Origin: Romanomermis culicivorax
Taxonomy: Eukaryota > Nematoda > Enoplea > Mermithida > Mermithidae
Direction: 5' to 3'
Length of the DNA stretch: 64,000 bases
Assembly (NCBI GenBank): GCA_963922205.1
Contig: CAWUHX010000168.1
Location: forward strand, 532,760 to 596,759
How positions within the stretch are numbered: the stretch's first letter is position 1; every line of letters begins with the position of its first letter. Under the pieces are notes generated by a model. That model was not told where the DNA came from. It saw only the letters and a list, made by a program, of their open reading frames with translations, and searched no databases. Of this stretch, positions 1 through 64,000 are shown piece after piece. Both the position numbers and the translations under genes were made by a program.

Positions 1-1922
1 CCTTTTTTCAATGTTCTCCAAAATTTTACGGAAAAAAACTCAAAATTTGCAATTTTTCTACTAAAATTTAAGTTTTTCAACTTTGAAATTCTATTTTTTC
101 TGTTAAAATTTCCGAAATTTTATCAATTTTTCCGAAATTCCACCTCATAATACTAGAAATTCAAAAATTTCCCATTCAAAAACCATTTTTTCATCAAAAA
201 TTTTATCGAATTCGTGGGGAGAAATGTTGAATTTTGATGAGAAATTCAATTTTTAATACTGAAATTTTGAAATTCTCAACAAAATTTGAATCAAATTCCT
301 ATAATTTCTAGTAAAATTCAAACAAAAAACAGAATTTTCGAATAGAATGTTATAAAAATTTGAAAAAAACCAATTTTTCGTTGAATTTACAGAATTAAAG
401 TTTCCATGAAATTTCAAAAATAATTTGAATTTTCCATTATAATTTCGCAACATTGATGGAAATTTTCAATTTTCAGACAAAATTTACTACAATTTTTTTT
501 ACTTTTTTAGTAAAATTTCAATGGAATATTCATTGAAATTTGATTTTTTGCGGTAGAATTTCTGCAAAATTCTGTAAAATTTGACTTTTTTCAGTTAAAT
601 TTCCAGAAAATTTGCATAAAAATTTGAATTTGTGGATGGAATTCTGTAGAATTCGTGGAAATTCCTAATTTTTTAGTAAAGTTTTTGCAGAATTAAAAAA
701 ACATAATTTTTTCTATTAAATTTCAAGGAAATTTGCATAAAAATTAGTATTTTGGATAGGAATTTGGACAAATATTTGAATTTTCCCATGAAATTTTGTG
801 GAATTCATGGAACTTTTCGAATATTTTGGCGTAGAATTTCTATATAATTTCGAAAAATTTGATTTTTTTTTGCTTAAATTTCAGTAGACTTTGCATAAAA
901 ATGTGTGATTTTGACTCGAATTTACATAAAAATTTGAGAAATTTTGTAAAATTCATAGAAATTACTAGTTATTTTGGGTAGAATTTTTTCAGAATTTTGA
1001 AAAATTTGATTTTTTTCCAGTTAAATTTCAATCAAATTTGCATAGAAATTCGTATTTTCGACTGGAATTTCTATAAAAATTTGCGAATTTGTCGACGGAA
1101 TTTTGTAGAATTGATTAATTTTTGAATTTCTTAGCTAGAATTTCAACAAAATTCTATAAAATTCAATTTTTTGGACCGAAATTTGTGTAAAAATTTGCGA
1201 ATGTCGACAAAATTTTGTAAAATTCATGTAATTTTTGAATTTTTCAGTTAGAATTTCCACAAAATTCTGTAAAATTCGATTTTTTCACTTGAATTTCAAG
1301 GAAATTTGCGTAAAAATTTGTATTTTTGACTGAAATTTGCCTAAAAATTTGAATTTTCTGTTGGAATTATGTGAAATCTAAATTTTTTAGGTAGAATTTC
1401 TACAAAGTTCTCTAGAATTGGATTTTTTCAGATAATTTTTGATCGAATTTGCATAAAAATTTGATTTTTTCTGCGAAATTTTCTAAAATTTATGGAAATT
1501 TCAAATTTTTGAGTAGATTTTCTACGGAATTCTCAAAACTTTGAATTTTCGACCAGAATTTCAATTTAAAAAATTGAATACTTGGTCGGAATTTAGTGAA
1601 ATTTATGAAAATCTTCAATGCTGACAACATTTAATTTTTGACTAGAATTTGTCCCAAAATTTGAATGGAATATTGTAGAATTCATGAAAAATGTGAATTT
1701 TCGACTTGAATTTCTAAAGAATTTTTAAATTTTTAGCTAAATTGAAGTCAAATTTGCAAAAAAATTCGAATTTTCGACTATATTTTTATCAAAAATTTGT
1801 AGAATTTATAAAATTTTTGAATTTAAGCTAGAATTATTACAGAATTTTGAGAATTTTTTTTTTGAGAAAATCAAAATTTTTTTCAACTTTACACCAAAAA
1901 ATGTAAATAAATTTTTTTACAG
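1..1922 (+). repeat. Intronic degenerate repeat of GST-like gene
   Basis: Last intron of the plus-strand gene, ending in TTTTTTTACAG at 1912-1922. It is made of diverged copies, very roughly 150 bases apart, of a unit containing TTGCATAAAAATTTG and GAATTTTGTAGAATTCATGG. I see no coding signal on either strand. The upstream end lies outside the window. Confidence 0.6.
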
Positions 1923-2067
1923 ATTCGATTTTACACTAGAAAGACCAAAATTGAAAGATTATTTGGATCGAGTTCGCCATCATTTGGGTTTACATTACGA
2001 AGAAGCCCACAAATTTTCCAGAATATTGGCCACCAAAATGAAAAACGAACAGGCTTTAAAATTGTGA
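1923..2067 (+). CDS. Theta-class glutathione S-transferase-like protein, 3' terminal exon (partial)
   Basis: Only the last exon is inside the window. It starts after the acceptor TTTTACAG, with its first base completing a split codon, and ends at TGA 2065-2067. The 47 visible residues include RPKLKDYLDRVRHH and HYEEAHKF and end in QALKL. This resembles the C-terminal helices of theta-class GSTs, which I recall as an RVR...YY.EAH.F...K...AKL pattern in insect theta GSTs. Members of that class conjugate glutathione to electrophiles in the cytosol. The thioredoxin-like N-terminal half and the active site lie upstream, so activity cannot be judged. An AATAAA lies about 125 bases downstream. The gene converges with frg-1. 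Another GST-fold protein is possible, since the match rests on one short exon. Confidence 0.58.
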
Positions 2068-2190
2068 AAAAAAATAATTTTTTACAAAAGTTCAAATTTT
2101 ACAGTTCAAAAACCGGTTATTATTGCATTTATTACTGTAGTTTGGCGTTTTGCCAGGTTTAGTTTTTTTAATTTTATTTTATTTATAGAA

Positions 2191-2196
2191 AATAAA
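2191..2196 (+). other. Polyadenylation signal of the GST-like gene
   Basis: AATAAA 124 bases after the TGA at 2065-2067, in T-rich sequence. It is the first AATAAA downstream of the stop. Confidence 0.6.
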
Positions 2197-2199
2197 AAA

Positions 2200-4400
2200 T
2201 TATTGCAATTTACAAAATTAGTTGGAGTTTGTAAACAAATTTAAATTACAGTAATTACCATAAATATTGTAATTAGACTTTTGGCTGAAAATTTGAATTT
2301 TTTAAAAAATGAAAAATATTCCTTCTCTTCAATTTCATTTTGAAAATTTTGTTTTTCTTTGCAATTTTTTTTTTAGAATTTTAATTCAAAATTTGAATTT
2401 TTCGAAAATGTTGGAATTTCTAGAATTTTGAAATCTGAAAATATAAAATTTAAATATTTTTCCAGGAATTTTGATTTTTTTCGAATTCTACTATAGACTT
2501 TTCCGGAAAAAATCATTAAATTCTCTGAAAATTGGAATTTTTCAATAAAATTTGCTATGGACTTTTCCCGAAAAAATCATTAAATTGTTTAAAGATTCTA
2601 ACTTTTCATTGAAATTTGCGTAAATTTTCACAAAAACCATTAAACTCTGTAAAAAATCGAATTTTTCATTCAAATTTGCATAAATATTCCGGAAAAATCG
2701 TCAAATTTTGTGAAAATTCAAATGTTTCTTTCAAATTTGCACAGATTTTTTTCGAAAAATCAAAATGAAAAAAAACCAATTTGGAAAAAGCATAGATTTC
2801 TCGAGAAACAAACAATTAAATTTTGCAAAAATTCAAATTTTCAATATATTTTGCATAGATTTTTTCCAAAAAAAATCATCCAATTCTGTGAAAATTCATA
2901 TTTTTAATGAAATTAGCATAAATTTTTTCAAAAAACTATAAAATTCGAAATTTTTAAATAAATTTTCATAAATTTTTCTTAAAAAAATCATTAAATCATG
3001 TAAAAATTTGAACATTTCAATGAAATTTGTACTCAAAAATTGAATTTGAAAAAATTCTGTATCAAAAAAATTTTTTGTGAAAATTTTTGAAATTTTCAAA
3101 TATAAAATTTTTCAAAGAATTTTTATTTTTTTAAAAATTGATTCCTTATAAATAAAATTGTATTTTTTCTTGAAACTCATCTTTATGATTAAATTTTTGA
3201 ATCAAAGATTCATAAAATTTATCAACAAACTTTGCATAAATTTTTCCAAAAAAAGAATCTTTAAATTCTGTGAATTTTACCATCAATTTTTTCGAAAAAA
3301 TCATTAAAATTTGTAGAAATTCGAAATTTTCAATGAAATTTGCATACATTTTCCTAAAAATTCGAATTTTCCAATAAAATTTGCGTAAATTTTGTAAGAA
3401 CATCATTTAATTCTGTGGAAATTCGAATTTAGGCATAGATTTTTTCAAAATAATCATTAAATTCTGAAAAAATTCGAATTTTTCGTTGAAATTTGCACAA
3501 TTTTATTTTAAATAGTGAAATTTAGTGAAAATTCGAATTTTTGAATGAAGTGTTTTTGAATGAACTATTAAATGTGTTAAAACTCGAAATGTTCAATAAA
3601 ATTCGCATAGATTTTCTAGGAATTTTCCCGATATCCTGGGAAAATTCGAATTTTAGCCTAGATTTTCCGTAAAAAAATTACAAATTTCTGTGAATATTCT
3701 TATGTTTCCTAAAGAATTTGGCATAAATTTTCCAATATAAACTTATTAAATTCTGTAAAAATTCAAATTTTACTATTACATTCTTCGAAGAATATCATTA
3801 AATTATGCAAAAATTAGATTTTTAACGTAAATTTTCCCCAAGAAATCATTAAATTGTGTAAAATTAGAATTTTTGAATAAAAATTGCATAGATTTTTCTC
3901 CTTAAATTTTGTAATAATCGAATTTTTCAATGAAATTCACCCAGATTCTCTAAAAGAATCATCAAATTACGTGAAAATTCCAATTTTAGCATAAATTTTC
4001 TCAAAAAAAATTATTAAATCCTGTAAAAATTCGAATTTTTCGGAAAAATCATTAGATTCTTTGAAAATTTGAAGTTTAGCACAGATTTTTCCAAAAAAAA
4101 AACATTGAATTCCATGGAAATTCGAATTTTCTAGTGAAATTTGCATATATCTCTGGAAAAAAGTGTCCAAATTTTGGTAAAATTGTAATTTTTCAATAAA
4201 ATTGCATTAGATTTTAAAAAGTGATCAAATTCTGTGAAAATTCGGATTTGTATGAATTAGAGTTTTCCAAAGAAATTTGCGCTTTAAATTTTAGCAATTT
4301 AACATCAAATATTTTCAATATTCAAATTTACACCTAAAAACCAAAAATTTATATTTTTGATATTAAATTTTTTTTTCAAATTGTGGTTTAATTTTTTTTT
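2200..4400. repeat. Convergent intergenic repeat, about 65-75 base unit
   Basis: This lies between the 3' ends of the GST-like gene and frg-1. It is filled with diverged copies of a unit containing AATCATTAAATTCTGTGAAA, ATTCGAATTTTTCAATGAAA and TTTGCATAAATTTTTC. There is no exon-like sequence on either strand; the short ORFs here are repeat translations rich in F, K and N. Confidence 0.6.
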
Positions 4401-4410
4401 TAAATTTAAA

Positions 4411-4416
4411 TTTATT
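4411..4416 (-). other. Polyadenylation signal of frg-1
   Basis: TTTATT on the plus strand reads AATAAA on the minus strand, 29 bases after the frg-1 stop codon. Confidence 0.6.
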
Positions 4417-4444
4417 AAAAAATGATAAACAAAATAAATGACAA

Positions 4445-7400
4445 TCATTTACAAAATTTATCCGACTTCATTTTCTCTCTTCTGAAAAAAATGTGAATCT
4501 ACAGTAAGCTACAGTAAGACTGAAAAACTATCGTACCTGTCCAACAAAGTTTCGTGCAGGCTACCATCGTCGCGAGCTTTTTTCACTGTAGTTTGATCTT
4601 CGGGATTCAACTTCACTTTAGAATGTTGATAAAGTTTTCTGAATTTAGGAAAAAAATTTGATCCAAAATTTCGGAATATCAACTTTCAAGATCAGGAGAA
4701 AATTTTCTGGAAAAAAGGATAACTATGTCAAATTGGACATCAATCAATAGATCTACTCGAAATCTTTCCAAAAAACTGATTTGAATTTTTGTATCTTGAT
4801 TTTTGACGAAGTTATCAGTGATCAAACTTTTGAAATCAAAGTAATGACTTTGATCCAGATCAAATTCCAAATGATCAGAAATTTCACTGAAATGAATTAA
4901 ATTACATGTTGATAGATAGATCTCGTCGAGATCTGTACGAAAAACTGATTTTTATTTTTGTATCTTAATTTTTGATAGAGTTATCAATGGTTAAAGTTTA
5001 GAGATCAGATTGATGATTCTGATCTAGACCAAATTCATAATAATCAAAATTTTCTCTATATGTGTCAAATCACACATCAATCAATAGATCTTGTCGAGAT
5101 CTATCCAAAAAACTGATTTGAATTTTCGTATCTTGATTTTTGAAAAAGTTATCAGTGGTCAAACTTTTGAGATCAAAGTCATGACTTTGATCCAGATCAA
5201 ATTCCAAATGATCAGAATTTTTACTGAAATGAATTGAATCACATATCGATAGATAGATCTCGTCGAGATCTGTTCAAAAAACTGATTTTTATTTTTGTAT
5301 CTTGATTTTCGACGAACATATTGATGATTAAAGCTTTGAGATCAGACTCATAATTTTCATCCGGATTAAATTCAAAATTTTCTTAATATATGTCAAATTA
5401 GACATCAATCAATAGATCTCATCTAGATCTATCCAAAAAATGATTTTCATTCTTGTATCTTGATTTTCGACAAAGTTAACAACGGTAGAAGTTTTGAGAT
5501 CAAACTGATAATTTTGATCTAGATCAAATTCATAATGATCAAAAAATTATTGATAAGCGTATCAAGTTACATATCAGTCGATAGATATCGTCGAGATCTT
5601 TTCAGAAAACTAATGCCCGTGTCTATATCTTGATTTTCGACAGAGCTATCAATGATATTGTTTCGAAATACGGTTCTTGATCTAGATCAAATTTAAAATG
5701 ATCAGAATTTTTCCTCATATGTTCGAATCACATATCAATCGATAGATCTCGTCGAGATTTTCTCAAAAAATTAAATTTCGTTTTAACATCTTGATTTCCG
5801 GCAGAGCTATCAATGGTAAAATTTTTAGGATCAGACAGCTACTTTTGATCTAGATCAGAATCGAAATGATCAGAGCTTTTTCTAAAATATGTCAAGCTAC
5901 ATATCAATCGATAGATCTCGTCGAGATCTGCTCAAAAAATCAAAGTTAATTTTAGTATCTTGATTTTTGACAGAGCTACCAATGGTAGAAGTTTTAGGAT
6001 CACACATCTAATTTTGATCTGGATCAAATTCCGAGCGATCAGAATTTTTTCTAAAATGTGTCAAGCTACATATCAATCGATAGATCTCGTCGAGATCTGC
6101 TCAAAAAATCAAAGTTAATTTTAATATCTTGATTTTTGACAGAGCTACCAATGGTAGAAGTTATAGGATCAGACAGCTTTTCTTGATCTAGATCAGTATC
6201 TAAATGATCAGAGCTTTTTCTAAAATATGTCAAGCTACATATCAATCGATAGATCTCGTCGAGATCTGCTCAAAAAATCATAGTTAATTTTAATATCTTG
6301 ATTTTTGACAGAGCTACCAATGCTAGAAGTTTTAGGATCACACATCTGATTTTGATCTGGATCAAATTCCGGGCGATCAGAATTTTTTCTAAAATGTGTC
6401 AAGCTACATATCAATCGATAGATCTCGTCGAGATCTGCCCAAAAAATCAAAGTTCATTTTAATATCTTTATTTTTGACAGAGCTATCAGTGGTAGAAGTT
6501 TTAGGATCACACAGATGATTTTGATCTGGATCAAATTCCGAGCGATCAGAATTTTTTCTAAAATGTGTCAAGCTACATATCAATCGATAGATCTCGTCAA
6601 AATCTGTTTAGAAAACTAATTGTCATTTTTTTATCTTGATTTTCGAAATAGCTATCAATGTTGAACGTTTGGTGATCAGACAGCTAATTTTGATCCGGAT
6701 CAAATTCCCAATGATCTGAATTTTTGCTCATAACGTCGAGTTACATATCAAACGATAGATCTGATCGAGATCTATCGAAAAATCTGATTTTCATACCCGT
6801 ATCTCCATTTTTGACATAGTTACAGTAAGAAAATCAAACTTACACATAAGATACTTCGCATTTTCCTGAATCTTTGATTTTATCCAAATCGGGCGTCAAA
6901 TCTACTTTCGTATCTCTTTCTCTATTGGTTCTGAGCTGAAATGAAAAAATTTGAATTTTTTTTTTAAATTTTAAAAATTAAATTTTTTTATACATTTTCA
7001 AAAAATTTTGTTTTTAAATTTTTGAAAATTATTTTTTTTTAATTTCAAGAAAATTAATTTCCTAAAATTTTTCAAAATTAAATTTTTTTTCTAAATTTTC
7101 GATGAATTCAGCATTAATTTTGGAAAATTTTTACAAAAATTCACCATAAAGTTTTTTAAGAAATGCAACAAAAATGTAAATTTTCTGTAAAATTTTCACA
7201 AAAAACTGAATTTTAATAGAAATTTCTAGAAAATTTCAGCATAAATTTTTGTAAAAAGGCAATTTTCGTAAAAAAACTCAATTTTCTTAAAAATTTTCAC
7301 GAAAATTCAGCATAAATTTTTTTGAAAAATTTAAAAAATGCAAATTTTCTGTTGAACTTTCTGAAAATATTAAATTTTTTCGAACTTTTTACGAAAATTC

Positions 7401-10400
7401 AGCATAAATTTTTGCGAAAAAATGCAAACTTTCTGTTAAATTTTGGCAAAAACTGAATTTTTCAAAAAAATTTTAAAAGTTTTTGTAAAAAAACGATTTT
7501 CTCTTGAACTGTCATAGGAAACTAAATTTTTTCAACATTTTTAGAAAAACTCAGCATAAAATTTCCTAAAAAATGTGAGAAAAATGAAAATTTTATGTTA
7601 AATTTTCATAAAAATTGAGTTTTTTTTTCAAATTTCAATAAACGTTACCATAAATTATTGTAAGAAACAAATTTCAGCCAAATTTTCGCGGAAAAAGGCA
7701 AATTTTTCGGAAATTTTTAAAAAAATGCAGCATAAATTTTGTAAAGAAAAACAATTTTCTGTTGAATTTTCGCAAAAAAATTATTTTTTTCAAAATCTTC
7801 AACGAAAATTCAGCATAAATTCTTTAAAAAAAATTTAAAACTGCAAATTTTCTGGAAAGGAAGTGAATTTCTTGGAGATTTTTACGAAAATGCACCATAA
7901 ATTTCTGTGAAAAAATGCAAATTTTATGTTAAATTTTCATAAAAAAAATATTTTTTTTTGGAATTTCTACAAACGTTAGCATAAATTATTGCAAAAAATG
8001 CAAATTTTCTGCTAAATTTTCGAGAAAAAAAAAATTTTTTTACAATAATGCGGCATAAATTTTTGTAAAAAAATCAATTTTGAGTTGAATTTTCTAAAAA
8101 AAACTAATTTTTTTCAAAATTTTCACGAAAATCCAGCATAAATTTTTTTTGAAAAATTTTAAAAAATGCAAATTTTCTGTTGAACTTCCTAGAAAAAAAT
8201 TAATTTTCAAAAGATTTTCACAGAAATTCAGCATAAACTTATGTAAAAAATTCAAGAAATGCAAATTTTCTGTCGAATATTCGTAAAAAACTAGATTTCT
8301 GCAAGAATTTTACAGAATTTTCTGCTAAATTTTCAGAAAAACTGAGTTTTTATAAAAAATTTCACAAAAAATGAACATGAATTTTTGTGAAAAAATGCAA
8401 ATTTTCTGTTAAAATTTGATAAAACGAAATTTTTCTAAATTTTGAAAAAAAATTTTAGCATAAATTTTTGTTAAAAATGCAAGAAAAATACAAATTTGTA
8501 GCTAAATTTTGATGAAAACTGAATTTTTAAAATTTTTTTTTTTTATAAAAATTCAACGTGGTAAATTTTTTTCGAAAAATGCGAACTTTCGCAAAATTTT
8601 TTTGAAAATTTCAAAAAATTTAAAATTTTCAAAAATTAATTTTTTTTTAAATTTTGAAAATTAATATTTTTGTACAAATTTTTTACTTTTAAAATTTCGT
8701 TTTCTTCCGCTTTCTTACTATTGGCTAAAACGTAACCGTCTTGATCGCACAAAAAACTCAAAAAACAATTATTAACCGCCGATTGTAAAGCGGTTTTTTG
8801 CTAAAAAGTGTAAAAATTTAGTGTAAAGTGTTAAATATTTTCTTTTAAATTACATCTTCAAAAACGATTTCCCATTTTTCGCGGTTGGAAATTGCTTCGG
8901 AAGTGGCGGATAAGCGACCGGTCGACCGATCAACGCCGATATATTTACCGTAACCTGAAGCAGGGAAAAGAAAATTTTCTCTACAACTTTACACCAAGAA
9001 GAAATTTTCAACAACTTTACAGCTTTTTACTTATTTACGAGTTTACAACAAAAAAATTTTTTACAACTTTACGCCAAATTTTTTTTACAAGTTTACACCA
9101 GAAATTTTTTCACAACATTATACCAAAAGAAAATTTTTTAGAACTTTACAGCATAATATGCTTTTTTACTTGCAAGTTTACACCAAAAGATATTTTTTAC
9201 AAATTTACACCGACAGACATTTTCTACAATTTTACACAAAAATGAGTTTTTCGTTTAAAAATTGTACAGATTTACACTAAAACGAGCATTTTTACTTTAC
9301 ACAAGAAGGAGCTTTTCTAACAAGTTTACACATTTTTATATAACTTTACACCAAAAAAGGCGTTATACAAGTTTACACAGAGAGAACTATTTCTTAAGTT
9401 TACACCAAAATTTTTTTTGTTTACAGCTTTCCACAAAAAAGAGTTTCTTACAACTTTACACCAGAAAACCACTTTACAATGAAAAAATTTTTTTTCTTCC
9501 AAACTTCGCACTAAAAGAAACTTTTTCAGAGTTTACACCGAAAGAAATTTTTTTTCGCATTTGACATTAACAAAAATCTTTCAACAACTTTACACTAGAA
9601 GAATCTTTTTGTAAACTTTCAGAACAAAAGATTTTTTTCACTTGTTTACATCAGACGAACCGTTTCACAACTTTACACCAAAAAAATTATTTTCAGGAGT
9701 TTACGCCAAAAAAAGTGGTTTTTGAAAGTTTACATAAAATTCTTCTACAACTTTACACCAGAAGAAATTTTTTACACTTTACACCAAAAGAATTTTTTTA
9801 CAACTTCACAAAAAATAAGCTCTTTAACAAGTTTACACCAGAAGAAATATTTTACAAGTTTACACAAAAAAGGTTTTTTTACAACTTTACACTAAAAAAG
9901 TGTAAATTTACGTATAAAGAAAGCTTTTCATCGGTTTACACCAGAAGAAACCTTTCTACAAATTCGCACTAAACAATTCTCCTTCTAGTTTACACCAACA
10001 GAAAAATGTTGCAAGTTTACACCAAATGAATTTTCTACAAGTTTAAAGCAAAGAGAAATTTTCCACAACTTTACACCACGGGTGATTATTTACAATTTCT
10101 TTTACATCATTATCGAGAGAAATTTATTAACAAGTTTACAACAAAAGAAATTATTTACAACTTTACATCGAAGAAATTTCTGTTGCAATTTTACAACAGA
10201 AGAGATTATTAACAACTTTACACCAAAAGGAATTCTTCACAAATTTACACTAAAAAAGGTTTTTTTTTACAAAATTACACCAAAAAAATTTTGCTACAAC
10301 TCTACGCCAGAAATTTTTTTATTACAATTTTAAACAAGGAGAAATTTGACAACTTTACAGCAAAGTATATCACTTTACACCAGAATGAATGTTTTTACAA

Positions 10401-11862
10401 CTTTACACCTGGGAAGATTTTTTGACAACTTTACATCAAAAGGATTTTTCACGAGTTTACACCAGAAGAAACTTTTTTTAGAATTTGACAGAAAATTTTT
10501 TTCTCTCCACAAATTCACGTTGAAAAGTTTACACTGAAAGAAATTTTTTTACAAGTTCATGCTGAAAGGAAGCTTCTTAATAACTTTACACCAAAAGAAT
10601 TTTTTTTACAACTTCAAACTAAACGAAGTTTTTCTATAAGCTTACACCAAAGGAAATTTTATTTACAACTTTACACCCCAATTTTTACAACTTTACATGG
10701 AAAGATACTTTTCTACAACTTTACACCAAAAGGAAAATTCTCCATCAGTTTACATCAAGGGGAATTTTTTTAACAACTACACGAAAAATAAATTTTTTTC
10801 ACTAGTTTACATCAACGGGAATTTTTTTGATAACTTCACACTAACATTAAAGCTTTAGAACTTTACACCAAAATAATTTTTTTAATGCAAGTTTACCGCA
10901 ACAGAGATTTTTTACAAGTTTAAACGAAAAAAACTTTACACAAAAAAAATTTTCCGAGAGTTTACATCAGCCGGAATTTTTTTCTCAAGTTTACACCAAC
11001 AGAAAGCACACCGAAAAAAAATTTTTTTTTACCTGTTTTCATGGTCACAAATTGCGAATCGGGCGTTTTAAATAGCGTAAATATTTCTTCGGGATAAGGT
11101 TCTTCGTCTGCAAAAGAAATTTTTTTTGAAATTTAAATTTAAATTTTTTCAAAATTTAAAATTTGAATTTTTTCAAAATTTAAAATTTAAATTTTTACAA
11201 AATTTAAAATTTAAATTTTTACAAAATTTAAAATTTAAATTTTTTCCCGCCCTCACCCGACCGGTGCGGACCACCCACGACGAAAAATCCGTTATCCAAA
11301 GCGGATAAGTAGGTAAATTCGCCGGTTTTTTCTACGGCCAACGGACCGGATTTGATTAAATTTTCGTCGTTCATACACCACCAACCGGCTTTAGAAAAAA
11401 AGTGTAAATTTTAATTTTAGAAAAAAATTAATTAAAATTTAAAATTTCATTAATTAAAAAAATTAATTTAAATTTTTACCGTGTTCGACGACGTCGGCGT
11501 CAACGGCGGCGGCGGCCGCTTCGGCATTTTTTTCGGCGATTTTTCGTTTTTTGGCTTTTTTATCGAAACTGATGCGAGAAAAAATGCAAATTTTACAATT
11601 TTTAAACGTCGAAAAACGTCAATTTTTTTATTTAAACGTAATTTTAAAGCAACATTAAGCGCTAGAAATTCGGCGAATAGCGCTTTTTCGGCGAAAAAAC
11701 CAAAAAAAAATCGATTTCCGGCGAAAAAACCCCAAAAAATTCGAATTTCGACGTGGAAAATCAGTGAAATTTTCGGCGAAAATTCACTCACATTTGCTTG
11801 TTGCCTTTCAAAATTAGTTTTCCGGGTTTTGAAATTCGATAATCGCTTAACGACGACGTCAT
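4445..11862 (-). CDS. frg-1: FRG1 family protein (actin-bundling / RNA-processing associated)
   Basis: Nine exons (minus order): 11862-11792, 11568-11480, 11388-11257, 11107-11033, 8954-8854, 8800-8687, 6935-6844, 4638-4537 and 4481-4445. They sum to 813 nt, giving 270 residues with every junction in frame; human FRG1 is about 258. The family landmarks are colinear: N-terminal KLILKG followed by a lysine-rich stretch, [35 protein letters not shown], a [12 protein letters not shown] core of the fascin-like beta-trefoil, and the C-terminal [20 protein letters not shown] ending in KFCK. FRG1 is known as a nuclear/nucleolar RNA-associated protein that also binds F-actin. The start is the only ATG upstream of KLILKG in frame. 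Coding exons total under 1 kb, while four introns of roughly 1.7-2.2 kb hold three different repeat families. It is last in the putative four-gene operon. Confidence 0.93.
4640..6840 (-). repeat. frg-1 intron 7 satellite with AGATCTCGTCGAGATCT palindrome
   Basis: This intron consists of about thirteen tandem copies of a unit of about 160-170 bases. Each copy carries ATCAATCGATAG followed by the 17-base palindrome AGATCTCGTCGAGATCT, then TATCTTGATTTTTGAC and a GATCTAGATCAAATT stretch. The best-preserved copies have palindromes starting at about 5923, 6082, 6251 and 6420. Related palindromes occur in introns of unc-62 and jmjc-1. Confidence 0.8.
6945..8680 (-). repeat. frg-1 intron 6 repeat (CAGCATAAATTTTTG)
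   Basis: Diverged copies, roughly 65-110 bases apart, of a unit containing AAAATTCAGCATAAATTTTT and AAATGCAAATTTTCTGTTAA fill the intron between exons 6 and 7. No open coding sequence is seen. Confidence 0.65.
8960..11030 (-). repeat. frg-1 intron 4 satellite (ACAACTTTACACCAAAAG)
   Basis: The intron between exons 4 and 5 is a run of 25-40 base units of the type ACAACTTTACACCAAAAGAA followed by ATTTTTTT. Units diverge strongly, but the core TTTACACCA is kept dozens of times. The same family fills npp-4 intron 4 at 23125-23632. The F- and T-rich ORFs in this stretch are repeat translations. Confidence 0.8.
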
Positions 11863-11917
11863 AATTCGCAGAAAAAAGCCGGAGCGCGAAAATGCCGAAA
11901 TTTTATCGATCGGCACA

Positions 11918-11919
11918 CT
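11918..11919 (-). promoter_or_regulatory. Candidate trans-splice acceptor of frg-1
   Basis: On the minus strand TTTACTGTAG ends here, 56 bases before the ATG. The AG is about 119 bases downstream of the mrps-23 AATAAA, fitting a nematode operon junction. No spliced-leader evidence is available from sequence alone. Confidence 0.4.
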
Positions 11920-12034
11920 ACAGTAAACTCTTATCATGTTCAAAAATACTTTCAACAGTTACATCATGCGTGTTTTTTTCGAATCAAGACATCCCCGAAA
12001 TCGAATTAATCATCTCCCCTAATTAGCATTCTAA

Positions 12035-15027
<2,993 letters not shown>

Positions 15028-15038
15028 AATGGAGAATC

Positions 15039-15040
15039 CT
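15039..15040 (-). promoter_or_regulatory. Candidate trans-splice acceptor of mrps-23
   Basis: The minus strand reads GGATTATTGTAG just 12 bases before the mrps-23 ATG. It is 108 bases downstream of the npp-4 AATAAA. Confidence 0.4.
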
Positions 15041-15147
15041 ACAATAATCCAAAAACGTATAAATTTGACGTCAGCAAGGTCAGAAACTTTTCCCTAAATA
15101 ATTTAGCTAAAACTTGAAACATAGAAAAATTGGGTTCATAAAAAAAG

Positions 15148-15153
15148 TTTATT
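15148..15153 (-). other. Polyadenylation signal of npp-4
   Basis: AATAAA on the minus strand 22 bases after the npp-4 TGA at 15175-15177. Confidence 0.6.
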
Positions 15154-15174
15154 AAAAAAATTTTTCATGTGTAT

Positions 15175-18100
15175 TCAAGTTTCTTTAAAAAAACCGGTTT
15201 TGTTGCGTTTCGAAGATTGTTGTTGTTGTTGTTGATCGGTTGTAGAAGCTAAAAAAAGTAAAAAATTACGAAATTTGCAAAATTTACAGAAAAAAGGACG
15301 AATTTTCAGTCGAAAATTGCTCAAAATGGAGTTTTTTCAAGTCTAACAGCTTGAAAATTCAAAAATTCAAATTTTGAATTTCAAAATGTCGAAATTTTAT
15401 TTTTTTTAAATCCTAAAATTCTAATTTTTTGAAATCACAAAAATCGAAAAATTTCAAAATTTACAGTGAAAAAAAAAGAAATTTTCAGTCGAAAATTCAT
15501 GACAATTTAAGTTCTTTTTAGGCCTAAAAGCTAAAAAATTACAGAATTCAAATTTTTAATTTAAAAATTTTAATTTTTTCAAATCACGAAAATTTCAAAT
15601 ATTTTAAAATGTTGAGTAAAAAAAAGAATTTTTCAGTCGAAAATTCATCGAAATTTAGTTTTTTTTAATCTTGCTCGAAAATTCGAAATAAATTTAGAAT
15701 TTCGAGTTTTTAATTTTTTCAAAATCTAAAAAATTCCAGAATTTCGAAATTTACAGTGAAAAAAGGAGGAATTTTAACTCGAGAATTGAGTTTTTTAAAG
15801 GCACAATATCTCGAAAATTACAAAATTTAAATTTATAATTTCAAAATTTGAATTTTTTAAAACACGAACATTGAATGATTTCGAAATTTACAAAAAAAGA
15901 AAGAAATTTGAGTCAAAAATTGATCAAAATTGAGTATTTTCCAACTCTAAAAGCTCGAAAATTCAACAATTTAAATTTAAAAGTTCAAAATCTTAAAATT
16001 TAATTTTTTGATGAATTTTGAAATTTTAATTTTTCTAAATCACTAAAATTGAAAAATTTCCAGTCAAAAAAAAAGAATTTTGATTCGAAATTAAAATTTA
16101 GTTTTTTTAAAGTCTAAAAGCTCGAAAATTACAAAATTTAAATTTACGATTTGAAAATTTAAATATTTTCAAATCACAAAAATTGAAAATTTTCAAAATT
16201 TACAGTGAAAAAAGAAGGAATTTTCAGTCGAAAATTGAGTTTTTATAGCCCCAAAAGCTTAAAAATTACAAAATTAAAATTTGAAATTTCGAAAACAAAA
16301 AAAAATTTCAAAATTTACAGTGAAAAAAGAAGCAATTTTCAGTGTCGAATCTATCAAAATTTAGTTCTTTTTAGGTATAAAAGTTTGAAAATTCAAAAAT
16401 TAAAATTTATAATTTTTTTAAACCACAAAAATTGAAAAATTTCAAAATTTTCAGTAAAAAAAGAAGGAATTTTCAGTCGAGAATTGATAAATATTGAATT
16501 TTTTAACTCTAAAAGCTCAAAAATTCAAAAATTTCAATTTAAAATTTAAAAATTGTAATTTTTTTAAATCACAAAAATAGAAAAATTTTAAAATTTACAG
16601 TAAAAAAAGAAAAAATTTTCAGTCCAAAATTGAGTTTTCTTTCAGGTATAAAAGCTCGAAAATTACAAAATTTAAATTTTTTTAAATCATAAAAATTAAA
16701 AATTTTCAAAATTAAAAGTGAACAGAGAAGAAATTTTCAGTCAAAAATTCATCAAAATTTAGCTTTTTTAGTCCTAAAAGCTCAAAAATTACAAAATTTA
16801 AATTTAAAATTTCAAAATTTTAATTTTTTCAAATCACAAAAATAAATTTACAGTGCAAGAAGAAGGAATTTTGAGTCGAAAATTGATCAAAATTTAGCCC
16901 TAAAAGGCTGAAAATTAAAAAAATTAAAATTTATAATTGGAAAATTTTAATTTTTTTAAACCATAAAAATTGAAAAATTTCAAAATTTTCAGTAAAAAAA
17001 GAAGGAATTTTCAGTCGAGAATTGATAAATATTGAATTTTTTAACTCTAAAAGCTCGAAAATTCAAAAATTTCAATTTAAAATTTAAAAATTGTAATTTT
17101 TTTAAATCACAAAAATAGAAAAATTTTAAAATTTACAGTAAAAAAAGAAAAAATTTTCAGTCCAAAATTGAGTTTTCCTTCAGGTATAAAAGCTCGAAAA
17201 TTACAAAATTTAAATTTTTTTAAATCATAAAAATTAAAAATTTTCAAAATTAAAAGTGAACAGAGAAGAAATTTTCAGTCAAAAATTCATCAAAATTTAG
17301 CTTTTTTAGTTCTAAAAGCTCAAAAATTACAAAATTTAAATTTAAAATTTCAAAATTTTAATTTTTTCAAATCACAAAAATAAATTTACAGTGCAAGAAG
17401 AAGGAATTTTGAGTCGAAAATTGATCAAAATTTAGCCCCAAAAGGCTGAAAATTAAAAAAATTAAAATTTATAATTGGAAAATTTTAATTTTTTTAAATC
17501 ATAAAAATTGAAAAATTCCAGAATTTACAGTGTAAAATGTAATTTTGAGTCGAAAAATCGTCAAAATTTAGTTCTTTCCAGGCCTAAAAGCTTGAAAATT
17601 ACAAAATTTGAATTTATAATTTCAAACTTTCGACTTTTTTTCGAATCATAAAAATTGAAAAATTTCAAAATTTACAGTGCAAAAAGAAGTCGAAAATTGA
17701 TCAAAATTTAGGCATAAAAGCTAAAAAATTTCAAAATTTTAATTTGTTTAAATACCAAAAATTTAAAATTTTGAAATATTTTCGAAAATTTGCTATTAAA
17801 AATTCGGAAATTTTCTAAAACTCCGCCCATTTTGCATATATATATACCTTTGTCAACAAAATTTACCAATGAAAGAAGGCCTAGCCACGCCCACCGTCGT
17901 TCTTTGATCTTTCCGACCAATAGAAAACGAGCTAGTCGGCGCCGCCCCCAAATTCCATTGATTACTGGGCGTGGCTCCCAAAGTCAATTGGTTGTTGGGC
18001 GTGGCTCCCAAATTCCATTGATTGTTGGGCGTGGCTCCCAAATTCCATTGGTTGATGGGCGTGGCGTTCAAATTCCATTGGTTATTTTTCGCGGGGGCTG

Positions 18101-21100
18101 CAACGAAAAATTGACCAATCGTATCACGAGAATTCCAATTTTAAGCTTACTCGACGCGGACGGCTTCGTCGCTAAGAAGCTGGACGTATTTTGCAAGCCA
18201 GCTGGCAAAACGCCAAACGGGCGGTCGGTGGACGTGCGGCTCAACGCTTTGGCCATTTCGAGCAGAGCGCCGGCCGTCGAGGGGCAATCGCGGAGTTGGT
18301 TGGGTCCGGCGCCAGACGTTTGTAGGGGCGGAGCTAGGACGATTTTCTCCTCGAAATATGCAAAATTATCGTTGAAATATCGTCGTCGATAATTTAAAAA
18401 TAATTCTTTCATATCGTCTAAATTTGAACGTAGCCGAAAAACGTCGGTCGACGAACGTTTTATTTCCGTATCCAAAAATTTGATATTCAATAAAATATCT
18501 GAATTTAAGAAGAAAAAATGAAAAAAATTGAAATTTTTTTTTTTAGTTTTTTTTTCAAAAATTTTTTTAAATTTTTTGGATTTTTTTTTCAAAAACTATT
18601 TTTCAAAGATTTTGTCAATTTTCCTAAAAAAAATTATTCATAATTTTTTCAAAAAGTTTTTTGATGAATATACTTCGAAATTTTTTTCAGACTTTTTTTT
18701 GTAAATATTTTACCAGAAGTTTTTGAAATTTTTTTCCATTTTTTTCTATTTTGAAAATATTTTTCCAATTTTCTTTGGATCTTGTAAATATTTTTCCAAG
18801 ATTTTTTGATGAATTGTATTTTTCAAACATGAAATTTTTTTTCAGAATTTTTTTTGTGAATATTTTACGAAAAATTTTTCCAATTTTTTCCAATTTTCTT
18901 TGTATTTTGTAAATATTTTTCCAAAATTTTATTTTTGTAAATATTTCCCAAAATTTTTAAAAATTTTTTTCCCCTATTTTTTTGTACTTTGTAAATACTT
19001 TAAATTTTTTTTTGTATTTTGTAAACATTTTTCCAAAATTTTTAAAAATCTTTTTTCCTATTTTTCTGTACTTTGTAAATACTTTAAATTTTTTTTTGTA
19101 TTTTGTAAATATTTTTCCAAAATTTTATTTTTGTAAATATTTCCCAAAATTTTTTAAAATATGTTTCCTATTTTTTTTGCACTTTGTAAATACTTTAAAT
19201 TTTTTTGTATTTTGTAAACATTTTTCCAAAATTTTTTAAAATTTTTTTCCCTATTTTTCTGTACTTTGTAAATACTTTAAATTTTTTTTTGTATTTTGTA
19301 AATATTTTTCCAAAATTTTATTTTTGTAAATATTTCCGAAATTTTTCAAAATTTTTTTCATATTTTTTTGTACTTTGTAAATACTTTAAATTTTTTTTTT
19401 GTATTTTGTAAAAATTTTCCCAAAATTTTTTAAAATTTTTTTCCTATTTTTCTGTACTTTGTAAATACTTTAAATTTTTTTTACTTTGTAAATATTTTTC
19501 CAAATTTTATTTTTGTAAATATTTCCGAAAATTTTTCAAAATTTTTTTCATATTTTTTTGTACTTTGTAAATACTTTAAATTTTTTTTTGTATTTTGTAA
19601 AAATTTTTCCAAAATTTTTTAAAATTTTTTTCCTATTTCTCTGTACTTTGTAAATACTTTAAATTTTTTTTTGTATTTTGTAAATATTTTTCCAAAATTT
19701 TATTTTTGTAAATATTTCCCAAAATTTTTTAAAATATGTTTCCTATTTTTTTTGCACTTTGTAAATACTTTAAATTTTTTTGTATTTTGTAAACATTTTT
19801 CCAAAATTTTCCAAAATTTTTTAAAATTTTTTTCCTATTTTTCTGTACTTTGTAAATACTTTAAATTTTTTTTACTTTGTAAATATTTTTCCAAATTTTT
19901 TTTTGTAAATATTTCCGAAAATTTTTCAAAATTTTTTTCATATTTTTTTGTACTTTGTAAATACTTTAAATTTTTTTTGTATTTTGTAAACATTTTTCCA
20001 AAATTTTTTAACATTTTTTTCCTATTTTTCTGTACTTTGTAAATACTTTAAATTTTTTTTACTTTGTAAATATTTTTCCAAATTTTATTTTTGTAAATAT
20101 TTCCGAAAATTTTTCAAAATTTTTTTCATATTTTTTTGTACTTTGTAAATACTTTAAATTTTTTTTTTGTATTTTGTAAAAATTTTTCCAAAATTTTTTA
20201 AAATTTTTTTCCTATTTTTCTGTACTTTGTAAATACTTTAAATTTTTTTTTGTATTTTGTAAATATTTTTCCAAATTTTTTTTTTGTAAATATTTCCGAA
20301 AATTTTTCAAAATTTTTTTCATATTTTTTTGTACTTTGTAAATACTTTAAATTTTTTTTTGTATTTTGTAAAAATTTTTCCAAAATTTTTTAAAATTTTT
20401 TTCCTATTTTTTTGTACTTTTTAAGTACTTTAAATTTTTTTGTATTTTGTAAATATTTTTCCAAAATTTTTTTTTTGTAAATATTTTCCCAATAGTGTTT
20501 GAAATCTTTTCCTCATTTTTTTGTATTTTGTAAATATTATTCCAATTTTCATTCGATTTTGTGAATATTTTCCGAAAATTTTTTAAAATTTTTTAAATAT
20601 TTGTAATTTTTTTAATTTACAAAATATTTTTGGAACAATATTTACAAGGAATCTTCACAAAAACATTTAAAAAAGCTTTTTGGAAAAATTTTTACAAAAA
20701 AATCTTAATTTTTTATCAAAAATTGAAAAAAAAATTTACGACGAATTTTCGGAAGAACATTTACAGAGAATTTTTGGATAAAATTTACAGAAAAATTTTG
20801 AAGAAATAGTCGGAAAAGTTTTTTGAAAAAAAAAAAAATTTAAAATATTTATAAAAAAATTTACATATGATTTCTGAGAAAAATTTACAAAAAAATTTTT
20901 TTTTAAAATAATAACAAAAATTTCACAAAAAAATTTTGAAAAAAATTACAACAAATTCTCAAAAAATGTTTACAAAAAAATTTTTTTTTGAAAAATTTAC
21001 CGAAAAAATTAAAAAAAATTCATCAAAAAAAAGTTTGAACCCAAAAACTTTGTGGAAATACCTCACTTTACACAAAAAATGCAAACCTGAAAATTCCGAA

Positions 21101-24100
21101 AATTCAATACAATTTATTATTTTCGTATGAAACTTTACACTTTTAATGATAAAAATCAGTTTAAATTAAAAATTTTGGTGAAAATACACCATTTTACACT
21201 AAAAATGTGAAATTTTTTCCATAATAATATTTTAAAATTCGAATATTTTAATGAACAAAAAATCTATAAAATTTATAAGTTTAAATTTAAAACACAATTT
21301 TTCAACCCGTGAAAAACGTGTTTTAAAAATAATATAAAAATAGTAGCTTTTACCTCGTAAATTTGCACCCGTCGATGACAAATTTGGGCCATATTTCCGA
21401 GAAATTAACATATTTTCGTAAATTTGAATTTGGCGCGTTAAATTGGCTAATTTTTCTTCCGATACCAAAGCAGCGTTCGTTAAAAAACTATAAAAAATAC
21501 AAATACAAAATAAAAAAAAATACAGAAATAAAGTTGAAAAAAATACAAAAATCAACAAAGTAAAAAAATTTTAAAAAACACAATACAAAACAAAAAAACA
21601 AAACTACAAAAAAATACAAAATATACAAAAAAGCCAAAATTCAAAAACAAAAAAAAATACAGAACAAAAAAGCAAAATAAAAAAAGACAAAATACAAAAA
21701 AAGCAAAAATACAAAATAAAACAAACCAAAAATACAAAGTACAAAAATCAAAAAAATAAAAAATTAAAAAAATACTAGTATAGAAAAATACGAAACATAA
21801 AAAAACCAAAATACAAAACACAAAAAAAAAAACAAAAATACAACTACAAAAAAAACAACAATACAAAATACAAAAAAAAACCAAAATTCAAAAATAAAAA
21901 AATACAAAATACAAAAAAAGCAAAAATACAAAAACATACAAAATACAAAAAAACAGAAACAGAAAACACAAAAATTCAAAAAAAAAAACCGGAAATGCCT
22001 GTAAAAATGAAAATTTAAATAATTTTTTGTGAAAAAAGCACTACTTTTGAAGAAAAATTCAAAATTTTACCTTTATAAAGTCAAAAAAAGAAAAAAAATA
22101 GAGTATAAATTTTTTACAACTTTCTACCACAAAAATTTGAAAATTTAAATTTTCAATACTATAAAATAGCCCTATGCTATAACATATGCCTATGTTATAA
22201 CATGCAATTTTTTCCGTTTTTTCATTTTTCGACATGTTATAACATTGTCCTATGCTATAACATGGGCCTATGTTACAACATACAATTTTTTTTCATTTTG
22301 TCGAGATGTTATAAAACATACTGATATGTTATAAAATAGTCCTGTGTTATGACATGGTCCTATGTTACAACATATACAATGATATAAAATATAACATATG
22401 TTAAAACATAATGCATGTTATTGTGTATGGTATAACACAGAATATGTTATAACATGGGGTATGCTATAACACTGGGTATCTTATAACATGAGAGAATGGT
22501 ATAACACGGGGTATGTTATAACATGAGGAGCTACGTTATAACACAGTGTATGTTGTAAAATGGGGAGGTGTTATAACATAGGATATGTTGTAAAATATCG
22601 GATGTTTTGGAATGTATCATGTTATAACATGTTCCACATCATAACATATACCACATTTAAGAATATACATGCTATAACATACCCTATGTTTATAACATAT
22701 CCCATATTATAACATATGCCTGTTGAACTTTATATATCGGAAAAAAATTTTTCAAGAAACTTGTAATGTAGGATAAGCTATGAGATGGGATGTATGGGAC
22801 ATGTTTTAATATCAGATATGTTATAACATGGAACGTGTTATAACGTGGAATATGCTATAACGTAGTATACGCTATACTACGGGATATGTTATAACATAGC
22901 ATATCTTTTAACATGGAATATATCTAACATGAGATATGTTATAACATGGGATACAAATATGTAAAATATGGCATTTTAAACTTGAAAATTTTTTTTTTCA
23001 TACTTGATTAAAACCATATAGCCGTAATGCGTATAACCGCTATTCGGCGATTCTACCAAATGTAAAGCCATTTCGGCGCTCCTTAAATCCTAAATAACAA
23101 AAGAAAAATGTAACTAAATTTTCACAAACTTTACACCAAACGATTTTTTTCTTACAACTTTACACCAGCAGAAGTTTTTGTACAAGTTTACACCAAAAAT
23201 TTCTTCCAAAACTTTACACCAACAGAAATTTCCTTACAACTTTACACACGAAGAAATTGCTTCACAGCTTTACACCAAAAGCAGTTTTCTACAAGCTTAC
23301 ACAAACCAAAGTTTTTTTTAAACAACTTCACACCAAAAGATTTTTTCACAAGTTTACACCATAAGGGGCGTTTTAAAAGTTTACACCAAACGAATTTATT
23401 TTCGCAGGTTTACACCATTTACAAGATTATACCAAATAGAGTTTTTTTACAACTTTACACCAAAGGGAGTTTTTCAAAAGTTTACATCAGAAGACGTTTT
23501 TTAAAATTTTAAACTAGAATAAATAATCTTACAACTATGAACCATATTAAATTATTTCACAATTTTACACCAAAAAGGATTTTTTCACAACTTTACACCG
23601 AAAAATGAATTTTTTCACAAATTTACACTTCTTACTCGACGCGATTCGGCTTTCAAATCTTGCGATTTTTGACCGTAAATTTCCAATTTAGACTTTTGTT
23701 CGATTAAATTAGCGTTCAATTTACGTAAACTTTCTTGAAAATTTGGTCCATTTTCAACGTCGTAATATTCGGCCAAAATTGATTCGGAAAAATTTAATTG
23801 CGTTTTAAGAAAATTTCTAAATATAAAAAAAAAGGAAATTTAAACAAAAAAATGCGTTTTCAAGCTAAAATTTACTTGAAATTTTCCACTAATTGTAAAA
23901 TTTCCGCGGGTAAAGGCGTCAACATCGGGGTCATAATTCTAGGGGGAAAACCTCGAAAATTAAAAAAAAAACCAAAAATCCCCAAAAATCACTTTTCGTC
24001 GACGTTTTCTCGATTTTGATCGGAAAAATTCGACGTCGACGTCGAACCTCCCAAACCGCCGAGACCCAAGCTAGAAGTTGTCGCCGCCGGCGGCGGTTGG

Positions 24101-24259
24101 GCTTGGGCGGCGACGGAAATCCCCGGCGTTCCGAAACTCAACGCCGCGGCGGCGGCTGAGAAAGGAGGAAAAAAATATCGACAGATTTTTTGATCTGGAG
24201 AAAAATCGTCGAAAAAACTTACTCGTATTTGGAGTCTGCGAAGGATTAAATTGAAACAT
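15175..24259 (-). CDS. npp-4: Nucleoporin Nup58/Nup45 (NPP-4-like)
   Basis: Nine exons: 24259-24223, 24155-23993, 23938-23876, 23816-23636, 23089-23004, 21487-21354, 18498-18151, 18097-17867 and 15248-15175. They sum to 1317 nt, giving 438 residues with all phases consistent. It has a short N-terminus (MFQFNPSQTPN), an alanine/proline/serine/glycine-rich linker, then an alpha-helical region. The latter includes ILAEYYDVENGPNF, AEMALHLVESPNSGY, LANLTRQIQIYENML and DDMKELFLNYRRRYFND, matching the Nup58 coiled coil before its YLGYRKMFLGD segment. Nup58 forms the central channel with Nup62 and Nup54. Only two FG dipeptides are visible (SFGTPG, RPFGVL). The tail instead has five 10-residue NQWNLGATPN repeats, then a glutamine run and a basic end (SSKRNKTGFFKET). 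The four longest introns (about 0.5-2.9 kb) are repeat-filled. Confidence 0.87.
15255..17800 (-). repeat. npp-4 intron 8 repeat with a 538-base duplication
   Basis: Units of very roughly 150 bases contain GGAATTTTCAGTCGAAAATT, TAAAAGCTCGAAAATTACAA and AATTTCAAAATTTACAGTG. A segment starting near 16405 is repeated almost exactly from about 16943 to 17490, an offset of 538 bases judged from a shared word at 16452 and 16990. No coding potential is seen. Confidence 0.7.
17934..18083 (-). repeat. 30-base coding minisatellite in npp-4 exon 8
   Basis: Five in-frame 30-base units encode NQWNLNATPI, NQWNLGATPN, NQWNLGATPN, NQLTLGATPS and NQWNLGAAPT. On the plus strand the units read TGGGCGTGGCTCCCAAATTC and so on. 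They are notably richer in GC than the surrounding introns. Confidence 0.85.
18560..20600 (-). repeat. npp-4 intron 6 satellite, about 193-base composite unit
   Basis: T-rich repeat with alternating half-units CTGTACTTTGTAAATACTTT and TATTTTGTAAATATTTTTCC. The phrase CCTATTTTTCTGTACTTTG recurs near 19050, 19252, 19443, 19636, 19830, 20015 and 20210, giving about 190-195 base spacing. From 20600 to 21230 related but reverse-composition A-rich sequence (ATTTACAAAAAAATT) takes over. ORFs rich in F and Y here are artefacts. Confidence 0.75.
21490..21990 (-). repeat. A-rich ACAAAATACAAAA low-complexity tract in npp-4 intron 5
   Basis: About 500 bases of nearly pure A/C with occasional T, built from the words AAAATACAAAAT, AAAAACAAAAATAC and ACAAAAAAGC. 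No order beyond short-period slippage is visible. Confidence 0.7.
22150..22975. repeat. ATGTTATAACAT palindromic satellite in npp-4 intron 5
   Basis: Dozens of copies of the perfect palindrome (A)TGTTATAACA(T), with variants such as GCTATAAC and GTTACAAC, are separated by 8-20 base spacers like GGGTATG or TGGCCTA. The core is self-complementary, so strand is undefined. The same family appears at 63455-64000, 40 kb away in a different gene. Confidence 0.8.
23125..23632 (-). repeat. npp-4 intron 4 satellite (TTTACACCA family)
   Basis: The intron between exons 4 and 5 is filled with ACAACTTTACACCAAAAG-type units. They are recognisably the family that fills frg-1 intron 4 about 13 kb away, in the same orientation. 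Confidence 0.75.
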
Positions 24260-24324
24260 GATTTAGATTTGGATCGAATCGGGGAGAGAGAAACGAAATT
24301 TCGCCGTTTTGATTGCATTCCAGA

Positions 24325-24326
24325 CT
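24325..24326 (-). promoter_or_regulatory. Candidate trans-splice acceptor of npp-4
   Basis: The minus strand reads ATTACTGTAG ending here, 66 bases before the npp-4 ATG. It is 120 bases downstream of the unc-62 AATAAA. Confidence 0.4.
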
Positions 24327-24445
24327 ACAGTAATTCTTATTTCGTTTTGAAAATAATTCTAACGGTAATAACTTGTTGATCATATACATTCAGCGACAAA
24401 ACGACCAACATGTAGATAAATCATTAAGTAATCATAAATATACAA

Positions 24446-24451
24446 TTTATT
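24446..24451 (-). other. Polyadenylation signal of unc-62
   Basis: AATAAA on the minus strand 38 bases after the predicted TAA at 24489-24491. Confidence 0.55.
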
Positions 24452-24488
24452 AAAACAAAGACAGCATAATATTTTTTTTGAATTAATT

Positions 24489-27400
24489 TTATCTAGCCCA
24501 CGACGAAACCGAATCCAAATGGAGAATCGAGCTGAAAAATACAAATTTTTACAGCACAACCTAGCATTGCGATTCGCAAGTACAAAAAATCAACCTTTCG
24601 CCGTTACAGTACAAATTTTGAATATGGTCGCCGCCGCTATCCTGAATAATATTCCTATCTTGAGGATCAACTACAAAAAAATTACTGTAGAAGATATGCA
24701 GCGACAAATTTCGACCTTACCCGGCTGCGGCGTCCTGCGATGCCTGCTGCGCTTGGACGGCGCAGCGTCCGGCGACGGCGTCAAATCGTCGGCGGACGAC
24801 GCTGCGACGGCGGTCGTCAAAAAAGTCCCCGAAGCGTTATGGCGATTATTTTGATCGATCATCGGTTGTACGATACGGCGTCTAGCGTTTATGAACCAAT
24901 TATTCACTTGCAATATTGTCAAACCGGTATCTAGCGCCAATTGCTTTTTCTGATCTTCGGACGGGTACGGATGCTAATAAAATAAGTAAAAAGAAATTTG
25001 TCACCTTTTAAAATGGAACGCAAGTTAAGCTATTGTAGGCAATTTGGGACTCTTGTACAAGAAGTTTACTGTAGCACCAATTTTCGGAATAAGATGCTGA
25101 AAAAACTATTTTGTCATTTTTCAAAATGGAACGCAAGTTATACTATTGTGAACAATTTTTCCTCATTTGTGGAGCAATTTACTGTAGCACCAATTTTCTA
25201 GGAAGAATGCCTGAAAGAAGAGTTTTGTCATTTTTATGAATGAAACGCAAGTTACGCCTCTAGGAAATTACTGTAGGACTAATCTTCCACAACCGATGCT
25301 AAATAGAATTTTGTCACTTTTTAAAATGGAATGCAAGTTACGCTATCATGGCTAATTTTTGCTTATCGATAGAGGAACTTACTGTAGAACTAATTTTCGA
25401 GGAAGAATACTAAGAAAAGAATTTTGTCGTTTCCAAAATTGGAGCGCAAGTTACGCCTCTGTAGACAATTTTTTGATTATTCGTGAAGGAAATTACTGTA
25501 GCACCAATTTTCGGGAAGCAATGTTAAAGAAGAATTTTGTCTTCTTTAAAAATGGAACGCAAGTTGCGCTTTATGGGCAGATTGAATTGTTTGTTAACAA
25601 ATTTACTGTAGCACTAATTTTCGAGAAAAGATTCTAAAAAATAATTTTGTAATTTTTCGAAATGGAACGCAAGTTACGCTATTGTAAACGATTCTTGCTC
25701 ATTTGTGAAGAAATTTACTGTAGGACTAATTTTCCTGCAAAGACCTGAAAAAATAATTTTGTCATTTTTTAAATGGAAACGCAAGTTACACTGGTATAAA
25801 CAATTTTGGATTGCTTTTGAACTAATTCACTGTAATGTCATTTTTTGAGGTAGGAAAAAGAATTTTGCCATTTTTAAAATTGGAATGCAAGTTACACTAA
25901 TACATAAATTTTGGGATTGTTCGTGAAAAAATTTACTGTAGGACTAAATTTTCGAGGAAGGATGCTAATTTCGCCAGTTTTAGAAAGGTAAAGCAAGTTA
26001 CACATTATATATAATTTGTGATTAGTCGTCGAGGAATTTACTGTAGCAATAAGCTCTCAGAAAGAACGCTGTGGAAAAAAATTTGTCGTTTTTTAAAAAT
26101 GGAACGCAAGTTACGCTATTATGGTTATTTCGCGACCTTTCAAAAGGTAGTTTACTGTTATATTCGTGGGCACTTTCGGAAAAAGGACGCTTAGAAAATT
26201 TTTTCGTCAATTTTTAAAAATGGAACGCAAGTTACGCTACTATGGTCAATTGATGAATGTCCAAAAAGAAGTTTACTGTAGAAATTTTTTTTTTCTAGGG
26301 CAGAAAATTCACCGTCAAATGTTGAAAAAGCCACGCTCGCATAATATTCGTCGCAACTTTGGGGAAAATGCCGCGTTTTTTGGGTGGTTTTTCGGCTCGC
26401 GAAACGTTGCCGCTATTCGACGCCGGGGACGTCGTCGACGACGATTCGCCGCCGACCATGCGGCCCTCATCAATCGCCGAAGATTGTTGTTTGACAGCGG
26501 CAGCTGCATAGAAAAAAAATTTCGCATTTCGGGACGCTAATGCATTTAGCGCTGAATGTTCAATTCTCGCTAAATGGACCAGTAATTCTATTAGGCAATA
26601 ATTGGTTTACTGTAGATTTTGAAAATCGATACGCACTTGCGTATCGAAATTAGATTACGACACACGCTAATGGTACTTGATTATTAAATTATGAATAAAG
26701 CCGAGTGATTTTTTACCTCGTTGCCCCGCATCGTCGAATAACGTTTGGCCAGGCGCCAACGACGTATAAAATCCCATCTCTTCGACCGGCTGTTGTATAA
26801 AGCAAAAAAAGATCAATAAGTGCCAGAATTTCGTGCGGAGAAGATAATTATTTTTTTGTACATGTCTTACTGTAGCTCGCAATTATCTTTCCCGGAGAAA
26901 ATGTGTATAACAGACTGTAAAATGGTAGATCATGCGTGTAGTGGTTTATCTTGATTAGCAATATAATGGGATAATACGCATGGTCGGCCTAAATTATGGG
27001 TCATTATTTATGTTATTCATGCGCGCGGATCTGCGTTATTGATAGGATATATACACGGCAGCCGCCTGTTTTCGTCATTAATATTTAATAAGGCGGCAGG
27101 TACATTTGGTGGGTTACTGTAGACATAGTGCCTAATTATCCAAACTTGCGAGAAATGTCGCAAAAATTTTTTTCGCATAAAATATTCTGAAAATCGTGTT
27201 AAAATAACCAATTTTGGTACCAATCGATAGATCTCAACGAGACCTATCGAATGGTACTATTTAAAACCTTATATCTCTAATTTTGACAAAGTTATCGTCT
27301 TTCAAAAATTAGAGCAGCGTCAATTGACGTATAGAACAACTATTTGAAAATTCAAGATTACGGGTCATGCACGCGGATCTGCGTTACTGATAGCATATAT

Positions 27401-30400
27401 TATACATGGCGGCCGCTTGTTTTCGTCATAAATATTTAATAATGCGACAGGTACATTTCGTTGGTTACTGTAGACGTAATGCCTAATTATCCAAACTTGC
27501 GAGAAATGTCACAAAAATTTTTTTTGCATAAAATATTTGAAAATTGCGTTAAAATAATCAATTTTGATACCAATCGATAGATCTCGACGAGACCTATCGA
27601 ATGGTACTATGTTTAACGTTATATCTCCAATTTTGACAAAGTTATCGCCTTTCAAAAAATAGCATAGCGTCAATTGACGTACTCAACAACTATTCGAAAT
27701 ATCAAGATTACGGGTCATTATTTATCTTATTCATGCGCGCGGATCTGCATTACTGATAAGATATATTATACTTGGCGGCCGCCTGTTTTCGTCATTAATA
27801 TTTAATAAGGCGGCAGGTACATTTGGTGGGTTACTGTAGACATAGTGCCTAATTATCCAAACTTGCGAAAATGGTTGCAAAAATAAATTTTAACATAAAA
27901 TAGTTGAAAATTGTGCTAAAATACTTGATTTTGGTACTAATCGATAGATCTCGACGAAACCTATCGAATGGTACTATTTTCAACCGTATATCTCTAATTT
28001 TTATCCAGTTATCATTTTTCAAAAATTAGCACAGCGTCAATTGACGTATACAACAACTATTTGAAACATCAAAAGTACGGGTTCAAATTCCCACCTGTCC
28101 GTAATCGCCGTTATTAGAACCCATACTGTAAGGTCTATTAATAATGGGAGCTGTTGGCGGTGGCGAACGTCTTTCAGCGTCAATTTGCAATCGTTGCCGA
28201 TGACAAGAATCGGCGATTGCATCATCATCATCGTCGTTTAATAAATCATCCAAACAATCCTCATCATCGTCGTCGGATCCAACGCCGTTGTCGTTGATCA
28301 CCGACGATATTAAATCCGACGGCATTTTAGCTTTTAAACAATTGATATACCTTTGGCAAAAATTGTCGCATAGTTCGTGAACCTAGATTGAAAAATTGAT
28401 TTTTGATAGTTATTGGTCAAAAAATTGATTATAAACTATACATTTTATATATGAAATTGTAGATCTCGTTGAGACAAATCCAAAAAAGTAGTTTTCATTG
28501 CACAGCATCAATTTTTCGCGAAGTTATTTGCATTTAAAGATTTTACAAAGATCTACAGTACCCCCAATTAATTTTAGTACACTGTAAATGACAAAACCAA
28601 AAATTCTACCTTCTCCAATTCGAGCAAATGGAATCTGAGCACTTGAATAGCTTGCAGCATCTGAAAATGGAAAAATATACAAAAAAAGGATTTTAAGCAC
28701 GCTTCATTTCACCGGTTAATTGAGAAAAATTTTTCTCACCAAAGAATCTAATTCGGCGTTCGGTAAATAATAAGGCTTATCCGAACGAATCTTAAACAAG
28801 CGAAAAATCTAGATTAAAAACCACGGGTGGTCTTTTTTCCCCAATCATACTTGCTTATCAAAAATGGCCAAATCTTCCAGGAAACTGGTCGACGAACAAA
28901 CCAAATTGACATTGTTGCTCAATGACGAACCACCTCCAGAATTGTCGCGTGGCGTCAAAGTAGCCAATTCACATTTTTCGAAAATTAGGGCCAAAAGTGG
29001 GAAACAAGGGTGGCTAGAAAAAAAAATTTAGCATGGTGTTATATTTCAAAATTTGATACAGTTTATCGACGTTATGACGGTGATCAAAACTTTGATCCTC
29101 CGTAACTCACTCAAAAATGATCAAATCGTCATGAAAACTAATTTTTTGAAGATTATTCAACAAGATCTATCGAACGAATACACTTTTGTAAGGTCTTAAT
29201 CCAAACCTTCAGTTTGAAAAACAATGTTATATTGAGCGAAAATTCATTCGTCTGATGTCGCTGATCAAAACTTTGATCATCTATAACTCAATCAAAAATG
29301 CTCCTATCATTATGGAACTTAACTTTTTGGAAAGTATTTGATAAGATCTATTGATTGAGTATATTTTCAAAGATTTCCATTCTAAACTTCAGTTGAAAAA
29401 ATAATGATATTTCAAGCGAAAATTCATTTGTCTATTGTCGGCAATCAAAATTTTGATCCCCTATAACTCAATCAAAAATGTTAGTATCATCATGAAAAAT
29501 AATTGTTTTAAAAGTACTCAACCCGATCTTTCGAACAAGTAATTTTTCTAAGGTCTCAGATCAGAACTTTAGTTTTAAAAATAATGCTATATTAAGCCAA
29601 AATTCATTTGTCTGGTGTCGGTCCTCAAAACTTTGATCCTCTATAACTCAATCAAAAATGTTCGTATCATCATGAAAATTAATTTTTTGAGAAGTATTCA
29701 ACAAGATCTATCGAAAAAGTACACTTTTGTGAGGTCTTAATCCAAAATCTCAATATAAAAACAATGTTATATAGAGCAATAATTCATTCATCTGATGTTC
29801 GTGATCAAAACTTTGATGCTCTATAACTCCCTCAAAAATGTTCATATCATCAGGAAACAAAATTTTTTGAAAAGTATCCATCGAGATCTATAGAATGAGT
29901 ACACTTTTACGAGTCTTAATACAGAACTCAGGTTCAAAAAATAATGTTATATCAAGCGAAAGTTCATTCCTCGGATGTTAGTGATCAAAACTTTGATGCT
30001 CTATGACTCACTCAAAAATGTTTGTAGCATCATGAAAATTAATTTTTTGAAAAGTATTCAACGAGATCTATCGAATGAGTGCACGTTTACATGATCTTAA
30101 TGCAAAACTACAATTTGAAAAATTAATATTATATGGAGTAATAATTCATTCATCAGATGTCGGTCATCAAAATTTTGATCCTCCATAACTCAATCAAGAA
30201 TATTCAGAAATTTATGAAAATACAATTTTTGAAGAGAAATCGACATGCTCTATCGAACGAGTACACTTTTGTAGGGTCTTAGATTGAAATTGTGAATACC
30301 ATAGTTTGAATTAGCGATAGGTTATAGGATGATCTAACATGGATATCCAAAACTTTGACCCTTGATAAATCACTCAAAAATGGTCGCATAATTAGGAAAA

Positions 30401-33299
30401 TTAAAGTTTTGAAACGTATGAAACAAGATCTAGCGAACGAGTATACTTTTGTAGGGATTTAGACCAAAACTGACACTAGTAGATTTCGAAACAGTGATGT
30501 TTTATATCACGACTATTCATTGGTCTAATATCCGCATCAGCAAACTTTGACCCTCTATGACTCGCTCAAAAATGTTCAAATATTCATCAAAATATAAGCA
30601 TTCGAAAGTATTTCATGAGATCTATCGAACGAATACACTTTTGTAGGGTTTTAGATGAAAACTGACACCAGTATAGTTCAAAATAGCAATGTTTTATAGC
30701 GTGATTGTTAATCGATCTAATGTCGATGTTAGAAACTTTTACCCTCCATAACTCACTCAAAAATGTTCAAATATTCATCAAAATATAAGCATTCGAAAGA
30801 ATTTCATGAGATCTATCGAACGAATACACTTTTGTAGGGTCTTAGATGAAAACTGACACTAGCATAGTTCAAAATAGCAATATTCTATAGTGTGATTGTT
30901 AATCGATCTAATGTCGATGTTAGAAACTTCTACCCTCCATAACTCGCTCAAAAATGTTCAAATATTCATCAAAATATAAGCATTCGAAAGATTTTCATGA
31001 GATCTATCGAACGAATACACTTTTGTAGGGTTTCTGATCAGAACTATTGGAAAAATTTTGCACATTTACCTATAAATAAAATCCTTGTCGTGCTTCGTAC
31101 ATTGATTGAAAAAATCTCCAGCCACTCCTCCAGGCTGGTAACATTTGGTCGAAACAGCCACCGACCCATTAACTTGCTGCTGGTATTGTTTGTGTTGATA
31201 ATGGTGTTGGTAATATGTGGCTAAAAAGTCTGCAGCGGCGGCTGCTGGTATATTGTGAAGAACGGTGTGCGGTTGGTGTTCGACGATATTTTGCTGTAAG
31301 ATGCTGGGGTAAGTGGCAGGGGATGGCACATCGGACAGCTATAAGTAGAAGTGAGTGTAATTTTTAGAATGAGAGACTGACCACTTTAAAAAAAGAAAAC
31401 AAGAAAAAACCTAAAGTATTTCTCTAAAAGCGACATTTCAAAAGAATCCTGATTTTCAAAAATGACGTATCAAAAAAACAACAATTGATCAAGTTCAGTA
31501 TAAAATATAGATCTAAAAAGTTAGCCTAAACTAAAGATTCAGGTCCGTTCAGCACAAAAAAAAATCAAAATTTTAAGAGTCCTTGTACAAATACAACATT
31601 TTAAAAGAATTCCATTTTTTGACAAATGTCGTATCAAAAATAAAAACTTGATCAAGTTGAGTATTGTGATCAAACATACCTAGATCTCATAAGTTGAAAT
31701 AAATCAATAATATGTACCTGACCTTCAGATCTCTTCAGAAAAAAAAATTTTGAAAATTGAAAATTTCTTCTCCGAATACGACATTTCAAAAAGATCTAGA
31801 TTTTGGACAAATGACGTATCAAAAATTCAAATTTGATCAACTCATGTATTAAATTTAGATGTGAAAAATTAGCCTAAAGTGAAAAAATCTCTCTCATTTC
31901 AATGTCCCTTCATCAATAAAAAACTTTGAAAATTGAAAATTTCTTCTCCGAATACAACATTTCAAAAAAATTCCAGATTTTCGACAAATGACGTATCAAA
32001 AATACAAAATTGATCAATTTGAGTATTCTAATCAAATATATCTAGATGTGATAAGTTGAACTAAACCAGTAATATGCATATGATCTTCAGATCTCTTCAG
32101 AAAAAGAAAATTTTGAAAATTCAAAATTTGTTCTTTCGAATACGACATTTCAAAAAAATTCAAATTTTCGACAAATGATGTATCAAAAATGTAAATTTGA
32201 TCAAGTTGAGTATTCTAATCAAATATATCTAGATCTGATAAGTTGAACTAAATCAATAATATGTATCTGACCTTCAGATCTCTTCAGAAAAAGAAAATTT
32301 TGAAAATTCAAAATTTGTTCTTTCGAATACGACATTTCGAAAAAATTTCAGATTTTCCACAAATGACTTATCAAAAATTCAAATTTCATCAAGTTGATTA
32401 TTCTAATCAAATATATCTAGATCTGATAAGTTGAAGTAGATTAATAATATGTATCTGACCTTCTGATCTCTTCAGAAAAAGAAAATTTTGAAAATTCAAA
32501 ATTTGTTCTCCGAATACGACATTTCAAAAAAATTCCAGATTTTCGACAAATGTCGTATCAAAAATTCAAATTTGATCAAGTTGCGTATTCTAATCAAATA
32601 TATCTATATATGATAAGTTGAAGTAAATCAATTATATGCATATGACCTTCAGATTTCTTCAGAAAAAGAAAATTTTGAAAATTCAAAATTTGTTCTTTCG
32701 AATACGACATTTTGAAAAAATTCAAATTTTTGACAAATGATGTATCAAAAATGTAAATTTGATCAAGTTGAGTATTCTAATCAAATATGTCTAGATCTGA
32801 TAAGTTGAACTAAATCAATAATATGTATCTGACCATTAGATCTCTTCAGAAAAAGAAAATTTTGAAAATTCAAAATTTGTTCTTTCGAATACGACATTTG
32901 GAAAAAATTCCAGATTTTCCACAGATGACATCAAAAATTCAAATTTGATCAAATTAAATATTAAATTTAAATATCAAAAGTTAGCCTAAAATGAAAAAAT
33001 CTCTCTCATTTTAATGTCCATTCAGCACTACAAAAATGTCAAATTCAAGCATCGTTCCCTCGAATACGACATATCGAACGCCGCACGGCATTCAAATAAA
33101 TTTGCCAACTCAATTATAATAATAAAACAGCTCCTCAATACTCATTTATATAAATGCCTTTTGGCCACTTGACACTACTTTTTTGTGTTGCTTGCATTGA
33201 AAAAAGTCTTCAAAATCAATCACTTTTGATTGGCATTGAGAGGCCGAAAATCCAATTTTGAATTTTGTTGCTTACCTTTCGATGATTGTCGCTAGTCAT
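24489..33299 (-). CDS. unc-62: MEIS/Homothorax-type TALE homeodomain transcription factor
   Basis: Eleven exons: 33299-33276, 31338-31070, 29013-28851, 28790-28740, 28660-28610, 28382-28095, 26789-26717, 26503-26313, 24973-24721, 24670-24595 and 24531-24489. They sum to 1482 nt, giving 493 residues. The conserved MEIS (PBC-binding) domain starts near residue 99 with [20 protein letters not shown]. It continues through [34 protein letters not shown] and [20 protein letters not shown]. The TALE homeodomain spans exons 8 and 9: [20 protein letters not shown], the HPYPS loop, then [20 protein letters not shown]. It should act in the nucleus with PBC/Exd and Hox partners. Exon 2 is rich in His/Gln/Ala, and an acidic run (SDDDDED, NDDDDD) follows the MEIS domain. 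Exon 4 could start 18 bases earlier; the chosen start matches the family. The last two exons rest on a weak donor (AG|GTTGAT), and the first codons have no family support. Confidence 0.92.
24990..26300 (-). repeat. unc-62 intron 8 repeat (GGAACGCAAGTTACGCTA ... TTTACTGTAGCACC)
   Basis: About a dozen copies of a 110-125 base unit lie inside the intron that splits the homeodomain. Each has AAAATGGAACGCAAGTTACG, then TTTACTGTAGCACCAATTTT and TTTTGTCATTTTT. The order and spacing of these three words are kept although the sequence between them drifts. Confidence 0.75.
26998..28079 (-). repeat. Triplicated ~355-base unit in unc-62 intron 6
   Basis: Three tandem copies begin with GGGTCAT at 26998, 27362 and 27712 (spacings of 364 and 350). 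Each holds GCGCGGATCTGCGTTA, GGCGGCCGCCTGTTTTCGTC, TTACTGTAGACATAGTGCC, the palindromic block CGATAGATCTCGACGAGACC and CGTCAATTGACGTA. Copies are highly similar, suggesting recent duplication. Confidence 0.8.
29030..31045 (-). repeat. 180-base satellite in unc-62 intron 2
   Basis: Tandem units contain CTCTATAACTCAATCAAAAA, ATCATGAAAATTAATTTTTT, GAGATCTATCGAACGAGTAC and ACTTTTGTAGGGTCTTA. The word CTATAACTC (or a one-base variant) falls at 29281, 29461, 29641, 29821 and 30001, an exact 180-base spacing with no net indel. Beyond 30200 the spacing loosens slightly. Confidence 0.85.
31400..33000 (-). repeat. About 187-base satellite in unc-62 intron 1
   Basis: Units contain TTCGAATACGACATTTC, TTTTCGACAAATGACGTATC, TTGATCAAGTTGAGTATTCT, TATCTAGATCTGATAAGTTG and ACCTTCAGATCTCTTCAG. 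GACATTTC recurs at about 32145, 32331, 32518, 32705 and 32892. There are no exons inside. Confidence 0.8.
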
Positions 33300-33339
33300 T
33301 TTTGATTATTTAAGAAGAATAATATGGAAAATGAGGCCT

Positions 33340-33341
33340 CT
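33340..33341 (-). promoter_or_regulatory. Candidate 5'UTR or trans-splice acceptor of unc-62
   Basis: The minus strand reads TATTTTTCAG, a strong nematode acceptor, 41 bases before the unc-62 ATG. If it is a cis acceptor, the 11 kb repeat region upstream may be a 5'UTR intron. Confidence 0.4.
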
Positions 33342-33584
33342 GAAAAATAGAAATTGCACAAAATGGGTCAGTCAATTTTAATCATATAATTGTCATTTTG
33401 TGGAAAAAGGGGCAAAAATGGCGAAAAAAGCTTGCTGTCATGAACGTAGAAACGTCAAATAAATGTCAAACATAGCGTGAAGAGGGCTGGGCTCTACATT
33501 TTCGAGGCGTTTCCCAATATATTTGTCTTACTGTAGCTTTTGATAAGAGCCTGCTGCTGCTCTTTTTTTGACATTCGAGACTGC

Positions 33585-33765
33585 TGACAATGACATAAAA
33601 ATGACAAATGTGATGAAGGGGAAAGTTGTTTATTTGGAAAAATCTTATCTTTTCCTGTCTTGAATGTATCAATTTTTTGGAAAATTCAGCATAAAATGAA
33701 ACATTTTCTTTAAAAAAAAAGTAAAAATTGCTGTAGATACATTTTTTGTTTTATGTAAAATTTAT
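33585..33765. repeat. Upstream block of unc-62, later re-copied in the array
   Basis: A relatively complex block contains ATGACAAATGTGATGAAGGG, AAATCTTATCTTTTCCTGTC, AATTCAGCATAAAATGAAAC and TACATTTTTTGTTTTATG. Diverged copies start near 37136, 37883, 38259 and 41810 inside the adjacent A/T satellite. Function unknown. Confidence 0.7.
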
Positions 33766-36700
33766 GTAAATAAATGAAAAATTATGTAAAAATTCATGTA
33801 AGGAAAAAATTTTACAAGAAATTTATGTAAAAAATGTAAATTTATGAAAAAATATAAAAAAATTGGTAAAAAAAATAAAAAAAAGTTTCATGTATATTTT
33901 ATGTAAAAATGTAAATTTATGAAAAAATATAAAAAAATTGGTAAAAAAAATTTAAAAAAGTTTTATGTAAATTTTATGTAACAAATGTAAATTTATGAAA
34001 AAATATAAAAAAATTGGCAAAAAAATGAAAAAAAAAATTTTATGTAACAAATATAAATTTATGAAAAAATATAAAAAAATTGGCAAAAAATGAAAAAAGT
34101 TTTATGTAAATTTTATGCAAAAAATGTAAATTTAAGAAAAAATATTAAAAAAAATTGGTAAAACAATGAAAAAAAGTTTTACGTAAATTTTATGTAAAAA
34201 ATGTAAATTTATGAAAAAATATAAAAAAAATTGGTAAAAAAATCAAAAAAGTTTTATGTAAATTTTATGTAAAAAATATAAATTTATGAAAAAATATAAA
34301 AAAAATAGGTAAAAAAATGAAAAAAAATTTTATGTAAATTCTATGTAAAAAATGTAAATTTATGAAAAAATATAAAAAAATTGGCAGAAAAAATGAAAAA
34401 AAAAATTTTATGTAACAAATATAAATTTATGAAAAAATATAAAAAAATTGGCAAAAAATGAAAAAAGTTTTATGTAAATTTTATGCAAAAAATGTAAATT
34501 TAAGAAAAAATATTAAAAAAAATTGGTAAAACAATGAAAAAAAGTTTTACGTAAATTTTATGTAAAAAATGTAAATTTATGAAAAAATATAAAAAAAATT
34601 GGTAAAAAAATCAAAAAAAAATTTCACGTAAATTTTATGTAAAAAATGTAAATTTATGAAAAAATATGAAAAAATTGGCAAGAAAATGAAAAAAAAAATT
34701 TTATGTAAATTTTATGTAACAAATATAAATCTATGAAAAAATATGAAAAAATTGGCAAAAGAAATGAAAAAAGTTTTATGTAAATTTTATGTAAAAAATA
34801 TAAATTTATGAAAAAATATAAAAAAAATAGGTAAAAAAATGAAAAAAAATTTTATGTAAATTCTATGTAAAAAATGTAAATTTATGAAAAAATATAAAAA
34901 AATTGGCAGAAAAAATGAAAAAAAATTTTATGTAAATTTTATGTAACAAATATAAATTTATGAAAAAATATGAAAAAATTGGTAAAAAAAAAGAAAAAAA
35001 AGTTTCATCTAAATTTTATGTAAAAAATGTAAATTTATGAAAAAATATAAAAAATTGGCAAAAAATGAAAAAAAGTTTTATCTAAATTTTATGTAAAAAA
35101 TGTAAATTTATGAAAAAATATAAAAAAATTGGCAGAAAAAATGAAAAAAAATTTTATGTAAATTTTATGCAAAAAATGTAAATTTATGAAAAAATATAAA
35201 AAAATTGGTAAAAAAAATAAAAAAAAGTTTCATGTAAATTTTATGTAAAAAATGTAAATTTATGAAAAAATATGAAAAAAATTGGTAAAAAAATCAAAAA
35301 AAAATTTCACGTAAATTTTATGTAAAAAATGTAAATTTATGAAAAAATATGAAAAAATTGGCAAAAGAAATGAAAAAAGTTTTATGTAAATTTTATGTAA
35401 AAAATATAAATTTATGAAAAAATATGAAAAAATTGGTAAAAAAAAATAAAAAAAAAGTTTCATGTAAATTTTATGTAAAAAATGTAAATTTATGAAAGAA
35501 TATAAAAAAAATTGGTAAAAAAATCAAAAAAATTTTTATGTAAATTTATGAAAAAATATAAAAAATTGGCAAAAAATGAAAAAAAATTTTATCTAAATTT
35601 TATGTAAAAAATGTAAATTTATGAAAAAATATGAAAAAATTGGCAAGAAAATGAAAAAAAAAATTTTATGTAAATTTTATGTAACAAATATAAATTTATG
35701 AAAAAATATGAAAAAATTGGTAAAAAAAAGAAAAAAAAAGTTTCATGTAAATTTTATGTAAAAAATGTAAATTTATGAAAAAATATAAAAAAATTGGTGA
35801 AAAAATGAAAACAAATTTTATGTAAATTTTAAGTAAAAAATGTAAATTTATGAAAAAATATAAAAAAATTGGCAAAAAATGAAAAAAAGTTTTATGTAAA
35901 TTTTATGCAAAAAATGTAAATTTATGAAAAAATATAAAAAAATTGGTAAAAAAAATAAAAAAAAGTTTTATCTAAATTTTATGCAAAAAATGTAAATTTA
36001 TGAAAAATATAAAAAAATTGGTGAAAAAATGAAAAAAAAATTTCATGTAAATTTTATGTAACAAATATAAATTTATGAAAAAATATGAAAAAATTGGCAA
36101 GAAAATGAAAAAAAAAATTTTATGTAAATTTTATGTAACAAATATAAATTTATGAAAAAATATGAAAAAATTGGTAAAAAAAAGAAAAAAAAAGTTTCAT
36201 GTAAATTTTATGTAAAAAATGTAAATTTATGAAAAAATATAAAAAAATTGGTGAAAAAATGAAAACAAATTTTATGTAAATTTTAAGTAAAAAATGTAAA
36301 TTTATGAAAAAATATAAAAAAATTGGCAAAAAATGAAAAAAAGTTTTATGTAAATTTTATGTAAAAAATGTAAATTTATGAAAAAATATGGAAAAATTGG
36401 CAAGAAAATGAAAAAAAAAATTTATGTAAATTTTATGTAACAAATATAAATTTATGAAAAAATATGAAAAAATTGGTAAAAAAATGAAAAAAAGTTTCAT
36501 GTAAATTTTATGTAAAAAATGTAAATTTATGAAAAAATATAAAAAATTGGCGAAAAATGAAAAAAAGTTTTATCTAAATTTTATGTATAAAATGTAAATT
36601 TATGAAAAAATAAAAAATTGGCAAAAAAATGAAAAAAAATTTTATGTAAAAAATATAAATTTATGAAAAAATATGAAAAAATTGGCAAAGAAAATAAAAA

Positions 36701-39700
36701 AAAGTTTCATGTAAATGTTATGTAAAAAATGTAAATTTATGAAAAAATATAAAAAAAATTGGCAAAAAAAATGAAAAAAGTTTTATGCAAATTTTATGTA
36801 AAATATATAAATTTATGAAAAAATATAAAAAAATTGGTAAAAAAATAAAAAAAAGTTTCATGTACATTTTATGTAAAAAATGTAAATTTATGAAAAAATA
36901 TAAAAAAATTGGCAAAAAAATGAAAAAAAAATTTTATCTAGATTTTATGTAAAAAATGTAAATTTATGAAAAAATATGAAAAAATTGGCAAAAAAATGAA
37001 AAAAAAATTTTATGTAAATTTTATGTAACAAATATAAGTTTATGAAAAAATATGAAAAAATTAGTAAAAAATGAAAAAAAGTTTTATGTAAATTTTATGT
37101 AAAAATAAAAATATATGTAAAAAAGTCATAAAAATGACAAATGTGATGAAGGGGGGTAAGTTGTTTATTTGGAAAAATCTTATGTTTTCCTGTCTTGAAT
37201 GTATCAATTTTTGGAAAATTCAGCAAAAAATGAAACATTTTCTATAAAAAAAAGTAAAAATTGCTTTTTTTGTACATTTTTTGTTTTATGTGAAAATTTA
37301 TGTAAATAAATGAAAAATTATGTAAAAATTCATGTAAGGAAAAAATTTTATGTAAAAAAAATTTTATCTAAAAAATTTTACAACAAATTTATGTAAAAAA
37401 TATAAATTTATGAAAAAATATGAAAAAATTGGCAAAGAAAAGAAAAAAAATTTTATGCAAATTTTATGTAACAAATGTAAATTTATGAAAAAATATAAAA
37501 AAATTGGTAGAAAAAATGAAAAAAAATTTTATGTAAATTTTATGCAAAAAATGTAAATTTAAGAAAAAATATTAAAAAAAATTGGTAAAACAATGAAAAA
37601 AAATTTTATGTAAATTTTATGTAAAAAATGTAAATTTATGAAAAAATATAAAAAAATTGGCAAAAAAATGAAAAAAAATTTTATGTAAATTTTATGTAAC
37701 AAATGTAAATTTATGAAAAAATATAAAAAAATTGGTAAAAAAAATAAAAAAAAGTTTCATGTAAATTTTATGTAAAAAATGTAAATTTATGAAAAAATAT
37801 AAAAAAATTGGCAAAAAAATGAAAAAAAATTTTATGTAAATTTTACGTAAAAATAAAAATATATGTAAAAAAGTCATAAAAATGACAAATGTGATGAAGG
37901 GGAAAGTTGTTTATTTCGAAAAATCTTATCTTTTTGTGTCTTGAATGCATCAATTTTTTGGAAAAATCAGCATAAAATGAAACATTTTCTATAAAAAAAA
38001 GTGAAAATTGCTTTTTTTGTACATTTTTTGTTTTATGTAAAAATTTATGTAAAAAAAAAATTTTATGTAAAAATTTTACAACAAATTTGTGTAAAAAATG
38101 TAAATTTATGTAAAAAATGTAAATTTATGTAAAAATCGTAAATTTATATAAAAAAGGTAAATTTATGAAAAAATATAAAAAAATTGGTGAAAAAATGAAA
38201 AAAGTATTATGTAAATTTTACGTAAAAATAAAAATATATCTAAAAAAGTCATAAAAATTACAAATGTCATGAAGCAGAAAGTTGTTTTTTTTCGAAAAAT
38301 CTTATCTTTTTGTGTCTTGAATGTATCAATTTTTTGGAAAATTCAGCATAAAATGAAACATTTTCTAAAAAAAAAAAGTAAAAATTGCTTTTTTTTGTAC
38401 ATTTTTTGTTTTATGTAAAAATTCATGTAAAAAATGTAAATTTATGGAAAAATATAAAAAAATTGGTAAAAAATTAAAAAAAAAAAGTTTTGTGTAAAAA
38501 AAATCATTATGCTGTAAATTAAAAAAATTATGTAAAAATATGTAAATTTAAAAATTTTCAAATAAAAATCGTAAAAAAATTTTAATTTATGTAAAAATAT
38601 GTAAAAAAATCTTTAAAACCTTTAGAAAAATTTAAAAGAAATTTATGTAAAAAATGTGAATTTATGGAAAATATAAAAAAATTGGTAAAAAATTAAAAAA
38701 AAAGTTTTGTGTAAAAAAAATCATATTGATGTAAATTAAAAAAATTATGTAAAAAAATGTAAATTTAAAAAGTTTCAAAAAAATCGTAAAAAAATTTAAA
38801 TTTATGTAAAAATATGTAAAAAAATCTCTAAAAACTTTAGAAAAATTTAAAAGAAATTTTATGTAAAAAATGTAAATTTATGGAAAAATATAAAAAAATT
38901 GGTAAAAAATTTTAAAAAAAAAGTTTTGTGTAAAAAAATCATTATAATGTAAATTAAAAAAATTATGTAAAAAAATGTAAATTTAAAAATTTTCAAAAAA
39001 ATCGTATAAAAATTTAAATTTATGTAAAAAAATGTAAAAAAATCTTTAAAAACTTTAGAAAAATTTAAAAGAAATTTATGTAAAAATGTAATTTTATGGA
39101 AAAATATAAAAAAATTGGTAAAAAATTTAAAAAAAAAAGTTTTGTGTAAAAAAAATCATAGTGATGTAAATTAAAAGAATTATGTAAAAAAATGTAAATT
39201 TAAAAATTTTCAAAAAAATCGTATAAAAATTTAAATTTATGTAAAAATATGTAAAAAAATCTTTAAAAACTTTGGAAAAGTTTAAAAGAAATTTATGTAA
39301 AAATGTAAATTTATGGAAAAATATAAAAAAATTGGTAAAAAATTTTAAAAAAAAAGTTTTGTGTAAAAAAATCATTATAATGTAAATTAAAAAAATTATG
39401 TAAAAAAATGTAAATTTAAAAATTTTCAAGAAAAATTCGTAAAAAAATTTAAATTTATGTAAAAATATGTAAAAAAATCTTTAAAAACTTTAGAAAAATT
39501 TAAAAGAAATTTATGTAAAAATGTAAATTTATGGAAAAATATAAAAAAATTGGTAAAAAATTAAAAAAAAAAGTTTTGTGTAAAAAAATCAATATTGATG
39601 TAAATTAAAAAAATTATGTAAAAAAATGTAAATTTAAAAATTTTCAAAAAAATCGTATAAAAATTTAAATTTATGTAAAAATATGTAAAAAAATCTTTAA

Positions 39701-42600
39701 AAACTTTAGAAAAATTTAAAAGAAATTTATGTAAAAATGTAATTTTATGGAAAAATATAAAAAAATTGGTAAAAAATTTAAAAAAAAAAGTTTTGTGTAA
39801 AAAAAAATCATAGTGATGTAAATTAAAAGAATTATGTAAAAAAATGTAAATTTAAAAATTTTCAAAAAAATCGTATAAAAATTTAAATTTATGTAAAAAT
39901 ATGTAAAAAAATCTTTAAAAACTTTGGAAAAGTTTAAAAGAAATTTATGTAAAAAATGTAAATTTACGAAAAAATATAAAAATATTGGCAAAAAAAATTA
40001 AAAAAAAAGTTTTCTGTAAAAAAATCATATTGATGTAAATTAAAAAAATTAACTAAAAAAATGTAAATTTGAAAATTTTCTGAAAAATCGTAAAAAATTA
40101 AATTTATGTAAAATATGTAAAAAATCTTTTAAAACTTTAGAAAAATTTAAAAGAAATTTATGTAAAAAATGTAAATTTATGGAAAAATATAAAAAAATTG
40201 GTAAAAAATTTAAAAAAAAAGTTTTGTGTAAAAAAAATCATAGTGATGTAAATTAAAAAAATTATGTAAAAAAATGTAAATTTAAAAAATTTCAAAAAAA
40301 ACCTAAATTTATGTAAAAATATGTAAAAAAATCTCTAAAAACTTTAGAAAAATTTAAAAGAAATTTATGTAAAAATGTAAATTTATGGAAAAATATAAAA
40401 AAATTGGTAAAAAATTTAAAAAAAAAAGTTTTGTGTAAAAAAATCATTATAATGTAAATTAAAAAAATTATGTAAAAAAATGTAAATTTAAAAATTTTCA
40501 AGAAAAATTCGTAAAAAAATTTAAATTTATGTAAAAATATGTAAAAAAAATCTTTAAAAACTTTAGAAAAATTTAAAAGAAATTTATGTAAAAATGTAAA
40601 TTTATGGAAAAATATAAAAAAATTGGTAAAAAATTTAAAAAAAAAGTTTTGTGTAAAAAAATCATATTGATGTAAATTAAAAAAATTATGTAAAAAAATG
40701 TAAATTAAAAAAATTTTCAGAAAAAATCGTAAAAAAATTTCAATTTATGTAAAAATATGTAAACAAATCTCTAAAAACTTTAGAAAAATTTAAAAGTAAT
40801 TTATGTAGAAAAAATTTAAAAGAAATTTATGTAAAAATGTAAATTTATGGAAAAATATAAAAAAATTGGTAAAAAATTAAAAAAAAAAAGTTTTGTGTAA
40901 AAAAATCATATTGATGTAAATTAAAAGAATTATGTAAAAAAATGTAAATTTAAAAATTTTCAAAAAAAATCGTATAAAAATTTAAATTTATGTAAAAATA
41001 TGTAAAAAAATCTTTAAAAACTTTAGAAAAATTTAAAAGAAATTTATGTAAAAATGTAATTTTATGGAAAAATATAAAAAAATTGGTAAAAAATTTAAAA
41101 AAAAAAGTTTTGTGTAAAAAAAATCATAGTGATGTAAATTAAAAGAATTATGTAAAAAAATGTAAATTTAAAAATTTTCAAAAAAATCGTATAAAAATTT
41201 AAATTTATGTAAAAATATGTAAAAAAATCTTTAAAAACTTTGGAAAAGTTTAAAAGAAATTTATGTAAAAAATGTAAATTTACGAAAAAATATAAAAATA
41301 TTGGCAAAAAAAATTAAAAAAAAAGTTTTCTGTAAAAAAATCATATTGATGTAAATTAAAAAAATTATGTAAAAAAATGTAAATTTAAAAATTTTCAAGA
41401 AAAATTCGTAAAAAAATTTAAATTAATGTAAAAATATGTGAAAAAATCTTTAAAAACTTTAGAAAAATTTAAAAGAAATTTATGTAAAAATGTAAATTTA
41501 TGGAAAAATATAAAAAAATTGGTGAAAAATTAAAAAAAAAGTTTTGTGTAAAAAAAATCATAGTGATGTAAATTAAAAGAATTATGTAAAAAAATGTAAA
41601 TTTAAAAATTTTCAAAAAAAATCGTAAAAAAATTTAAATTTATGTAAAAATATGTAAAAAAATCTTTAAAAACTTTAGAAAAATTTAAAAGAAATTTATG
41701 TAAAAAATGTAAATTTATGGAAAAATATAGAAAAAATTGGTAAAAATATAAAAAAAAATTTTATTTAAATTCTACATAAAAAAAATGTATGTAAAAAAGT
41801 CATAAAAATGACAAATGTGATGGAGGGAAAAAGTTGTTATTTGGAAAAATCTTATCTTTTCCTGTTTTGAACGTGTCATTTTTTTGGAAAATTCAGCATA
41901 AAATGAAACATTTTCTGTAAAAAAAAGTAAAAATTGCTTTTTTTTGTACATTTTTTGTTTTATGTGAAAATTTATGTAAAAAAAAATTTTATGTAAAAAA
42001 TTTTACAACAAATTTATGTAAAAATGTAAATTTATGGAAAAATATAAAAAAATTGTTAAAAAATTTAAAAAAAAAGTTTTGTGTAAAAAAATCATTTTAA
42101 TGTAAATTAAAAAAATTATGCAAAAATATGTAAATCTAAAAATTTAAAAAAAAATCGTAAAAAAATTAAATTTATGTAAAATATAAAAAAAATCTTTAAA
42201 AACTTTAGAAAAATTTAAAAGAAATATAATTTTTTTGTAAATTTTATGTAAAAATAAAAAAATGTGTAAAAAAGTCATCTATGCAAAAATTTGTGTAAAA
42301 AGGTCTAAATTTATGTGAAAAATGTTAAAAAAATTGAAAATAAAAAAATTATGTAAAAATATTAGACAAAAAATTATGTATATGTGAAAAAATTATGTGA
42401 ATGAAAATTCTATGTAAAAAAGTTTTAAAAAAATATGTAAAAAAATGTAGAAAAATTGAAAAAATATTTTTGTAAAAAACGTTAAAAAAATTCTGTGAAT
42501 GTAAAAAAAGTTTTATGTAAATTTTATGTAAAAAATATGTAAAAAAATCATATAAATGTAAATAAAAGAAAATTATGGGTAAAAAATGTAAAAATTAGGT
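33765..42600. repeat. 9 kb A/T satellite (TTTATGTAAATTTTATG families) upstream of unc-62
   Basis: Two related subfamilies are present. From about 33765 to 38050 the unit is about 80 bases with GTAAATTTATGAAAAAATAT, AAAAAATTGG and TTTTATGTAAATTTTATG. From about 38400 to 41780 the unit is about 210 bases and adds AAGTTTTGTGTAAAAAAATC and AATCTTTAAAAACTTTAGAA. Composition is almost entirely A and T. I see no exon on either strand; minus-strand ORFs rich in F, I, Y and L are repeat translations. The region may be an intergenic array or a 5'UTR intron of unc-62. Confidence 0.75.
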
Positions 42601-42869
42601 AAAGGAAAAAATTATGTAAATTTTCATATTTTCCGATCAAATAATAAAAACAGACCAATAATATCAAAAAAAGAAAATTTAAAAATTTTTGCCTTTTTTT
42701 AAACTTTTACTTCATTTTTTTATTTTATTTTTTATTTTTGATAAATTTCCTTAAATAATTGTATAATATTTAAAATCTTAGAAAAATATTTAAAAAATTT
42801 TAAAACTTAAAAAAATTTGAGAATGTTTCAAAAATTTTAAATGATATAATTTCTGTGTATTCAAAAAAA

Positions 42870-44740
42870 GCTTTCGCAGAATCTCATCTTGCAGACGTCA
42901 AAACGCAATTAAAATTGTATATCATAGAAGATGCAGTTTTTTTTCAAATGCATGAGTATACCTGGAATAAACCTTGCAGACGTCAAAAATCATAAAATGT
43001 GTACATATTTTGGAAAGATAATGCAGAATCTTATCTTGCAGACGTCAAAATTCAGTAGATCATAGAACATGGTGATCAAGTGTGATTTCCCCACCCCCCC
43101 CAAGTGCATGAGCATACGTGGGATGAACCTTGCAGACGTCAAAAAATCATAAAATTTTAACACACTCTGAATCTTACCTTGCGGACGTCATACGTCATGA
43201 GATTACGATTCAATGCGACGCAAGCTCATGCAGAATATACATTCTTACAGACGTCAAACTACAGTAAAAATTGTAGATCATGGAACATGCTAATCGAGAG
43301 TGATTTTTCCTTCAAATGCATGAGCATACCTGAAATTGACATTGCAGACGTCAAAAATCACGAATGAATAATCTGAGAAGCAGAATGCCATCTTGCAGAC
43401 GTCAAACTACAGTAGACTGTGTAGATCGTGGGATGATACTTGCAGACGTCAAAAGTTATAAGATTTCTATATATTCTTCAAAAAACATGCAGAATCTAAT
43501 GTTGCAGACGTCAAAATGCAGTAGTAGATCATAGAACATGATCAAGTGTGATATTTCCTCACAATGCAAGCATACCTTAAATTGACATTGCAGACGTCAA
43601 TAATCATTGAGATTTGCAAGCTGATTGCAAAATCTTATCTTGCAGACGTCAAACTACAGTAATAGTTGCAGATTATGGTACATGCTGATCAAGAGTGATT
43701 TTTCCTCCAAATGCCTGAGCATACCTGAAATTGACATTGCAGACGTCAAAAATCATAAAATTCCTATGTATTGTGGAAATCTTGTGCAGAATGTTATCTT
43801 GTAGACGTCAAACTACTGTAACAGCTGCAGATTATGGAACATGCTTATCGGGAATGATTTTTCCTCCAAACGCATGGACATACATGGAATTGACATTGCA
43901 GACGTCAAAAATCATTGGGGTTCGCAAGCTGATTGCAGAATTTTGTCTTGCAGACGTCAAACTACAGTAACAGTCGCAGATTATGGAACATGCTGATCAA
44001 GACTGATTTTTCCTTCAAATGCATGGACATACATAAAATTGACGTTGCAGACGTCAAAAATCATGAGATTCTTATATATTCTGAAAAGATCTTATCTTGC
44101 AGACGTCAAAAATCATAAAATTTTGATACATTGTGGAAAGCTCAAAGAGAATTTCACCTTGCAGACGTCAAAAATCATGAAATTTAGATACACCGAGGAA
44201 AGCTCAAAGAGAATTTCACCTTGCAGACGTCAAAAATCATGGAATTCGGATACACTCTTGGAAGCTCAATGGGAATTTCACCTTGCAGACGTCAAAAATC
44301 ATGAAATTTTGATACATTGCGGAAAGCTCAAAGACAATGTCACCTCGCAGACGTCAAAAATCATGAAATTCGGATACATTCTTGGAAGCTCAAAGGGAAT
44401 TTTACTTTTCAGGCGTCAAAAATCATAAAATTTGGATACATTGTCGAAAGCTCAAAGAGAATTTCACCTTGCAGACGTCAAAAATCATGAAATTTGGATA
44501 CATTGTGGAAGCTCAAAGAGAATTTCACCTTGCAGACGTCAAAAACCATAAAATTTAGATACATTGTGGAAAGCTCAAAAAGAATTTCACCTTGCAGACG
44601 TCAAAAATCATGAAATTTAGATACATTGTGGAAAGCTCAAAGAGAATTTCATCCTGCAGACGGCAAAAATTTCATGAAACAAAATGAAGCATAAATTAAA
44701 AAACGCACCCTTGCAGACGTCAAAAAACATCAGATCATGG
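42870..44740. repeat. TTGCAGACGTCAAAAATCAT satellite downstream of jmjc-1
   Basis: About 35 copies of CTTGCAGACGTCAAAA are present. Left copies alternate with GCATGAGCATACCTGAAATT and ACTACAGTAA words in a unit of about 60-130 bases. From about 44090 rightwards the unit tightens to about 60-62 bases with GATACATTGTGGAAAGCTCA and AAGAGAATTTCACC. Every copy carries GACGTC, half of a cAMP-response-type TGACGTCA site. Confidence 0.8.
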
Positions 44741-44836
44741 CACGCATGTCATATATTATCTGCAGGTGCCAAAAATTCTTAAATCTTTTTCAAAGTTATA
44801 AAATTTGATTTGTCGATCAAAATTCTAAAATTTAAA

Positions 44837-44842
44837 TTTATT
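44837..44842 (-). other. Polyadenylation signal of jmjc-1
   Basis: AATAAA on the minus strand 29 bases after the TGA at 44871-44873. Confidence 0.55.
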
Positions 44843-44870
44843 AACAAAATTAATAAATTAATTAAAAAAA

Positions 44871-53454
<8,584 letters not shown>

Positions 53455-53475
53455 CGTCGCTTGAACAAAGAGCTT

Positions 53476-53477
53476 CT
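53476..53477 (-). promoter_or_regulatory. Candidate 5'UTR or trans-splice acceptor of jmjc-1
   Basis: The minus strand reads GCTTTTTCGCACAG, 21 bases before the predicted ATG at 53454. Confidence 0.35.
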
Positions 53478-53604
53478 GTGCGAAAAAGCAGAATTTTTTA
53501 ATTGTTCTGATACAGTAAACTGTAACTTTTGCACTGTGTCACAACAACTAGGATAAACTAGATTCTCAACCATGAGTTTTAGACACAAATCTGAACAATT
53601 TGAT

Positions 53605-54330
53605 TCTATTGTATTGTTTTGTATTGTATTGTATTGTATTGTATTGTATTGTATTGTATTGTATTGTATTGTATTGTATTGTATTGTATTGTATTGTATT
53701 GTATTGTATTGTATTGTATTGTATTGTATTGTATTGTATTGTATTGTATTGTATTGTATTGTATTGTATTGTATTGTATTGTATTGTATTGTATTGTATT
53801 GTATTGTATTGTATTGTATTGTATTGTATTGTATTGTATTGTATTGTATTGTATTGTATTGTATTGTATTGTATTGTATTGTACTGTATTGTATTGTATT
53901 GTATTGTATTGTACTGTATTGTATTGTATTGTATTGTATTGTATTGTATTGTATTGTATTGTATTGTATTGTATCGTATCGTATCGTATTGTATTGTATT
54001 GTATTGTATTGTATTGTATTGTATTGTATCGTATCGTATTGTATTGTATTGTATTGTATTGTATTGTATTGTATTGTATTGTATTGTATTGTATTGTATT
54101 GTATTGTATTGTATTGTATTGTATTGTATTGTATTGTATTGTATTGTATTGTATTGTATTGTATTGTATTGTATTGTATTGTATTCTATTGTATTGTATT
54201 GTATTGTATTGTATTGTATTGTATTGTATTGTATTGTATTGTATTGTATTGTATTGTATTGTATTGTATTGTATTGTATCGTATCATATCGTATTGTATT
54301 GTATTGTATTGTATTGTATTGTATTGTTTC
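53605..54330 (+). repeat. (GTATT)n pentanucleotide array, 0.7 kb, intergenic
   Basis: About 145 tandem GTATT units run without any visible frame slip, interrupted only by single-base variants (GTATC, GTACT, CTATT). It lies upstream of jmjc-1 and downstream of the cysteine-rich gene. From 54330 to 54540 it decays into ATATCATATTGTATC and similar words. All reading frames are open because the unit contains no stop, so the long CIVLY-type ORFs mean nothing. Confidence 0.95.
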
Positions 54331-54544
54331 TATTTTACCATATTGTATCATATTTTATTGTATTATATTATCTACAAATTTTGTAAGGTTGTATTATATC
54401 ATATTGTATCATATCTCAGTTTATAATATTGTATTGTATAACACTTGTATTGTATCATATGATGTACCTTATCGTATTACAGCATATCACATTACATTGG
54501 ATTATGTTATTAGTATCATATTGTATGCTATTGTACACTTGTTG

Positions 54545-55750
54545 TAGTGTGTTTGTGCTGCTTCCGTACAATTTCGTAATAGTTTGTCATTTTTAAAGAA
54601 GTGCATGCAGGCATGATTTGGATCAAGTGTAGTGGGCCATTCCAGACTGTTTACTGTAGGAGGTGGATTGAGCAAGTGCGCGGTTGAGCTCTCATTATTG
54701 GTTTTTAGTTTTGCGCATTCACCCCTCTATTCATCACTTTTCCCAGCAGGGGCGTGACTCATCATAAACCACGCCCCTCTTAGTCGTCATTGCGCAATCA
54801 TTGTATTGGTATTTTGTTTTTGTTTGAAACTAGGTGAAATCATATAGGAGAACCTTCTCGTCTTGGTCAACTTAAGCTTGGGTAGACTCAAATTAAGCAA
54901 CCGAAGGTTTGCTACTTTGAACCATCATTTGTGGGTTTAGGTACTGAAGTTTGAGACCATTTCAGGAGAGCATGCGTGGTACAAAATTCGTGCATTAAGG
55001 ATGTTTCCTGATGATTCATATCTATCATATCATTTTTTATCATATCACATTGTATCATATCATATTGTCTCATATCATATTGTAACATATCATATTCTAT
55101 CATATCATATTGTATCATATTGTATCATATTGCATCATACCATATTGTGTCACATCCTAGTTTATTGTAACGTATTGTATCATACCATTATATCTGTTGT
55201 AGTGTGTTTTCCCCTGATTTTGTCATTTTTGTCAAAGAATGCAGGAGGCCCCCAGGTAGCAAGTGGAGTGGGCAACTTGGATGATCAACAGTCGTCTTAC
55301 TGTAGCGCATGTCGGTACGCGTGTGCTGGCTCTCTCTCTGTACTTATTCTTTTATTGTTATTGATATATATTTTCCGTACTAAACGTGTGCCCCGCTGGC
55401 CACTGTTATTTTCGCCATTTGTCACCTCCCCGTATGAACCCCATTTGTTTTCTCGTCCCAGTGCGTGGGAGTGATTGGCTTTATTTTTCTCGCCCATTTT
55501 TGTTTGTGAATAAATGTTTTGTTTTTCAATTGCGTAATATAAAAGTAGAAAATTCTCTCCGTTCAGTTTTACGCAATTAGGGAGACAGTTAAGGAAACAG
55601 CTTCGTTCGTTATTGGTGGGATAATTAGTGTTTGGGTTTAAGTACTAGTAATTAGGTTAATCGGGTAAACGTGGGTGTGGGAAACACGTAAATTAAGGAC
55701 GAATCCTGGGATCCCAATCCTGCCTGTGAATCATCAGCGCCCGACTATTT
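54545..55750. other. Intergenic sequence with no recognisable gene
   Basis: The sequence is more complex and less AT-rich than its surroundings, but I found no exon set with splice support on either strand. It contains a 9-base inverted repeat AGGGGCGTG (54748-54756) / CACGCCCCT (54770-54778) with a 13-base loop. TTGTAGTGTGTTT occurs just after the array at about 54541 and again at about 55197. A 157-codon plus-strand ORF at 55001-55474 begins inside a TATCA array and is probably chance. Confidence 0.45.
55015..55190 (+). repeat. (TATCA/TATTG)n degenerate pentanucleotide array
   Basis: About 35 units of TATCA mixed with TATTG, for example TATCATATCATATTGTATCA. It looks like a shorter, more mutated relative of the GTATT arrays. 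Confidence 0.8.
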
Positions 55751-55754
55751 TACA

Positions 55755-56160
55755 AATACAACATATCATATTGCATTGTATCCTGTCACATTGTGTTGTA
55801 TCACGTCATTCTATTTCATGTAATATTACGATGTATTACATTCATATGAAACGGTATCTTATTATGTAATGTTGCTCCATTGCATGTTATTACTGTATAT
55901 AGTATCCTTATGTATTCCATTGTAAGGCATTTTATTATATTTTGACTTATTGTGTTGTGTTATATGTATTACAATGTATCATTATGTTTTTATTTTTGAA
56001 TTGTGTCATATCATATTGTGAAACATGGCATTGTGTTGTATACTGTATCTTTATGTTTTGCATTATATTGTAACATAAAGTAATTATACTGTATCTGATT
56101 GTACTCAAGCATAGTGTACCTTATATTCCACTGCATATGATATCACATTATATTTTTTAT
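55755..56160. repeat. Strongly decayed pentanucleotide-like sequence
   Basis: Words such as CATATTGCATTGTATCC, TGTGTTGTATCACG and TTATGTATTCCATTG recur with a 5-base flavour, but no clean register. I interpret it as an old, mutated part of the same array class. No gene is seen. Confidence 0.45.
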
Positions 56161-56161
56161 T
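56156..56161 (-). other. Polyadenylation signal of the cysteine-rich gene
   Basis: AATAAA on the minus strand about 97 bases after the TGA at 56258-56260. It is the first AATAAA after the stop. Confidence 0.5.
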
Positions 56162-56257
56162 GTTAAATTTCAAGAAAAATTGCGCAGATTTACTAATACA
56201 TTTGATTCAATTAAATAAAAAAATTAAATTCATATAAAATTTAGCAGTATCAAAATT

Positions 56258-59200
56258 TCAATCATCTAGGTAATAATCCCTTTCGGAATTTTTCATTAAT
56301 AGCTCGTAGAGCTCTCTGGGGCACAAAGTATTGAATTTGATGTTGCTTCCATGATCTACATTATGAATATTAAAATAATTGAATTTAGAGGATATAAAAA
56401 ATTATTTTTACCATCAGGGTTAGAACAATCTTCTAATGGATCGTCGCAATGAATTTCGATGAAATTTTCGTCGTTAGATTTGGAATCTATAAAAAGGTAT
56501 ACTTAAAAAATTAATTCTTCAATTCTGGACCAGCTAACTCATTTGCAAGTATTTAGCTTCATTGAGACCATATTCTAAAAAATTAAAAAAATTTGCATAT
56601 AAAAAATGCAAATTTTTCTATTCTAAAAGCGTACTTTGGCACATTTCGTATTTTTCGCATGAATCTACTTTTCCTGAAAAAAAAAATTTTTTTTTCAATA
56701 ATTTTTTCAGATTTATCATATATTTAAATTTCTCACTAAAAATAAATTCATCATCTTTCCTTGGTTTTCCTATCAAACATGTGTAAAATTTGGCCATTAA
56801 AATAAATTGCGCTTAAAAAATGTATCGTAATTGCATTGTTATACAAAAAAAGTGGAATAAGTAAAAAAAACCAAAAAATTGTAAAAACAACAAAAAAAAG
56901 TAAAAAAAGAAGAAAAAAAATTAAAAAAACCCAAAACTGTGAATTTACTTAATCGCTCGGCTTTTCCACCATTACAGAATACATTCGGCTTATCAGTTTC
57001 GTACGTTTCTAAAAAACAATTCTTTCTACATTAGAAAAGAAATTTAAAAAGTGTAAAACAAAATTTAAAAAGTGTAAAAAAAATTTTAAAAATGTAAAAA
57101 AATTTTAAAAGTGTAAAAAAAATTTTAAAAGTGTAAAAAAAAATTTAAAAAGCGTTCAAAAAAATTTTTTCACTTTTACACGGCATTACGCGACTGGTAC
57201 ATTTCAAATATTGCGGATTATAACGGCGAGCATAATCTTGCCCTGAAAAGAAATTTTTAATGCAAATATTGTAAAAGCATTCCATTAGTTGATAGGCTAA
57301 ACTTGTCAGTTTTAGAAAGTGACGTGCAAGATAACGTAGTTTCGAGTTTAAAGTTGCCAGTAGGTTTACAACATCAAAAATTACACTGACTGATTAAAGT
57401 CACCAGAAATTCATTCTTGTATTTTGCTCTGGTTGGGAGTGGTCATGTTGGTTGTTTGTTGTTGCAAGCTAAAATGTATTGTATTGTATTGTATTGTATT
57501 GTATTGTACTCTATTGTATTGTATTGTATCGTATTGTATTGTATTGTATTGTATTGTATTGTATTGTATTGTATTGTATTGTATTGTATTGTATTGTATT
57601 GTATTGTATTGTATTGTATTGTATTGTATTGTATTGTATTGTATTGTATTGTATCATATTGTATTGTATCGTATTGTATCGTATTGTATTGTATTGTATT
57701 GTATTGTATTGTATTGTATTGTATTGTATTGTATTGTATTGTATTGTATTGTATTGTATTGTATTGTATTGTATTGTATTCTATTCTATTGTATTGTATT
57801 GTATTGTATTGTATTGTATTGTATTGTATTGTATTGTATTGCATTCTATTGTATTGTATTGTATTGTATTGTATTCTATTGTATTGTATTGTATTGTATT
57901 GTATTGTATTGTATTGTATTGTATTGTATTGTATTGTATTGTATTGTATTGTATTGTATTGTATTGTATCGTATTGTATTGTATTGTAGTGTATTGTATT
58001 GTATTGTATTGTATTGTATTGTATTGTATTGTATCGTATTGTATTGTATTGTATTGTATTGTATTGTATTGTATTGTATCGTATTGTATTGTATCGTATT
58101 GTATTGTATTGTATTGTATTGTATTGTATTGTATTGTATTGTATTGTATTGTATTGTATTGTATTGTATTGTATTGTATTGTATTGTATTGTATTCTATT
58201 GTATTGTATTGTATTGTATTGTATTGTATTGTATTGTATTGTATTGTATTGTATTGTATTGTATTGTATTGTATTGTATTGTATTGTATTGTATTCTATT
58301 GTATTGTATTGTATTGTATTGTATTGTATTGTATTGTATTGTATTGTATTGTATTGTATTGTATTGTATCATATTGTATCGTATTGTATTGTATTGTATT
58401 GTATTGTATTGTGTTGTATTGTATTGTATTGTATTGTATTGTATTGTATTGTATTGTATTGTATTGTATTCTATTCTATTGTATTGTATTGTATTGTATT
58501 GTATTGTATTGTATTGTATTGTATTGTATTGTATTGTATTGTATTGTATTGTATTGTATTGTATTGTATTGTATTGTATTGTATTGTATTCTATTGTATT
58601 GTATTGTATTGTATTGTATTGTATTGTATTGTATTGTATTGTATTGTATTGTATTGTATCGTATTGTATTGTATCGTATTGTATTGTATTGTATCGTATT
58701 GTATTGTATTGTATTGTATTGTATTGTATTGTATTGTATCGTATTGTATTGTATCGTATTGTATTGTATTGTATTGTATTGTATTGTATTGTATTGTATT
58801 GTATTGTATTGTATTGTATTGTATTGTATTGTATTGTATTGTATTGTATTGTATTGTATTGTATTGTATTGTATTGTATCATATTGTATTGTATTGTATT
58901 GTATCGTATTGTATTGTATCGTATTGTATTGTATTGTATTGTATTGTATTCTATTGTATTGTATTGTATCGTATTGTATTGTATTGTATTTTATTGTATT
59001 GTATTGTATTGTATTGTATTGTATTGTATTGTATTGTATTGTATTGTATTGTATTGTATTGTATTGTATTGTATTGTATTGTATTGTATCGTATTGTATT
59101 GTATTGTATTGTATTGTATTGTATTGTATTGTATTGTATTGTATTGTATTGTATTGTATTGTATTGTATTGTATTGTATTGTATTGTATTGTATTGTATT

Positions 59201-62200
59201 GTATTGTATTGTATTGTATTGTATCATATTGTATTGTATCGTATTGTATCGTATTGTATTGTATTGTATTGTATTGTATTGTATTGTATTGTATTGTATT
59301 GTATTGTATTGTATTGTATTGTATTGTATTGTATTGTATCATATTGTATTGTATCGTATTGTATCGTATTGTATTGTATTGTATTGTATTGTATTGTATT
59401 GTATTGTATTGTATTGTATTGTATTGTATTGTATTGTATTGTATTGTATTGTATTGTATTCTATTGTATTGTATTGTATTGTATTGTATTGTATTGTATT
59501 GTATTGTATTGTATTGTATTGTATTGTATTGTATTGTATTGTATTGTATTGTATTGTATTGTATTGTATTGTATTGTATCGTATTGTATCATATTGTATT
59601 GTATCGTATTGTATCGTATTGTATTGTATTGTATTGTATTGTATTGTATTGTATTGTATTGTATTGTATTGTATTGTATTGTATTGTATTGTATTGTATT
59701 GTATTGTATTCTATTCTATTGTATTGTATTGTATTGTATTGTATTGTATTGTATTGTATTGTATTGTATTGTATTGTATTGTATTGTATTGTATTGTATT
59801 GTATTGTATTGTATTGTATTGTATTGTATTGTATTGTATTGTATTGTATTGTATTGTATTGTATTGTATTGTATCGTATTGTATTGTATTGTAGTGTATT
59901 GTATTGTATTGTATTGTATTGTATTGTATTGTATTGTATCGTATTGTATTGTATTGTATTGTATTGTATTGTATTGTATTGTATCGTATTGTACTGTATC
60001 GTATTGTATTGTATTGTATTGTATTGTATTGTATTGTATTGTATTGTATTGTATTGTATTGTATTGTATTGTATTGTATTGTATTGTATTGTATTGTATT
60101 GTATTGTATTGTATTCTATTGTATTGTATTGTATTGTATTGTATTGTATTGTATTGTATTGTATTGTATTGTATTGTATTGTATTGTATTGTATTGTATT
60201 GTATTGTATTGTATTGTATTGTATTGTATTGTATTGTATCATATTGTATTGTATCGTATTGTATCGTATTGTATTGTATTGTATTGTATTGTATTGTGTT
60301 GTATTGTATTGTATTGTATTGTATTGTATTGTATTGTATTGTATTGTATTGTATTGTATTCTATTCTATTGTATTGTATTGTATTGTATTGTATTGTATT
60401 GTATTGTATTGTATTGTATTGCATTCTATTGTATTGTATTGTATTGTATTGTATTGTATTGTATTGTATTGTATTGTATTGTATTGTATTGTATTGTATT
60501 GTATTGTATTGTATTGTATTGTATTGTATTGTATCATATTGTATCGTATTGTATTGTATTGTATTGTATTGTATTGTATTGTATTGTATTGTATTGTATT
60601 GTATTGTATTGTATTGTATTGTATTGTATTGTATTGTATTGTATTGTATTGTATTGTATTGTATTCTATTGTATTGTATTGTATTGTATTGTATTGTATT
60701 GTATTCTATTGTATTGTATTGTATTGTATTGTATTGTATTGTATTGTATTGTATTGTATTGTATTGTATTGTATCATATTGTATTGTATCGTATTGTATC
60801 GTATTGTATTGTATTGTATTGTATTGTATTGTGTTGTATTGTATTGTATTGTATTGTATTGTATTGTATTGTATTGTATTGTATTGTATTCTATTCTATT
60901 GTATTGTGTTGTATTGTATTGTATTGTATTGTATTGTATTGTATTGTATTGTATTGTATTGTATTGTATTCTATTCTATTGTATTGTATTGTATTGTATT
61001 GTATTGTATTGTATTGTATTGTATTGTATTGCATTCTATTGTATTGTATTGTATTGTATTGTATCGTATTGTATTGTATTGTATTGTATTGTATTGTATT
61101 GTATTGTATTGTATTGTATTGTATTGTATTGTATTGTATTGTATTGTATTGTATTGTATTGTATCATATTGTATTGTATCGTATTGTATCGTATTGTATT
61201 GTATTGTATTGTATTGTATTGTATTGTATTGTATTGTATTGTATTGTATTGTATTGTATCATATTGTATTGTATCGTATTGTATCGTATTGTATTGTATT
61301 GTATTGTATTGTATTGTATTGTATTGTATTGTATTGTATTGTATTGTATTGTATTGTATTGTATTGTATTGTATTGTATTCTATTGTATTGTATTGTATT
61401 GTATTGTATTGTATTGTATTGTATTGTATTGTATTGTATTGTATTCTATTGTATTGTATTGTATTGTATTGTATTGTATTGTATTGTATTCTATTGTATT
61501 GTATTGTATTGTATTGTATGGTATTGTATTGTATTCTATTCTATTCTATTGTATTGTATTGTATTGTATTGTATTGTATTGTATTGTATTGTATTGTATT
61601 GTATTGTATTGTATCGTATTGTATTGTATTGTATTGTATTGTATTCTATTGTATTGTATTGTATCGTATTGTATTGTATTGTATTTTATTGTATTGTATT
61701 GTATTGTATTGTATTGTATTGTATTGTATTGTATTTTATTCTTCTGTTTTCCATTGTATTTTATTGTTTTGTATTGTCTTGGCCGATATGGGACTGCTTT
61801 GGCACAACCTAGGAAGCCCTTCAACACAACTCAAACTTACAATTTTCTAGAGATTTTGCTTCCAATGCTTTTTGGGCTAAAATATTTTGAATTTAAAATT
61901 TTGTATAATATCAAATATTTAATAAAATAAATTACTAAAACAATTAAAATGTCCATCGCAATCATTCACAACTGTAAAGAATGCATGTTTTAATAGAGAA
62001 TCAACTCTTAATTAACAATTTACTTTTATAAATTTTTTGATTTGTGTCGCAATAAGTGTACGTAACAATTTTAACGTCATTGTTCGCTATATTAAATAAA
62101 TGATTAAAATATTTAAATGTTGAGATAGTTTTCTTACTTTTGTTGTGAAAGCGTTCCAAATCTTCTTGCGAACAATACACGTTATATGGATTTTCTACAA

Positions 62201-63425
62201 AATTATAAATATCAATATTACTAATGTTAATCTATATTGTATACTTCGACATTGTTGTCCCGTCACATCACAGTTAAACAAATGACTCGGGTTGTAATGC
62301 TTAAACGCTGAAATGCGACATATTTACATATTTAACATTGGCAAAAATGTAACTTTTTACAAAGTTCTTCAGCAAATTGTAATCTTAATTGGTATTCTTC
62401 TTCAAAAATATCTGAAAAAATACCATTTTATATATTTACATATGTTTAATAAGTTGAAACATACGTAAACAGTTGTCGAATATCTTATTGCATAGGTGAT
62501 CAGTTTCTAAAATTATAAAATATTTTACATCAATTTACAATTTTTCAAAATAAACTTACTCATCAAATATATCTTATTTTGATCAATACAACCTTTAAGC
62601 ACAGCCACATGTAATTTCTCTAAATATATAAACTATTAATCGTTAGGCTGTCATATCTCGAAACATTAAATACTTGGTTGCGGAATCAAACCAACTTTTA
62701 ATGCTTGGGATTTTGGACAAAATAGATTGCTAATTTGTTTAACAGATTCTAATAAATAAAAGTATAATTATTTCTTCAAATTAAAATATTTTAATCATTT
62801 AAATTAAACCTTTGCAATTAAATGCTTCGCCCAAAGTGTCGAAATCGCATTTAAAAAATGTTGAATTTCTAAATATGATGTCGAGTGTCAAATCTATAAA
62901 ATATAAAATTTTAATATTATTTAAATATTATATTAAACTTTTTCTATTCATGACTATTGTTTATATAAGCAACGCGACGACTGGGCAAAATTTCGCAATA
63001 TCCTCCGTACGGAATATATTCGCAATTTTGTTCGTGATCACCGACTTAAATATATATATTTCAAAAAAAAAATAATTTAAATAATTTTTTGATTAAAAAA
63101 ATATTAAAATTTACAAATATAATAACTTTCTTCTATTGGTCTATCACAGTAACGCATTGTTAAAACTGGTCGATTAACTAAAAAAACTACCATTTAATAT
63201 TTAATTTAGAAAAATTAGCGAAACTTACGAAAATTTGTATATTGTCGGTATTCGCAAAATGTATTCATTTTATTGGTTTCACTAATTAGAGCTTTAAGAA
63301 CATTTTATAAATATAAGTTTGCTGTAGGATTAAAAAATAAAGTGTTATACCTGTGCATGACTCATTGCCACAGGAAATAAGTTTCATGGATGATATATTG
63401 CGAACCAACTCTACGCTGAGTCTAT
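56258..63425 (-). CDS. Unrecognised cysteine-rich modular protein of phase-1 mini-exons (3' part)
   Basis: Eighteen exons: 63425-63351, 63291-63229, 63177-63127, 63044-62982 (or 62955), 62893-62810, 62748-62692, 62619-62560, 62506-62465, 62411-62337, 62307-62245, 62194-62138, 61971-61936, 57242-57174, 57008-56949, 56673-56635, 56574-56539, 56486-56412 and 56355-56258. Every internal exon is 3n long (36-84 nt) and every junction is phase 1. The visible part is about 367 residues with about 27 cysteines, mostly one or two per exon. A repeating module is visible: YNPSHLFNCDVTGQQCRK, NPYNVYCSQEDLERF, VNDCDGHFNC, then again RYNPQYLKCTSRVMPCK, TDKPNVFCNGGKAERL, VDSCEKYEMC. Weaker copies start FFKCDFDTLGEAFNC and KLISCGNESCT. 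The cysteine content suggests a secreted or extracellular protein. I recognise no family, and the N-terminus is outside the window. It stops at YYLDD. Several donors are weak (GTTTGA, GTTATT, GTTAAA), but the frame works throughout. Confidence 0.72.
57475..61770 (+). repeat. 4.3 kb (GTATT)n array inside an intron of the cysteine-rich gene
   Basis: About 860 units of GTATT (minus strand AATAC) keep an apparently unbroken 5-base register from end to end, with only substitutions (GTATC, ATATT, CTATT, GCATT, GTGTT). Variant units are not random: the string GTATCATATTGTATTGTATC occurs at 57651, 59221, 59336, 59586, 60236, 60771, 61161 and 61256. It is often followed about 120-130 bases later by CTATTCTATT. 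The array lies in the intron between the exons at 61971-61936 and 57242-57174. Long ORFs on both strands are artefacts of the stop-free unit. Confidence 0.95.
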
Positions 63426-63454
63426 CTACAAAGATTGTTACATATAATATATTT

Positions 63455-64000
63455 GGCTAGCAATGCTCGCATTACATATATTATAATATATCCCATGTTA
63501 TAACATATCTCCTGCTATAACACCCCCATGCTATAACATACCCCATGCTATAACGCTCCTCATGTTATAATATATCCTATCTCAAAACATACTACGTTAT
63601 AACACATCTCATACTACAACATATATACCAAATTATAGCATATCCCACATTATAACATGTTCCATGTTACAACATCTCTTATCTTATTACATATCACATA
63701 TTATAGCATACTCTACATTATAACATAATACATGTCAGTATTTTAAAAATCCCATCTTAAAATATACTATGTTATAACACATCTCATATTATAACACATA
63801 TATGACATTATACCATATCCCACATTATAACGCATTCCATGTTACAATGTATCAATGTATCTTATGTTATTACATATTGCATGTTACAGCATATCCTACA
63901 TTACAACATATTACATGTCAGTATGTTATAACTTTTAGCCATGTTATAATATATCCTATCTTAAAACATACTATGTTATAACACATCTCATATTATAACA
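63455..64000. repeat. TATAACAT palindromic satellite, upstream intron of the cysteine-rich gene
   Basis: Repeats of CCATGTTATAACATATC with variants (GCTATAAC, ACATTATAAC, GTTACAAC) run to the window edge. It is the same family as 22150-22975. The phase of exon 63425-63351 shows that coding sequence continues upstream, so this is probably intronic. Confidence 0.7.

Follow-up and report, generated by a model that had tools for sequence, protein, structure and literature searches.

A nematode gene of phase-1 mini-exons in repeated five-exon cassettes, probably encoding a secreted, disulphide-rich protein

To our knowledge, the known cases of genes composed of many small exons in a single phase are the flatworm micro-exon genes (MEGs) and the aphid bicycle genes, whose secreted products are thought to act on the host. 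Such genes have been described as rare (PMC9168663). In aphid bicycle genes almost all internal exons start at codon position 2, which corresponds to phase-1 introns; these genes carry a signal sequence, have about 17 exons on average and resemble no known domain in sequence, and the spaced C-Y-C motif of the family is not obvious in its coccid and phylloxeran members (PMC9168663). Bicycle units have also been multiplied, from unicycle to tetracycle and megacycle forms (Stern & Han 2022, PMC9168663), and all high-confidence predicted folds of aphid bicycle proteins contain alpha-helical saposin-like domains (PMC13041983). MEGs appear restricted to platyhelminths (PMC4350168).

Here we describe a series of small exons that resembles these systems in a window of 64,000 nucleotides (the whole stretch of DNA analysed). 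The series lies on the minus strand and is read from 63425, the first base of the first exon in the window, to 56258, the last base of a TGA stop codon; both outer coordinates of the initial annotation were therefore exact. That annotation had reported 18 exons of 36-98 nt joined in phase 1. The sizes and the phase hold, but the count is 20, or 21 with a tentative exon (E25b) at 56811-56737. The first nine exons of the gene, including a signal-peptide-like exon E1, were absent from the annotation because they lie upstream, beyond the end of the window. The exon series itself is confirmed. The full model, at positions 589017-601939 of contig C168, has 30 exons, 29 phase-1 introns, 720 residues and 43 cysteines. 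In support of the symmetry noted initially, all 28 internal exons are multiples of three in length and every join is in phase 1; their median is 63 nt and their sizes range from 30 to 135 nt, with the exception of E2 (243 nt). The sole in-frame stop of the 2,163-nt coding sequence is its last codon, and the GC content of the exons is 0.344 compared to 0.144 in introns under 300 nt. Thirteen N-x-S/T sequons occur in the spliced protein, from which the literal string CYC is absent. The donors of E7, E13, E14 and E27 are poor, and the donors of E13 and E18 as well as exon E25b are our own choices, those of E13 and E18 being made partly by intron length.

Within the window (all coordinates on the minus strand) the series begins in the second of five traced cassettes, whose exons we assign to classes a to e. 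Cassette 2 consists of E10 (63351-63425, class a, two cysteines), E11 (63229-63291, class b, one cysteine, donor GTAAGT), E12 (63115-63177, class c, one cysteine) and E13 (62955-63044, classes d and e fused, two cysteines), which has a weak donor and hence an uncertain end, with an alternative at 62979. Cassette 3 is formed by E14 (62810-62893, class a, two cysteines), E15 (62674-62748, class b, one), E16 (62560-62619, class c, one), E17 (62465-62506, class d, two) and the cysteine-free E18 (62361-62411, class e). The donor of E18 was picked to give a next intron of 53 nt; the alternative end at 62337 would add two cysteines, leave an intron of 29 nt and break the cysteine pattern. Cassette 4 comprises E19 (62245-62307, class a, with the motif YNPxxLxC...C), E20 (62138-62194, class b), E21 (62024-62086, class c), E22 (61936-61971, class d) and E23 (61841-61876, class e), and is followed by a 4.6-kb intron (57243-61840) that contains some 4.3 kb of tandem (TGTAT)n. 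The same YNPxxLxC...C motif opens cassette 5 in E24 (57174-57242, class a), and E25 (56949-57008, class b), E26 (56635-56673, class d) and E27 (56539-56574, class e) complete it together with the tentative class c exon E25b (56737-56811, one cysteine), which sits where the cassette order demands a c exon. The terminal unit contains E28 (56412-56486, class a) and the last exon, E29 (56258-56355, class b), which ends in TGA.

The repeat unit is thus five exons long, with cysteine counts of 2-1-1-2-0 and about 85-105 residues, and not the three-exon module proposed initially. Besides the five cassettes, we traced the terminal a-b pair and a diverged N-terminal unit; neighbouring exons are fused in two of the five cassettes, and the last one is complete only if E25b is real. 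Hand labels scored above all 5,000 shuffled labellings, but since they had been drawn by eye we replaced this scoring by a constrained labelling test. Unsupervised cyclic labelling of 24 exons recovered the exact a-b-c-d-e order with a score of 76.0 (maximum of 300 exon-order permutations, 56.6; none matched it), which bears out the proposal of repeated cysteine-bearing modules. With two skips, all 24 exons have cysteine numbers that conform to 2-1-1-2-0, a pattern derived from the same data; none of 20,000 permutations did so (best, 21). A cruder exon-order chain test was not significant, with 719 of 2,000 permutations as good. In leave-one-out profiles before refinement, units 3 to 7 scored above 300 of 300 shuffles, both full and cysteine-kept, and unit 2 was weak, its score being reached by 8 and 5 of 300 shuffles. 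In the refined model, from whose test E2 was omitted, units 2 to 7 exceeded 500 of 500 shuffles of both kinds and unit 8 exceeded 500 and 499 of 500. E2 (unit 1) did not fit the cassette profile, since among 300 shuffles of each kind 108 full and 132 cysteine-kept ones scored as well, and its assignment as a cassette was dropped as unsupported. Likewise, E25b did not stand out from shuffles when scored against the other c exons: among 1,000 of each kind, 585 full and 622 cysteine-kept ones reached its score.

The most probable explanation, to which we give a probability of roughly 0.6 on the strength of the sequence, is an intact nematode gene, composed of duplicated five-exon cassettes, whose product is a secreted protein of some 720 residues that is rich in disulphides and probably N-glycosylated. 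The protein is read as secreted because its first exon, E1, codes a leader-like sequence (MKFVLLCVIVTFVNSG...), whose 11-residue core has a mean hydropathy of 3.3, and ends in phase 1. This putative signal peptide, judged by eye and hydropathy, supports the earlier suggestion of secretion. Tandem duplication of the five-exon cassette would have built the gene, with every intron of the model in phase 1, inside units and between units alike. From the exon series, its phase, the leader-like exon and the repeat, all of which are read from the sequence, we infer that each cassette would fold as one disulphide-bonded extracellular domain and that the mature protein would consist of some six or seven related domains in a row. 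It would act as a multivalent extracellular binder, most probably on a surface, or in a secretion, that faces the environment or a host. Because all internal exons are 3n in length and of class 1-1, the reading frame would survive the gain, loss or skipping of single exons or whole cassettes, and the protein would thus be able to change quickly. The logic would be like that of schistosome MEGs and aphid bicycle genes, here in a nematode and with an unrecognised domain.

Could the gene instead be an ordinary member of the extracellular matrix? Cysteine-rich domains are numerous in nematodes, and this counts for a protein of matrix or receptor type with fast-diverged known cysteine-rich repeats, assembled by the usual class 1-1 shuffling and having no special role at a host interface. 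We regard this as unlikely, although a serious alternative. Class 1-1 modules dominate the exon-shuffled proteins of animals, and class 1-1 modular proteins of Metazoa, like the gene described here, have phase-1 symmetrical units and are mostly extracellular (PMC8001218). Introns within duplicated units would also inherit their phase. On the other hand, the classical modules have phase 1 at domain borders, where the introns flank a domain (PMC8001218), whereas here phase 1 is found within units too and a putative domain is divided into fifths, each a 1-1 exon of its own.

Searches for known families also speak against this alternative. The joined protein (with the short E13 and without E25b) had no match near the threshold in Pfam, where the best was an unrelated enzyme, ribulose-phosphate epimerase, at E 0.12; the same family was the one match, below threshold, of three protein pieces in NCBIfam (E 0.02; 14.2 bits, with the cut-off at 212.6), and we rejected it as chance-level. 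Against the PDB, the joined exons E3-E18 reached E 0.16 at best, with Cdc24, likewise discarded as chance-level, and the seven-unit profile had no match. For the parts searched, Pfam, NCBIfam and the PDB thus agree with the earlier view that no known domain is recognisable. Three protein queries of the genome, of low power for short exons (one found no more than 3 of the 7 exons it was made from), gave no convincing second copy and no sign of a family expansion. Matches at C10 (E 0.49, in a region without a phase-1 excess) and C318 (E 1.2) were considered chance-like. Eight open reading frames of the window had no Pfam match above the cut-off, its tRNA and Rfam scans were empty, and so was a plasmid tblastn search with E2. 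Among the literature matches listed, in the parts accessible, there was no nematode gene of such design, and the nematode papers examined for their match to "microexon" only name an aligner option.

It is distinctly unlikely that the gene works in the manner of MEGs, with mini-exons skipped in varied combinations to give a set of secreted variants that face a host. The initial annotation had drawn this comparison, and the small symmetric exons and the putative signal peptide support it; because the genome is that of a nematode and MEGs appear restricted to platyhelminths, the likeness is one of analogy only. MEG exons are typically smaller than those of this gene. MEGs as characterised in PMC4350168 share with it a coding region that lies mostly in very small symmetrical exons and a signal peptide, two features that favour MEG-like behaviour; the missing SL1 would weakly favour it too, since a parasitic dorylaimian, for example a mermithid, would be consistent with it. 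The gene differs from MEGs in its repeated six-cysteine cassette, its longer exons (30-135 nt internally apart from E2 with 243 nt) and its non-platyhelminth genome. The order of cysteines stays the same across five cassettes, and this would point to a need for whole domains and not for loose exons. The KQY/KHI cassette effectors of the pea aphid resemble the gene in having a secretory signal exon and many miniature exons, but they belong to an insect, 33 of the 37 exons of KQY1a are of 15 bp or less, and the abstract of PMC7495047 describes no six-cysteine unit.

On our analysis the bicycle family, which the initial annotation did not name, is a nearer structural parallel than the MEGs. Both designs combine a signal sequence, putative in this gene, with numerous small internal exons that are all or nearly all in one phase, and both have multiplied units. 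They differ in the strict five-exon, six-cysteine cassette, which belongs to this gene; in the host, a nematode here and aphids, phylloxerans and scale insects for bicycle genes; and in gene number, one being found here compared to between 2 (Ericerus pela) and 653 (Hormaphis cornu) classifier-identified bicycle genes. The genome yielded 50 matches to Col_cuticle_N (cuticle collagen) and 38 to TTR-52, which we take to be nematode-specific families. Since the genome is a nematode's, the gene belongs neither to the hemipteran bicycle genes nor to the MEGs of flatworms, although its construction resembles that of both. Actual membership of this fast-evolving effector family, expressed in the salivary glands of aphids, phylloxerans and scale insects, was an early strong lead, as the gene shares its intron phase, small exons and signal sequence and is similar in exon number (PMC9168663); it was dropped on the evidence of the nematode genome and is highly improbable; crude propensities, in which class c favours strand, class e favours helix and classes a, b and d are nearly even, also contrast weakly with the saposin-like helices of bicycle proteins.

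AT-rich DNA supplies plenty of GT and AG pairs, and we compared the exon chain with chance. In three gene pieces (4,183 bases in total, including one piece from upstream of the window), non-overlapping candidate exons on the minus strand numbered 22 in phase 1 compared with 8 and 5 in phases 0 and 2, and on the plus strand 4, 2 and 3 in phases 0, 1 and 2, respectively. The mean number of phase-1 candidates in 200 dinucleotide shuffles was 2.98 (maximum, 8), so that their density in the gene is seven times that of the shuffles. Among 4,260 overlapping 1.7-kb strand and phase windows across 303 kb, the three highest counts (7, 6 and 6) came from three distinct stretches of this gene, each time in phase 1 of the minus strand. 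By a looser exon-chain score over the 303 kb the gene did not rank first: it was exceeded by several other chains, most of which lie in tandem repeats with repeated peptides, and one, of 12 exons at contig positions 331630-334129, is without repeated 4-mers. A scan of the real sequence with strict splice thresholds found zero exons. Other mini-exon clusters flagged in the window, its flank and neighbouring DNA resembled, on reading, tandem repeats or scattered noise. An artefact of reading AT-rich DNA, or a decayed pseudogene, is accordingly very hard to credit: the four poor donors and the loose chain ranking favour it, but the phase-1 excess over shuffles and neighbouring DNA, the GC contrast between exons and introns, the 2,163 nt free of in-frame stops before the last codon and the non-random repeat order of the exons stand against it.

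If the gene is indeed an intact series of duplicated cassettes, a stronger proposal could be considered, which we put forward tentatively and think improbable as a whole: a third independent origin of secreted proteins made from mini-exons, in a nematode, with a new six-cysteine extracellular domain in which each piece of the fold has its own phase-1 exon, the pieces being swappable by evolution or splicing and variable at the host interface. A regular five-exon cassette design in a nematode would show that such designs have originated repeatedly, and the idea that symmetric mini-exons mark fast-varying secreted proteins would become testable by searching nematode genomes for gene structure. 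The gene would also bear on the preference of exon shuffling for phase 1, as the smallest unit here is a fifth of a putative domain and not a domain.

On the minus strand, positions 63425 to 56258 of the window hold 20 exons of 36–98 nt with GT/AG borders, and every join read from the window sequence is in phase 1. The initial annotation had placed the ends of this candidate secreted cysteine-rich gene at exactly these two bases and had described 18 consecutive phase-1 mini-exons; the uniform phase stands, while the count rises to 20, or to 21 with the tentative exon E25b (56811-56737, minus strand) of the same phase-1 chain. With exons numbered from the 5′ end and E10 as the first in the window, the 13 introns from E10 to E23 measure 50–70 nt, a range that partly guided the choice of ends for E13 and E18. 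One 4.6-kb intron is occupied by a (TGTAT)n array of about 4.3 kb (57475-61740; 755 TGTAT words), and a second long array of this kind lies at 53600-54330. A TTATAACATA-type minisatellite (63430-64000) occupies much of the intron between E9 and E10 and recurs at 22150-22950.

The upstream sequence of the contig contributes nine further exons. The outermost, E1 (contig positions 601939-601870, minus strand; first base 5,180 bases past the window's end), encodes MKFVLLCVIVTFVNSGQYILDRK, in which the most hydrophobic stretch of 11 residues has a Kyte-Doolittle mean of 3.3; judged by eye this looks like a textbook signal peptide, in keeping with the secretion proposed initially, and E1 terminates in phase 1 as all other exons do. 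Intron 1 carries 32 copies of TTAGGC, the nematode-type telomere repeat, in an array at contig positions 601205-601396 as well as a 4-copy array, and six further arrays lie farther upstream. With the tentative choices included, the full model comprises 30 exons and 29 introns, all in phase 1, with a coding sequence of 2,163 nt for 720 residues, 43 (6%) of which are cysteines. Twelve of the 13 N-glycosylation sequons fall within the first 391 residues, and GC content is 34% in exons versus 14% in introns under 300 nt. Elsewhere in the window, open reading frames of 205 aa (plus strand) and 175 aa (minus strand) at 17775-18595 overlap across a 30-bp tandem repeat (17947-18083), both without a Pfam match; the region 24001-32000 has a GC content of 0.33–0.37, above the rest of the window, and tandem units of 112–367 bp, and two open reading frames queried from it had no Pfam match.

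Could such a series of phase-1 exons arise by chance? Candidate exons were scored with a general splice-site table untrained on the gene; strict splice thresholds, used in an initial run, yielded zero exons in the real gene sequence. In three gene pieces totalling 4,183 bases, the minus strand gave 22 non-overlapping phase-1 candidates, compared with 8 and 5 for phases 0 and 2; the corresponding plus-strand numbers for phases 0, 1 and 2 were 4, 2 and 3. Over 200 dinucleotide shuffles the phase-1 count averaged 2.98 and never exceeded 8; when a cysteine was required, 17 real candidates compared with at most 5. Counts were also taken along 303 kb of the real contig in 4,260 strand/phase windows, each 1.7 kb long and overlapping its neighbours. 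The top three places (7, 6 and 6) went to three separate parts of the gene, all minus strand and phase 1, whereas none of the 4,158 windows lying elsewhere exceeded 5. By a looser exon-chain score on the same 303 kb the gene was not top, several places, mostly tandem repeats, ranking higher. On the plus strand at contig positions 331630-334129, outside the window, 12 candidate phase-1 mini-exons free of repeated 4-mers exceed each gene part by this loose score; this chain may reflect coincidence or a further gene made of small exons.

Five exon classes can be distinguished, repeating in the order a-b-c-d-e. The recurrence of cysteine-exon modules noted initially holds, with a unit of five exons and not three. 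Unsupervised labelling of 24 exons (E6-E29 without E25b), which used cyclic order, few skips and pairwise similarity only, matched the hand-drawn labels exactly with a score of 76.0, against a mean of 25.4 and a maximum of 56.6 for 300 equally optimised random orders. An earlier, cruder test of exon order was not significant (719 of 2,000 permutations equally good). Per-exon cysteine counts fit 2-1-1-2-0 in 24/24 exons with two skips allowed (best of 20,000 permutations, 21), a fit that we treat as descriptive because the pattern was derived from the same data and E18 conforms only with the chosen donor.

In leave-one-out profiles, with units numbered from the N-terminus, units 3–7 each scored above 300/300 full and 300/300 cysteine-preserving shuffles, and unit 8 above 300/300 and 297/300. 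Unit 2 was weaker before refinement (reached by 8 full and 5 cysteine-preserving shuffles of 300), and unit 1 (E2) was unsupported as a cassette (108 and 132 of 300). After refinement, with E13 lengthened, E25b included, unit 1 excluded and 500 shuffles of each kind, units 2–7 exceeded all shuffles of both kinds and unit 8 exceeded 500/500 full and 499/500 cysteine-preserving ones. E25b occupies the expected place of a missing class-c exon and has the expected single cysteine; we keep it tentative because shuffles do just as well when scored against the remaining class-c exons (585 full and 622 cysteine-preserving ones of 1,000 reach its score). The upstream exon E5 (135 nt) reads as d, e and a fused, and E13 as d and e, so that some borders between exons have apparently disappeared. 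Taken together, the initial observation is confirmed and enlarged, and its interpretation is partly supported.

The absence of a recognisable domain, noted initially, agrees with the profile searches. The joined protein, in a version with the short form of E13 and E25b omitted, had no Pfam match (best E 0.12); three pieces gave nothing over the NCBIfam cut-off (sole match E 0.02, 14.2 bits against 212.6); and against the PDB, E3-E18 joined (372 letters) had chance-level matches only (best E 0.16) and the seven-unit profile none. In the genome (359 Mb, 595 contigs), three protein queries that together spanned E2-E8 and E10-E27 (E25b aside) found the gene locus and otherwise chance-level matches only, at low power, one query regaining 3/7 of its own exons; a diverged family of copies could exist. 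The genome is a nematode's, given 50 matches for the N-terminal domain of nematode cuticle collagens and 38 for TTR-52, families which we take to be nematode markers, with none of either in 14 control genomes. The canonical SL1 leader (exact 22 bases) is absent from the whole genome, and with three mismatches it matches once, versus 8 times for the reversed control; such a result would be compatible with a nematode, for example a mermithid, from outside the groups that use SL1.

As read from sequence, the gene combines a leader of the secreted type, a cysteine cassette repeated in tandem and one intron phase throughout. Each cassette would be a disulphide-bonded domain, and the whole protein may bind several partners at once outside the cell. 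Exon shuffling in animal extracellular proteins classically uses phase 1-1 exons as its units (PMC8001218); here the phase-1 rule holds within the unit and not just around it, so that fifths of the putative domain, each exon being phase 1-1, would be exchangeable. Among the open-access matches listed, by title and start of abstract and with subscription journals mostly outside, there was no nematode gene of such design, and in the listed nematode papers matching “microexon” the word only names an aligner option. The architecture is that of schistosome micro-exon genes (PMC4350168) and of the bicycle genes of hemipterans, in which nearly every one of the roughly 17 exons begins at codon position 2 (PMC9168663). 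Because the products of both gene types are believed to target a host, a host- or environment-facing role would be our best guess for the product, a proposal that is plausible but unproved, and we regard the gene as a new version of an already known gene type.
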